DNA of 64,000 nt from Astrocystis sublimbata (taxonomy: Eukaryota; Ascomycota; Sordariomycetes; Xylariales; Xylariaceae): positions 219,593-283,592 of the forward strand of contig JAJNNY010000049.1 of NCBI GenBank assembly GCA_022453515.1, given 5' to 3'. Below, piece after piece: positions 1 to 64,000 of the stretch. Under the pieces are notes generated by a model. The model was not told where the DNA came from. It made no database searches and worked only from the letters and a program-made list of their open reading frames with translations. The position numbers and the translations under genes are program-made. Within the stretch, counting starts at the first letter, position 1; each line of letters starts with the position of its first letter.

Positions 1-600
1 ACGGAGCCAACCATGGCCGTTACCACGCGAACTCCCAAGGGCTCCAGCTCGGACTTCAAAGTTTCTGACAATAATGTCAGAGCCGCTTTGGAGCTATTGT
101 AGATACCTGCGCCTCTGGTTAAAATGCCTTCTAGGTCTCTAGGAGAGATAGTGTGTCATACCTTGCCATAGCACTGGCCTTGTACCCCCAATCGAAGAGA
201 TGTTCACCATTGCACCCTTTGCCTGTATCAACAAGGGCGCACATGCCTGGGCCATCGCAAGGACGCCCCAGACGTTGACCTCATACACTGCCTTCCCTTC
301 GGCAATGCTCGTATCGAGCAGTGGCATGACAAAGCCACCGCCGGCATTGTTGACCAGCACATCTAAACTGCCGCCAGTCCGGTTGCGGACCAAATCGATG
401 CAGGCGGCGATGGACTCGGCTGACGTGACATCCAAGGGCAGCGTCTCAACATGGGGCAAGTCAGCGAGGGTGGTACCGATCTTGGATGGATCTCGAGCTG
501 TTGCGAAAACGTGGAACCCAGCCTCCTGGAAAGATGTGGCTATCGCGGCGCCGAGACCCCCCGCACTACACCCTGTGACAAGGGCGGTCTTACAAGACAT
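1..600 (-). CDS. Short-chain dehydrogenase/reductase, 3' end outside window
   Basis: Classical NAD(P)-dependent SDR, probably reducing or oxidising a carbonyl/alcohol of a small lipid or metabolite. Seen: N-terminal VTGCSAGGLG cofactor loop (TGxxxGxG type), LDVTS, the NNAGG motif and ISSIGG with the catalytic Ser. A 55-nt intron (161-107, GTATGA...CAG) follows; splicing restores the frame and supplies Y-N-S-S-K, the YxxxK catalytic pair, at about 100-88. The continuous frame without splicing lacks it. The start at 600 is an ATG. The gene runs off the left edge, so its C-terminus is unseen. It is divergent from the FAD monooxygenase with 447 bp between them, which fits co-regulation with the PKS pathway, but this is inference. 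The closest look is to the AYR1-like (1-acyl-DHAP reductase) SDR group; substrate unknown. Confidence 0.85.
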
Positions 601-1047
601 GCTTGCGTGGCTAGGGTGATGTCGTGGGGCAAGCCAAGGGCCAGAAACGAGCCTGAAGATACTGATTTTGTTTTGAAAGGGAGGACATCTCGACAGCTTC
701 GGTCCCGGCTTATATATGTAATACTTGTACGATGCTGCCAGGAGTTTCCCTACAGCTGCTTACTTGGGATCCAATGCAAGTGCCGAAATGCGAAAAACAC
801 CGACTGACAAACTGGAGTCTAGATTTTCCGGAGTTTTATTTTTGTGACCAGTCGAGAAACTCCGCTGTTTGTCTTTTAGCTTGGCTTCCGATATGGCTGC
901 CATGTACCACCGGGTTATCTCTTCAGGTGTAACGGGACCGAGACGGAGTCCAAAGGTTTTCGTTGACCAGTGTTGTCAGCTGCCTCAGTCGAACGCGATG
1001 CCGGTGATGCTATTTCGATTTATTTGGAATGACTCAATCAATCAAGA
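601..1047. promoter_or_regulatory. Divergent intergenic promoter region, SDR / FAD monooxygenase
   Basis: 447 bp between two start codons on opposite strands. On the minus strand a TATATAAG sequence (709-716) sits about 110 bp upstream of the SDR start and is a plausible TATA box. A CCGGAG hexamer lies at 828-833; the same hexamer occurs twice in the PKS upstream region (3091, 3166). No RNA gene seen. Confidence 0.45.
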
Positions 1048-2552
1048 ATGGAATCGGCAGCAATAAATCTGCATCCCTCGAGGGAACCAGTAGCAAACGC
1101 CAGTTTCGAGCCCCATGGCAGCATTGATATCAATGTCGCCATCGTTGGTGGCGGAATCATTGGCGTTATCGCGGCTCTGGGTCTACAACGCCGCGGCATG
1201 CGCGTGACAATCTATGAACGCGCCCGAACATGGCACAAGACGGGAGTCGGGTTTGCATTTACAAGCGCTGCACGGGACTGCATGAAAGCCTTGGACCCTT
1301 GTATCTTGGATGCGTTGCTACGCGTCGGCGAGGAGAACAAACACGACTTTAACCGTTGGTGGGATGGGTTTTCCCCCAAAACGAAAGCAGAGGCTGAGAG
1401 TGAGGACAACTCTCTGTTGTTCCAGGTACCAGCTCGCGATGCGGCATATATTGGCTGTCTGCGATCACATTTACAACTCGAAATGGCCACACAGTTGCCT
1501 GAAGGTGTTGCTCAGTTTGGAAAACAGCTGGAGAGCTGCTTTGATAACGAGGGCAGTGGGAAGGTTGTTCTTCGATTCGTAGATGGAGAGACGGCAGAAG
1601 CCGACCTCGGTAGGTCGCCTTATTCTAGCGGTATCTAGGATCAGAAGAACTGACTTACACGTGCAACACAGTCATAGGGTGTGATGGTATCAACTCAACT
1701 GTACGAAAAATATTACTTGGACTTGATAGTGCATCAGCCTACCCAGGATATACGCACATTGTTGCGTATCGGACAGTAGTCCCAGTCGCCAGCGTCAGCT
1801 CCGCCCTCGGTCAAGACAAGTCAAACACCGCATGCATGCATCTTGGGCCAGATGCTGTCGTGGTATCATATCCAGTGAGTACAAGAGCACCACCATTTCG
1901 CTGGTTGCTATGGATAAAGGTTGTATTAACGTTATGATAGGTCAACAAAGGACTGCTTCTGAACATTTCCATCCTCGTCCATGATCCCAATGAGTGGCCA
2001 GATGCTGAAAAGACAACGGCTTCTGCGACAAGAGACGAGGTGAAAGCCGTCGTCAAGGACTGGGGCCCTCATGTCCGTCAACTGGTCGATCTGTTGCCCG
2101 AGACTCTCACCAAGTGGGCAATCTTCGACACTGGCGACAACCCAGCCCCAACTTACGCGCGAGGCCGAATCTGCATTGCCGGTGATGCTGCGCATGCGAG
2201 CAGCCCACCGCTTGGCGCCGGAGCGTGCATGGGTGTCGAAGATGCTCTCGTACTGGCCGAGACGCTGACCACAGCTCTCAAAGCTGGAGCCACTCCCGAC
2301 AAGCGAGCAGCTATCTCAACTGCGTTGCAAGCATACAGCTCGGTGAGGATGGAGAGAAGCCAATGGCTTGTGCAGGCATCACGCGAGGCAGGCAACATCT
2401 ATCAGTGGCGCCATCCTGTCGCGGGCCGAGAGGCTGCTAAGTGCGAAGCGGCGTACAAACCGCTGGCGAGGAAGGTATGGGATTTCAGTGTCGACGAGAT
2501 GATTGGTGATGCGAGGGCTACTTGTCAAAATATGCTCTCGGGCGCTCGTTGA
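1048..2552 (+). CDS. FAD-dependent aromatic monooxygenase (salicylate hydroxylase/TropB type)
   Basis: Predicted flavoprotein hydroxylase of 458 aa in three exons: 1048-1609, 1672-1874 and 1941-2552. Both introns are GT..AG and preserve frame (phase 1, then phase 0). Seen: Rossmann FAD motif VAIVGGGIIG near residue 30, IGCDG after the first intron (the DG motif), and GDAAHASSP near residue 336, followed by GAGACMGVEDA. In family terms these are the three FAD/NAD(P)H motifs of group A flavin monooxygenases. Relatives beside non-reducing PKSs (TropB, AzaH, SorbC, AfoD) hydroxylate and dearomatise alkylated resorcylic aldehydes. The next gene, on the same strand 885 bp away, is exactly the PKS type that makes such aldehydes, so this is its likely partner. 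Which ring carbon is oxidised cannot be told from sequence. Confidence 0.88.
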
Positions 2553-3437
2553 CTATGCGCTCCATCTGTACGCCACTCCTGAGATTGGACATCTAGACTC
2601 ACAGTCATATCTGTAAGCATTAAAAGCAACATAGAATATACTATTTCTAGGTTTGCTTAAGGAAAGAGAAAGTCGACCTGCCGTTGAAGGTTTCAAGCGC
2701 AAGCGCACAAGCCATAGGCTATATCTAGGGCTGTGTATGGAAATCGCACGACCCAGCAAAGGCTCAAGAGTCCTCGATTTCGGCACAATAACTCATATCC
2801 ATAAATTCATTTGTAAAGTTCTAAAGATGTGTTGTACTGCTAATACCTAGGTACGTCATGTTCTCGCGCAGATGGGCGACCGTACGGCGTATCAGTGATT
2901 GTATCCCTTTTCACACACTCTCTCCGAGTCACAATCATTTGAAACAATAAGAAAGCATGAGTAGCCGGATATTAGACAAATCTATACTTAAATTCGGTTC
3001 CCCGAAGCTATTTTGCGAACATTGTGTCACTGTCCACAGCGTGACGACTGCAAGGATATTTCGGACTTTCGAGGTTCCGCGTCTTTTTCCCCGGAGCTTG
3101 AGGAATGACAGGACCCTCGAATTTCAATCGCCGTGACCCTAACTCCGAGCAATTAGTGTCATACCCCGGAGTAATATCACTCTGTATGGTGACACGAGAA
3201 GTCCGGTAGCTAATATTAATGTCGTCGATTAGTTCTTTGCTAGAACAGCATGGCGCACGCCAAGCTTCTCTACCATTGACTCAGACCTGAGAAACTGCAA
3301 AGCTTTACTGCAAAGCCTTTCGCAACATTTTACAGTATGTGTATTACATACTTTACTTATACTCACTTACTCTTCACGAACACGCCACCTTATAACAGAT
3401 TAGACTTGAGCAATCACACCCAAATCCCGACTTGAAA
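2553..3437. promoter_or_regulatory. Upstream region of the PKS gene
   Basis: 885 bp between the monooxygenase stop and the PKS start. It holds the monooxygenase 3' end region and the PKS promoter. CCGGAG occurs at 3091-3096 and 3166-3171. CGG-containing repeats of this sort are typical of Zn2Cys6 sites, but no regulator is adjacent. No convincing coding exon seen. Confidence 0.35.
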
Positions 3438-6400
3438 ATGGACCACGAAACGAACGGCTCAAGGCATGCACAAGCAGCCGAGCGAACCCTATTCGTCTTC
3501 GGATCCCAAGTCCTATCCCCCACCACGCAGAGCATAACCAAGCTCCTGCGGCCCCTGAGCACCACAGCCACCTCACCATGGGTGCTCGACGCGGTATCGG
3601 GACTGCCGAAATACTGGGACGCATTGACGAAGAAGATCCCAGAAGTCGCCGGCGCAATATCCGGTGAGGGTTTACTCGCAGATCTCGAACAATGGCTATG
3701 GCACGGCCTGCCAGACGACGGGCGACAGGTCGCCAACTTACCCAACATCATCCTCACCCCGCTCGTCATCATCAGTCAGCTCACACAATACTGGCATTAC
3801 CTCGAAAGTCAAGGGAAGAAAGCCGGAAAGACTACGACTGATCTCCAGAAAGACGTAGTAGCAAAGGACAAGGATGGACGGCAGGGAGCCCAGGCAGAGA
3901 CGCTTGGCTTTTGCATCGGGCTTCTGAGCTCCTTTGCAGTCGCCAGCTCGGGCAACGCACACGAGTTCGAGCGTTACGCAGCTGTGGCAGTGCGGCTGGC
4001 CATGATCATAGGCGCGCTGGCCGACGCCCAAGAAAGTCGGAGCCGAGGCATTGGCCAGGGCCGCTCTGTCGCGTATGCCACGGCCTGGCGAACTCCCACG
4101 CAGGGCGAGGAGATGCTGAGGATAATTGAGGGTTTGTCGCCAGAAGCCTATGTCTCGGTGCTATTCGACGAGGACAGAGCTACTGTCACCACGTCGAAGC
4201 GAAAGGCGCCTCTTCTCGTGAAGCGACTGCGCGTTGCCGGTGTCACGGTCGTCGAGACAGGACTCCATGCCCGTGTGCACAACCCAAACCCGAACATCTT
4301 GCCCTATAAGGACGCACTGGTCGAGCTATGTCGCGATGTTGATGGGCTTCAGTTTCCAGATGCAACAGATCTGTCGCTTCAGACTTACTCAAATGCGGGG
4401 GGTGACAACGTCACTGTGCGACGAGACGCAGGTCGTATGCACGAGATAGCCCTTCGTGCTGTCTTAATCCAGCAGTGCAGCTGGTACGGCACCTTTTCGT
4501 CCGTGGTCGATGCAAAAGATACCGAAAATGTCAGCAAAATAGTGCTGTTTGGACCAGAGCAATGTATTCCGCCTTCTTTGACTCGCATTTTGGGACACCG
4601 ACTTGTCAACTTCTCAGTGTTAGACGCAGACGAGAAATCACCGCCAACGGCCCGGGATACAGCACCCAAACTCAAGCCAGCTTCAATGATGCTTCCGGAA
4701 TATCCCAGAAATTCAACTGTTTCATCACATCCAGAACCACCACCATCTGCGAATGATATGAGCGCCATGGACGAGGATGCAATCGCAGTAATAGGCATGT
4801 CAATCAAGGTAGCCGGAGCCGACGACATCAACGAATTCGCCCAGATGCTCCAGACCGGCGAGTCGCAGCACAGCGAGATCAGCCCCGACTGGATCCAGCG
4901 CGACACGCTGTTCCGCAACACACCTCAACAGAAGCTGTACGCCAACTTGATCCGCGACATAGACGCGTTCGATCACAAGTTCTTCAAGCGGAGCCCGCGG
5001 GAGTCGGCCAGCATGGATCCCCAGCAGAGGCTTTTCCTGCAGGCAGCGTATCAGGCCGTTGAGCAATCCGGATACTTCGCCGAGGCGTCGACATCGACAT
5101 CGACGTCGAGTATCAGCGGCACAGCACACTCGCGCGATAAAGCATGTATTGGTGTCTACGTCGGCTCATGTGCGGGCGATTATGAGCGACACACAGCATG
5201 CCATGAGCCGAATGCGTATAGCGCAACGGGCGTCATGAGGAGCTTCGTGGCAGGCAAGGTGGCCCATCACTTCGGGTGGACTGGTCCGGCCATGGTGTTC
5301 GACACAGCCTGTTCCTCGTCGGCCGTCGCGATCCACACGGCCTGTCGCGCCATCAAGTCAGGGGAATGCACGGCCGCCTTAGCCGGAGGGATCAGCACCC
5401 TAACCAACATCCTGCACTTCCAGGATCTGTCAGCGGCGAGTTTCCTTAGTCCCACTGGCCAGTGCAAGCCGTTCGACGACACGGCGGACGGGTACTGTCG
5501 TGCCGAAGGCATTGCCTGTGTTTTTCTCAAGAAGCTGTCTGACGCTGTCGCGGACGGTAACATGGTCCTAGCCTGCATTGCGGGCACGGCCGTGCACCAG
5601 AACCAAAATTGTACGCCGCTGTTCGTACCTAACTCGCCGTCGTTGTCACGGCTTTTCCAGCACGTCATGCAAGAGGCCAAGGTGAAGCCGACCGATATCT
5701 CGCTCGTAGAGGCGCATGGGACCGGCACTCCTGTCGGTGATCCCGCCGAGTATGAGAGTATTCGTATGGCGCTCGGTGGTCCCATGCGAGAAGAGGTGCT
5801 TCCGATAGGGTCTGTGAAAGGACATATCGGCCACACCGAAGGTGCGTCGGGGGTGATCGCCTTGATCAAAATCATCACTCTCATGCAGGGTGGCTTTCTG
5901 CCCAAGCAAGCCGGCTTCTCGAAGATAAGCCGCCATATCAATGTGCGGCCAGATGACAAGATGGAGATTGTAACATTGCAGAGGCCGTGGACTGCGGCAA
6001 GAAAGATCGCGCTCCTCAACAATTACGGCGCCAGTGGATCGAATGCAAGCATGATTGTTGCTCAATCACCGTTCGGCAACCCCGGTGTCGCAGGTGCTTC
6101 TTCTATCCGTGCCGGAAATGCCAACCGTTTCCCATTCTGGATCACAGGTATGGACGCTCGCAGTATTGCGTCTTATAGCACCAAGCTGTCAAGTTTCCTC
6201 CAGACTGTGCAGCAAAAGGATACCGCGCTCGCTGATCTATCGTTCCACATGAGCAGACAATCCAATCGTGGCTTATCAAAGGGACTTATATTCAGTTGTC
6301 GTTCCATTCCCGAGCTGACACAGGCGCTGAATGAGACCGCGAGCGACGATGGAAGCCAGGCCATGACTGCCAAGCCGGAGCGTCCTGTGATTCTGTGCTT

Positions 6401-9400
6401 TGGCCCGCAAGTTTCGACCTATGTCGGTCTAGACCGCAAGCTGTATGATAGTACTGCCATTCTTCGTCATCACCTGGGCAAATGCAACAAAGTCATCATG
6501 TCACTTGAACTCAACAGCATATTCCCAGATGTCTTTTCCCAAGAACCTGTGCGGGACACAGTCAAGCTGCAGACGATGCTATTCGCCATGCAGTATGCCT
6601 CGGCGAAATCGTGGATGGACTGCGGTCTAGTATCTAAAGTCGTCGCGGTCGTCGGCCATAGTTTCGGCGAGATCACCGCCTTGTGCGTTGCAGGTGTGCT
6701 GAGCCTAGAAGATACAGTGAGGCTTATTGCTGGTCGGGCCAAACTCGTGCAGGATCGCGAAATTTGGGGATCAGACGCAGGGGCCATGATCGTTGTAGAG
6801 GCTGATGGGGCTTTGGTGCACGACCTGCTCGCCGATGAAAACGCAAAGTGCCACGATCCGGCAGTCTGCCCAGCCAGTATCGCGTCCTATAATGGACCAA
6901 GAAGCTACACGCTTGCCGGTTCCACCAGCGCCATTGACGTGGCGGTCGAGATGCTGAAGGGTACAGCTAAGTATGCCTCGATCAAGAGCAAGAGATTAAA
7001 TGTCACCAACGCTTTTCATTCCGGGCTGGTGGAGCCATTCATGCAGGAGTTGCAACAAATTGGTGAAAGCCTCAATTTCAACGATGCAAATATTCCTGTA
7101 GAGCGGGCAACCGAGACCAGATCTACCGAAAGGCTCACTGCCCGTTTCGTACCCGATCATATGCGGAAGCCGGTGTTCTTCAGTCACGCGATTCAGCGAC
7201 TATCTGACGAGTATCCGAAAGCCATTTTCCTTGAAGCAGGCTCAAATTCGACCATCACGGTCATGGCGAGTCGTGCTGTTGCCATGAATGCCGCAGATAT
7301 GCACCACTTTCAGGCCGTGAACCTGAGTGTTGAGAAGGGCATAGATGGCTTGACAGATGCCACAGTAGCGTTATGGAGGCAAGGCCTCCGAGTATCTTTC
7401 TGGGGACACCACCCACTCCAAGCGCAGGAATACCGTCCGCTGATACTACCACCTTATCAATTTGAAAAGGGCCGCCACTGGCTCGAGATCAAATCGCCCC
7501 GAGAAGCCATAGAGAAAGCCGCCGCCGCTCTCGTAGGTCAGAGATCGGAGTCGGCATCAGCAGGCGCTACCGAAGACATCGAGAATACAAAGGCCACTAG
7601 CTTGTTTACTCTTATCGAGTCTCATGAGATGGGCGTTGCAAAGAAAAAAGAGGAGCTATGTTTCCGGTTTCGCATCAATACGAATTCCGAAAAGTACAAT
7701 AAATTCGTGTCGGGCCATCTGATAGCACAAACAGCACCAGTTTGCCCGGCGACTCTGGAGGTAGACATAGCCATCGAAGCACTTTTCAGCCTGAGGCTGG
7801 AATGGAAAGCGGCGGGCTTGGTGCCAGTGGTACACGACCTGGTGAAGCACGTTCCCCTCTGTTTCGATCCCTCGCGAGAAGTTCTGATAGAGTTTACACC
7901 TGCTGGCAGCTCTGACATGCGATGGAATTGGGCTATGATAAGCGCAAGAGTGAACGATAAGGGGAAGAGTGGCCGGCAGGTCCATGCCGAGGCCTCAATC
8001 TACATGCGTGAGCCGACAGATCCCGCTTACGTGCAGGAATTTGCTCGATTCGAGCGACTTGTCAGTCACAATCGATGCAAGGCTCTATTAAACCCTGACC
8101 TTATGAACTCTGACGACATCGAGATTTTGCAAGGACGAAACATATACAGGGCGTTCAGCGAGGTCGTAGACTACGGCGAGGTGTACCGCGGCGTCAAGTG
8201 CGTTGTGGGCCACAGAGAAGAGTCCGCGGGCCGTGTACATAAGCAGCATCGAGGCGACACATGGCTCGACGTGCCGCTGAGCGACTGCTTCGGCCAGGTT
8301 GGTGGCATTTGGGTTAATCTCATGACGGACTGCGGACCTGACGAGATGTACATAGCCACGGCATGCGAGATGTTGATGCGGTCCCACCGAGCTACCGTGG
8401 TCCTTGCCGGCAAGGGCCATGGCCCGGATGTGTGGCACGTGTTCGCCCGCCATACGCGGCAGTCGGATAAGGAGTATACGACTGATGTTTTTGTATTTGA
8501 CGCCGTGACAGGAGCCCTGGCTGAGGTCATGCTTGGCATTCAGTATGCACGTGTGGCTAAAGCATCGATGGGGAAAATGCTGTCAAAATTGACAACTGAT
8601 GCATCGTTCTTGAAGATGAAGCCTGTCGTTACCTCACCGTCTGCTAGCAACAAGATCGACACGGTCACAGCTGGCGACTTGGTAGGTATGAATGGGATTC
8701 AATCATGCGAAAAAGATAAGAAGACCCCGAACGAAGCACCGATTAGCCGCCCAGACATTACGAACAATGTCCGAAGCCTACTGGCCAGTGTATCCGGTAT
8801 CGAGGCGGGCGAAATCACACTTGACTCTGAGCTACCGGACCTGGGCATCGACTCATTAATGGGCATAGAGTTGGCCCGTGAGATCGGGGGGATGTTCAGA
8901 TGCGAGTTCGACCCTGGACAGCTGACGGACGCTTTCACCGTGCGCGAGCTCATTGCCATCATAGCCAACACTGTTCTTGGAGTTGACCAAGGAGGCATTG
9001 GCACTGGTGCAAGTGCAAGTGTACACTCGGCTGATACAGTTTCAAATGATGAGAGTATTGACGAAATAGCATCAAGCTCTGGCCACAGAGAAGTCGTCCC
9101 AACTCCAGCTTCTTCAAGCAATGGGACAAGCAGAATAAGTACGGGATGCGACTTGAACCTATCGCAAAGCGACATCTTGAAGAGCTTTGGCGCAGTCAAG
9201 TTGCGATCAGATGAGCTCATCCGTGATGCCAAGCTAGACAACATGGACAAAGTTGTCCTAGCTGCGACGAACCGCCTCTGCACCGCGTTGATCGTGGAGG
9301 CCCTGGATCAGCTGGGTTTATATCTCCAGGCCGCCGCCCCCGGCGATGCATTGTCAAGAGTGAAGATAATTCCACAGCATCAGCGCTTAGGAGAGTTTGT

Positions 9401-11612
9401 GTATAGATTCCTTGAGCGTGTAGCGCGGCTCATTGATATCAACGACGAGGGTGGACACATGACGCGTACTCACATTGCCGTACCACGAAAGACAAGTGAT
9501 GCCATTCTGCAGGAACTCTTATCCGCATACCCAGAATGGAGCGCGACGAGCCGTCTTACTCATTACGCTGGCAAGCATCTGGCACAGGTTCTCTCAGGCA
9601 AGACCGACGGCATTCAGGTGCTCTTCGGGGCTGCCGAGGGCCGCGAACTGGTGCGAGCCTTGTACTGTGACCATACCTTCAATCGCATGAACTACGGTCA
9701 GATGCGCGACGTCATTGGCGGAATCGTCGAACGCGCTAGAGAGAGCGGGCAGTCTGGGAAAACCCTCAAGATCTTAGAGATGGGTGGAGGAATAGGTGGG
9801 ACAACGCATATACTCGTGCCATTCCTGGCATTGCTTGATCTCCCTGTTGAGTATACGTTTACAGATTTGGCCCCTTCCTTGGTGGCAAACATGCGGCGAA
9901 AGCTGGGAGGCCAGAATCCCTTCATGAGGTTCGCTGTACACGATATTGAGAAGCCCCCGTCGGACGAACTGAAAGGCCACCACATCATCATCGCCAGCAA
10001 CGCCGTCCATGCCACGCACGACTTAGTAGCCTCGACGTCCAACATACATCAGGCCCTACGACCCGACGGCTTTTTGATGATGCTGGAGATGACCGAGGCA
10101 CTTCCATTCATAGACATCGTCTTCGGGTTGCTGAAAGGATGGTCTTTGTTCAATGATGGACGTGAACATGCTGTTGTTCCGCCAGAACGTTGGGAGCGCG
10201 ATCTGCACACCGCTGGCTACGGGCACGTCGACTGGACAGACGGGGTGCTCCCCGAGCAAGCAATCCAGAAGGTGATTATTGCGCTAGCATCTGGATCTCA
10301 ACATGAGCGTCTGCCCAAGCCAGTCCGGGAGTCCTCGTTACGCCACGCGGAAACGATTCAGGAGTTCAACATAGCACGTGAGGTTGAGGCGGAGCGTCTT
10401 CTGGCCAAATATACGGCCGACTGGTCGAATATCGAGGAGAACGGTCTAAGCGAGAGCAAGGCTAGTATTGCGTCGACGGGAGCTGTGATAGTGATCACAG
10501 GTGCCACAGGTAGCCTCGGCTCACATCTGGTACAGGCTTTCGCCGCCAATCCCAGCGTTGCTACAGTAGTATGCATCAACCGCCGCGTCAACAACAGCGA
10601 CGCCGACGAGCGGCAGGACGAGGCGTTCACGTTGCGAGGCATCGTGATGGCTCCGATCGCGCGGGCTAAGCTACGGGTCGTCGAAACAGACACGTCCAAG
10701 TCGCGACTAGGCCTCTCCGAGTCGGTATATGCATGGCTGGTGCAGCACGGGACGCACATCGTGCACAACGCCTGGCCCATGAGCGGGACGCGGCCGCTCG
10801 ACAGCTTCGAGCCGCAGTTCCAGACCCTGCGCAATCTCATCGACCTTGCGCGGGAAATGGCCACTCGCGACACCTGCCCCGCGCGCGTCCAATTCCAGCT
10901 GGTCTCGTCGATTGGGGTCGTCGGCCACGCGGGGGAGGCGTGCGTACAGGAGCGACGCGTGCCCTTGTCGGCCGCGCTCCCTGTCGGATACTGCGCCGCT
11001 AAGTGGGTGTGCGAGCGCATGCTTGACGAGACGTTGCACAAGTGCCCAGCGCAATTCCGAGCCATGGTCGTCCGCCCTGGGCAGATCGCGGGCTCATCCA
11101 CCAGCGGCTTCTGGAACCCGGCCGAGCATTTCGCTTTCGTGGTCAAGTCCTCGCAGACCCTGCGCGCGTGGCCGGATCTCGACGGCATCTTGCAATGGAT
11201 CCCAGTGGATGACGTCGCAGCCACCATGGTAGATCTGATGCATCTTGGGAATCCGACGCCGCCCGATGCGTACGCTGTCTATCACATCGGCAACCCCGTA
11301 GGTCAGCCCTGGAAGGCCATGTCGCCGGTGCTGGCTGGTGCTCTTGGCATACCGGACCATCGCATAATCCCTTTCCAGGACTGGATTCGATTAGTGCGCA
11401 GAGCACCGCTCAATGTTGAGGATGAAAATCCCGCTGCTAAACTGGTTGATTGGTTGAGTGACAACTTTGAGCACATGGCGTGCGGAGGGCTGATCTTGGA
11501 TACAACCAGAGCTCAGGCGCACTCCACGACATTGGCTAATGTCGGGCCGGTGAGTGAGCAATTGGCTCGGCAGTTCGTGGTATCTTGGACCAAGATGGGC
11601 TTCTTGAACTAA
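3438..11612 (+). CDS. Non-reducing polyketide synthase, SAT-KS-AT-PT-ACP-CMeT-R
   Basis: Single-exon iterative type I PKS of 2724 aa. The open frame starts at a TTG (3432); the first ATG is 3438. Domains by visible motifs: SAT with GFCIG (Cys about 159); KS from about 448 with DTACSS (Cys 625), EAHGTGT (His 760) and HIGHTEG; AT with GHSFGE (Ser 1075); PT with SGHLIAQ (His 1427) and a downstream SDCFGQ Asp (1616); one ACP with GIDSL (Ser 1806); C-methyltransferase with LEMGGGIGG near 2114; and a C-terminal reductase with TGATGSLGS near 2353 and YCAAK (Tyr 2518). No thioesterase. Known for this architecture: a C-methylated aromatic polyketide released by NADPH as an aldehyde (methylorcinaldehyde, citrinin and azaphilone precursors). 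With the upstream monooxygenase this predicts a dearomatised aryl aldehyde. Chain length and starter cannot be read from sequence. No reading-frame damage is seen. Confidence 0.95.
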   Translation: MDHETNGSRHAQAAERTLFVFGSQVLSPTTQSITKLLRPLSTTATSPWVLDAVSGLPKYWDALTKKIPEVAGAISGEGLLADLEQWLWHGLPDDGRQVANLPNIILTPLVIISQLTQYWHYLESQGKKAGKTTTDLQKDVVAKDKDGRQGAQAETLGFCIGLLSSFAVASSGNAHEFERYAAVAVRLAMIIGALADAQESRSRGIGQGRSVAYATAWRTPTQGEEMLRIIEGLSPEAYVSVLFDEDRATVTTSKRKAPLLVKRLRVAGVTVVETGLHARVHNPNPNILPYKDALVELCRDVDGLQFPDATDLSLQTYSNAGGDNVTVRRDAGRMHEIALRAVLIQQCSWYGTFSSVVDAKDTENVSKIVLFGPEQCIPPSLTRILGHRLVNFSVLDADEKSPPTARDTAPKLKPASMMLPEYPRNSTVSSHPEPPPSANDMSAMDEDAIAVIGMSIKVAGADDINEFAQMLQTGESQHSEISPDWIQRDTLFRNTPQQKLYANLIRDIDAFDHKFFKRSPRESASMDPQQRLFLQAAYQAVEQSGYFAEASTSTSTSSISGTAHSRDKACIGVYVGSCAGDYERHTACHEPNAYSATGVMRSFVAGKVAHHFGWTGPAMVFDTACSSSAVAIHTACRAIKSGECTAALAGGISTLTNILHFQDLSAASFLSPTGQCKPFDDTADGYCRAEGIACVFLKKLSDAVADGNMVLACIAGTAVHQNQNCTPLFVPNSPSLSRLFQHVMQEAKVKPTDISLVEAHGTGTPVGDPAEYESIRMALGGPMREEVLPIGSVKGHIGHTEGASGVIALIKIITLMQGGFLPKQAGFSKISRHINVRPDDKMEIVTLQRPWTAARKIALLNNYGASGSNASMIVAQSPFGNPGVAGASSIRAGNANRFPFWITGMDARSIASYSTKLSSFLQTVQQKDTALADLSFHMSRQSNRGLSKGLIFSCRSIPELTQALNETASDDGSQAMTAKPERPVILCFGPQVSTYVGLDRKLYDSTAILRHHLGKCNKVIMSLELNSIFPDVFSQEPVRDTVKLQTMLFAMQYASAKSWMDCGLVSKVVAVVGHSFGEITALCVAGVLSLEDTVRLIAGRAKLVQDREIWGSDAGAMIVVEADGALVHDLLADENAKCHDPAVCPASIASYNGPRSYTLAGSTSAIDVAVEMLKGTAKYASIKSKRLNVTNAFHSGLVEPFMQELQQIGESLNFNDANIPVERATETRSTERLTARFVPDHMRKPVFFSHAIQRLSDEYPKAIFLEAGSNSTITVMASRAVAMNAADMHHFQAVNLSVEKGIDGLTDATVALWRQGLRVSFWGHHPLQAQEYRPLILPPYQFEKGRHWLEIKSPREAIEKAAAALVGQRSESASAGATEDIENTKATSLFTLIESHEMGVAKKKEELCFRFRINTNSEKYNKFVSGHLIAQTAPVCPATLEVDIAIEALFSLRLEWKAAGLVPVVHDLVKHVPLCFDPSREVLIEFTPAGSSDMRWNWAMISARVNDKGKSGRQVHAEASIYMREPTDPAYVQEFARFERLVSHNRCKALLNPDLMNSDDIEILQGRNIYRAFSEVVDYGEVYRGVKCVVGHREESAGRVHKQHRGDTWLDVPLSDCFGQVGGIWVNLMTDCGPDEMYIATACEMLMRSHRATVVLAGKGHGPDVWHVFARHTRQSDKEYTTDVFVFDAVTGALAEVMLGIQYARVAKASMGKMLSKLTTDASFLKMKPVVTSPSASNKIDTVTAGDLVGMNGIQSCEKDKKTPNEAPISRPDITNNVRSLLASVSGIEAGEITLDSELPDLGIDSLMGIELAREIGGMFRCEFDPGQLTDAFTVRELIAIIANTVLGVDQGGIGTGASASVHSADTVSNDESIDEIASSSGHREVVPTPASSSNGTSRISTGCDLNLSQSDILKSFGAVKLRSDELIRDAKLDNMDKVVLAATNRLCTALIVEALDQLGLYLQAAAPGDALSRVKIIPQHQRLGEFVYRFLERVARLIDINDEGGHMTRTHIAVPRKTSDAILQELLSAYPEWSATSRLTHYAGKHLAQVLSGKTDGIQVLFGAAEGRELVRALYCDHTFNRMNYGQMRDVIGGIVERARESGQSGKTLKILEMGGGIGGTTHILVPFLALLDLPVEYTFTDLAPSLVANMRRKLGGQNPFMRFAVHDIEKPPSDELKGHHIIIASNAVHATHDLVASTSNIHQALRPDGFLMMLEMTEALPFIDIVFGLLKGWSLFNDGREHAVVPPERWERDLHTAGYGHVDWTDGVLPEQAIQKVIIALASGSQHERLPKPVRESSLRHAETIQEFNIAREVEAERLLAKYTADWSNIEENGLSESKASIASTGAVIVITGATGSLGSHLVQAFAANPSVATVVCINRRVNNSDADERQDEAFTLRGIVMAPIARAKLRVVETDTSKSRLGLSESVYAWLVQHGTHIVHNAWPMSGTRPLDSFEPQFQTLRNLIDLAREMATRDTCPARVQFQLVSSIGVVGHAGEACVQERRVPLSAALPVGYCAAKWVCERMLDETLHKCPAQFRAMVVRPGQIAGSSTSGFWNPAEHFAFVVKSSQTLRAWPDLDGILQWIPVDDVAATMVDLMHLGNPTPPDAYAVYHIGNPVGQPWKAMSPVLAGALGIPDHRIIPFQDWIRLVRRAPLNVEDENPAAKLVDWLSDNFEHMACGGLILDTTRAQAHSTTLANVGPVSEQLARQFVVSWTKMGFLN

Positions 11613-12076
11613 CGCTGGTGATGTTCAAGACAGCTCTGTAGTCGTTATGGACTTAGAGAGAGAATTGATGTACCGCATTTGTCGTCGCTAGCAAACGCCT
11701 CCAGATTTAGACGGTCCAAATTTAATTGGGACGGTCGGGTGCCCTGGCTAGTCTGGCTCTGTATTAGTAAATATATAGTTATAAACACTATAAGTAAGCT
11801 TGTTAGGTGCTTAAAGTAGACCTAGGGGTCCGTGCCCTGTCAAGATACAGCCCTTATTGCATACTAGGTAGGATATCTATTCTTATAGTCACTACATGGT
11901 TATATCTCTTTTATGAATGAGCCATGGCGGGGATAAATAACTTGTTATCGATGTAAGGAGTGTATTCGGTAGAAACAACAAAACCCCCGATAAAATAAGC
12001 AAACTAATTTCAGTGTCTCCATGTTGAATGGTTGACTCCCTTGCTGTAAAATTCCCAATGGTCGAACATCGAAGTT
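11613..12076. other. Intergenic, convergent PKS and kinase-HET ends
   Basis: 464 bp between two 3' ends. Moderately AT-rich, with a stretch of TA-rich sequence at about 11760-11800. No coding or RNA gene recognised. Confidence 0.4.
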
Positions 12077-15000
12077 TCAATGAATGCAAATCCGTTGTCG
12101 CTGGGAACCAATGCACCTTCCAGGTAAATACCCAGCCCCAACCCGTTCGTAGATCCTGAGCCCGCTCCCGTCCTTTCGATTTGTTGTCGCCACGACAAGC
12201 AGATAATGCATTCTGTCTCTCACTTCCAGCCTCTTCGCCCCTTTCTTCACCCCCAAAACTACGCATTGTGCCGCGGGCTGTTGAGCACCCAACGGATCAT
12301 CAAGGATGATTTCTCCATCTCCATCGAGAACGGCTTTTGCTGCGTCATAGTCGCAAGCTTCAGCAACAAGTGCTGCTTTCTCTATCGAATTGTCATTGGG
12401 TGGTTTAAGATCGCCAGTGCCGTCAATAAAGTCTGACGACCAAGGCGAGCTTAGCTTGCTCCAGTCCACGCCCCCAAATGGCGGGCTGATGTAATCAATC
12501 CCCCCAGCGCGCGCCATCCATGACCAAGAAGGGACTGAGCGGATGGGGTGATCGGTGGGAAATGGAATCCGTGTCATCTCTTTTACTTCATTGTCTCGGC
12601 GCCAGAGTAGACTTCGCCTCAAAAGCCCGCCGGTGGAACCAGCTTTGGTACTGCCATCATCAAGAATGCCATAAGCGCCTTCGGCGTTGAGGCCCTTGAG
12701 AATCTGAGATTGCAGGCCGTCAATCGCCATTGTTCGATCCCAGATTTCAGTAAGACCAAGCCAAGAATACTTCTTGAAAAGGTCTTGATAACGGAGAATC
12801 CGCTCTCCCGGGTCAGCTCGCATGATAACTTCGGGAAAATTGGGATCTCCAAGGAAGCTAGCAACCTCACTAGCACGTGCCGGTGGTCAGCGCCTACAAA
12901 TAGAGGATGGTAACCAGCATCAAAATACTTACTTCTCCAATTTTGCCATCGTTTCGCATTGGACCCCATTGCCGCATTCGAAATACGTTTGGCTGTCGGT
13001 GAAATATATGGTTCGCCGAGCTAAGGCATGCTCCTGGAGGACCCAACCTCTTTGGTTCAAAGAACCCTGCAGAACATGATGATCGAAATCGTCTATGTTC
13101 TCACAAACATAAAAAGGTGCTCTTGATTTCCCCTGCTTCAAGACTACTGTCTCTCTCGGGTTGCGCGGTTTGAGAAACCCAGCGTAATGGCCAGGAGATC
13201 GGCTTGGGGCCAGAACACAATATGCGCCCCTATACACTTGCTCCATACGTTTGGCCTCGTGATTGAAGTCGCCGCCAGGTCCTTGTACAATACAGATAGA
13301 GTCGATCCAAACGTATTGTCGACCCAGCTCACGAGTTACAATAACGGCATCTTTGAATGTGGCGGGCAATGAGTGAAAGTCCATCCCATCGATATGATCA
13401 CGTATTGTTTCTGTTGTGGTGCAGAACTGCTTGTCGGTGCCCCACTGATGAGACAAGGCAGTCCATTCAAGGTTGTCGCCAGGACGAGTCGTGCGCAAAT
13501 AGACCTTCTGATCTCCTTGCTTGCCCACATATATCAACCGTGTTGGAAGACTTCTGGATGACGAAAAGCCGGTAGCACTACTTGCGCCCGCGACCGACGA
13601 AGATGCGCGGCAGGTAGTATCCTTGTGCTTATGGTTGCAGTTCTCTAGCCAACATCTAAGGATCTCGAAGTATGCGTCACTGTAACCGTCCACGAGGCCG
13701 GGAAACCCAATCTGAATTTCATGATTGATCCCGGTGTCTAGTCCTATGATCACGTATTAGCTGCCCTAGAACAAGAAACTGCCATACACCTATGGGATTC
13801 AACTTACCCAAGCTCCTGTAAACCGACAATATCGAAGGCTCCTCTCCATTCACTTTGATTGATGAACCAGACCTCTGGATTGTAATTGTTGAATCGGAGG
13901 GAACGTTGTATCTTTTGACCACGGTGGCATAGATCAACCGACACAAGGCGCACTCGCCAGAGTGCTGCTGCAAATGTTGTGGCATGTAGACGACCTCAGA
14001 AACCGGGTCCCAAATTCGACCCTGAAAATCTCTACAACTTTCGCATAGCTCGTGTGGCAACGGGATCTTGGGTAGTAACATTGACTGTCTGTCAATGGAC
14101 TCGAGCAGGCGTTTCGCGAAATCGTTATCAGGAAGAACATTCCATTCGTCAGATATCTTGGGTCATGATACTTAGTATCACTAGATCTTGTCCGTGGATT
14201 AAAGAAATTTGAATCAAGACAAAACGTACCTTCTAAAGAGAGTTAATCACTGTATTGTCGATGCGTTGTTAAATTGAGTAAAACCAATTACTTACAGCCT
14301 GGAGTGCATTGATAGTCAGCCATCAGAAAAAAGTATTTGTCCAAGAGTGTTAGCGATGCTTACGTGCTAATAACCGTCAGTGTCGTTTCGCTTAGTGAGA
14401 TATTCCGATCGAAAAACACTGTAGGCTTACTCCCTATTTCAACCAGGTTGCATGTAAGTCATTCTTGACTTTCCAGAAGTTGACATCATAACAGCGCTAT
14501 ATTATAACATCCGAAACAGTGGACTTACATACTTCAGAGTGTTAAAACGAAACGTTTTGAGTGCATGACTGGTTTTATTTACTTACATCCTACAACTCAC
14601 AACACACATAGAGGATCAGCGCCCTATCCATTGATGACGCTATGATGAAAATACCCACAATCTATTAGACGCAGGATATTAGTAAATGCGATGTGGTCGG
14701 GGCATTAGTTAGTAAGATCAGTTGAGATGAGACGACTACTTACAAGCTCCGTGGAAGCAAGAGACAGCGATCCCAAAGATAGGGACTCGAGACGTTGACG
14801 GATGTCGTCAACATTTGGCCCTTTCGACGACTTGGGCGTACCTGCGAGCCAATAGCTTTCCCTTTCCGTGTCATCATCCTCATCCTCATCTATTATAAGG
14901 GTCATTCGGTCTAAGATCTCGTCAGCACGTGCACGTTCTTTTCCAGATGTTAGTAGCTTAGGCTGGAGGGTTTTCTGATTCGCAAGTGAATCTCCTGATT

Positions 15001-16766
15001 CATCTTCGATCACGATTGATGGCAGTCCATGCGAGGGCGGAAAGTCAACCTTGGGGATTCGTGGACCATTGATGATCTTGGTGATGGAGCTATCGCGTTC
15101 GAAGGGCAGAGTATTGTCCTGAGTCAAGTCCGCATGTGTCCCTAGTCGTTGCGGTAACTTGACTACTAGAAGTTGATCTCTGATGAGCTCGAGCAGATCA
15201 CCCAGTGCAGTACTCCCCGGAGCACAGATGGGGTCTTCAGCCATGTGCTTGATCCACTCGACTGCAACATCGTGAACTCTCGCCTCTGGCTTCCCGATCT
15301 CGTTCTCCTTGATGACGTAAAATCTCGAGTTGTCTAAGTCCTTGTACTCAAGTCCTTTGTTGAAGCGGTTGAGCTCATCCGGACCATACATCAGCCAAAC
15401 CATAAACTCAAGAGTGATGCAACCCAGTGCCCAGATGTCGTACAGACGTGATCTCCTCTTTCCAGACTGGTCCGGCACTAACAGACTGGTGCCCTGAGTG
15501 TAAGCCTCTTCTGGAGGTTCGTATCTCCGCGTACCCCATTTGGTCGTAGTTCTTCTACTTCGCATTTCCGTGACTTTGTAATGTTGCTTTGCAAGCCCCC
15601 AATCCCCGATTTTCAAAACGCCCATACTATGGCCATTCTCGTCTTTGAACCATAGTATGTTCTCGGGTTTTAGATCTCCATGACGGAAGTTAGGACCAGA
15701 CTCGGGGTTATGGGCTTTGTTGATTGCCTTGACAAGTCCGTAGACCTGGTACATGGTATCCTTTACCAACTGAGTCGTCAAGGCCGGTCTCCTGAAGCTT
15801 TTCCACAGGTGTCGCAAGTTCCCACCACTAGCCCACTCAAGCATGAGATAGTGGTTTTCAGATCCTGGACGACCTCGCCGAAACGCCTTATAGAACTCGA
15901 CGATATGAGGCTGCTTGAGGTGATTCATTTTCCTTAGTGCGTCGGCTTCACGACCCCAAATGTTCAAAACGTTCTGTCGATCATCCTTGTTCCTCACTGC
16001 AAGTTCTTTGATAGCGACAAACTTGGGACATTGGAATTGCTGCGAAAATCAAGTTATTATGTATCAAAATATAAACGAACAACGACACAAGCTAGTTTGA
16101 TTCACTTACTGCATCACCGGGTTTGATGAGGTGAGACTTATAGATCTCGTACTTGGTGACCTGACCAAAGTTTCCACTGTCACTGTCGGAGTACTTCTTC
16201 GTGAACGGTAGCACACAAAGATCTTCGAGGTTTGCGGGGGATTGACTAATATCGAACACAGGAGTAAGAAACAGCCATTGTTTCTTACAGAACTCGCCTA
16301 TTCTGCGAGAATCCCATATTTGGGTATCCCCTTCGCTGGGCGAGGGAAACCCCAGGTCTTCATCGTATTCGAAGTCTTCAGTTTCATCCTCGTCTTGAGG
16401 CTGGGACTGGGGGGATCCCACGCCTCTCTGAAAAAATGTATCCATCCCGACTGGTAGTGTACTATCAGAGATACCAGCGTTCACGAGTTGCTGTATCCCC
16501 AATCGTAAATCCTCGTCCTCCAGCCAAGACATAACAGCTGCAGCAAAGGTTTTCCTGAAATTCCCTTCCAAAATTGATTGTGCCAGGGAACGTGCTGTTA
16601 GGATCTCTTCCTTGGGAATTCGCTTCCTCCCTTGAAATGCTCGCATTATACTTATCTCGGTAATGAGGGTATCAATGACACCCTCCGGTAAGAATTCAGA
16701 CGGTCGCTGATCAAACTCACTCTCAACAAGCGCATTTTGGATCCTAGTGAAGAGTTGGCTAGACAT
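12077..16766 (-). CDS. Protein kinase-HET fusion protein with a chain of microexons (proposed gene model)
   Basis: Proposed 1308-aa protein. Exons: 16766-16110, 16039-14744, seven 3-nt exons (see 14157-14743), 14156-13808, 13743-12933 and 12869-12077; every junction keeps phase. The N-terminal 219 aa resemble the other kinase's N-terminus. Kinase domain: VAIK (Lys 230), HGDLKPENILWF (341 Asp; HGD instead of HRD), DWG (365, in place of DFG), YEPPE and DIWALG. A Ser/Asp-rich tail follows. The HET part begins ISDEWN at 659 and carries CESC, then the HET motifs WTALSHQWG (about 870), VWIDSICI (about 925) and RGWVLQE (about 1006). In family terms, HET domains mediate incompatibility and cell-death reactions in moulds; kinase-HET combinations occur in fungi. 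Alternative: two genes, a 663-aa kinase (stop at 14705) and a 625-aa HET protein starting at ATG 14081. The fusion is favoured because 25 codons upstream of that ATG are open and look protein-like. Confidence 0.75.
14157..14743 (-). other. Tandem array of seven 3-nt microexons separated by eight short introns
   Basis: Read on the minus strand, AG|NNN|GT recurs seven times: ATT 14661-14659, GAT 14589-14587, TAT 14531-14529, GGA 14433-14431, CAC 14366-14364, GCT 14298-14296 and AAG 14232-14230. Donors are GTAAGT or GTAAGC in most cases, GTGGGT after ATT and GTACGT after AAG. The intervening segments are 82, 69, 55, 95, 64, 65, 63 and 73 nt, all normal fungal intron sizes. Most carry a branch-like element (for example CTTACTAAC in the first, CTGAC, ATTAAC, TACTAAG). 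The chain starts after codon GAG-CTT of the kinase exon and ends at ATA-TCT of the HET exon, all in phase 0, encoding I-D-Y-G-H-A-K. The introns show no obvious similarity to each other. Splicing is inferred from sequence only. Confidence 0.65.
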
Positions 16767-18182
16767 GACATTGAAAACTTATTGAAAGTCGGATCTTGAA
16801 ATTGTGCAATAATGTGCTATCGAGAGATCGATGGTCTGCATTTAACTCACAAACCAATAATTGGGATCACAGCGCCCTTTAAATCACAAACCCTGTTCCA
16901 TATATGCAGCCACAATATGCGATATCTGCGGATAGCTACATGAATTTGGGGCCTACAAAGCAATACTTGAGGCAGGCTGTGGTGATGCACTGGCAAGGGT
17001 CCACTGGATGATACTGGGCGTTGCCTCAATCTCGTGCATGCCTGCCGCCACGAAGCTGAATCTTCAAAAGTACCCTCGGCTGACGATCGACAGTTATGCT
17101 GCGGTAGGCTTTCTTGGCACCCACTAGTCCCGCTACACCTCGCAGTCCTCACCACATTGTCGCTTTTCAGTTGGATGCCTATGCCTTTCGCACTCTTCGA
17201 TCTCATCCTGAAAGTGTCTGCGTATTAGCATTGAACTATATATACAAGATTCTGAACATAAAGTACCTTCGACAGGTCACGCGAGGCCCAGATATTGTAA
17301 GTGTTATGAACCATCTGCATATTTAGTAGAGGCTTTCAACCTGAGTGACCAGATAACATACGTGGACACTGAACGCTTTGGAGCCAAATGTAGATTTCAG
17401 TTTTTGCGCCAATTTGGCCGAGTCAATGTTGGTTACCGGAATGCTTTGCGGACCCCGTGAATTCCGTCTGGTTCGCGAAAAGGGGATATGCATTATGTCA
17501 TGTATTAATAGAGTGTTAATGCAATGATAGCTCGAGGTTTCTGTAAGTTGGGTTTGCTGTTCCTTGAAGGCGAGTTAAGACTATAGATATGAATTGCACG
17601 AAGCCTATATATCTCAGCAGTTTTTCCACTTCTTGGTTTCTCAAGGCGTGCCATGCCTGGCGTGGGCGCAAACCGGTCACGAGCTGAAACTTTCTACACA
17701 GCGCCACTGAAAAGTACATCCTTCGAGTCTTCGTGATTGGCCGTGCAAAAATAGAAACAGGTTCAAATCAGCCGCTGCACCTGACGGCTTCCACCTAGCG
17801 AAAAGGGCAAGATCGCCGATGTCGTGTGCAGGTGTTTACGCAAGTCCGACAATCCCGGCTCAACTGTGAGTCTGGGAGACGGCCATGGCGGATCTCTGCG
17901 TTAAGGTCGCATAGATGGCGTTTTTACCTTACCGGGAGGTCGGCGGCTAAGCAATGGCCCCCAAAGAACGGTCTATGGGCGTAGCAAATGGCCTCATTCC
18001 GAAAATACGCCTTGCTATATATGCCCACAGGCCTCGGCTTCATTGCTCGCCACCGAGGCCGTATTGTTTGTCACATAGTTGATTAAATCATTCATTCGTA
18101 ACCAAATACGGAACATACAGCTATCCGCCGCAGCAAGGCTTGCGAAGTTCCGAACTGATTGCTGTCCGCTTACAGATTTGCC
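16767..18182. promoter_or_regulatory. Intergenic region between two head-to-head kinase genes
   Basis: 1416 bp separating the starts of the kinase-HET gene (minus) and the second kinase (plus). It must hold both promoters. Only short shadow frames are present; I saw no motif, repeat or RNA gene I would defend. Confidence 0.4.
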
Positions 18183-20579
18183 ATGGATCTCTGGAAGCAT
18201 GGCCATGGAGGAGTCACTGTACCACTAGTCAGCCCCAGGCCTATTGCTAACCAAACAACGCTGGATCCCCATGGTCCAAGCATCGATTCATCGGACAGTC
18301 ATTCATATACAATCGAGGATAAAGCTACTCTACGCAATCGTGCACATTGGTTTTCGGATATCATGCTTACCGAAGGTGGGAGTAGAGTAAGCGTTGCATC
18401 GTAAGGCATACTGAACCACCCTCGACTAACACTCAATGTGACGCAGATGTCCCGCATTGGCCCTGTGACTTGGCTGCAGAATCGGCTGTCTGAAGCAGCC
18501 GACACAGTGCTTTTAGCACTCAACACACGCCCAAATGGACGCACTGAACCCCCAATCACTTTTGACGCAAGTTCGCAAGAGCGTCTCTCCAAATTTGGCT
18601 CCCATGGAAAGACTGGAACCAGCCTCACAGGTCACGATGTTTCACGCTCTAGGCTACAAGCGAAGATTTGCCAGCAAATTCGGAAAAACTACAACGAAGA
18701 AGCCAAGGCCTGGTTCCTACCTTTTCCAATGCTGGTGCGGCTCTTGAACCGTAAGGTTGTGGAACGTCAGCTTGCTAGATCAGACTCATTCCTTGAGAAA
18801 AAGTCACAAAACGTTCTTGAGCGACTAAGGTTCCAATTTCCAAGAGACAACACGAGACCGGAAGCCATACGTGCCCAAGCAGGGATTATAATTGGAGATT
18901 TTGATCAACTTTCACTGACAAATGCAATTCGACATTGGAATGGCAGGTCAGATCGAGATGATTCGGTACATAAGAAATCTTATCTGAAGATTATGGCCAT
19001 TCTCATCTTGATAGAAAGACCGTTTAGGATCAAGCTCTTCATTGAGGAAGAGATCTGCGATCAAGATCTTCCACTTGTTCTATGTGAACAAGATCCAACG
19101 TCCGCCATACCCAGGGAACTTCGCAAAAAAGATTCACTCCATGTGCGGTTGAAATGTTTCGAAGGCTGGTCGGACGCTACAGTCGTGAGGTTTGAACAAA
19201 GTCAGTGGTCGCTTCTCGCACCTGGATTTGAGACCGCAAAAAGAAAAGATGTCCCTCATTACAAGTTCGATCGGAAAAGGATCCTGCCATTCAAATCTAT
19301 CAAGAACACCGCACAAAGGGGGGGTGGGTTTAGTCTAGTGCGTAAGGTTGAGATTCATCGAAGCCATCATGCCTTCACCAGCAGCAAAGTGAGTACCTCG
19401 TCCTGCCCGAGAACCCTTGCTCTTACCATCATACACGACGATAAGGCACTATGCGCAAGATGCTAAGTCGAATAGATATCTGGGCAATTCTTCGCCATCA
19501 AAGAGCTTAAGGGCTCACAGAGCCAAAACATGTTCAAGAGGGAGGTTGCAGCACTGAAGAGACTAAGTGGCGACGCTCATCCCTATCTCATTTCTCTACT
19601 TGGGACCTACGAGATAGATGGAACATACAGTCTCATTTTTCCCTGGGCAGAAGGGGATCTATCTCAATATTGGCAGCAAGAACGAGGGCTGGTGGAAAAA
19701 TCAAAGAAGCATCTCAGGTGGATATCTAAGCAGTGCCAGGGAATTGCTGAAGGTCTCTCATACATACACCGACTTGAGACAACATCTGGGAGCTCCCTGA
19801 TTGATCACGGCTTTCTCCCGGCATTCATACAGGAGTCTGGTATGGCGGGACCTGATACCCACAGAAGAGCGACAACAACGAAGCTCCGTCTGTTTGGTTT
19901 ACACGGAGACTTAAAACCGCAGAACATTCTGTGGTTCCCAGATTACAGCAGCCCGATTGGTAGAATGAGGGGACTGCTGAAGATCACTGACTTTGGGTTT
20001 GCAGAGTTCAGTATTGACGAAACCATGAACAGTCGGCCAGAAGATCGCGCCATCAATCTGACATATCATCCACCCGAATCCAAACTGAACACTGATGTTA
20101 TCGGCTGTTCATACGACATCTGGTCTCTGGGATGTGTCTATCTAGGGTTCATTGCATGGTGGCTTAGTGGCCACGATAGCATTGTGACGTTCTTCACTAG
20201 TCGATTGCAGCGTCCTGTCGATTTGAATCCATGGACGGATGTTAGCTACAAAAGCGATGCCTTCTTTGAAATTGCACTGAACCATAAGACTGGCCATCTT
20301 AGTGCCAACGTCAAACAATCTGTTACAAAGGTTTGTGTTTGTGTTCCGTACTATATAATACTTCTGACACCTTTCTAGTTTCTTGATGAGATGAAACATT
20401 CGATCCGGCGCCGGCGAATCCGAAAGTTTTTGATCGGCTTTCTGGAACTGATTCAAGATCACATGCTAGTGGTTGAAAATCAAATGAATAGGGGCTCAGG
20501 TCCTCATCGCAAAAGCTCCACGAACGTTGCACTGGCACTGGAAACCATGCGCAGTGATCAAGGTTGGATTGATACTTAA
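18183..20579 (+). CDS. Protein kinase, paralogue of the kinase half of the kinase-HET gene
   Basis: 733 aa in four exons: 18183-18386, 18447-19388, 19476-20330 and 20379-20579, all phase 0. The ATG at 18183 opens exon 1; the second exon alone would start at a GTG. The N-terminal 380 aa have no recognised domain but share with the neighbour a QWxxLxPxF...LPF block just before the kinase. Kinase: FAIKEL (catalytic Lys), LHGDLKPQNILWF (HGD not HRD), TDFGFAEF (DFG intact), YHPPE and DIWSLGCV. An intron sits immediately before FAIKEL in the same place and phase as in the neighbour, supporting common origin. There is no HET domain. The C-terminus is uncertain: a splice from 20563 to an AG at 20631 would end it at 20657. 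Likely an intracellular signalling kinase; substrate unknown. Confidence 0.8.
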
Positions 20580-20751
20580 GTACTTAACATAATTAGCTTC
20601 CTGACCCGGCAATCTAACACCTTGACATCAGATAGTAAGTCTGATGAACCTAGGTAGTGTAATACAATATTCTATAACAAACATGTTTGAAGTTTATTTT
20701 GAGATTCCCATGACAATGCAAGGCGAACGAAAGCATAATCACGTACCTCAA

Positions 20752-23700
20752 TCATTCTGGCTGATGCATCTTCTCCTTTTCAATAACGAAAATTCCAAAG
20801 CGACTAACCCCCGCCTCATTCTCTCCTCCGTATGTCTTTCCCTCCTCGTCCGGTAAGTTTCCCCAACCCATCCAGAAGTGAGCATCAGGACCCCCCGGTA
20901 TAGGGTCGGTGGCATCTGGGGCTAGCTCATTAAAAATGTTGCCGCCGAAAAGGAGAGCGGCGACAGATGCTATGGTAGTAGGACTGCGCGGCAGTACGTT
21001 GGCGGGAGGGCTCAACACCCAGCCGGTGACGAATAGAATGAGCGAAGTAGCTAGTAGTGCGACCAGAATATGCGTGGATGTCGCGTCCTGGACAACCCGA
21101 TGTCTACCTTTGGCATCAGTAACAGTAGCGTTGACCGTGCGCTGGGTGTCTTCATCATCGGAAAGCCTTGGAAAAGCAAAGGTGGTCATTGTGCTATTTG
21201 GGTCATTGACAACTCTCTCAGTTGTGGGCTGGAGCATCACTGCAAGTCGCTGCGCTGAAATGATGCCATTGTGAAGCTTGATGGCATCAATGACGTCGTC
21301 ATGCTTCGACGGGTCTCCCAGAGTTGAGGCAGGGATTGCCCAAGGAGAAGTCAGAAGCACCGCGAAAAAGGCATCGACAGCCTCGATAACATTGACTGAG
21401 AAAATGCCGAGGCCGTGCCCGCCCCAAAGCTCAAATGAACTTGCGGTAATGTTGTTAATAGTTATGTTTTTTACTGTATCTTCGAGAGGTTGCGGCGGAT
21501 TACGAGCATCCAGCTGGAATTCGGTGCCGATGTAGGTCGCGTTGACGAGGAGGGCCTCGAGGATCATCGTGCAACTAATGGCTGCAGCATGCTTCACGGA
21601 GAACGTATTTTTTTCGCGCTCAAAATGAGCCCAGAGGTAAGTGAAAATGTTGGAATCGTCATTGGTAGCTGATATGCCAAAATAAGTTGCGTTGGGGTCT
21701 AGAAACGGACTGCCAAGCCAGAGCGGATCAAGGCCGTCAATTCGCGGGGTGAGAAAATATTCATCCACACGGTCATGTATTGGGTGATATACGTGGACTC
21801 GGGTAGGATCATGGGATATGCATTCCAGTTTTGGTCGAATTGCTGGGACAATAGCTGAAATAGTTGTTGCTGTGCTATCGAACTTGGGAATCTCGGTTAT
21901 AGTAGCACTAGGTTCCAAAAAGACCAGATCTTTGTATGTGAAACGGGGAAAAGAGTAGTTGCTCTGGAGGATGAGGCTGGGGATTTCCAGACATGGACTA
22001 GAAGCGTAACCCACGCCTGTGTCGTCAACACATCCATTGAGGGTAAAGGGGTGATTGTGATTGTATTTAAGTGTCAGGAATGTTGCCGTTGGCATCTGGA
22101 GAGCTTGAAATAGGGATGCGGAAAAGTTAGTGAAAAAGGACGCAACGAGGAAAGCTGTTGTGGTACATAAAGCCCAAAAAGCTCTAACTTTGAATTGTCG
22201 AAATACTGCAAAGGGGACAGTCATGTCAAGAAACTCGAGTTGCTCAAAAACAGCTCGAGGTGTCTTCTTAACGAGAGTCATATACGGAATCAATGTTCTT
22301 ATCTGGAAGTCGACAGCTGAGAAAGCCATAGATATAATCCCAAGAATGAGCGCAGGAACTATAGTCCATGCGTACTGTAGATAGGTATTAATGTTGACGT
22401 CCCCAAGGCCTTTCTCAATATTTGATTTGAGCAGAAATAACTCCAAAGTAACAATGAGGCCAATAGTACTCAAACAGAGCGTAAGTCGACAGACGGGATG
22501 CAAAATGAGAGGATACAAGGATTTCGAAGAATTTTGAGGGAAATGAGCCGATGTCCCACTATCGATTACGTGGAATTGGAAGTGTTTAGATTCTTGGGCA
22601 TCGAAATAGCCACAGTAAAATCTAGAATCTGCGAGTAGATGGAGAAGCTGCTCCTTGTCTGAAGCCCCTGCATGCTGCAGTTGTATCGAAAGTTCCTCGC
22701 TATACCGAAGAATTGAAGTGAAGTCTTGGAGTGTGGCTACACCGCATGGCAGAAATCCTTTTCCGGGAACTAGGAAGACCGCGATGGCTATGAGCACTAC
22801 ACAGGATACACATAAAGCCACGGTCAGTTGAGAAACCCAGCACCGTAAGATCAGACGATTTTCGTTTAAGGTGATAGATCCCAGAGTCGCAGTATGAGGA
22901 GGGGTCGGGGCCATGAGATATAGTTTTGCAAGAATTGCGCCTAGTTGCTGATAGTAGTTCTCAACTACCCTCTGTAAGACGCTAGCATCAAACAGATCGG
23001 CAGCCTGTGTCCCAGGCTCAAGCTGAGAATTTAATGCCGTGAACATGTCAGGATCAACGTCCACGGGAAGGTTCGAGATGTTAATCGACTGCCCAGTAGT
23101 CCAATCATCGATGGCGGTAGAGATTCCTTTGTGTCGCCACAAAATATCCCAAGCTGTGACTGATCCTAGAAGGGTGCGTGATGTCCCCGGGACGGGATGA
23201 ATAGACTTCGTTTGCGTAAAGTTTCGAGTCACTTGAATTTTTTCAATTGCATACTCCGGCACGCAGACAATGGTTGTCGATTGGGTGAGAATGCCAATTC
23301 TAGGATTGGTTGTTGCATCTTTGCTGAGGACAGAATCTCGACCGGCAGCTTTGGTAAAACATTCTGTATGGTAGGTCATGTTGCCAAACATCACCAGAAT
23401 CCGTTTCCCCTCATCGCCCAATATTGAATCGCACTGCACTTGTTGGAACTTTGCAAATACCGTCGAGTTGCTCTGGCCTAATCTTCTTTCGAAAACCCCT
23501 GGCAGACTCGCAAGTGAAACATTGCATCTAGGTGATGATATAGTTAAGTCGAGCATCGCAGTTGCTTTTGGAACCTCGGTCATATCGCTCGTATAGTTGT
23601 GAGGCCGGTAACTTCCCGGCTGAGGGGCTATCGCTCCTGCTAATGTAACGTTGGCGGGTTTGCACTGCATTGAGTTGACCAAACCGTCAACTATCACTTG

Positions 23701-24474
23701 CGTTGCTGCGATTTCTGGGAGTTCTGTCTGCACGGACTGAAACGCATAATTTCTGGATATGCCATTCGGAAACACGAAGTCGGGGTTCTGTGACTGATGG
23801 ACCATATGAATAGCAAGAGGACCCACGGGCAGAATGCCGCGTGGACTGTCAACAAACTCATCAACCAGGTTCATAGAATAGGCGACTTGAGAAACTCCTA
23901 TCCACGAGAGAGTTATTAAGCCACTCGATAAGATGATCAAGACTTTGAGGGTCATCAATATCGTTAACGTGATGGACACAATGAAATCTCGGTTCCATAA
24001 CGACAACCATGTGGCGTATATAGACAATGGGGAAACGTAGTCGAGAAAAACAGTACGGCAAGGAGGTGCGTAACCCTGCGATAGACGTATCCACGGGGTC
24101 ACTATTTTGCTCTGATGTTCGACACGCGCCCATAGAGCGGCTATGAGCGTCAGGAAAGCGGTTGGGCCGTACGTCCATAGGTAATGTTGACGAGAGTCTG
24201 CCGTGCCAAGTCCCTGATGTTGATTGGAGATGGCAAGCATTGACTCAATGGCAACGATGATAATGATGAAGACAGACATAAATCCAAATAAGACAGACCG
24301 ACGCAGATAAAACGGTCGCCACAATCGAGATAGTGTATTGCCGTGAGATGCATGGAAAGTATCCTGAGAGATTTTCGCCGGTCCATCGTCAGTCTGTGAC
24401 TCCCCAGAGAGCTGTGAACATTCTTGACCATGGACAATATTGTTTTCAGCCGATGGATTCGTTGTCAATGACAT
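20752..24474 (-). CDS. DUF3433 large multi-pass membrane protein
   Basis: Uninterrupted 1240-aa frame. The frame opens at a GTG (24540); the first ATG is 24474. A polar N-terminus of about 60 aa precedes hydrophobic segments (VLFGFMSVFIIIIVAIESML, YGPTAFLTLIAALW, FIVSITLTILMTLKVLIIL). A long ectodomain with many N-x-S/T sites follows, then a central membrane cluster (LTVALCVSCVVLIAIAVFLV and others), a second glycosylated ectodomain, and a last segment near HILVALLATSLILFVTGWVL. The duplicated arrangement of membrane block plus ectodomain matches the fungal DUF3433 family, whose function is not established. It is convergent with the kinase gene, with 172 bp between their coding ends. Likely plasma-membrane or endomembrane. 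Confidence 0.85.
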   Translation of the reverse strand: MSLTTNPSAENNIVHGQECSQLSGESQTDDGPAKISQDTFHASHGNTLSRLWRPFYLRRSVLFGFMSVFIIIIVAIESMLAISNQHQGLGTADSRQHYLWTYGPTAFLTLIAALWARVEHQSKIVTPWIRLSQGYAPPCRTVFLDYVSPLSIYATWLSLWNRDFIVSITLTILMTLKVLIILSSGLITLSWIGVSQVAYSMNLVDEFVDSPRGILPVGPLAIHMVHQSQNPDFVFPNGISRNYAFQSVQTELPEIAATQVIVDGLVNSMQCKPANVTLAGAIAPQPGSYRPHNYTSDMTEVPKATAMLDLTISSPRCNVSLASLPGVFERRLGQSNSTVFAKFQQVQCDSILGDEGKRILVMFGNMTYHTECFTKAAGRDSVLSKDATTNPRIGILTQSTTIVCVPEYAIEKIQVTRNFTQTKSIHPVPGTSRTLLGSVTAWDILWRHKGISTAIDDWTTGQSINISNLPVDVDPDMFTALNSQLEPGTQAADLFDASVLQRVVENYYQQLGAILAKLYLMAPTPPHTATLGSITLNENRLILRCWVSQLTVALCVSCVVLIAIAVFLVPGKGFLPCGVATLQDFTSILRYSEELSIQLQHAGASDKEQLLHLLADSRFYCGYFDAQESKHFQFHVIDSGTSAHFPQNSSKSLYPLILHPVCRLTLCLSTIGLIVTLELFLLKSNIEKGLGDVNINTYLQYAWTIVPALILGIISMAFSAVDFQIRTLIPYMTLVKKTPRAVFEQLEFLDMTVPFAVFRQFKVRAFWALCTTTAFLVASFFTNFSASLFQALQMPTATFLTLKYNHNHPFTLNGCVDDTGVGYASSPCLEIPSLILQSNYSFPRFTYKDLVFLEPSATITEIPKFDSTATTISAIVPAIRPKLECISHDPTRVHVYHPIHDRVDEYFLTPRIDGLDPLWLGSPFLDPNATYFGISATNDDSNIFTYLWAHFEREKNTFSVKHAAAISCTMILEALLVNATYIGTEFQLDARNPPQPLEDTVKNITINNITASSFELWGGHGLGIFSVNVIEAVDAFFAVLLTSPWAIPASTLGDPSKHDDVIDAIKLHNGIISAQRLAVMLQPTTERVVNDPNSTMTTFAFPRLSDDEDTQRTVNATVTDAKGRHRVVQDATSTHILVALLATSLILFVTGWVLSPPANVLPRSPTTIASVAALLFGGNIFNELAPDATDPIPGGPDAHFWMGWGNLPDEEGKTYGGENEAGVSRFGIFVIEKEKMHQPE

Positions 24475-25218
24475 TGTCGTGGTTGCGTTTTGAAGTTTGA
24501 GTACCCAGAGGCGTGAGCTTTCTGGGAGTTGCCTACACACCAGCTGCTACTTATGTCAGGGGTGGATTTCCGAATCAACCGTGGCTATACTATGCTACCT
24601 ACACCAAGCCAAAGAATAAATATTTACGCAAGCAAAACCAGCAGAAGATTGAGGCGCAATCCTGCAACCCGATCCAAAGTCGTGCTTAGATTCTGCGTGG
24701 CAGTACCAATTGGCGTAGGACTAATACGTACATTAACCTTGATTGGACAATATCCGACAGGTTCCTCCTCCTTGGCATTCCAAATCCAGCGAATCATAGA
24801 CGGTCTTTTCTCGAGACAGTCCCATTGCCAGTGGCTATGCCTCATCTTACACTGTATCTTACTTGCATTTGGGTGTGCATTTGGGGGCGAGGGGCGAAGC
24901 TCGATGCCAGAGAGCGGACCCTAACCAAAAGACCCAGAAGACTTCTATGTGGTCACTCCCAATGTTACGCTGCCCATTTCATTAAATAGAGACTCAGACA
25001 TTACAGGACAGGTGTTTGAAAGGAGGCCAGAACAGGACGAACATCTTACCATACACATGGAGATCTATACCGTCCTTGTTCACGTAGTATAATTTTCTGA
25101 AAAAAAAAAAAAAAGATTCGGCGGTGCTACAATACGTATTCTAATCATATGCTGAAACAGGAGAGCCTAGATAAGCAGAAGAACAGCCCATGTTTTAAGG
25201 AACTTTTGATTCCGAATT
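24475..25218. other. Intergenic
   Basis: 744 bp upstream of the DUF3433 gene and downstream of the next minus-strand gene. It includes a run of 15 A (25100-25114) about 105 bp past the neighbour's stop. No gene recognised. Confidence 0.4.
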
Positions 25219-26245
25219 TCAACTGACTGGCTCGTCACGTTCCCTCAATCCGCCATTTTCCACTTTGGCCTCATCGCTGTCTTTAGGCCAAAACTTGTGA
25301 ATAAGCTCCTCTGGAAGCGCTTCATCGTTCTCTTTTAACCTGTAGATTTGCAGGCTTCGGTCACTCGATTGTCTCATGCAAACTGCTTTGCACTGCTTGG
25401 CGCCGCTTCGGCGCACAGCTTCTCGAAGCCGAGACAGAAGCGACACCAATTTTCCCAATTCGTCCTGGTATCTCCTTTCCCAATCCGCGAACTCATTCTG
25501 AACGTTGACGACTGTATATCGGTAAAACCTTTCAAACCAGCGCCAACCTGTGATGAGCCAGGGCGTCCGGCCAAACCAAAGCTGAGGCATAGATCTGTCG
25601 AGTTCCCTCTTTTCAAAAGTAGTCTTGAGTTCTGCTGCCATACACTGAGGCGCGACTTTGATCAAATGATCAGCACTGCCTGTTTCTCCCCCCTGATAAA
25701 GGGCATCGACCTGAAAAGAGACCACACAGTTTAGATCCCCAAGCTTGTATTGCAAAGCATGGTAATATCCCCCGGCATCCTCAAATCCTTCAGGCAGCTT
25801 AGTGAAAGTCTTTTCAAACGATTGGCCGTATTTCTTCCTATCTCTCTTTCCTCCTGAAGTGTTGAGTGCAAATTTGCCGTAGCCGTTGATGAACAAGGTG
25901 TTGTTGATGATTCTCATATTCAGACAAAACTCGTCCTCGTTGTTGTCGCTGCAAAAGTCGAGAAGGTGCGTCAAGCTGTACCGATTCGCTACAATGTCGA
26001 CTTGACTAAAGTCTGTACCCGAGCCTGCAACCTCAGCCGCTTGGAGAAGAGGCTTGAAGGGATACTGCGGCAATTCTCTTGCGCGAGATGGGGAATTGGG
26101 GGCATATTTATTATCGGATTTCAGGATTCTTGATAGAGCCACAGGCTGTCAGAATGGTGCAACCCCTATTGTCATTTATGTCAGTTATTCAGATTCGCTT
26201 CGTTGATCGATGTGGAAGTGTCAGTACCAGGGGTTTGGATTGCAT
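25219..26245 (-). CDS. Fungal conserved protein with possible PD-(D/E)XK nuclease-like core
   Basis: 314 aa in a proposed two-exon model: 26245-26228 (six codons from ATG) and 26145-25219. Intron 26227-26146 uses a weak GTACTG donor and a CTGACAG acceptor; the start is the least certain part. The frame without splicing opens only at a GTG. Seen: VSFQVDALYQG followed about 30 residues later by AAELKTT, which is the D...ExK spacing of PD-(D/E)XK enzymes, then PQLWFGRTPWLITGW and a basic, probably helical C-terminus. Members of this fungal family are often mislabelled 'geranylgeranyl pyrophosphate synthetase'; there is no DDxxD prenyl-diphosphate motif here. Nuclease activity is inference only. 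Confidence 0.6.
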
Positions 26246-27142
26246 CTTTATCCGGGCTTAGATAGCTGTAGGTGCAGACGAGATTGTGGGGACCTGCGCT
26301 CGAAACGCTTTCACAACATGGCTTCACAGTTTCCGGTGATATTGTTGCAAAGGCTTTTTTTTCCTTTGATGTCTCCAAACAACAAATCGCTATTGTTGGC
26401 ATTGCGAGCGCGTCGACGAACCATGATTGTGTGTTTTGCGTCGAGAGCTGTTGACTGAGGGTTCTAGGGTTTGGGAAGGAGAAGTATGGGACAACAAACG
26501 AAGGAAAAGCCATGAATGTTTCCTGGGGCTGCAGCCTCGCTTGGGCCAGTGAATTCTATTGAAAAGCTTCGCTGCACCTTACGGGCCTTATCGGCAGCGT
26601 GCAGCTGGTCCTGATATTTTAATTTGAGCGTTGTGAATAGGGCGCATGCATATATCCAGTGAATGGTGACACAACATAGCGCTAACAGCCTGGTAATATC
26701 AAGAGCATCACATTTAGCGTGTACAGCGCTACCTCACATTTCCCAAACTACCTAGGTACATTACTATTCCGTTTTTCTTGCATCAAAATTGACACTCGGG
26801 GTCATCAATAATTGAATTTGCTCGACAAGTGTTGACACAGTAATCATGGCCTGGGCGTGTTCCCTTGTTATCAGAGATTACCCTAGAAATGCCAAGTCTT
26901 TACAGTATCAAGACAGTAAATGACTTCTTCTCGCACGTGCTCGTCTCCAAATGGAAATTAGCCTCCCGGTTGAGAGGCAGCTCAATGCAAAGAACCAATC
27001 TTTACTCATATCGAGAGGGCATTCGAGAATCACACACCTCAGCTCACTATATTAACTTGTCACAGCATTCCACATCAGAGTATTACGACCCCAAGCGCTT
27101 CGGCCATCCCACATCATCCTGCCACGTCAATACTGAACAACA
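26246..27142. promoter_or_regulatory. Divergent intergenic region
   Basis: 897 bp between two divergent starts. An open frame at 26181-26513 (minus) overlaps the proposed first exon in another frame; I found no in-phase splice joining it to the nuclease-like gene. Nothing else recognised. Confidence 0.35.
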
Positions 27143-28367
27143 ATGTCATCATCATCATCAACAGCGCGGTCGATTCTTGACCGTGTTTACCTGGTCTACT
27201 TCGTGATCCACATCCCCATCCTCTTCTGTAAGCATTCGTTTCATTTCCATCAGTCACTTTACCTCAAGCCCGCCCGATGAGCGCTCATACCCGATACCCT
27301 TCATCTGTCTCTTTGCATGCACAATTGCTGGTTGATTGAAAGTCCGTCTGGCACATGATAAGCTCACCGCCTATCTTATGACGATCTTATCGCAGCCACG
27401 GCGACAACTCATTTCGTACGAAGACTGTCATTCATCTTACAGGCGCGATGGGATAAGCAGAACAGAACTCTGTTTCCCAATCCCCAAACCCTCATCTCAT
27501 GCGACGACAGCCACATGAACCTCCGGCTCCGATGAGAAGACACGGAGGCAGACCCCGCGCCCCCCTCCATCATCCTCTCTCATTCCTCCTCGCCTCCCCA
27601 TCCCAACCTTCCTCACCCCATTCATTCCCTCTCGCCCACCCTCACCAAACCCAAACCCAAACCCAAACCCAAACCTCACATACCCAATCCCATCCCCCAA
27701 CATACTAACATACTACCTAACAAACAAACAAGAAAACTAACAAACCCTCCCACCCCCAGGCGTCGACCTAGTCCCCCTCTACCCCCCCTCGCTCTGGGTT
27801 CCGCCCTCCTCCCCCCTCCACATCCTCTCCTCCCTACGCACCTACTACATCACGACCTACAACGACCAATTCTTCCTGCCGCCACCCGCTTCGATCCCGT
27901 CGTTTTTCAAACTCTTTGCCTTCCTCGAGCTCGTGATCCATTTGCCCGTCTCAGTTTGGGCTGTTTCTGCTCTCACGCGGAAAAATGAGAAAGGGGGGAG
28001 AGAAGGAGGGAGGCTATCAGGTAGCGCAGAATTACTGCTCTTAGTGTACGGCTTCGAAACAGCCCTGACGACAGCGACCTGCATGTACGACATCTACCTC
28101 TGGGACCCGGCGGTCGTGACGGCGGCGCAGAAGACGACGCTGCTGGCGGGGCTTTATGGGGGGTATCTGGCGCTTGGTACGTGTGTTCAATTCAATTGCC
28201 CCTCTCACTTTCTGATCAGATCCTTTCCGAATTTTCAAGTCAGCTAACGATGCCTGTCCTCCTCGTTAGCTGTGATTCTGACTGTGGACATGTACGCGCG
28301 GGTACTGGGGCGTCTGAACGCGGTTGACGACGCTGCTGCTGCAAGGAAGGCCAAGAAGGCGCAGTAA
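27143..28367 (+). CDS. EXPERA-domain membrane protein, TMEM97/sigma-2 receptor family
   Basis: 199 aa in three exons: 27143-27227, 27760-28176 and 28270-28367. Intron 1 is 532 nt, unusually long for this window, and carries a hexanucleotide repeat. Splices are GTAAGC...CAG and GTACGT...TAG, both phase 1. Seen: first membrane helix VYLVYFVIHIPILFCVDLVP, an FFLPPP...FFKLFAFLELVIHLPVSVWA segment, a third around ELLLLVYGFETALTTATC and a fourth LLAGLYGGYLALAVILTV, ending in a lysine-rich AAARKAKKAQ tail (possible ER retrieval, K-x-K-K-x type). Four helices, about 170-200 aa and an acidic residue in helix 1 match TMEM97-like EXPERA proteins, which are ER proteins linked to sterol handling. The Ser codon run at the N-terminus is a TCA repeat. 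Confidence 0.85.
27645..27675. repeat. AAACCC hexanucleotide tract
   Basis: About five AAACCC units in intron 1 of the TMEM97-like gene. One base short of the plant-type telomere unit CCCTAAA. Most likely an ordinary microsatellite. Confidence 0.9.
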
Positions 28368-28761
28368 ATGGTGCATGCATGCTCTCAAGATATGTCATTG
28401 GCAACCCGTTGAGTCATAGCTCTGAGCCTGTATGTACTGTGTATCATATTCGCGGGGAAAATGTGTAATTGCACTTCCTGTAGTCCGATGGTTATGAGAT
28501 CAACGAGCCTAGCGTTTTTTCAACAAAATAGTAACTTTGTACACTGCCATCTGAAAATGCATTGTTTTGAGTGTGCTCGCGCCAGTGGCCGTAACTCCTA
28601 ATGCTACAACCAGCCCGAATGAGGCCACAATCAATCAAGACTCCCACCATAAGTACCTAGTACAGTCCTCGTAATCTATAAGCATGGATATATGTACAAA
28701 ACGCATTTCGTCTTATTCTTTCCCTTCTTTCTTTCTTTCTTCCCTTCCTTCTGTTGACCCC
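28368..28761. other. Intergenic, convergent 3' ends
   Basis: 394 bp with a pyrimidine-rich stretch (TTTCTTTCTTTC type) near 28720-28750. No gene recognised. Confidence 0.4.
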
Positions 28762-29785
28762 CTAATCAATACGCTTCGAATACCCCCACCCATTCCCAAC
28801 ACCGACCCCCTTGCCATTAACCCCATACCCCAACGGCGTCGCGCCCCCCAGGCCCCGTCCACGCAGCCTCTTAGGCAATATGACGCCGAAAAAGTAAGCT
28901 CCGGAGCCCAGCACGCCCGCGATGAAGGAGACCAGGGCATAAAACACAGTACTAGCGTAGATATGGCCGCCCATGCCCTGCCACTCGACCTTGCCCTCGG
29001 TCTTGGGCAGCGCGGGCGTCGGAAACCACCTGACACTAAAGCTCAGGGGCAGCGGGTCGCCAATAACGAGGCGCCGCGTGTGCGAGCCGGCCATGTGGCT
29101 CAGGGGGCTGGTGCTGTAGGCGGCGCCGCTGTCGAGGACGCCCGAGTCGTGCGGGTGGATGTGGTGCTTGGGGGTGCTGTGCAGCAGGACGTTGAGGTGC
29201 GTGCTGATGTGCATGTGCGAGAGCTGCAGCGTCCCCGCTAGCGCGAAGACGAGCGGGATGTACTCGGGGTCGGACGGCGCTTCGCCGATTCGCTCGACGT
29301 GCGGCGAGGGCCGCGAGGGGAGGCGGCAGGCGAGGGGCGCGTCGCTGTGGATGTAGAACTCGAGCAGGTGGAAGAAGGGGTCGTCGATCATGGGCACGGT
29401 GCAGTTGAGCTCCGTCTCGATGCCGTAGTGGAACTCGAGCGGCTTGCCCGTCTCGTTGCATATGGGGAAGGGGATCCATTGGATCTCGTCGCGCGCGTCT
29501 TGGATGTGCTCGCCTGTTTCTCTGCGGGTGGGAAGCGGCGGTTAGTGGTTGCGTGTTGCGATGGCGTTGACGAGGTGGGAAAGGGATGAAGGGCAGGTAA
29601 GGGAAGGCAAAGGGAGGGTTGGAGATGGCTTACATGCTGCGGTTCATGCACTCGACGGGTATGGAGGCGCCATAGTGGTAGGAGGGGAGGGCGCCCTCTT
29701 CCAGGCTGGAGGATGCGACGGCCAATTGGGCGAGGAAGGGCAGCGCAGCCACGCCGAGGGTAAGGCGGGCTATTAACGACGGCAT
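28762..29785 (-). CDS. Type I membrane protein of the secretory pathway, family not recognised
   Basis: 303 aa in two exons: 29785-29634 and 29521-28762 (intron GTAAGC...CAG, phase 2). Seen: N-terminal signal peptide (LTLGVAALPFLAQLAVASS), a lumenal or external region with Cys in VECMN, PICNET, ELNCT and ACRLP, several N-x-S/T sites, and one C-terminal membrane helix (STVFYALVSFIAGVLGSGAY) followed by a basic, Gly-rich tail. The topology and the lumenal Cys pattern recall ER assembly subunits such as PIG-X/Pbn1, but I cannot assign it. The neighbour on the plus strand is the TMEM97-like ER protein, convergent. Confidence 0.75.
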
Positions 29786-30547
29786 TGTGTCGTGAAGCTC
29801 GGCGGGACTAATGGTGAAGAGAGGTACAGGCGTGACAGGGTTGAGCTAACGTAGCGATGCATGTAATCGAAGGATACTGCAGGTAAGATCGATGTCAGAT
29901 TTTACGGCGGGAGCTCCAGCATTTCGATGTATTCGTTAGCGATGCCGTTGCGTGTTCCGGTGCTCCTCCAGGGCCCCTGGAGGTTGATGGGTGGGTGGGT
30001 GGTGGTGATGATGGTTGTTTAATTGAATTTGATGTCGACACCTGTCAAATGTCAAAAGGCTGGGTTCGATAGCGTGCAGTACAAAGTTACTGGCGAGACT
30101 GGCTGATAGAGCTCACGCGGGACCTTGCCCATTCGATAAGGGGCTGCATTAGTGCACAGATAACTGGGGGGTGAGTGCCCTGTGGGTGCCCTGTTCCTGC
30201 AGGGTCTCGATGCCCCATCCTTGTACCTTGCATGTGGGCGTGCTGAGGTCGTGGGGTTCGCCCTTTCTCTCACTTGCATCTACCACACCAACAATTCATC
30301 ATGAGCCACACACTCAATTACGTCAAGTTTTTCTAAGTTTGTTGAGGATATTTATTTAGATGAAACTGTTGAAGTTGAATCCAATCCAAAGATACATACT
30401 AATCAAAACATCCCCATGCATCAAAAGAGATAGGGAAGTACCCAGGGAGAACTATAAGATCGATGCAGCTAGAGTTGAATGGCGCTGTCCCCTCAGCTCA
30501 CCACCACCAAGAGCTCCGGAGCACCTGGTGGAAGTGTCCAAAGGCCT
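29786..30547. other. Intergenic
   Basis: 762 bp: upstream region of the type I membrane protein and downstream region of the methyltransferase. No gene or repeat recognised beyond short G/T-rich runs near 29990. Confidence 0.4.
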
Positions 30548-31623
30548 TCAATTCGCCGGCTTGCGACAAGTCGTCTGGATGAACGTCCACGTCAGATCCC
30601 ACCCCTTCCCATCATGTTTCTCCCTCAAATGCTTCTCAATATGCTCATCCAGCATACCCTTGGCCTTCTCCTGGCTCTCCTCACTCCACCAAGTCTTAGT
30701 CATCCACTCGCGCATCATGCCAAAACTCTGCAGGTAATCTTCTGCGCTTTCGATGTGCATAATATGGTCAATCGTTTGCACTTTCACATCTTCAAAGCCG
30801 TACTTCGTCAGTTGCGCTGGGATGAGCTCGGGGTCAATGAACTCCGTGCGCCCGTTCGGGGCCATCGGAAACTTGGCCGGCACCGGCGCATCGAACGGCA
30901 GGGCCTCGAAGGCCGAGCGCATGTCAGGCACCCAGCCTAGGTTGTCCTTGTGCCAGACTGTGAAGGCGAAGACGCCACCGGGCTTGAGGATGCGCATGGC
31001 GTCTGCTCATTTCATTGCGTGTTAGTGGCGGACTGCTCTACCTCGACGCAATCAACGACTCTTGGGTAAGAGCTAAAATAAGAAGTAGACACTCACCTTT
31101 TAGGACCGCGTCCGGGTCGGGAACGATGTGCATCGCGAAATTGATCGTGATATGCGAGAAAGTCTCCTCACCGAACCCCGATTTCTATCAATTTGTCAGC
31201 TAACTTGATTCATCATCCTCTTAGGTATTCAGAAGGCCAATTGAGGAGCATGGCCATGACCGTACATACCTGCGCATCAAGAACTTTGGTCTCAACACTG
31301 CTCCACCCATTCTTCTCCGCCCGCCTCTTCAGCGTGCCAACAAGCGTATCGCTCAGATCGGCGCATACCATCTTGCTCTGCCCCAACACCTTCTCATCCA
31401 CAGTCTCGTAAAGCTGCGCAGCGATAGGGCCCGTCCCGCACCCATGATCGAGCAGAGTGAAAGGCTCAGTCGTTCCTGCGAGGCCGGCCTGCGCGAGAAG
31501 CTGTCCCCCCGGTCCTCGCATGATGCGCTCTAGGTCTACGATGAACTTCTCAAGACGCTCGTCGTCGAAGCCCGACGCGAACATCTTGAACATCGCCTGC
31601 AGTTCTTCTTGCGCTTTCGACAT
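30548..31623 (-). CDS. Class I SAM-dependent methyltransferase
   Basis: 298 aa in three exons: 31623-31270, 31184-31097 and 31002-30548. Introns GTATGT...TAG and GTGAGT...CAG keep frame; the middle 88-nt exon encodes KSGFGEETFSHI and the MHIVPDPDAVL segment. Seen: motif I LLDHGCGTG (residues 58-65), acidic loop VCADLS, motif around ITINFAMH, and the post-motif helix MRILKPGGVFAFTVW. These are the standard SAM-binding elements of Methyltransf_11/25-type enzymes. Substrate unknown; the protein is small, lacks membrane segments and is probably cytosolic. Likely a small-molecule methyltransferase. No obvious pathway partners adjoin it. Confidence 0.85.
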
Positions 31624-32296
31624 CTTGGCTGATTAGGTGGGTGAGTGTGTGTGTGAGTTTGTGTGTTTGTATGTGGATAGCTGAGGGGGGCGGGGTTGTT
31701 GGAGGCTAAATGAGATGTTGTATAAGCCGATAGAAACTGAGAAGAATGCGTTTGTATAATGAATGCTATTGTGCTCTTGGTTTGTGGTCTAGATCATGAG
31801 TTACTTAAGTAGCTTTGTTGCTGGCGCCATTCTTATTATAGGCAGTCACATGTGCCGAGACACGATGCGGAAACGATGTATTTTCTCTCCGGAAAGTCTC
31901 CGGCCATCAAGGTGTCTGGCCCGGGCAGGCTGATTGCGAAAAAGCCCCGATTGGCAGGAGCTCACACTCGAGCGCTAGGATGTGATAGATGTCGGACTTG
32001 TTGAATAGTCCATAAGCTGAGATGGTCGTTTGCATCCTGTCTCACTCGTTCTCATGACTCGGGGTTCGAATGGGTGGGGTAACCCGTCCGTTCAGCTGGC
32101 CGCCCTCAAGTTGACGGGTTAACCTAAGTTCACTTATACTTATGTACGGCTGAGAAGCCAAGCAGACTAATTAAACAACCGGGAACTAGAGAGTCACAAA
32201 TTTACCATCTAGACTTATTCATGTGTTCCTTGGGAGTAATTGTCATTTATAACTCGACTGGGCGTCAAGTACATTCAGCTCATTCTCACCACCCCA
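31624..32296. other. Intergenic with an inverted repeat
   Basis: 673 bp between two minus-strand genes, including the methyltransferase promoter. It contains the imperfect inverted repeat listed separately and a pair of TCTCCGG sequences near 31885-31905. No gene seen. Confidence 0.4.
32078..32124. repeat. Imperfect inverted repeat, possible hairpin
   Basis: GGTAACCCGTC (32078-32088) faces GACGGGTTAACC (32113-32124), with one extra base in the right arm and a 24-nt loop. Too far from a stop codon to be an obvious 3' signal; function unknown. Confidence 0.5.
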
Positions 32297-33418
32297 TCAC
32301 CCCTTCCGAGCCCCAAACACCACCTCCGGCCACCTCGCCTCGGGCCCATCCAAAACCCTCTCTTTCTTCCCCAACAACGTAAAATCAAAGAACGCTCTTA
32401 CATACACATTCAAAATCTCATACATCCTCATGCCATCCACCGTCCCAGCACCATGGTTATACTCCACCCCCTCCATCTTCGTCTTCCAGAACGTATTATC
32501 AAACATATCCAAATGCTTTGACCCCTCAACATTAATCATGCGTAGATAACCCGTCTGCTTATCAATGAACTTGCCCCAGGTCGGGTCATCCGCCGTATGC
32601 CCCTCACTCCCAACAAGAAAAACCGGCTTTTTCGCATCTGCCACAGCGGGATCCTCCGCCGTCGGAGCCCCAAACTGCGAGCCGTCGAGATTCAACGCAG
32701 ACACCAAGCGCGAATCGTTGTAGATCTGGCCGACCGCCGCCGCGCCGCCGAGCGAGTAGCCGAAAACCCCCATGTGCGTCTTGTTGAAGGGGGCGTTGAG
32801 CTTCTCTACGAGGGACGGGAACTGCGCTAGGAATGCGCTGTTGTCGATGAGGCGCGTGTCGTAGATTCTTTCGATGAGCGCTAGGTCGTCGTAGTTGATG
32901 TCGACGCCAGATACCCCGGTGCCGTTTGCGTACCGCAGAAACGGCTGCTCGTAGGGGTGGTCGAGCCCCACGACCGTGTAGCCGTGCGAGACGAGCTCCG
33001 AGATCAGGATCGTGTTGCCGGAGACGGGCGGCCCGCCGCCGCCGGGGCCGAAGAGGAGGGTTGGCATTAGTGTCTGGCCGGTCTTTTTCGGATGCGCTAG
33101 GAAGGGAGCGTGTGGTTGGACGTGCGAGGTGAATGTGGTGAGGAACCCGGGCGTGTAGTTGAATTGCGCCTCCATGGGCGCTGCTAGCGCCGGCTCCAGA
33201 TACGCCTGCGGCGGACCGCGGGGGGTCTGCAGCGTGGGGTAGTAAATGGTTGCTAGGAAGGCTGTGCTGATGTTGTTCGGCGCGAGCGGGTCGTTCGCGT
33301 TGTAGTGTGGGATGTCATGTTTGATCATGCCGATGTTGTACTTCCCTGTGGGAGGTGGGAGGGCGATGGCGTGGGCGAGATACCCTTGGAGCAGGGTGAG
33401 TGCTGTGACTGCGCGCAT
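32297..33418 (-). CDS. Secreted alpha/beta hydrolase, PAF-acetylhydrolase-like
   Basis: Single exon, 373 aa. Seen: signal peptide (ALTLLQGYLAHAIALP), oxyanion-hole region LLFGPGGGGPP near 122-131, nucleophile elbow GYSLGG (Ser 222), NLDGSQF (candidate catalytic Asp) and GSKHLDMFD (candidate His). These match fungal enzymes annotated as 1-alkyl-2-acetylglycerophosphocholine esterase (PAF-AH, plasma type), which hydrolyse short acyl esters of phospholipids or related esters. A few N-x-S/T sites (NNIS, NGT, NKT, NDS) fit secretion. No special context. Confidence 0.85.
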   Translation of the reverse strand: MRAVTALTLLQGYLAHAIALPPPTGKYNIGMIKHDIPHYNANDPLAPNNISTAFLATIYYPTLQTPRGPPQAYLEPALAAPMEAQFNYTPGFLTTFTSHVQPHAPFLAHPKKTGQTLMPTLLFGPGGGGPPVSGNTILISELVSHGYTVVGLDHPYEQPFLRYANGTGVSGVDINYDDLALIERIYDTRLIDNSAFLAQFPSLVEKLNAPFNKTHMGVFGYSLGGAAAVGQIYNDSRLVSALNLDGSQFGAPTAEDPAVADAKKPVFLVGSEGHTADDPTWGKFIDKQTGYLRMINVEGSKHLDMFDNTFWKTKMEGVEYNHGAGTVDGMRMYEILNVYVRAFFDFTLLGKKERVLDGPEARWPEVVFGARKG

Positions 33419-34183
33419 GTTTATGTTGGTCTGTAAAAGTCAATGTTGTTTCAAGGTGTCTCTCAAAGGAGTCTTGTTAGTGATAATGCCAAGACACGAG
33501 ACAATGTGAGATATGGTTAAGGAAACGCCATTTGTTTGTTTATATAGTGTCTATCGCTTCATGTTCGATGAAATCGTGCAGTACTGTAGCGCTGACATGG
33601 TGAGCGACATGCCTATTCGGGCTTGACGTTGCGGTGAGTGATAGGCGAGATAGGCACCGAGCGGCACAGCAAAGCTTACTGCAGCTGCGATGGGCGAATG
33701 AGACACCATATAGGGCTGGAATTTTTCAGCTGAGGCCGCGAAAGGATTCTTGCATATCATGATCAGAACATGATGACGCCGACGGATATGACGCGAGCGA
33801 TAAAGGTTGTTTATCAATTGAGCGGTTAGCGGTGCTCATTCAGGTGAGTTTTGCCTCGGTGAAATATCGCGGTGTTATACATCAGCTTAACTCCGTGTAA
33901 GTCTACTTTACTGTACATCTGATGAAGGTCCGCCGATAGCTTTCCGTAGAAACACGACCCATCCACCAGCTCAATACATCCGCATCTGCTACCCCTCCAC
34001 CAAACATGATGTATAGTTGTATTGATGAATCGATACTTTTGGCAACGAGTTAGATCAACAACCCTCCTTTCGTCTTTCGACCGCATCTATTGTGATCGCT
34101 CTCCCCACGAATGCCTACTAGTCTGCTAGTATACAAGATAACAACATGTAGTCTTCCCCTAGGACACATCGCCGATAGTGAGT
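33419..34183. other. Intergenic
   Basis: 765 bp: promoter of the secreted hydrolase and 3' flank of the RBR gene. Only short frames without recognisable motifs. Confidence 0.4.
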
Positions 34184-35792
34184 CTACAACCTGTGATACC
34201 TGCAGCGGCGACAGGCTATGATGTGGCACTGTCGACATTCATAGATGAAGATAGGCATCACATCCGAGCATTCCTCGCATGCCCGTGGCCCTCTTCGGTT
34301 GAACCAGCGCTCGTGACCGCACTCATGGTTGTCGCGCAAGTTCTGGGCAATTATATGTATTCGGCGCTGTCGATCGCGTTCATGCTGTTCCTCAATTTCT
34401 TGTGGCGGCTCATCTAGGATCGCTAGATTTGGTGGCAGCGGCTCTGGGATCGCTAGAGTTAGCGGGCGCGGGATAAGCAATTGCTCTTCGCCAGCCGTCT
34501 CGTGGGCATTAATCTCGGCTTCCTCGACGGCATCATCAACCTCAACCTGGTTGCGGGCTTCGTCCTCTGCCTCTGCCTCTGCCTCTGCCTGTGCATGGGC
34601 ATGGGCATGGACATCGTTCTCGGCATGGTCGCGAGCATCGATCTGAGCAGCACGATCATATAGACGGTGCTCCTCCCAGTGCTCGCATTGACAGGTCTTC
34701 CATCGGGCACCGCATATGTAACAGAACTGGAACCCACATCGGCAACTGTATACTATGGTTAGTTAATGTCAATTTCACTAGTGAAAAGACTCACGTCATA
34801 TGGTTGCAGCCCGTATTCAACTCGACCATGCCCCAACAGTTCTGGCATCGCTGCCAACCTTGCTCTCTCGCCAGCTGGATAACCTGCTGGAGCTGCTCGT
34901 CCTCCTGGCAATCCCCGAAGTGTTCGTCCCTCTTGCATATAATACATGTCTGCGCACGACAGTTGCCGCAAGTAGCGGTTGTGTTAGCACAATTGGATGG
35001 CGGGATGAAAGCGCCGCAGCTTGAATTATGGCAATATGTCCGGTTCGGCGTGGAAAACTCGAGCGCCTTCTGTCGGAATTGGCGGATCACGTTGGGATCG
35101 AGGAAGAGCTGGCTCATGTCAAGGGGTATGGGTTGCTTGCAGCATCGAGGGGGGAAGAGCGATTCGTCGACCATCGCGTCTCGGAAGAGGTGCGACAGGC
35201 ATTCGCGGCAGTATTCGTGTCGACATGGAGCTCGGCACAGCTCAGCGAAGTGCTTCTGATCCCCGCAAGCTTCGCATGCTCGCTTCCGTTGTGTTCTTCC
35301 ACCCGGGCGCGAGGCGGCCCAAGAAGAACTCTCTGGCTGGTTGCCAACTACTGTATCTCCGTCACTATCGGCATCGTCGATCCCGGTGATGTAGATACAG
35401 GCCATCTTCTCGTAAAGCTCATCGTCGAGCGTCAAAGGAGGCGAGATGTTTTGTTGCGCTGTTTCACCTCCTCCATTGCTAAGAGACACCGACAAATTGT
35501 GGTCATGCTCAGCCATTGCCTCTTCATTCTGCGACTGAACAAGCGCATCGCCGTCGAATTGAATAGCGCTCTGAATGCTTCTAGTCATTCGTCTGTCAGC
35601 GAAAAAGGTTTCGGCGCCCTGGAGCTCTTGTATGAAAAGGTTGAATGCTGCTTGTTCGTCTGACACTGTACCCTCTCGCTGTTTGCCTTTGCCGATGGCA
35701 GCCGATGCCATCTCTTCGCTGTCTTGTTGCAGTAGCTGGATGATGAGCTCAACGTCCTCATCTTGGACGTGAGCTAATGCTGTCACATCCAT
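34184..35792 (-). CDS. RBR-type E3 ubiquitin ligase
   Basis: 519 aa in two exons: 35792-34795 and 34745-34184 (intron GTGAGT...ATACAG, phase 2). Domains in order: acidic N-terminal region; RING1 (CEACGDQKHFAELC...CRHEYCRECL); IBR (YCHNSSCGAFI...CIICKRDEHFGDC); RING2 (CQNCWGMVELNTGCNHMT then CRCGFQFCYICG). The first Cys after HMT (about 334) is the predicted ubiquitin-thioester residue, and the only intron falls in the Thr codon just before it. A linker of His-Ala, Glu-Ala and Glu-rich repeats follows, and then a second Cys/His-rich cluster at the end (HECGHERW, CEECSD, CRQCH, CRRCR), probably another zinc module. In family terms, RBR ligases relay ubiquitin from E2 through RING2. Substrate unknown. 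Confidence 0.88.
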
Positions 35793-36523
35793 TTTTTGTT
35801 GGATTTTCTGCTTGACGCGAAAGGCGTTGGGGAGAATGTGGATGCTGTATCATCACGGGAAAAGAAGGTCCCTTAGCCACAATAGACTGAGCCGTTCGTT
35901 GCCTGGGGTACTTCGTTCATCGAGTTTCATATTTCGACTCTCTCGTTCCGTTTGCAACTAGTGAATGCCCCTGTCCGCGTGGCGTTCGGTATGTTGTTTG
36001 TATTCACCACGCACGTCATGAAGTGGATAGGCCCATCCTTGTACAAAATGTGCCTCGGGCTTTTGAAGCAATGCAATTGAAGAGATTATGTCCGTTGATA
36101 ATATTCCTCGTGAAAGCCTTGAGCATTGATTTTCTAATTCGAAGGTTTCCTGGCATTCTCAACTAAAGTTGAATGATTATATCGGCAATGCGCCCATCCT
36201 GATGATAGAGGATCGTGCTAATTGATTTGATCGTGGTTGCTGTTCGCCAATGAGGGAACTCTACCTAGGTAGTTTCATTGGCTCACGTTGTGCCTTCTGC
36301 AGATAGCCGCTGGGGTTTTAGAATCGAATAGACGGACACATGCATTAGACCATTCTCGAAAGGACAACAAGTTCCAAGCTCTGTCAAGTTCTCAGACATA
36401 GGCAAAGCCGACACCGGACGGCAGAGTGTGAGATGCACCATTTTGTAGTGAGATTGAATTGTGTACGTGTTAGCCGGGAAATATCATGTGGAATGAGCCG
36501 TCAAGATCAATGTTATCCATCAA
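35793..36523. other. Intergenic
   Basis: 731 bp: RBR promoter and 3' flank of the beta-lactamase-like gene. Nothing recognised. Confidence 0.4.
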
Positions 36524-38593
36524 TCATCCCTTGCGCAAGCTGGTCGTGTTACCAACTTGCTTCCCCAACGTCTGCCGCGTGATCCTAGGAATTATCGCAG
36601 TCGCCCTACCCTTGTCATCAACCTCAAACACAAAGTCGTCAAACGCAATCTTTCCATAATGCAGCGCAGCAACCCCACCCCAGGGCGCACACCTCTGAGA
36701 GAACGCAACGCCGGGCTGCGGCGTCTCCGAAGCTTCTCGAACCCCCTCATACACCGCACGGAACGCAATCTTCCCACAACTCTCCAGGTCCATGGGATAC
36801 AACCTCGCATCGACCTGCGCGTTCGGTACTCCCGTATACAACTCTAGGACGTCCTTATCGCCCATGGTCCAGTTACTCAGCTTGAGGCCGGGGTGCTCGT
36901 CGTCTACGGAGATTGCCAAGCTCATGTTGGAACTAGCGTAGACGCCCGCGAAATTGATTACCGCTTCGTCGCGGGCGGCTTGTTCGAGAGCGGTGATCAT
37001 AGTACTCGTGATCGAGTCGCCGATGACAGTAAGCGCTGACGCGTCTGCTGTAGATTCGGTCGGAGTCGTGGGGGTGGCAGTCAGGAGGGCGAAGCCGAAG
37101 TTATGCTCTGGCGACAAGACGAATAGTGACGAGTAGGCACCGAGAGCGCCGTTCTTGGTGTAGAGGTCGACGACACGTGTGTGGTTGGTTTTTGGAGAAA
37201 TGGGTTGTAGTAGTCGAAAGATTTCCCATGGCATGCCGACTGAGACGCGGAGGTCGGCGGTATGTGTGATCGGACGCAGCCATCGCCGGGTCAGTGCCGG
37301 GCTGAGAATGCTGGAGTTGAGAATGGATTGTCCTATCTTCGTCATATCGGCTCCAGTTGAAAACATGCCGCCCTCACTTCTTTGCGTTAGTCATGTACTT
37401 GCGTCACGGTACATTGTGAGGGGAAACGAGTATAAGTATTGGGAGGTGAATGACGTACGGACTTGCATCGGCGAGATCTACACTCCACCAGCTTGAGATC
37501 TTGTCTCCTGGGATGATGCCTTGTTTAGTGCTGTTTGGGGGTTGCAATGATGTGCCACTTAGTCCTAGGCGGTCTATGATCGAACACTGAAAGATATCGG
37601 CGAATGTCTTATTGGCAATCCCCTCAAGCGCGTATGCTAGAATCTGAAACGCAATGTTGGAGTATACGGGAGTATGAAACGTGGAGGTGACGGGGTGCAA
37701 ATCGCTGACTTCGTTGAGGAAAGCTATTCTACAGTTAGAAATACTATGATCCCGTCGACGGGCTTGCGTTTCGCTTACCTGCACGCGAGCAAGCGGGGAG
37801 TAAAAGGTCGGTAATACCACAGGTTGGGATATCCCCTGGCGCAAGGGGCGGAAGCGCAGCCTGCTCTGCTGTTGTCTGATTGATGAGGTTCGCAAAGTCT
37901 AAGAGTGAGTCTGCAATTGAAAGATCAGTTAACGTCGTCCACTACTGTACGCGTGACAAGTATAAGCATGCTTACAGTCCCGATCTATACCAGCATTGTG
38001 GCTTGCGAGAGCCTCAATGGTTACTTCGTCCCAGTCTACCTGATTGACGGCGTCCTTGATTCCCTTTTTTGCAGATTGTGCAAGTTCTGGCACCCATTTC
38101 GTGACGGGGTCCTTGAGATGGTCGGCTAAAAAATAGCCCGTCAGCATCCATCACCTCGAGTCTATCAGTAACTTGGATGTCACTTACCCCCGACCTCAGC
38201 TAAAAGAGCATAGACGGTCAAAAGCTTTGATACACTGCCAATGCGGAAGATAGTGTCCTCGTCTAAGCGATGAGTCGGCAGTGAGCTGTTATCTAGACTA
38301 GTTGCGGCGTGACTAAAGCTAAGAAGTGTCTCATCTTTCGAAAAGATACTCAGCTGAAAGCTTGTACCAGCTTTGTCGAAGATGGTCGAATCGTTGATGA
38401 TTTTGTGAAGCTCGCTTCGAACAGTAGATAGTCCAGCATCAACGGCCTCTGAATCTCTACCCAGTGTCTTTGGGTTTGGAAACACTCCACCTTGAAGGGG
38501 GCAATTTGGACTGTATTGTGCTGCAGCAAAAGTCGTGTAGAGAGAAAGCGTAGCTGCCGCAAAGGCAGCAGTGGAAGTATTGACAATTCTCAT
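36524..38593 (-). CDS. Secreted beta-lactamase-fold serine hydrolase
   Basis: 601 aa in five exons: 38593-38188, 38125-37976, 37910-37779, 37723-37459 and 37376-36524; all junctions are GT..AG and phase-consistent. Seen: signal peptide (STAAFAAATLSLYTTFAAA), SxxK in RIGSVSK (Ser 120, Lys 123), YxN in VYSNIAF (Tyr 250, Asn 252) and repeated N-x-S/T sites. This is the class C beta-lactamase/penicillin-binding-like family (Beta-lactamase Pfam), which in fungi includes esterases and acyltransferases; antibiotic resistance is not implied. It starts 536 bp from, and divergent to, the Zn2Cys6 regulator, suggesting shared control. Substrate unknown. Confidence 0.85.
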
Positions 38594-39129
38594 TTTGAGA
38601 ATATAGAAGAGAAGTCAATGAGGTTTCTAAGGATTCGATGCTAGATTTTTCCAGTAAAATCGAGAAACACATCATCTTATATACAACTTCTTCAAACTCG
38701 ATTACAGATACATGCTCACCAATCATTGATAGGAGTAATATGTAGCATACGCCGACAAGACAGGCGATGCGACAAACTTGGATGAGATCGACGACTGGTC
38801 TTGGCATAAAGGTAAGTTCAGCCAATGAGATTGTGGCTGCCTAGAAATAAGTCTTCTGATTGGCTGCGTCGCTTAAAGAGATCGAGCTACACACTGCGCC
38901 ATCACGATGCAATCTACACTCAGCCTCAGAATCTGACGAGACTTAGGCAGACACAAAAGATGTTTGTTTTCTCGAGTACTACAAATATCGAATGTATTTT
39001 TACAAGCCCCATGGCGAGGACCTGAAACTAGATACTGGCAGATCACAATTGCTTGTTCTCTTAAACTGTCAGTTGGGTTGGTCGGGCTAGGGAGGCTTAG
39101 CTCTCGCACCCTACGTTGGCGCTGTAATT
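38594..39129. promoter_or_regulatory. Bidirectional promoter region, hydrolase / Zn2Cys6 regulator
   Basis: 536 bp between divergent starts. It must carry both promoters. No clear CGG-Nx-CCG palindrome stands out by eye. Confidence 0.4.
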
Positions 39130-41080
39130 ATGGTGCTCATTCGCGATACAGGCTTCGAGAAGCCACCGACTAAAGACGTTAGTCATACACGAAGTCGTAA
39201 CGGCTGTTCAAATTGCAGGTAAGACCGTTTTTGGAATTGTTAATTTCCGCAGATCATATCAAGGATAACCTATACGGAGTAAAAGAAGTCTCAAGTGTTC
39301 GCTGTTCAGCTGTTGGCCTTGACAATAATCGTCAATACTAACACATTACACCATTAATAGGAAGAGAAAGATAAAATGTGACGAAACGAAACCCCAATGC
39401 ACTCGCTGCACCTCTGTCGGTTTTGAATGCGGCGGATTCAAGCAATTGCCCAAACCGCATCCTCGCCCGAAAAACGCTGCAGCGACCCCAAGGACGACAA
39501 TCCTCGACAGGTCGACAACGGCGTCACATCATGCAACTCGTGATCCGGCACACGAAGCTCCCATTGAGCTGAAAATCCAATTGCCTCGAACCAATTCGAC
39601 AGAAGTCCGCAGCTATCGCTTCTTCCTAGAAGTGGTAGCGCCATCACTTGCAGGAGTTTTCGACGGGGACTTCTGGCTATCCGAGGTCCCTCGCGCCTCT
39701 TTTGTTGATAGGGCAATATGGCACGCGGTGGTCAGTCTGGGTGCAGTGTATGAGACGTATCTCTCTAGTCACAAGTCCCATCAAACTTCGGCGATGCGAT
39801 GCCAACCCGGCAATGAAGAATTTGTGCTGCAGCAGTCTAATCTCGCAATCCAGGCCCTGATCAACAGTTCAACTCTCGAAATTGAAAGGTGGCGCGCCTT
39901 GACAGCAAGTGTCCTGTTTACCCATATTTGCATACTGCAAAGTCGTCATGAGCAGGCATTTATGCATCTTGCTGCAGGCAACAAAATCATACAAGCGATG
40001 CTGATTGATGGACGAAACGTGCGCTTGAAACCGGCGCTTTCACACACCCCGGATCCCAGCATAGGAGAAGGACCCAGGATGCTTAGCCCGTCGTCGCATA
40101 TTCCTGTTTCTTTGGATACACTGCAAGTCATCATCGCGAACCTCGAGTCTGATAAACAGGCGATCAATTGCGGCGGTCTGATCTACGAAACGAACCCAAA
40201 TCACAGCTTTAATCTGTGGCTCTCATATCGGGAACCTCGGTTTGATTCCGGCAGAGTCAATCCATGCTGCGCTACGAGCGAAAACCTCATTTGCACAAGT
40301 CGCGCCGCGCAATCTCTGTTCTACGGTCTCATAATGTACTCACAAAGGCACAGCGACAAGCTTGCAGCGGTGGTTGGCAAGGGCGACGTACCGAGCCTCC
40401 AGGCCCTGATTTCGGGACAGGAAGCCTATAGACGCTGCTACACCAGAATCCGCACTTTTTACCAAGCTTGTGCTGTCGAGACCAAGACCGATACTCTCAC
40501 AGACTCAATTAAGTGTGCCTCCGACTCAGTGACCAAAGCCATCCTCTCACTGCGCCTAATCCTCACAGCAATAAGGCTTTTGCTTTTTCGCAACCCCGAC
40601 ACACCCTCACAGCCAATCACCCCGCCCTACCTCCGCTCGCAGTTCGAGGACATACTCTGCACATCTGAGAAGATCCTCGAGCTTGGCAACAAGAACAACA
40701 CATCCTTCATCCCCACGCCGTCGACAACGCAACCCCTCTACATCGTGGCACACAGTGGATTTCCGCATTCCCTCCGTCTGCGCGCAGTTGCATTGCTCAG
40801 GAAGTATCCAAGATGTGACGGCGTCTGGGATACAACATTCAGTGCTGGGCTGGTGGATCTGATGATGCGACAAGAACAGGAATGCGCTACGCACACGGAA
40901 AGTCAGGGTGACGACAAGTGTCAGGGGGCGCAGGAGGGCGAGAGGGAAGTCGAGGCGCTAGATCGCATCTATAGGTACAAAGTTGTTTTCCGAGGCGTCA
41001 GGACGGTGGTGATACGGACTCATACATGGCGGGAGTTCCTGGCCGGGAAGCCTGAAAAAAAGGCCCTGATGAAGTGGTAG
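39130..41080 (+). CDS. Zn2Cys6 transcription factor
   Basis: 602 aa in two exons: 39130-39218 and 39361-41080. The intron (GTAAGA, branch TACTAAC, TAG; phase 2) splits the DNA-binding domain, so the second exon alone misses the first two cysteines. The spliced domain has Cys at 26, 29, 36, 43, 46 and 53 (spacing C2C6C6C2C6C), with KRKIK between the second and third. The remaining 500 aa resemble the fungal-specific regulatory domain (FFLEVVAPSLAGVFD, WHAVVSLGA, RWRALTASVLFTHI). Nuclear regulator; its targets are probably neighbours such as the divergent hydrolase or the SDR/dioxygenase just downstream, but that is inference. It lies 27 kb from the PKS. Confidence 0.9.
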
Positions 41081-41369
41081 CTTTTGATTTGGCGTGTATT
41101 TGCTATTCTTCGAGTTGTTTTCATCGAATTGTTATTTTTAAATATAAATATATACGTATGAAAGAAGCTGAATTCATTATTGAGCTGGGCTGCCAAGCGA
41201 CCCATGGGTTCTAACTTCTTGGCGGGTACCCCTCTATAGACCCTAGGTACTATTTTTAGCAACTTCCAAGCGGGGTATTCGAGAGGTGACGGAGTCCAGA
41301 TGATTGATTGTACTTCCTCTGTTAACATTCATAATCTAGTGAGCAAGGGTGAAACTCAAGTCGAAATTG

Positions 41370-42361
41370 ATGGATGCTAAAACTTGGGTTATCGTAGGTG
41401 CCTCTCGAGGAATTGGCCTCGAGTTTGTCAGCCAATTGCTACAAGCTGGCCACCAGGTGATTGCGGCAGTGCGCAATGTGTCCGCCGCCCCGAAACTATT
41501 CCATTTGATTACGTCGCGAAGTGCAGAAGATAAGTGCATTGTTGAAGAATGCGACATCTCCAATGATAAGAGCATCACTGTGAGCCAATACTATCTGAAG
41601 ACCGTAGCCGACAGATCGAGACGAGTCTAACGTGAGGTAGGACTTCATTCACAAAGTGCAACTCCATGTGAATGATGGCATGAAGCTGGGAAACGTCATA
41701 CTTAATGCGGGTGTGCTGAAGTATCCCAATCGTGCCACCGAGATGTGCGTAGCCTGTTGAGACGGTGTGACAAGGTATGTAGTTAGCTAATGGCATGAAC
41801 ATATCGCGATAGATCGTTCTCGGACTTTGCTCTTCATTTGCACACCAACACCATTGGGCCGATCATCTGCGCACAGAAACTGCTCAATGTGAGTCCCGAT
41901 CATCCACCCCCGAAGATCGTCTTCATTTCATCCGACTCGGGGTCCGCGACGTGCTTCCTAGACTACGAGGATGGCTTCGGCGCCTATGCTGCGAGCAAGA
42001 GCGCGCTTAATCAGATGCTACGACATATGGCGGCAGAACTGAGACGATCTCCCGACAAGAAAAAGCGCGAAATTGTCGTACTATCACTTCATCCCGGGGA
42101 AGTGGAAACGTACGTGGTCACTTATTCAGTACATGAGCTATGCTGATGAGATGAATAGGGATATGGCCGAAATCGAACTCGGCTGGGACGTGAGGGGGTC
42201 GATTAGCCCTGGAGATAGCGTGTTTAATATGTTGAAAACGATAGAAGAGAAAGACGAGAACGATACTGGTACTTTCTGGTGTTGGGATGGAAGTGTAAGC
42301 AGCTTTAACCCACACCATGACTTTCAGAGCTAATCAATCCAAATAGAGTCATCCTTGGTGA
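41370..42361 (+). CDS. Short-chain dehydrogenase/reductase
   Basis: 253 aa in five exons: 41370-41579, 41641-41744, 41813-42109, 42159-42294 and 42347-42361. The ATG is 41370 (the open frame starts at a GTG). Seen: cofactor loop IVGASRGIG, LNAGVL (NAG motif), ISSDSGS with catalytic Ser, YAASK (Tyr/Lys pair), HPGEVETDM and the C-terminal TFWCWDG. The last exon of five codons gives a SHPW end, a usual ending for this SDR group; without that splice the frame would end FQS at 42333. The small NAD(P) oxidoreductase is likely cytosolic. It sits tandem to the regulator (289 bp) and convergent with the dioxygenase. Confidence 0.85.
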
Positions 42362-42640
42362 ACACGAAGACTTTCTCTCTCGACGGGTGCTCTTACTTAA
42401 ACGACATATTCACCCTTCAACTTGAAGCTTCTTGCGTATTCCAGCTATGAGATTGATTTTACACTACCGTATTGGCGCTATACAACTTAACACTTAATGA
42501 AAAGGGGGGTTGGTGGTTACCAGAAAGAAGAGAAATCAAGTGAAACAGGAAAAGTGATCTTGACGTGCCCGATTTAGAACTCGCTAATTGCTATTTCCTT
42601 CTCCATCTCAATGACCCGCATTGAGGCTTTATATTTCTTC

Positions 42641-43804
42641 TCAATCGTCGAGAGCTTGGACAACCTGTGCCCAATCTGCATCACCATATGCCCCCGGCAC
42701 CTCGTCGCCATCAAACAAGCTTGCCATGACGACCCGGTCAATCTGCCCACCCTCCCAAGGCTGTCTTCCATGCTGCGCGATGATATTGTCATACACAAGC
42801 ACATCGCCCTCTTCCCAGCGGTGCAGCACTCGGATTTCTTCGGTGATAGCCACAAGATGCTTTAAATACTTCTCGGGGATAGGAGTCCCGTCGCCGTATA
42901 GCTGCTCCGTGCCATTCTTACGTGTGTATAAAGATGCAAAGCCGGTGAACAGAGTAGGCATGTTCGTGCCCGGCTGTGTGCGGATAACAGGTAAACGATG
43001 CGTCACCACGACACCTTCGTCATCACCCAACCACTCCCAGGTTGTGTGAACCCCTCTTCCATAACGTGCAATCTGCGCCTCGATCTTCGCCCGTCGTGTA
43101 GCCAGGTCATCACCGTCGACAATCTTCTTGCCAAAAGCCTCTTTCAATGTCGATCCACCGAGGTACTGGGGATCCTTCTTGTAGGTTATCTTACTCAAGA
43201 TGCCCTTTTGTGTTAGCTCCGAAATGAACTCAGGCATCTCGTCTTGGACTCGCTGGAACAACTCCAATGAAGAGGACATTGGCGTCTCGCCGCCTTTTGA
43301 CGGTGCCTTGTGTCCATATAGGAAGATATACTCGGGCGCGTGCGGCACCTGTGGCGACTCGTTGTGGCTATGTATGAGCACTTCTTTCGGCGCCTTGTTG
43401 GCTGGCGCTATATTAGGGGCAAGCACTGGTCGGTCCACGACGATGCCGATGATTTCGTGGGGCTTGAATCCAAACGCATGTGCAAATCTACTAAAGTCGT
43501 CGGCGTTCCGGATTGGCAAGCCTCGAAAGAGTAGTGTGCCATGCAGAGCCAGCTTTTTGGTAAGGAGTTTATCCTGGGACAGTAGTCTCTTGATTGTTGT
43601 GATAACGTCGTCGAGATTGATATGTTCCCTCCCGACCTGCGACGGTCTTAAGGCTAGAGGTATTTTTGTTCCCGTCGGATGTGGCGCCCCAAGTTGCCGT
43701 TGGTTTGCGGAGGGTAAGTCAAACGATTCGAAGACAACGGCCGACGCTGCTTGGTTACCTAGGGGCAATGCATCGGGGCCGATAGTCTGGACTAAAGCCG
43801 ACAT
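42641..43804 (-). CDS. TauD/TfdA-family Fe(II)/2-oxoglutarate dioxygenase
   Basis: Single exon, 387 aa; the first ATG is 43804 (the open frame starts at a GTG six bases earlier). Seen: HSHNESP with an HxE iron-binding pair (His 147, Glu 149) in place of the usual HxD, a distal His in NIIAQHGRQPW (345), and Arg 357 in QIDRVV as a likely 2-oxoglutarate ligand. A LLFRGLP segment near 91-97 is typical of the TauD fold. In family terms, such enzymes hydroxylate or desaturate small substrates with O2 and 2-oxoglutarate. It is convergent with the SDR, so both could act on one metabolite. It is not of the TropC (IPNS-like) subfamily, so I do not assign it to the PKS pathway. Confidence 0.85.
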   Translation of the reverse strand: MSALVQTIGPDALPLGNQAASAVVFESFDLPSANQRQLGAPHPTGTKIPLALRPSQVGREHINLDDVITTIKRLLSQDKLLTKKLALHGTLLFRGLPIRNADDFSRFAHAFGFKPHEIIGIVVDRPVLAPNIAPANKAPKEVLIHSHNESPQVPHAPEYIFLYGHKAPSKGGETPMSSSLELFQRVQDEMPEFISELTQKGILSKITYKKDPQYLGGSTLKEAFGKKIVDGDDLATRRAKIEAQIARYGRGVHTTWEWLGDDEGVVVTHRLPVIRTQPGTNMPTLFTGFASLYTRKNGTEQLYGDGTPIPEKYLKHLVAITEEIRVLHRWEEGDVLVYDNIIAQHGRQPWEGGQIDRVVMASLFDGDEVPGAYGDADWAQVVQALDD

Positions 43805-44491
43805 GATCACTTGGAGTCAAGTTGGTAAAGCTCGTCAATTGGGTTCTTAATGAAGGACTAGAGCCTCCGGACACAATATCGGAATCATAGCTCGAGTGCG
43901 GGGTTGGAGGTTACGCATCCCTCTTAAAGCTGGTTATCCAAGGAACCCAGATATTGGACCCAATGGGTATTTGGCTCGTGTGGTACTTCCAAGGTAGGTA
44001 AGCTATGATTCGCTCCGAGCTAAAATGGCGCAATTTCATCACCACTAACCACATGGTGTTGCTGAACTCATGTTGCTAGCAATTGGCAAACAAGGTCTTT
44101 ACTCATTTCATGTGTCGGCTCAATAACACGATCTGTACAACACATGAGGGGATACAACCAAAACAGTACGTGCACTTTATTTGACATGCGAGCGTTCAGT
44201 CTCCCGAATACAATACGTGCGCATCAAGGCTTTGTGTCGATGTTGTTGCTGGAGTGCCAATCCCCCTTGCGCTCCTGCTACTGTTCCGCAGCGGGCCGTG
44301 CCGACGATGGGGTTCCTAGCACATCTCGTCTAGGAGCAGATAACGCGAGGGGAACGACCTCCTGGACCTCAATGAACACATGACAAGATAAGACTACAAG
44401 AATCAAACATAATCCCTTGGGATTTAAGATTGCGAATCATAATACCATTGACAAATTGCGCACTTCAAATCCCCTTCCTTCAAGTCTAAGT
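43805..44491. other. Intergenic
   Basis: 687 bp between dioxygenase start and AAA ATPase stop. Small frames without recognisable motifs. Confidence 0.4.
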
Positions 44492-47400
44492 CTAGTCGGC
44501 CATTCCTGCATCATGGCGGATTCCAAGCTGATACGCCCTGCTTGAATTGTCGAGACCCTCGTGTGTCACGATAATGTACTCTTTGAATGCCGCGGACATG
44601 TCAACGACTTGAGCAAGGTGGCTCTCCTTGATTTCCGGAATACATCTTTCGTCTGTAGATCCTTTCTGCTTAGCTGCGTTGGCTTCAAACGTTGCAAGTG
44701 CAACAGCCGTTTGAAAAGCTAACATTCACGTGTCAGCCCGCCAATCGCCCTTCAACTACAAAAGCTGTGTCAGACATACCGTTCCGAATCTCGCGACCGT
44801 TCCATTGCAGCTTCTTGATATCGTTGTTCTTCTTGACATACTGTTTGGCCTCCCACTCGTACCGGATCTCTGGGCCGCCGTTCTTGTGGTCTTCTTTGAG
44901 TTTACGGAAGAGACTATCCCAAATTTGCTCCCGTGCTTTCTCATCAAGTGGTGCGAATCCGATTGATACATGAATTCTAGACATGAAAGCTTCGTCGAAA
45001 TGGCCTACTCGATTTGTAGTCAAGAACAGAATGCCTTGAAAATAATCCATCGCCCTTAAAAAGACTACAACGAAGGTTTGATGTTAGCAGCTGTGTTTCA
45101 TGTTACATGAGTGTGATCTTACTCGATACAATACTGTTGCGTGTGAGGTCATTCGTTGAGCGACTCTCGAGATAGATGTCCGCTTCATCTAGTAACACAA
45201 TAGCGTCCCACAGTCTGGCCTCTGTGAAGAATCTAGATAGGTTTCTTTCGAGATTGGCGGGTTCATGGCCTAAATCAGCTGCAGTTATACTCAGAAGAGG
45301 CCTCTTTGTGTATTCTGCGACAGATTCTAACGGTATGTTAGTATCCACTGTAGTAAATCAACCATAAAACATACCAGCCGTAAGGGTCTTTCCCGTCCCC
45401 GGGGGCCCATGTAATAGGAAGATTTGGCCTTCCCCCTTTCCTTGTATGAAATCGGCACTGAAAACGCCGCGTCGACCGTTGTCTGTATATGTCTTCACGA
45501 TAGCTTTTATAGTATCTTTGTTTGATTCAGGTCGCAGTACCAATTCATCAATCGCATTTTCCACAATATTTACGTCAGTCAAAAGGCTGACATCGAGAAT
45601 ATCTGCCAGTGGGTAAGGTCACGGCCTAATTCAAATGCATTACGGGAGGAGCTTACCATAGGTATGATCTTTCAGAATAAATCCGAACATATGAGACATG
45701 CAGAGCAGATATTGATGCTCTGAAAGCTCATCGACTTTCTTCGGATTGATATTATCATAATCGCTGAACGTGGCTGCCGACCTATAATTTTCTGCCGCTA
45801 GGTCGATATTTTTGCACATGCTACACTCACAGCGTGGGCATCTTGCTCTTCCCCCAATATCTGGTTGCCTCTTGCTCAGGAACCACGGGTAACTGGGTTC
45901 GAGTTCGAGCTGCTGCCTATTTGCCTCTACCACTTTGGGATCCGTTGGTGGTCCTCGAGTTGATGAAGCTAGAGCGTCTTCTCCCCCCTTGATTCCCATC
46001 ATTCTAGTCCATGGTGAGGATAGGTGTTCGATTATCACTCGAGCTCGGTTATACTTTAACGCAGTTTAGTAAGACGACCGGGAGATACATGAAAGCTTTT
46101 TGAAGATAACCTACTTTTTTCCATCCTGGCTTCAGGCCTGAACCAGTGTACTCCAGATATGTGGGACCTTTGGTGAATTGGAAAACCTTCTTCCCGCGGT
46201 CGATAAGCTGTTTTTTCCTTGTGCCACCATCTTTGCTGTCTTGGAACCTTATTGGGAACACTGGTAACGATAATATGTCCCGCTCATTATCAAACACCGG
46301 CACTTCGATAGCTTTAGCTTGTCGTCTGATAAACCGACCATCGTATGAAAGATTCCATACTTGAACGACATAACGCCTAACTTTCTGAGAGATTGAAGCG
46401 CGAGATTCAGAGTGTACCCCACCAGTCACACTTTCGACTACGTACGCATTCAGTTGTCCATCCTCTTGGACGTAGACATCAGATCCAGGCTTCATCAGCA
46501 ACCAGAAGCCTGAGAATGTCGTCGTTGGCTTTTTGCTGGTCCATCTGTCTCGCGACGAAGTATATTGAACCCCAGGTTCGTTCTCAAGATACTCAAGTAA
46601 GATGTCAATATGACTGTCGCACTTTTCGTTGTATTCGGATGTGTGATTTGCCCTAGGCCCTGTGATATCGTCTTTATAGCTGAGCAGTTCCTGTGTGTGA
46701 TGAAAGAGGTCTGCATAGGGGTACAGGAATTCCCCTGACTCTAGGCCATAAGAGTCTGTTCCAGATGGCCCGGAGGACGAATATTTGATAATGGAACGTA
46801 ACGCATTGATCAAGAACCGCGAGTGGATGCGCAAGATTACTTTGCCGACGGTGTCGCCAGAATACATCTTGGGCTTGTGGGTCAGGGAGGCCCTCTTGTA
46901 ATGGCGGGATTTTCTGGCGGACGTCATTAGGACGGAAGTCCTCTCTTCAAGCACAGAATTTATCTTCACTTTGGCATCTACCTCTTCTAGTATCACAGCA
47001 TTGTTGTATGAGAAGCTGGAAACAAGCGGTCCTTCCTCATTGTAGGGTCCAAATACACGGTGGTATGACACTCTGTAGGTAACTTTTCGCGAACGAAGGG
47101 TTTCAAAATTTCCCCGGGTGTTATGGGATTGACGTGGGTGGCTAATGTCAGAGTCGTGGTCAGAGTCATGGTCAGAGTCCTGGTCAGAGTCAGAGTCCTG
47201 GTCAGAGTCGGACTCCTGGTCGGGACCAGAGTCTTCGTTAGAACTAGAATCTTTGTCTGAATTATGGTCGGAATCGGGATCAGAGCTGGACTCTGATGAT
47301 AGTTCGTCATCGTGCTTCCTTTGCAAGCCAAGTCGGACAACAACTTTCCAAGATGGCTGCACCATCTGTTCCCACAAGTCGGGAATTATACGATCCCCGT

Positions 47401-48018
47401 CGGAGGTGTGGATATCGTATTTGCCCTTGTCAATATACTTTCGTGCTCTCTTACCCTTGTAGGTCGCCTTGATGAGGTTTTCCATACCCTACAATCTGTC
47501 AGCAGCTGTAGGGAGATAGACATATAGTAAGTTGCCAACCTCGCGGGTTCGACAGGTTTCCCATGGTAATTTAAAGCTCGTCCCTTTGTAGTGTTGAACA
47601 GTCATGGTCATCTTGTTTCCGTTCGGGATTGTTGCGCTTGAATTGTCCCTCCAAATAGTCGCAGTTTGATCTCCAGGGGGAGGAGGGACAGCAATGATAG
47701 CATTCATAACAGGAGTAATTGGCTCGGCTCTATTGCTAGTGCTCGGAGGGTTTGGCGAAATGTCCGAGACAATGTTGACTTGGAGAGAGTCAGAGAGTGT
47801 GCATTTTGGGGATAGAGCAAAGCATTTCTACCTAGTTCTGATTCTTCTTGCCCTTTGTTCCCAGTGCTTGACCGGTCTTGGGTCAAATCGTATCGGATAT
47901 TGTCCATTTCCGAAATTGCTTCACGGGACGAGGTGTCCGTCAGAGAAGCCCTCAAATCTTCATTGGAATGCGAATGGCTTATCATAGCACTAGTCCTCAG
48001 TTCGTCGGGGTTATCCAT
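44492..48018 (-). CDS. AAA ATPase with N-terminal ubiquitin-like and acidic regions
   Basis: 1046 aa in eight exons: 48018-47832, 47778-47540, 47488-46115, 46053-45657, 45602-45375, 45326-45123, 45064-44780 and 44718-44492. All junctions are phase-consistent, though the second donor (GTTGGC) is weak. N-terminal block FKLPWETCRTRE resembles the fungal ubiquitin-like domain. An acidic tract of Asp/Ser/Glu dipeptides spans about 202-257. WLLMKPGSDVYV marks the DUF7025-type middle region. AAA core: Walker A GPPGTGKT (798-805), Walker B IVLLDEAD (855-856), sensor LFLTTNRVG and arginine-finger segment AFMSRIHV. A Cys cluster CPRCECSMC precedes the core. Such proteins are numerous in moulds and poorly characterised; a remodelling ATPase is inferred. 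It is head-to-head with the DUF7708-type gene. Confidence 0.88.
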
Positions 48019-48813
48019 CGTAAGTGATGATTGACAGGTATGCAAAAGATTGGGTTAGGTTTGGTAGCAGGGTGAGATGAATTCAGTTCCAACCATGGCC
48101 TGGGAGCAATAAGAAAAGGAATAACATAAGGCAGGGCCTTTCGATTAAGTTGATCCGCGTACTTGGATGTAATAGCCGTGAGTACGCAGGCCCGCGGAGC
48201 TTCTCATTATGATTTCCTGCATAGAATTCGGCTATACCCCGCCACTCCCTCTCTCTTGTGGCAAGTTTCAGCAGCGTACCCCAACTGCACTTTAGCTGAC
48301 CGCTTTTTTTTCTTGGTATATGCATTGGACTTTCGACGAAGCAGGGTGTTCCTACGTGACACTGAACCCGCAATAGCAGAGCCTGCGTGAGATAATGCAA
48401 CATGATAGGAATTATGACGGCAAATACAGGACCCGGGCCGCCCCCTCAACGCCATGTTGAGAAGTGGCCAATCGAATGCTAGATTCGCGAGATAAGGTAG
48501 GCTCCCGCCTGGAGGATAAGCTGAGATCGATATACTCCCTGGTAGATAGAAACAGATAGAAGCATGTTGCTGACCATCCATAACCCATATACCATGTAAT
48601 TATTTCGGCTATGATGCCGGATCGGAAATTTGTGTTGGATCGCATTCCGGTGGGTGGGGTTATGCGCTGGGGGCGAAAATTGAGGCTGTCGAGCCGTAGC
48701 ACGCATTCGCTAAAAGCAATCCCCAAAACCTGTTATATGTCGGCATCTTAGCATGTTGCGTTGCTGCCATTGTGATCAATGTCGAGCTCGTTACGACCAC
48801 TCCAATCTCAACG
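48019..48813. promoter_or_regulatory. Divergent intergenic region, AAA ATPase / DUF7708-type gene
   Basis: 795 bp with both promoters. Overlapping short open frames at 48080-48730 on both strands show no protein-like features. Nothing else recognised. Confidence 0.35.
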
Positions 48814-51009
48814 ATGGACGTTCTGGAATCTGAAAAGCTCGAGGACAGAAGAACTATCCGTCAGTTCACGGACCAGCTCGCTGGAGCGAATGAGCTAGAG
48901 CGTTTGACCAAAGCAGCTCAAGCCGAGAGAGACGAAATTCAAGAAGAAGAAGAGAGGAAACGAATGAGACTATTATACGAAGACTTAGACGAGTAAGTAA
49001 CTAACCAGTACGAGTCACTGGAGTCATCCACAACACTCTGGTAGCCTTGGGAACATGAACTCCTATTGCAGATTGCTTTTGATTTAAGAAACCTGCTACC
49101 TTCTCGAGTATTTATAACCATAAAATTGCAATTACTAACTTCATTGGCAGAAATGACAGCCCTTTGTAATACCTATACCCAGCCCTTTGAGTTTTACATC
49201 TGACAGGCTTGCTAGATCCGCAGACTTTGACGTCGCAGAAAGCGCGAGAGAGGCACTAAGGCGGACGATTGAGGAATTCAATGACAGAACAAGACCCTCA
49301 GTGTTGCAACGCGTGGGCATATCATCCAAATCGAAAACGACAGTATCTATTGCTGGGCTCGAAACTACCATGCATTTGGATGAAGTCAAGTCATTTGTTC
49401 AGCGATTGGAAACGAGTTGGAAGGAGAGTCATGGTACTGTAAGTTGCACGTCAGGCGATTGCGCCTATGATGCTGGATACATACTGATCAATCCGAAACA
49501 CGTGCCAACTAGGTATATGATGCTTTCAAGAAAACATGTGGCACTCTAGATGGTCATAAAAGTCTCCTTGCTCTGTTTCCGTCGGAGACAATGTACACTT
49601 CGGTACTAGCAGGAGGTCTCACCTGCCTGGTGAAGGTAAGGGACACAAACACGCACGTCTAACTCAAAACTGACCAATTATTTCAGGCAGCTAAGAACCA
49701 TGGCGACATTGCTGAAACATTATCCAAAGCTGTCGCAAACATCTCTGATAAAGTTGCCACGTGTTCCCCAGTCATTCACGTTATCAAGACTCGGCGATTG
49801 CGGAAAAAGCTTGCCCATATTTATGCTCGCATGTTCCAGTTCTACCAAGATGCTATAAAGTGGTATCTGCAGTCAAGACTACTGAGGGCATTCTCTAGTT
49901 TCAATGATAACATTAAGAAAGGCTTTACTGATACAATAAACGACCTGGAAGACTGTATCAGGGAAGTATACCGTGAGACAGCTGTTGGTGGTGTGGGTAT
50001 GCTTGCGACACTGAACAACAATTTGTTGGACATCACGGCTGAGCTACAACGCCAGCGGCAAAGCTTCAGACAAGAACAGGAAGACCACTGGGCTGGGCAT
50101 CGAATGTTGGCTCTGTTGGAAGACATATGTATGAGCATCAACATCGGCTCTAAAGGAAAGATGGCATCAACAGAGTTCGGTGGCCGATTAGTTGCTGGCA
50201 CTAATCGAATCGAGGAATTAGGATCCTTGGGTACAACACGCGCCCAGGCTCGAATTCACAAGGATGCCATCAAGGCTTTCATCATCGGCGAAGAAGGCCC
50301 CGATCTATCAAACGCAAGGAGCTCCTCTTATGTTGCCGAGGACGGAGTACTTCACAAGCTACGCACTTGGATGCCTCATGGCACAGAGTCAAGCACACTT
50401 TGGATATCCAGCCCCTACGAGGTGTCTGCAACGACAAGTGCGCGAGCTGCCGCACTTGCTGTCGTGACAGCAGCGTGGGGGACACAGTCACCCATCATCT
50501 CCCACTTTTGCCAGCGAATGCGGCCTAACAAAGTACGAAACGGCATGAGCATTGAGCAGGTGGGGTTGATAGGAGTTGTTTACAGTCTGATTCACCAGCT
50601 TCTAGAATTTGGCAAAGATACCGACGAGGTAAACATCAACACCGAAAGCCTTGCGCTTTTGGACGGGCGAGTCGAATCGTGGGATGCAAGTCTCGAAGTC
50701 TTGGCATCTTTGCTAGAGCAGACGCCAAATCAGATGCACTGTGTCATTGATGGAGTAAGCGACCTCGAGTTTGGCGATGGCAAACAGTGGTGTCGACAGT
50801 TCCTGGAGGTTCTGTTTGCGCGACAGGGCCGGGAGGGGAAGATCTTTAGCATTCTTCTCACAACGTCAGGACAGTCAATGATCCTACCATCTCTGGTGCA
50901 GATGAAGGACAAACATCATGCGACTAGACCAGCGAGGGAGGTTGCGAGACATGGGAAGAGACTTGATCTCAACATGAGTCAACCTGGAGGGCCGAGTAAC
51001 TTGAAGTAG
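48814..51009 (+). CDS. DUF7708-type fungal protein, no P-loop
   Basis: 618 aa in four exons: 48814-48992, 49207-49438, 49513-49635 and 49687-51009, phase-consistent. The first ATG is 48814 (the open frame begins at a GTG). Seen: charged N-terminal helix (EEEERKRMRLLYEDLDE), the FAxFPS-like ALFPSETMYTSVLAGG segment, then KLAHIYARMFQFYQDAIKWY, typical of the DUF7708 block found at the N-terminus of many fungal STAND-type proteins, a coiled-coil-like stretch, and a C-terminal part with TLWISSPYEV, ISHFCQRM and CVIDGVSDLEF. This second part looks like a nucleotide-binding-type fold but the GxxxxGK P-loop is absent, as usual for this family. Function unknown; a scaffold or non-self response role is speculation. 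Confidence 0.75.
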
Positions 51010-52467
51010 GAACTAGATGTAGTTGAGGAGCCTGGTTTGCACGCGATTGAGTTTATTGAAATTGTTACTTTCGTTGATTTTATTCATATTTTGAGTCTCA
51101 AAGATCTAATTTGATAACACAATGGCCCCTAGTATGAACTCTAAACGTTGTCTGTGAGCTCCATGACAGAAAACTGGTTTACCCTTCCAACGAGGTAAGC
51201 ACCATCCTTGTGTGGCTACTCATGCCTTATGCCGAAAATTTCTGTTGGTAAAGATAGTGATCAGTGGGCGACATTGAGGAGGGATAGGTGGGAGGGGGGA
51301 CTATCTAGGGATGACAGCTCGACGCCTCGACTCTGAAAGTGAGGCTTAAGTGCAGCGCAAGCTTAAGAGCGCTACACGAGGGATGAATAAACGGATTGGT
51401 GAATATTTAGCAAATAATATCAGCGCAGTCGGGCTGTGGTGAAATTGACATTACTGCCCAAACTTCCAATCAATGCAGCAAACAGCTCTACAACTATGTT
51501 CCGACATGGGTTGGACACAAAAATCATCCCCAAAAGCCAGTCGCTTACAATTGATATGTGTCGTAGGATGATGGGGCGAAACATGTCACACGATTATGCA
51601 GGGAGCTTGGAACACTGTATCACAACAGTATCACTGAGCAGCACTTGTAATTTATGATATCATTGTACTCCGGCACGGGTACAGTGCGTACCTAATGTCA
51701 AGGTATCGTTGGAGGTTGTGATGCACGTACAGCGAATGCCACAAGCGAGGGAATTCCTTGACTTGACTTGTGTTGAAATACTGCTTCAGCGGCATTTGAC
51801 CGTTAGAGCAATCTTTTGCTTTGACAACTTGCCTTACCCACGTTGATTTGAGCAAAGCATGTCAGGCCTTGACCAGGGCAAGTAAGCGTTGCCTTTTCAA
51901 TAAACTGCTTGCTAGCAAAGAGTCAAACAATTCAAGCAGTGGCTGAGCTATATACTATAATGATTTCGAAATATTTTCTCAGCAAAAATAAATTAATCGT
52001 TGAATGATTCCAGATTACTAAGGAAGGATTAGGTACATCTAAGCTACAGTCTAGCTTCAGCCAAGCTACACACTAGCCACCAAACCCGTGATACGCGTTG
52101 GACGCGTCAGTAACGCTTACCTATATCTAGCGTAGACGTACTGAAGTTTGTACATACGGCGCTATTTTTTCAGCACATACTTGTCAAGCACTTGGCCAAG
52201 TTAAGTAGCGATTCTCGTTGGTCAAATTAAAAAAGGCAGTGTGGCCTCAAGTCAAGTAGAAGGTTTTTCCCGTGATTTTGCTTGTGGGTGGCATAGACTG
52301 GTTGTGAATGTAGTACATAGTAAGATGAATTCATTCTCGACTAGATCTGAACGAACACTAGGGAGAATGGACAATCTTACGGGAAATCCCACTGTGATAT
52401 CACCTCATGACTGCGGCAATTACTCACTTCTTCCACGAGAGCCCAAACTCGAGCAATATCGTTCAAT
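51010..52467. other. Long intergenic region
   Basis: 1458 bp, AT-rich, bounded by the DUF7708-type stop and the P450 start. It contains scattered CTAGC/AGCTAC-type short repeats around 52030-52090 and no coding exon I can support. The 3' part must contain whatever promoter serves the P450. Confidence 0.4.
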
Positions 52468-53894
52468 ATGAGTATTGGCGGCATTTCCAGTGTCGCAAAC
52501 GCTGGGATCTATCTTCTCATCACAATCTTATTCGCTGTGGCGATTAGGCTGTTCAATGATCCTTTGAGACATATTCCTGGTCCACTGATTGCTCGATGGA
52601 CTCCAATTTGGCTGTGGTATATCAGCTGGAGGGGCGATGAGTGCTCAGTGCTCGATCAGCTACATCAACAGTACGAGCCCGTTATTCGGATTGCCCCAAA
52701 CCAGATTGATATCTCAGATGGGCGCGCTCTTTCTCCTATCTATATCAAGAATGGCGGTTATTTGAAGACTCCAGGGTACCGAAACGTGGACGTGAACGGG
52801 TTTGCCACGATCTTCTCGGTCGTAGACCCCGAACACAGAGCGATAAGAGCAAAGGCTGTGGCGCCTCTCTTCGCATTGCAGAAGATTGTTCAGCATCGAC
52901 CTCTTATCATAATGGCCATGACTAACATGCTGACCGAGTTGATGCGGAGAAAAACCGAAGCTTGCGGTCACCCTGTCGATGTACTGAACCTGTTCCGTGC
53001 AATGTTTATGGAGACGGTATCAACCTATCTGTTTGGAAGCTCTATATGCGATCTAGAGGAAACAAACTTTGTGGCGAGAGACTTTATAGACTCCTTTGCG
53101 GCTGGCGGCCGATTTTTCCTCCTGCCCACTTGGATCTTCAAGAGAGTTGAACAATGGGCTGCTCGAGTTCACCCAAAGAGAGATGACATTCGCCAAAGTA
53201 CGCACTATGTGCAAGATTTTGCTACTCGCCTTATCGATGAGACCATGAGTGAAAAGGGAAACCACAGCGGGACTTACCAAGCTCGACTACTGAACGCGGG
53301 AATCTCACGCGACGAGACTATAGCGCAAGTTGTTGACCTCCTGTTCGCAGGAACTGACGGAACAGCCAGGGCCTTTGCCGTACTGGTTGACAATCTAGCA
53401 GAGAATGGAGAAGTGTATGTTAAAGGATTGACTCCAGTCGCCAACCTGAGACCATGTGTATGCTAACAGAAGGCGCCCTAGATATGAGAGAGTTCACCAT
53501 GAAGTTTGCCGCAACATCGACACTGACGGTCGGTCATTGCCATATTTGTCAGCTGTTGTCAAGGAAGGTCTACGTCTTTCCCTGACCAATCCTACACGTT
53601 TACCCCGCGTAGTTCCAGATGGCGGAATGCATGTACCCGGGCTACCCTTCATTCCTGCCTGAGCGATGGCTAGAACCATCACCGGAGATGTTGCGCGACA
53701 GCTTCGCTTTTGGGCAGGGATCGCGACAATGCATCGCGAGAAACTTTGCCTGGGTCTTGATGTGCTGGGCAGCGGAGGCTCTGATTCGAAGCGATGCACT
53801 TCGGGGGGCAAAGCCGGTGAATAACAACGCCAAGGTCTATCAATGGTTCACTGCCGTCAAATGCGATGGGGAACATCAATTGGCTTGGGCATAG
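52468..53894 (+). pseudogene. Cytochrome P450 with internal deletion and frame break
   Basis: Exon 1 is 52468-53414, exon 2 starts at 53482 (GTATGT...TAG, phase 2). Seen: N-terminal anchor (AGIYLLITILFAVAIRLF), proline hinge RHIPGPL, I-helix AGTDGTAR, ExxR in KEGLR and RLPRVVPDGG. After HVPG at about 53640 the frame closes at a stop at 53660-53662. The next P450 block, PSFLPERWLEP, and the haem loop FGQGSRQC continue in a shifted frame to 53894. About 20-25 residues normally between the P-D-G-G and P-E-R-W blocks are missing, and no GT..AG pair there restores frame. So one deletion removed the segment and shifted the frame, leaving no haem ligand in the translated product. The I-helix, ExxR and haem motifs are otherwise intact, so the break looks recent. 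The haem signature has Ala instead of Gly after CI. Confidence 0.8.
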
Positions 53895-54258
53895 CGTATA
53901 CTGATTGTTGAAACCAATCAAATCTCTTGAGAGTTCAACTTCTCGCTATATCCTATTTGATACTTTGAGTTTGTATTCGCCCGAAGAAGAGTAATGGGGA
54001 AACAGTATTGATCTACGATACAGAGTTTTCTGCCTACTCACCATAGTAGTGCATCGATACCTCGTAGCCGCCGGAATCGCGTTTAATATCCGAATTTTAT
54101 TTCCCGTCGCTTATGGAGGTTTGTACAGAAAGTTACAGTCAACCAACCCCACGTTGCAAGGGGGAGGGGTAGAATATCTTGGAGTTGATGCGCAACTCCG
54201 ACCCTCGATCGCTTGATGTGCCCTTTTCTCGCTTTATCATTGCCGAAACTGAGCCAAG
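53895..54258. other. Intergenic
   Basis: 364 bp, no feature recognised; promoter of the carboxylesterase is expected here. Confidence 0.35.
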
Positions 54259-55886
54259 ATGCGACAAGTTTACCTTTTTAGATGGTTCATTCTGCTTCTG
54301 CAGTTTCAATTGAGTTCTGCGCTCAAGTCTGCAGCTTGCCTTGCTCAAACTGCCAAGGCTCATATTAATGGCCACCTTAGCGCCCCTGATTCTGTATGCG
54401 AGTGGCTGGGGATTCCCTATGCGTCCCCTCCAACTGGCCAACTTAGATTTGCGTCGCCTGCAAGGTTCGACCTCGAAGGATTCATAGATGCAGATAACTA
54501 CGTAGGTATGTCCGCTTGCTCTATCAATACTCAAAATTCACAGAGGAGCAGGGTTTTGATTGTCCGCAAATCCCATCCGGCACGTTCACATACCCAAATG
54601 CCACATCTCAATACCAGCGAATATATAGCAGCATCACCAATCAGCTCAACAACACGCAGAGCGAAGATTGCCTGACCCTCAACATCTGGTCGGGGGTGCG
54701 CAAGCCCAAGACCTTGAAGCCGGTGATTGTATGGATTCATGGAGGTCGCTTCTCTACTGGTTCGAGCCACACACCGTTCTACGATGGAGGGAACCTCGCC
54801 GGCGCCCAAGATGTTGTCGTTGTCACTTTCAATTTCCGCATGAACATCTTTGGGTTTCCGGGCTCACCTGAGGCACCGCACAACATCGGCTTTCTCGACC
54901 AATACATGGCCGTTGTATGGGTGCACGACAATATCGCGTCGTTTGGAGGGGACCCCGATCGCATTACCATTATTGGGCAGTCATCTGGTGCCGTGGCGGT
55001 CAGTAACTGGGCGTATGCTTTTAGAGATAACCCCATCGTCGCAGGGACCATGTCACATTCTGGTAACGTATTCTCGTTTCCCATCCATGACGCCGGCTTA
55101 GCTGCTTCCAATTGGAATCGCGTCACTTCAGTGCTGGGTTGTGGAAGTTCCGAATCGGCCCTCGCGTGCATGCGGTCTGACAACATCTCCGTCAAATCGA
55201 TTCTGGATGCCGTCAAGACAGTGCCATCGGCCCCCGGAGACTCCCCTGCGCGCTCAGTGTCTCCATTCCAAGTTACCGCTGACAATATTACCGCCTTCTC
55301 AGTACCTGAATACGTCTCACGGCTCCGGTCAGCCAAGTTTGCTCCGATACCTCATTTCCAGATCCACGGTCATCACGAATCTGGTTTTTATCGGATATCA
55401 GCCCTGGCGCAAGGGCGGACGCTGCCAGAAAGCGACTGGGAAGAATTCGAGCTCGAATCTTTCACATGCGCAACGGCCGCCGAAACATACTGGAGGTCCA
55501 GAGCCGGCGTACCTACGTACCGCGCTCGGTACATGGCCGACTGGGAGAATCTGCGGCTATATGACCCGCCGTCGAGCGGCGCATATCACAGCGTTGATGT
55601 CAACATGGTTACAGGAAATTCCGAAACTGTCAGCGGCATTGCATCCTCGCCGCCTGAAGTTGAATTGATGCATATCATGCAAGAAGCTTGGGCAGCTTTC
55701 GCAGCAGACCCTGCGCGCGGATTGAGTAAAATGCGCTGGCCACACTATCAGACCGGCGGGGAGTCGTTGATTAGGCTGGGGGTTGATACTACGCCACAGG
55801 TCGACATTGTCTCTTCTGCAATGTATGATGGTGCATGTGCTGCTCTAAATCTGTCGTACTGGGATGGTTTTGTACCTTCGTTATAA
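54259..55886 (+). CDS. Secreted type B carboxylesterase
   Basis: 529 aa in two exons: 54259-54505 and 54544-55886. The 38-nt intron (GTATGT...CACAG, phase 1) is very short. Seen: signal peptide (WFILLLQFQLSSALKSAA), WLGIPYASPP, SEDCLTLNIW, oxyanion region VIVWIHGG, the GQSSGA nucleophile elbow (Ser 229) and HSVDVNMVTGN with the catalytic His. These are the standard landmarks of the esterase/lipase COesterase family, which hydrolyses carboxylic esters extracellularly or in the secretory pathway. It lies 364 bp downstream of the broken P450 on the same strand; the two could once have belonged to one metabolic unit, but this is only suggested by position. Confidence 0.88.
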
Positions 55887-56551
55887 AGGAGCAAGTCGCA
55901 TCATGATAGTCTACTTTCTGGAGAACAGCCATCCCAGGACCAGCAGAGGAGGAGGAGGAGAACGAGGGAGGGAGGGACCTGCACGCCAAACCTTATCCAA
56001 AGCCGAGCGTACCCCTTTCGGGCCCTTTGATCCCCCCCCTCTCCCTTCTGCCCGCCCAGGTACACAACTATATAATTGAGTTTACGTCTAAGCACTATTG
56101 GCCGAGTTGGTACGGTCTAGCGATTACAGCATCTTTATCCTAGCGGTTCACGATGCGGATCAGATCTGGGAGGGTTCGATTCACGCGTCGGCTATTAATC
56201 TTTACTTTTTTGTTCCATTACCTTTTCGCTATTTCTGTGACAGCTCAACTTGTTTTATTGCCTATGCGAGTCTCTCATCTAATGCTTCTTTCAAATTTAT
56301 TGTCATTCAATTCAGCACAACGTAGCTACATCCGTTTGAGATATCCTACATCGTAATGGGACTTCACTTCGTTGTTGATCGACTATTTATTGCGAGAAAA
56401 TATCCATTGATACACGTCCGTCTAGAACTATAGATCGCCCATCCTCTATGGCAGCGTGATTATACTCGCTCACGGTAAGTCGCCCGATGAAAGTGTTTAC
56501 TCGTAGCAACCAGAGTCTCCCACGTCGGCTGAGGCCATGTACACAGTTGCT
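55887..56551. other. Intergenic, convergent 3' ends
   Basis: 665 bp. It holds sequences resembling tRNA A and B boxes (56102-56180) that do not fold into a tRNA (see rejected items), and a GGA-rich run near 55945-55975. No gene supported. Confidence 0.45.
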
Positions 56552-58750
56552 TTATACCTCCGCCCTCACGCCACTGATGAGGAGCGCATCGACCTTCTCC
56601 CCCTTCTTCAAGGGCTCCTTGCCACTCGGCAAGCAGAGAAGACAATTCGCGCTTCTCAGACTTCCGACTTTAGAACTGCGCTGGCCACCCGTGCTCGTCG
56701 CCACCAAACGGCCAGTAGTATCAACAACGACAACAGCGCGATGGTATTCAGCCCGCGACTTATCAAGTGAAAAGTCGTGGCCCAGGATAACAGGGACCTT
56801 GGCCAAGCCTGGGGGCGAGATACCCGACATCTGGTGCAGCGAGGGCAGGACGAAGAGATTGAAGGTGACAAGTGCCGAGGCCGGGTTGCCTGGCAGAGAA
56901 AATATGACCTTGGAGACGCGTTCGCCGGCATCGTTCTTGACAGTCACGGTGGCGAATGTGGTCGGCTTGCCAGGCTTCATAGCGACCCGGCCGAAGTGGA
57001 TGGTGCCGCCGAGCGAGCGCTCGATCGTAGGCTTTAGCAAGTCCAGCTCTCCCATCGAGACACCACCAGACGTAATGACGAGATCGACGCGCCGTAGGGC
57101 GTCTCGTAGGTTCTGCTCGAGTGTGCCAGGTGTGTCTGCTGCGATGCCTAGGTCAACGACCTCGAATCCCTGTTCGCGGGCAGCACACATCAAGGTGATC
57201 CGGTTCGTATCGCGCACCTCTCCAAGCCGCAGTGCACCCTCTCGATCATGCTGCACGATCTCATCGCCAGTTGACAGGACGCCTACAACAGGTTTTCTGT
57301 ATGTCTTGACGTGCGCGACGCCCACCGCAGCCAGAAGACCTATCTCGCCTCCCACGGCCGACACGAGCTCTCCCTTACTCAACACCACATCGTCGGCTTT
57401 GATATCGCTGCCAATGGCTCTGATATTCTCTCCCTCTTGTACGCCATCCGCCAGAATGTCGACTTCCTTCTCTTCCTTGCCATCCTCCGTCATGGTTTTC
57501 AACACTGTATCCTCAACCATGATGACCGAGGTGGCACCAGGAGGCAGTGGCGCGCCCGTCGTGATCCTTGCAATCTCGCCTTCTTTGAGCTCCTTCACCT
57601 CCTTTCCATCACCAGGAGACGCATGAGAGATAGACACGACGGGATAGACGCCGCTCATTTTCCCGTCCTTCGGCACCACGACGGCGTACCCGTCGACTAT
57701 GCTCGCCCGGAAACCGGGCACATTCTCATTTGCGGAAACCTCTTCGGCCAGTACGCGCCCGGCGAGAGAAGTGTCGACTTTCGATGTGATTATCTCAGGT
57801 GCGGGGGTGTGTTCTCGGATCTTCTGTAACGCATCGTCTACCGACAGCATCGGGTAAGGTGATTCTCGGTTTCTTCTACTAGGCCCCAGATTCGGGTCGT
57901 TCGACATCGGATTTGCATTTGAAGGTGTATGTCTGACCAGATCACCATGTCCATGCCCATGACTGTGTCCGTGACTGTGACCATCACTATGGCCGTGCGC
58001 GTGTCCATGCCCGTGATGATGACTATGGTCGTGGTGGGAGTGCGACTGTGCGCGATTCGTGTTGGCACTGATGCCCGCATCTGCCTCAAGCTTCTTCACA
58101 CCTCCAGCATGTAGAGATCTAGAGTCCATTCCGGCCGCTTGCTGGCAGGCGTGCGGCAGCATTTTGAGGATCGCTTCCAGGTTTTCCTTGGCACCCTTGG
58201 GTGAGCCCGGCAGCGTCACAATGACGGTGCCGTTTCGCACACCTGCGACAGGGCGCGACATCATCGCAACTGAAAAGGTTGGATATCAACACATCTGGAC
58301 ATGCCTTGCGATTCATTGAGATACTCACAAGGCGTGGCACGTAAAGAGGCATCCAACATGCCATGCACCAGACCAGGTGCTTGTCTATGAAGCAGAGCCG
58401 AGACAGCCTATCACGCCATCATTATGAGGGCCTGTCAAAGATACGTGAGAATGGGAAAGGGCCCAATGAGTGTTTACCTCTGGTGTGTGATCTGATGTCG
58501 CAAATCCCGTGCCTCCAGTGGTCACGATGAGATTGATACCTGCAGAAGCGAAGTCGCTCCACAGCATGATGTGGCGCTGGATCTGAGCGACCTCATCGGG
58601 CACAATCTTGGTCTCGACGAGCTTCCATTTTCCGCCCCCTTCTTTCTCCAGCACGTTGCTCAAGGTAAGTTCCGACGAGTCCGTTGATGGGTCCTTAGCC
58701 GCAGTGGTGGACACGATGAGCAATGCGACTTTTAGAGATACCTCGGCCAT
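56552..58750 (-). CDS. cnxE: Molybdopterin adenylyltransferase/molybdotransferase fusion (gephyrin-like)
   Basis: 689 aa in three exons: 58750-58478, 58407-58329 and 58269-56552, phase-consistent. N-terminal MogA/G-type domain: TTGGTGFATSDHTPE, then MMSRPVAG and LPGSPKGAKENL (to about residue 160). A His-rich linker at about 194-225 has 17 His in 32 residues, alternating with Gly and Ser. C-terminal MoeA/E-type domain: VDGYAV, RITTGAPLPPGA, VLSTGDE, TSGGVSMGELD and SLPGNPASA. In family terms, the two halves adenylate molybdopterin and insert molybdate; Aspergillus cnxE and Neurospora nit-9 have this order. Needed for nitrate reductase and other Mo-enzymes; cytosolic. The order MogA-MoeA is as in gephyrin and opposite to plant Cnx1. 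No damage seen. Confidence 0.93.
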
Positions 58751-59199
58751 GGTTCTGTGATCTAGGACAGTACTTTTGAGATGGTCGCAGGTTGTTGATT
58801 AAGATTCAAATGATATCAATGTAGCTCAGTGTAACTAACAGTAAGTCGCAGCATAGTGTGTTTGTATGTAACATACAACATAGAAGCTTTTGAGCATTAG
58901 ATTGTACTCATTGTCGATGACCATACAGCAGTTCAATTGGAGGGGTCTAAAGCATTGAGCGAACTAAGTGAATCGTGCGGTATCTATTTGCTTATGATAC
59001 ATAGAATCTACTTGACAGATCGCCGTCCTAGTGACGTTGCAGCGACTAGCCGCCATTGGAAAAATGTACTCAGAAGTATCCAGTACAAATGCCAAGCGGA
59101 GACCCCTCTTTCAAAGTCGCACTTATCCTATTTTGCCCAAGACGACCTGATGTATTCATCATGATCGCATTGGTGATTATTATTCTTCAAAAGAATATA
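58751..59199. other. Intergenic before the transposon
   Basis: 449 bp holding the cnxE promoter and the left flank of the transposon. No gene recognised. Confidence 0.4.
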
Positions 59200-59231
59200 A
59201 CGTCATCCACAAGCCGATGCTGCACTTTTTA
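59200..59231 (+). repeat. Left terminal inverted repeat of the Fot1-like element
   Basis: 32 bp starting ACGTCATCCACAAGCC and ending CACTTTTTA. Matches the right end perfectly apart from a 17-bp insertion there. Confidence 0.9.
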
Positions 59232-59281
59232 CTATTTCTTCACCTTCCACATTCAATTATAAATATCTTACCAACCACATT

Positions 59282-60937
59282 ATGCCACCTAAATCAAGTG
59301 AAACTAATCTGCAGCTAGCGATTTAGGCTAAAAAACGCAACCCTAAACTTTCTTTTCAGAAAATTGCAAAAATCTATAACGTTTGCACTACTATAATCGC
59401 GAAACGCCTTGCCGGTTTTTAACTAGTTTATTTATCGAACCGAAAATCGCGAAAGTTTATAATATCTAAAAAAGATACGATTACTAAACGTGTAATTAAG
59501 CTAGATTCGCGAGCATTTCCTCCCCGGTTTTGATACATTAAAGAAATGGCTAATATCCTCCGATACATACGCGACACAAAGCCCGTTGGATATAACTAGG
59601 CCTCGAATTTTATACAATAACAACCTGACCTCCAAACGCGTTTAAATCGTTAAATCGATTATTAGCGAGCTTTTAACAAAAATCCTATAAGTTATTACGT
59701 ATGGTTTACGCTTATAGCTAATATAATTACGAAATATAGTATTTAAATAAAAAATATATTTAACTTTAATAAATCGGGGTTTTTTATAAATATAATTATA
59801 ATTAGAATAGTTATAACAAGCTTAAAAAAACATGGGAGACTTAGGCAGGCCTAGCAAGGAAGCAGAGAATAGGTTACAGTAGTTTAAGCTATTAATTCTC
59901 AAAGTTAGGCGGTACTGCCGTATATTATTTTTATAAACGTATATTACCTCGCGTCTTAATATCGCAATACTACTTTACTACCCAACTAGGTTATCGATCT
60001 TTTAAGTAATAGTTAGACTATAAACAAAATAAACGTAAAATAGCTATAGTACTTTGATTTATATACTTAAAGCTATATAAAGGGTATAAAACGCCTCTTA
60101 ATCCTTAATAGTTATAAAAGCTACTATTTAATAGATTTTAAAAATTATTATAAAAACAATAGTATAATTACCCTTTATATACCTACCTATTTATTATATA
60201 AACTCTAGCTTTTTAATCTAATACTTTTTAATATATTAAAACGCCTCTATTTATTATATATTAAGGATTTAATACAGCGGTACCAAACCTATGTTACAAA
60301 AAAGGATTTTTTAGCCGGGTTTTTAAAAGCGTTTATAAATATTTTTATAAAAAAAAACATTCGATTAGGATTTAAAACTATTAAATTTATTCCTTTAGAT
60401 ATAAAAAAAGTAATTTTTTTATTAGATATAAAAAAAAACAAAAAAACTCCTTTTATTAAACTTAAATTATACCTTTTAGCTTGGATTTTTAAGATATTTA
60501 CCACTTTTTTTAAAGCTTTAAAATAGTTAATTCTTATTAAAACTAGTATTTAAAAATATTAAAAAAGCTTATTAATATTAATTTTAAAATTAATTAATTT
60601 AATTATAAAAACTATATATATTATAATATATAAAAACGCCTTTTTATATTAAAAAAACAAAAAACTTTATAAAACTAACTATATATTTAGTAAATATTAT
60701 AAATAAAAAAATAAGCAACTAATATATAAAAAACCTCTTACTATAAAGGATTCTCAAGTTCTACAGGAATTAAAAAGCGATAATAACGTTAAATCGGTAA
60801 TAGAAAATAAAAATAGTCGTTTAGCGAAAAGGGCGCGGACGGGTCAAAAGCGGTATAGCATCTGCGGTAGTAAGGGATATAATGCGCGAACATGTCAAAT
60901 AGAAGTAGAAACCTCTAAAGAAGACGATTCCAATTGA
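59282..60937 (+). pseudogene. Degenerate pogo-family (HTH-psq / DDE_1) transposase
   Basis: Reading frames starting at ATG 59282 give MPPKSSETNLQLAI then a stop, then KIAKIYNV...TTIAKRLAGF, the helix-turn-helix of pogo-type transposases, broken by stops. Further on, the position of the family block NFDE(T/S)GF reads N-F-N-K-S-G-F, that is Asp to Asn and Glu to Lys, the changes expected from G-to-A mutation. The end (about 60825-60937) carries ICG...GYNARTC, a zinc-knuckle-like tail usual in fungal members. Stops are spread throughout, so no active protein is possible. Confidence 0.8.
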
Positions 60938-60995
60938 TTTGAACTGTTTTAATTGCGTTATTATTGTGTTTTTGGTAATAGCGTAAAATGGGTGT

Positions 60996-61044
60996 TAAAA
61001 AGTGCAGCATCGGCTTGGGTGCAGCATCGGCTTGTGGATGACGT
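60996..61044 (-). repeat. Right terminal inverted repeat with internal 15-bp duplication
   Basis: 49 bp. Read outward-in it has the same 26 outer bases as the left end, then CC plus a second copy of AAGCCGATGCTGCAC, then the shared TTTTTA. The two copies lie at 61019-61033 and 61002-61016. Confidence 0.88.
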
Positions 61045-61217
61045 TATACAAATTTGTTTGAAGAATTCACATTAGTATTAATAACTAATAGCAAATTAGA
61101 CATGGTTGCTGACACCAGTTTGAACGTCTTAAATTTCCATCAATTATGAGTCTGACTGTCATGATAGTGAGCGTCTATATCCAGTGACATGGACATGTTA
61201 AATTGGAAGCTATCAGC

Positions 61218-62312
61218 CTAACCGAGGATAACGGCAACAGCCAACGCCCAGAGTCCTAAATGCATAACCGAGCCAATGCCAACGGTTGTTGTTGTGCCTG
61301 CACTCAATAACACCACTTCGCCAACAGTAGCAACACCATCACCGTTGACATCCACGTCCTGCAGCTTGGTGGTATTAGCACGAAGACAGCGGAGCTCTTT
61401 CCCATGCAGCATAAACGTGTCGCTAGAGTTGTGGGTGGTGGGCAACAAGGCACTGAGATGCAAAACCTGCATCTGATTCGCTGCCGTCTGATACTGCACT
61501 ATCTCGTTGCCCAAGACAGGTCCGCTCACATTGACCCAAAACGTTTCGCCACTGTTGATTTGCTGAGACTTGTTGCCGAGTGAGTATCCTATTGTCGTGG
61601 TAGAGTTGAAAGGGCCCCTGTCGCGCCCGAACGATCCATAACATTCAGGGATCAGGCTAAAAAGGTGCTGGTTGGCAGTATGGCAGCTACCTTTTTCGTC
61701 GGGCGGTGATATCTGCTTCAAGATGGCATCTACGCATGCCTGGCCAAGCGCCGGGACGCAGCTTGTGTCGTCGTCTTTGAGACTGTTGGTCACGTTCACT
61801 GGCAAGTCGATCCCTGCGCCTAATTGCGTTATGCACAGCGTACTCCTAGCGTCGTCCAGTGCTTCCGAGAGATTTCCTTCGATCGGCCAAGACAGGTCCC
61901 AGGTCTGGCTCACAAAGGCTTGGTAGTCGCCGCGCTTCGCAACCTCGCTGATGTTGGTACCATTGTAGGGGGCGTAAAACTGGCTCACGTTGACACCTGC
62001 ACCGATGTGTTAGCGATATCTGTAAATTATGTCCCTGCGCTAGCACATACGCCATGTCCATTCCGCGTCCCGAAGCACCGAGTCTGACCTGAGCCACTCC
62101 CAGGTGTCTTGGAAAGGTTTGAAAGTTCCGCTTCTTGATATGTTTGGATTTTGATTATGGTGTACAATGAGATCTGAAGGGACGGGCAATGGACCAAATT
62201 CATCGTCGGGGGCTGGTGAAAACCATCCCGGGAAGGGACCTTCCTCAGGTTCCTGTGCGATAACACTGGAACCAAAGGAGAGAAGAATAATAGTCAGGGC
62301 GCTTAACTCCAT
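61218..62312 (-). CDS. Secreted protein with EF-hand-like calcium loop and possible GPI signal
   Basis: 346 aa in two exons: 62312-62051 and 61996-61218 (intron GTATGT...TGCAG, phase 1). Seen: signal peptide (LTIILLSFGSSVIAQ), a Pro-rich acidic stretch, many N-x-S/T sites, six Cys in the main part (TLCITQ, TSCVP, QACVD, GSCHT, PECYG, LRCLR), then DVNGDGVATVGE at 303-314, which fits the 12-residue EF-hand/dockerin-type loop with ligands D, N, D and E. A hydrophobic C-terminal end (LGLWALAVAVILG) after a small-residue patch suggests a GPI-anchor signal. Family not recognised. Probably cell-surface; calcium binding is inference from one loop. Confidence 0.75.
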
Positions 62313-63466
62313 AGTCGCTGATGAGATTCGTCTGATTGATGTTGAGAGTTTGAGTCTAAGTTGAGTTCAAGTCAATCATGTGAGCAACGAGACCAAATTC
62401 TGCAGCATATATAAGAGAAGTTGACCTTGCAGGTTTTGCGTCACAACAAACGAAATCAATTGCACTGTTGATCCCAATGATGTCATATCGTAAGAGTCAG
62501 AATAAATTTAGAAATTCAGACCATCGAGCCAACTACTTCGTATTGGGGGCTATGTTGTTGGTCAGCACCTGCATGATTATTGTGTCGTGGGTTGTCTTTT
62601 AGGTTGTTAGTTGTAAGTGCCAAGACAGCATTACCCCCTGCTGCCTGTCAAGACTTAGACTTACAGAACCGAATATGCAGTATTTACCAACAAGCATTGA
62701 CGATCTGACACTAATTTACGCTGCCACGTACGTCAGAGCCCAATTTTGGCTTTACTGACAGTTAGCCAGGGCGGTCAGTGGCCGTATTAAGACGAATCAA
62801 CAACGTTGTTGGTAGGAGAATTAATGCAGCTGAAGAGATCGACGTACAGCCCTGCTTGATGATCTTTAGTCTTGTCTACAAGGAGGACCTAACCTGCTGC
62901 TTCTGCATTTGGCGACACGTGGCGTTGGGACGTATTTTCGACAAATTGGTCTACGATATTTAGCTATCTTAGTCGGTCACATGGGACTTTTGATAGTCAA
63001 GGGATGAACAGTCCAGGATCAAGTACCACTTATGCACGACTTTTGTATTCCACCAATATTACGATTAATGCATATGTTAGTTACAAGGCACTCACATAAA
63101 GCTTGGTTCAAGTCTCCCCTTTGCAACGGTCATAGATAGATAATTCCTACTTGATCACACCTTGATAGTAAGAGTAGATACTTTGACCTAGGAATCTACT
63201 TCTCGACGACCCTGGTTTATACTTCTATATAAGTTTCTTAAAAGCAATAGATTCCCCGCATAGCTACTTTCTGTCCTTCAGCTGATGCATCTTGCTATTG
63301 GTTGTCTATGATCATCACACGGGAGAAGAAATACAGGATCTCACGAACAATAAATCGTGAACCAAGATAACATCGCCATTCAACTAATAATCTATATCAA
63401 AAGACCTCAATTTATGTACTGTTCCAGCAATCATATACCGCGCGCAATACCCGGCGCATTTGTCAA
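62313..63466. other. Intergenic
   Basis: 1154 bp between two minus-strand secreted-protein genes. No coding exon, RNA gene or repeat I can support. The upstream region of the EF-hand-like gene lies at the left end. Confidence 0.4.
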
Positions 63467-63972
63467 TTATTCATCGCTATCCCCATCGTCTCCTTCGCAG
63501 AAGTAGGAGTAATAGCCAACATTGACGTCATCGAAAAGATTCTCCAAGCAGGCCTGGTTGCTGTCTTCGTCGAAGATTGCTGTCATATCCTCCTTTGCCT
63601 CAGACATACTGCTGTTGTAGATGGGCTCGTAGATATTACCCACTCCGTCCCCGATGCAAGGCTTGTCTTCGGCCCAGAAAACCAGCCGACACTTCGAGTC
63701 CCTACAAATTATTGAGCGAGTTAGTTCAGCGTAAAGATCACACCCAATCATGATTTGCAAGAAACGCACCAGTCCTGGATAAGCACTGTTCTCGTCTCGA
63801 GAAGGACCGTGTCGCAATTCACGGTCAACCCCGGCGTGCGGGTGCGAGTTGAGTCGGCATATTCGCTGGCGCACGCATCGGCCTCGTCCCAAAACTTCAG
63901 CGTGAACGCCTGAGATATCCCGGCCAGAGCCAAGGCGCCGAGAGCGAGGGTAGTGATCTTGATCGAGGGCAT
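63467..63972 (-). CDS. Small secreted cysteine-containing protein
   Basis: 145 aa in two exons: 63972-63770 and 63701-63467 (intron GTGCGT...TGTAG, phase 2). Signal peptide (ITTLALGALALAGISQA) with predicted cleavage near residue 22. The mature part is acidic, has six Cys (DAC, VNC, SKC, KPC, QAC, YFC), one NSS sequon and ends EGDDGDSDE. Even Cys number and small size fit a disulfide-bonded extracellular protein. It could be an effector-like or cell-wall-associated protein, but no family was recognised. Start is an ATG at 63972, 28 bp from the window edge, so the promoter is outside. Confidence 0.75.
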
Positions 63973-64000
63973 TTTGACTTGGATGATAGAAAGAACAGGG

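Follow-up and report, generated by a model that had tools for sequence, protein, structure and literature searches.

The question raised by this locus is whether a fungal gene can carry a run of exons that are each a single codon long and, if so, how such an array arose and what it would do for the protein. The gene lies on the minus strand of a window of 64,000 nucleotides (the whole stretch of DNA that was analysed) from Astrocystis sublimbata (Xylariaceae), and encodes a protein kinase followed by a HET part. A sequence-only reading of the window had picked out, between these two parts, seven occurrences of AG-NNN-GT with exactly 3 nt between acceptor and donor each time. When the sequence was parsed, both the coordinates and the letters proved to be as claimed, and positions 14157–14743 of the minus strand comprise eight intron-like GT...AG segments separated by seven 3-nt exons. 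The predicted model of the gene encodes 1308 residues and, in the direction of transcription, is made up as follows:

16110..16766, minus strand: exon 1 of the kinase-HET gene in the gene model, with its ATG at 16766, a start identical to that of the database protein P0001
14744..16039, minus strand: exon 2, protein kinase domain (PF00069 in P0001) and linker, ending ...GAG CTT
14662..14743, minus strand: intron 1, GTAAGT...TAG, 82 nt; if retained, 12 codons and then a stop ending at 14705
14659..14661, minus strand: one-codon exon 1, ATT (I)
14590..14658, minus strand: intron 2, GTGGGT...TAG, 69 nt
14587..14589, minus strand: one-codon exon 2, GAT (D of the DYG motif)
14532..14586, minus strand: intron 3, GTAAGT...AAG, 55 nt, weak acceptor
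14529..14531, minus strand: one-codon exon 3, TAT (Y, invariant across 11 aligned linker segments)
14434..14528, minus strand: intron 4, GTAAGT...TAG, 95 nt, without a branch-like element by pattern
14431..14433, minus strand: one-codon exon 4, GGA (G)
14367..14430, minus strand: intron 5, GTAAGC...TAG, 64 nt
14364..14366, minus strand: one-codon exon 5, CAC (H)
14299..14363, minus strand: intron 6, GTAAGC...CAG, 65 nt
14296..14298, minus strand: one-codon exon 6, GCT (A)
14233..14295, minus strand: intron 7, GTAAGT...TAG, 63 nt
14230..14232, minus strand: one-codon exon 7, AAG (K)
14157..14229, minus strand: intron 8, GTACGT...AAG, 73 nt, weak acceptor
13808..14156, minus strand: first HET-part exon in the gene model, starting ISDEWNVLPDNDFA...
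12933..13743, minus strand: second HET-part exon, containing the HET domain core (HET match C134:232623-233057)
12077..12869, minus strand: last exon in the gene model, with the stop at 12077

The closest database protein to this gene is P0001 (A. sublimbata F4808DRAFT_473132). Pfam places a kinase domain (PF00069) and a HET domain (PF06985) in P0001, and no others, with the linker motif region between the two, which makes the gene a kinase-HET fusion. Kinase and HET also share one protein in nearly all of the 120 homologues listed. Elsewhere in the window, a second protein kinase gene (18405–20580, plus strand) is divergent from the kinase-HET gene and has no HET match, and a single open frame of 2738 residues (3396–11612, plus strand) encodes a non-reducing polyketide synthase with SAT, KS, AT, ACP, methyltransferase, and NAD_binding_4 domains. 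The G+C content is 0.36–0.43 at 58001–62000, compared with about 0.5 elsewhere.

The array has the features expected from the earlier reading. Its eight gaps, of 55–95 nt, are of ordinary intron size, given that the three introns elsewhere in the model measure 70, 64, and 63 nt. Most donors are indeed GTAAGT (four) or GTAAGC (two), the remaining two of the eight being GTGGGT and GTACGT, and a pattern search found a branch-like element in seven of the eight introns, the exception being intron 4. The acceptors of introns 3 and 8, both of which end in AAG, are weak. All eight introns are in phase 0, and the GAG-CTT of the kinase is thereby connected to the ATA-TCT of the HET part through the residues I-D-Y-G-H-A-K, which are followed by ISDEW. 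The predicted cDNA reads CTT-ATTGATTATGGACACGCTAAG-ATATCT with the array spliced in and CTT-ATATCT with a direct join. The corresponding predicted tryptic peptides are LESLSLGSLSLASTELIDYGHAK (...STELIDYGHAK) when the seven residues are included and LESLSLGSLSLASTELISDEWNVLPDNDFAK (...STELISDEWNVLPDNDFAK) when they are skipped.

It had also been argued that chance would not give this spacing repeatedly, and simulation points the same way. In 30 Mb of sequence generated by an order-3 Markov model of window positions 11000–27000, with 33 donors accepted, the longest chain of one-codon exons was two, compared with seven in the window (the script itself scores the window chain as eight, since CTT, with which the kinase part ends, is preceded by an AG as well). 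With exon sizes of 1, 2, 4–10, 12, or 15 nt, no chain exceeded two in 275,679 real bases, some loci of which overlap. When the same bases, which come from this genome, were scanned at 3 nt, with a branch-like element required, chains of 11 and 5 were found at two loci, C110 and C115, respectively, the latter count taking in one upstream codon that is unused in the C115 model of four. Four chains of two were found elsewhere in that scan, and the window array came out as two separate runs of three, intron 4 having no element that satisfies the branch requirement.

One-codon spacing is not a general property of the genome, since GTAAGT pairs 3 nt apart number 38 genome-wide, as opposed to 27 for the reversed pattern, and eight of the 38 lie in a single array (one more lies in the window). 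Pairs of the form GTAAG...AG-NNN-GTAAG were not in excess genome-wide (72 and 98, vs. 124 and 135 for the reversed controls). The equivalent genome-wide counts were 21 versus 32 for GTGAGT, whose clustered places are simple repeats, 26 versus 24 for GTATGT, and 7 versus 42 for GTTAGT, one of the seven being the C115 array; these three scans gave no run of successive places besides C115.

A HET search of the genome returned 143 matches, and the array scan covered the DNA upstream of 72 of them (30 loci with 1.5 kb flanks, one of them truncated where its contig ends, a further 40 stretches of 1.6 kb, the window itself, and C114). Judged as genomic signals, runs of at least four consecutive 3-nt exons were present at three of these 72 matches, namely the window (7), C110 (11), and C115 (4), and in all three cases the run is beside the HET part. 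Apart from these arrays, the longest chain at the 72 matches was one of three, obtained with relaxed donors at L086, which we took to be chance. The stricter donor pattern misses C115, and similar arrays elsewhere may likewise escape it. The HET search also revealed mirror-image pairs of matches with equal scores on opposite strands (G000:C186 69032–87301 and C7 52000–67992), which suggests that HET genes have recently undergone inverted duplication.

The strongest indication that the seven exons are used comes from their translation, which is independent of the splice-site argument. Kinase-HET homologues from many ascomycetes carry a short motif just before the folded part that leads to the HET domain, and it is found there unbroken (e.g., RIDYGNAELDNNW, RVDYGDTKLADDW, and QVDYGHPKLDPNNW). 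The pattern in homologues is x-D/N-Y-G-x-x-x, then L/I-D-x-x-W....DN.FA, and IDYGHAK with the ISDEW that follows it falls into the same register without a gap. An alignment of 11 linker rows, selected because they have the motif, shows an invariant tyrosine and a nearly invariant aspartate. Across the 68 homologues that possess the anchor pattern, out of the 120 listed and with P0001 left out, Y stands in exact register in 28, of which 26 also have D or N before it, and 40 have no Y at the motif place; homologues without the anchor pattern were dropped, and some of these also show DYG. Scored against a profile to which all 68 rows contributed, whether or not they have the motif, IDYGHAK obtained 11.2 bits. 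Random peptides built from the AG-NNN-GT triplets of the window had a mean of −5.6 (SD 4.4), with 1 in 200,000 scoring as well as IDYGHAK, and of the 5040 ways in which the seven residues can be arranged, the observed one alone scores this high. In a structure model of P0024, a homologue with an unbroken motif (mean pLDDT 79), the motif is located in a segment (residues 379–401, pLDDT <50) that directly precedes the folded part. With such low confidence, the segment gives no indication of a structural role for the motif, and variants of the linker would probably leave both domains intact.

The public protein P0001 is the window model minus exactly IDYGHAK, and is otherwise identical to it. It corresponds to splicing straight across the array, which had been named beforehand as an outcome that would contradict the seven exons, and it is itself a gene model, although one that might draw on RNA reads. 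Taken at face value, it would mean that a single 587-nt intron (14743–14157) joins kinase to HET, with the triplets being skipped or decayed exons. The direct join is also in frame, and several homologues are annotated without the motif. We nevertheless consider such an intron improbable, as it would be approximately nine times longer than the gene's three other modelled introns, and would leave unexplained both the seven intact AG-NNN-GT modules and the fact that their codons fit the conserved motif in the best possible order. Moreover, very small exons are often overlooked in automated annotation, as passages in two papers on such exons point out (PMC11121469; PMC12940212). The idea that kinase and HET are two separate genes, with the array as intergenic noise, is scarcely credible. 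The kinase frame does read through to a stop at 14705, but the first in-frame ATG in the open frame of the HET exon is codon 28, almost all of the listed homologues have both domains in one protein, and the array is not produced by chance. On these points, chance, a single long intron, and two separate genes were rejected.

We conclude that the array of one-codon exons is very probably genuine. It is likely that it consists of eight real spliceosomal introns that cut 21 nt into seven one-codon exons encoding the conserved IDYGHAK, and, judging from the sequence, the RNA is very likely to be spliced so that all seven codons are joined. The central proposal of the sequence-only reading, that seven one-codon exons connect the kinase to the HET part, is thus supported by a translation that matches a conserved linker motif.

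Gaps similar to that in P0001 are seen in other annotations. The proteins P0051 (Lasiosphaeria miniovina) and P0059 (L. ovina) are 93% alike, and what P0059 is missing is a stretch of exactly seven residues (INYTHPE) whose borders coincide with those of the window gap. Relative to P0006 (KDYGQTN), all four proteins compared (P0008, P0016, P0017, and P0023) have a 7-residue gap at this place. Against the window model, the result is less uniform: in P0011 and P0014 the seven missing residues are placed a few positions further on, P0002 lacks nine residues, rather than seven, and P0008 aligns without a gap. We also placed the 68 homologues in a tree together with the window, C114, and C115, midpoint-rooted and read without support values. 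The Y in register is absent from 10 of the 11 annotated homologues in the window's clade, as opposed to being present in seven of seven in the sister clade. Either the motif has been missed by annotation in the window's clade as well, or it is dispensable there. Gaps of seven residues would look the same whether the annotation conceals an array or a 21-nt exon, or the residues have really been lost.

Insight into the origin of the array comes from the related loci of the same genome. A related kinase and a HET match occur on the same strand at three loci, C134 (the window), C115, and C114, and at each of the three a further related kinase match lies no more than about 5 kb away. The two further arrays are located as follows:

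L032 4646-5544, minus strand: C110 array, 11 one-codon exons upstream of the HET domain
L057 569-865: C115 array, four one-codon exons TAC AAT GGA TTT, then GPTKLDDVWKAFPDNEFA

In the C114 paralogue, the linker is unbroken (...ITNPDYSLPPLDQWQF) and there is no intron at that point. At C115, the introns of the array are 50–65 nt long and the kinase is present upstream. By eye, the kinase part holds an insert with a stop (L066 about 3395–3730) and the HET part looks frameshifted before the HET core (L057 about 1460–1510), so that this copy has probably decayed. Four intron positions look to be common to C115 and the window when the two are aligned on the W. Shared positions would make an old, shared array possible, and they fit such an array as well as they fit repeated gain.

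The C110 locus is different in kind. Its predicted model has a short first exon, MEIPHEIFE, followed by eleven codons (AAC GAA CTT GAA CGA TAT TTT CTT CGA CGA GAT, of which the first is ambiguous, being AAC or, in other scans, CGT) and then a HET exon, YDSWVRF.... In residues 1–386 of the model, HET was the sole domain found by Pfam, and the 11-residue peptide was found unbroken in none of its listed homologues. Eight of the introns are near-copies of 67 nt. Within these eight units, 17 of the 67 intron columns vary, and they do so by transitions only (197:0 in pairwise comparisons), whereas all three codon columns carry transversions; the chance that the codon columns would be the sole transversion columns of the 70 is 1 in 54,740. 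Five pairs of introns that differ at just 2–4 of 67 sites flank codons that differ at 2–3 of 3, and intron and codon distances are uncorrelated. The locus registers as 70-bp tandem repeats (L032 4713–5342), in which TRF also finds a higher-order period of 210 bp, and transition-only differences are what repeat-induced point mutation would leave.

The window array lacks this uniformity. The mutual similarity of its introns is not above that of shuffles (P 0.55), and tandem-repeat finding across 13500–15500 gave just one 6-bp repeat, at 14874–14890, outside the array. The motif is equally long in unbroken homologues, which suggests that introns were added to an existing sequence in the window, or were lost elsewhere. 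On balance, we lean towards the view that the array arose by repeated multiplication of introns into a once unbroken linker, with copies placed at 3-nt steps. The intron copies at C110, standing beside unrelated codons, are as insertion would leave them, the alternatives for that locus being strong diversifying selection on the codons or gene conversion among the introns. Possible, but less likely, is an origin by tandem duplication of a unit of intron plus codon, after which diversifying selection would have driven the codons apart, as in other repeats with a role in fungal recognition. Such duplication would account for the tandem 70-bp units of C110, with their repeat-like homogeneity and transition-only changes, and part of one study (PMC4986451) describes, for the NLR repeats of fungi, a turnover of repeats in which diversification is codon-specific. 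Duplication would, however, have added codons, whereas the window motif keeps the length seen in unbroken homologues. The discordance between introns and codons at C110 and the dissimilarity of the window introns also count against it. The suggestion of successive intron gain stands as plausible, in view of the unbroken linker of C114 and the near-identical introns beside unrelated codons at C110, and either gain or ancestral presence may explain the window array.

The micro-exon genes of schistosomes contain series of short, symmetric exons whose skipping keeps the reading frame, although these exons are longer than one codon and the genes encode secreted animal proteins. One-codon arrays are not new in fungi either, and the statement in the earlier reading that no fungal example had been described does not hold. 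Multiple 3-bp mini-exons, together with alternative splicing, have been reported in the NACHT-ANK (nank) genes of Tuber melanosporum by Iotti et al. (2012), as cited in passages of four later papers (PMC3689799; PMC4986451; PMC9815663; PMC10197012), one of which puts their number at tens and another at dozens. According to these passages, the truffle arrays, like that of the window, are 3-bp exons in fungal genes of the non-self-recognition type in which in-frame skipping is possible, and their alternative splicing is described as a source of diversity in the C-terminal recognition domain of NLR genes. In contrast, P0001 has only kinase and HET domains, rather than those of a NACHT-ANK NLR, and the window array sits in a kinase-HET linker and spells a motif common to other fungi. 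Astrocystis also differs from the truffle in that one genome holds both a diverged array (the window) and a nearly uniform one (C110).

Single tiny exons have also been described in fungi, such as a 1-nt exon in Fusarium CYP621A (PMC12940212) and a 20-nt exon in Trichoderma Xlr2 (PMC11121469). As portrayed in the relevant parts of these papers, they resemble the window exons in being tiny, located inside conserved motifs, and missed by annotation, but there is one per case, rather than a run of seven. Stwintrons of the Xylariales, the same order, are removed sequentially by intron definition and have similar copies at new sites, as set out in sections of PMC12403724. They are nested without an exon between them, whereas in the window each intron is complete and whole codons stand between one intron and the next; each of the eight has an intact donor and an intact acceptor, neither of them interrupted by another intron. 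Moreover, the C110 array, as distinct from stwintron copies at new sites, was matched at one locus only. Introners (PMC9860276, in part) are near-identical introns that have multiplied, as at C110, but they are similar introns at many sites of a genome. In a DNA similarity search of the genome, with very common words skipped, the C110 and window arrays each matched only themselves, and the C110 array is local, as opposed to genome-wide. In the literature on HET and kinase-HET genes, no one-codon exon arrays were found among the matches listed, subscription papers being mostly outside that search. What sets the present case apart from the truffle arrays is the gene family, the position of the array, the shared motif, and the presence of a diverged and a nearly uniform array in one genome.

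As for how such an array would be spliced, we propose that intron definition leads to the removal of its introns in succession, joining IDYGHAK, because simultaneous occupation of two splice sites only 3 nt from each other is hardly feasible. A case for sequential removal by intron definition has been made for Arabidopsis APC11, with its 1-nt exon (in a passage of PMC4674806), and for stwintrons (PMC12403724, in part). Full splicing would yield the conserved linker. Since each exon is one codon in phase 0, skipping of any exon would stay in frame, whereas retention of intron 1 would add 12 residues and then a stop, giving a kinase without HET. By that route, it is possible that the array could control whether kinase and HET are joined. 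In-frame skipping and the stop in intron 1 together suggest that the array probably limits, and may vary, the amount and the linker of the full-length kinase-HET protein, a role that we put forward tentatively.

An alternative proposal would be that the array serves combinatorial splicing, with in-frame skipping yielding linker variants that diversify a non-self-recognition protein. Every exon is a single phase-0 codon, three loci have an array next to a HET domain, the codons of C110 differ while its introns and splice sites are nearly equal, and the truffle NACHT-ANK genes, as presented in the passages cited above (PMC3689799; PMC4986451; PMC9815663; PMC10197012), offer a precedent. However, the window codons match a motif common to distant fungi, which argues for full inclusion, and not for variation, and we regard combinatorial use of the window array as doubtful.

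Runs of one-codon exons test the smallest exon that a spliceosome can handle, and the intron-defined splicing of fungi makes them a good system in which to do so. The near-identical introns of C110, beside unrelated codons, make the origin of introns testable by comparing strains. If the gaps in related annotations reflect the same feature, many fungal immune-type proteins would be mis-annotated at a conserved motif. Speculatively, a fungal process may multiply introns in 3-nt steps, leaving the protein unchanged, and may have done so repeatedly in immune-type genes (truffle NLRs, kinase-HET, and HET). C110 would then be a recent and still homogeneous case, arrays would be used for combinatorial or throttled splicing, and annotation would hide them as gaps of about seven residues in many kinase-HET proteins. 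If the window array is what it appears to be then, taken together with the report from truffle, one-codon arrays would have arisen in two distant fungal lineages, in the same kind of gene.
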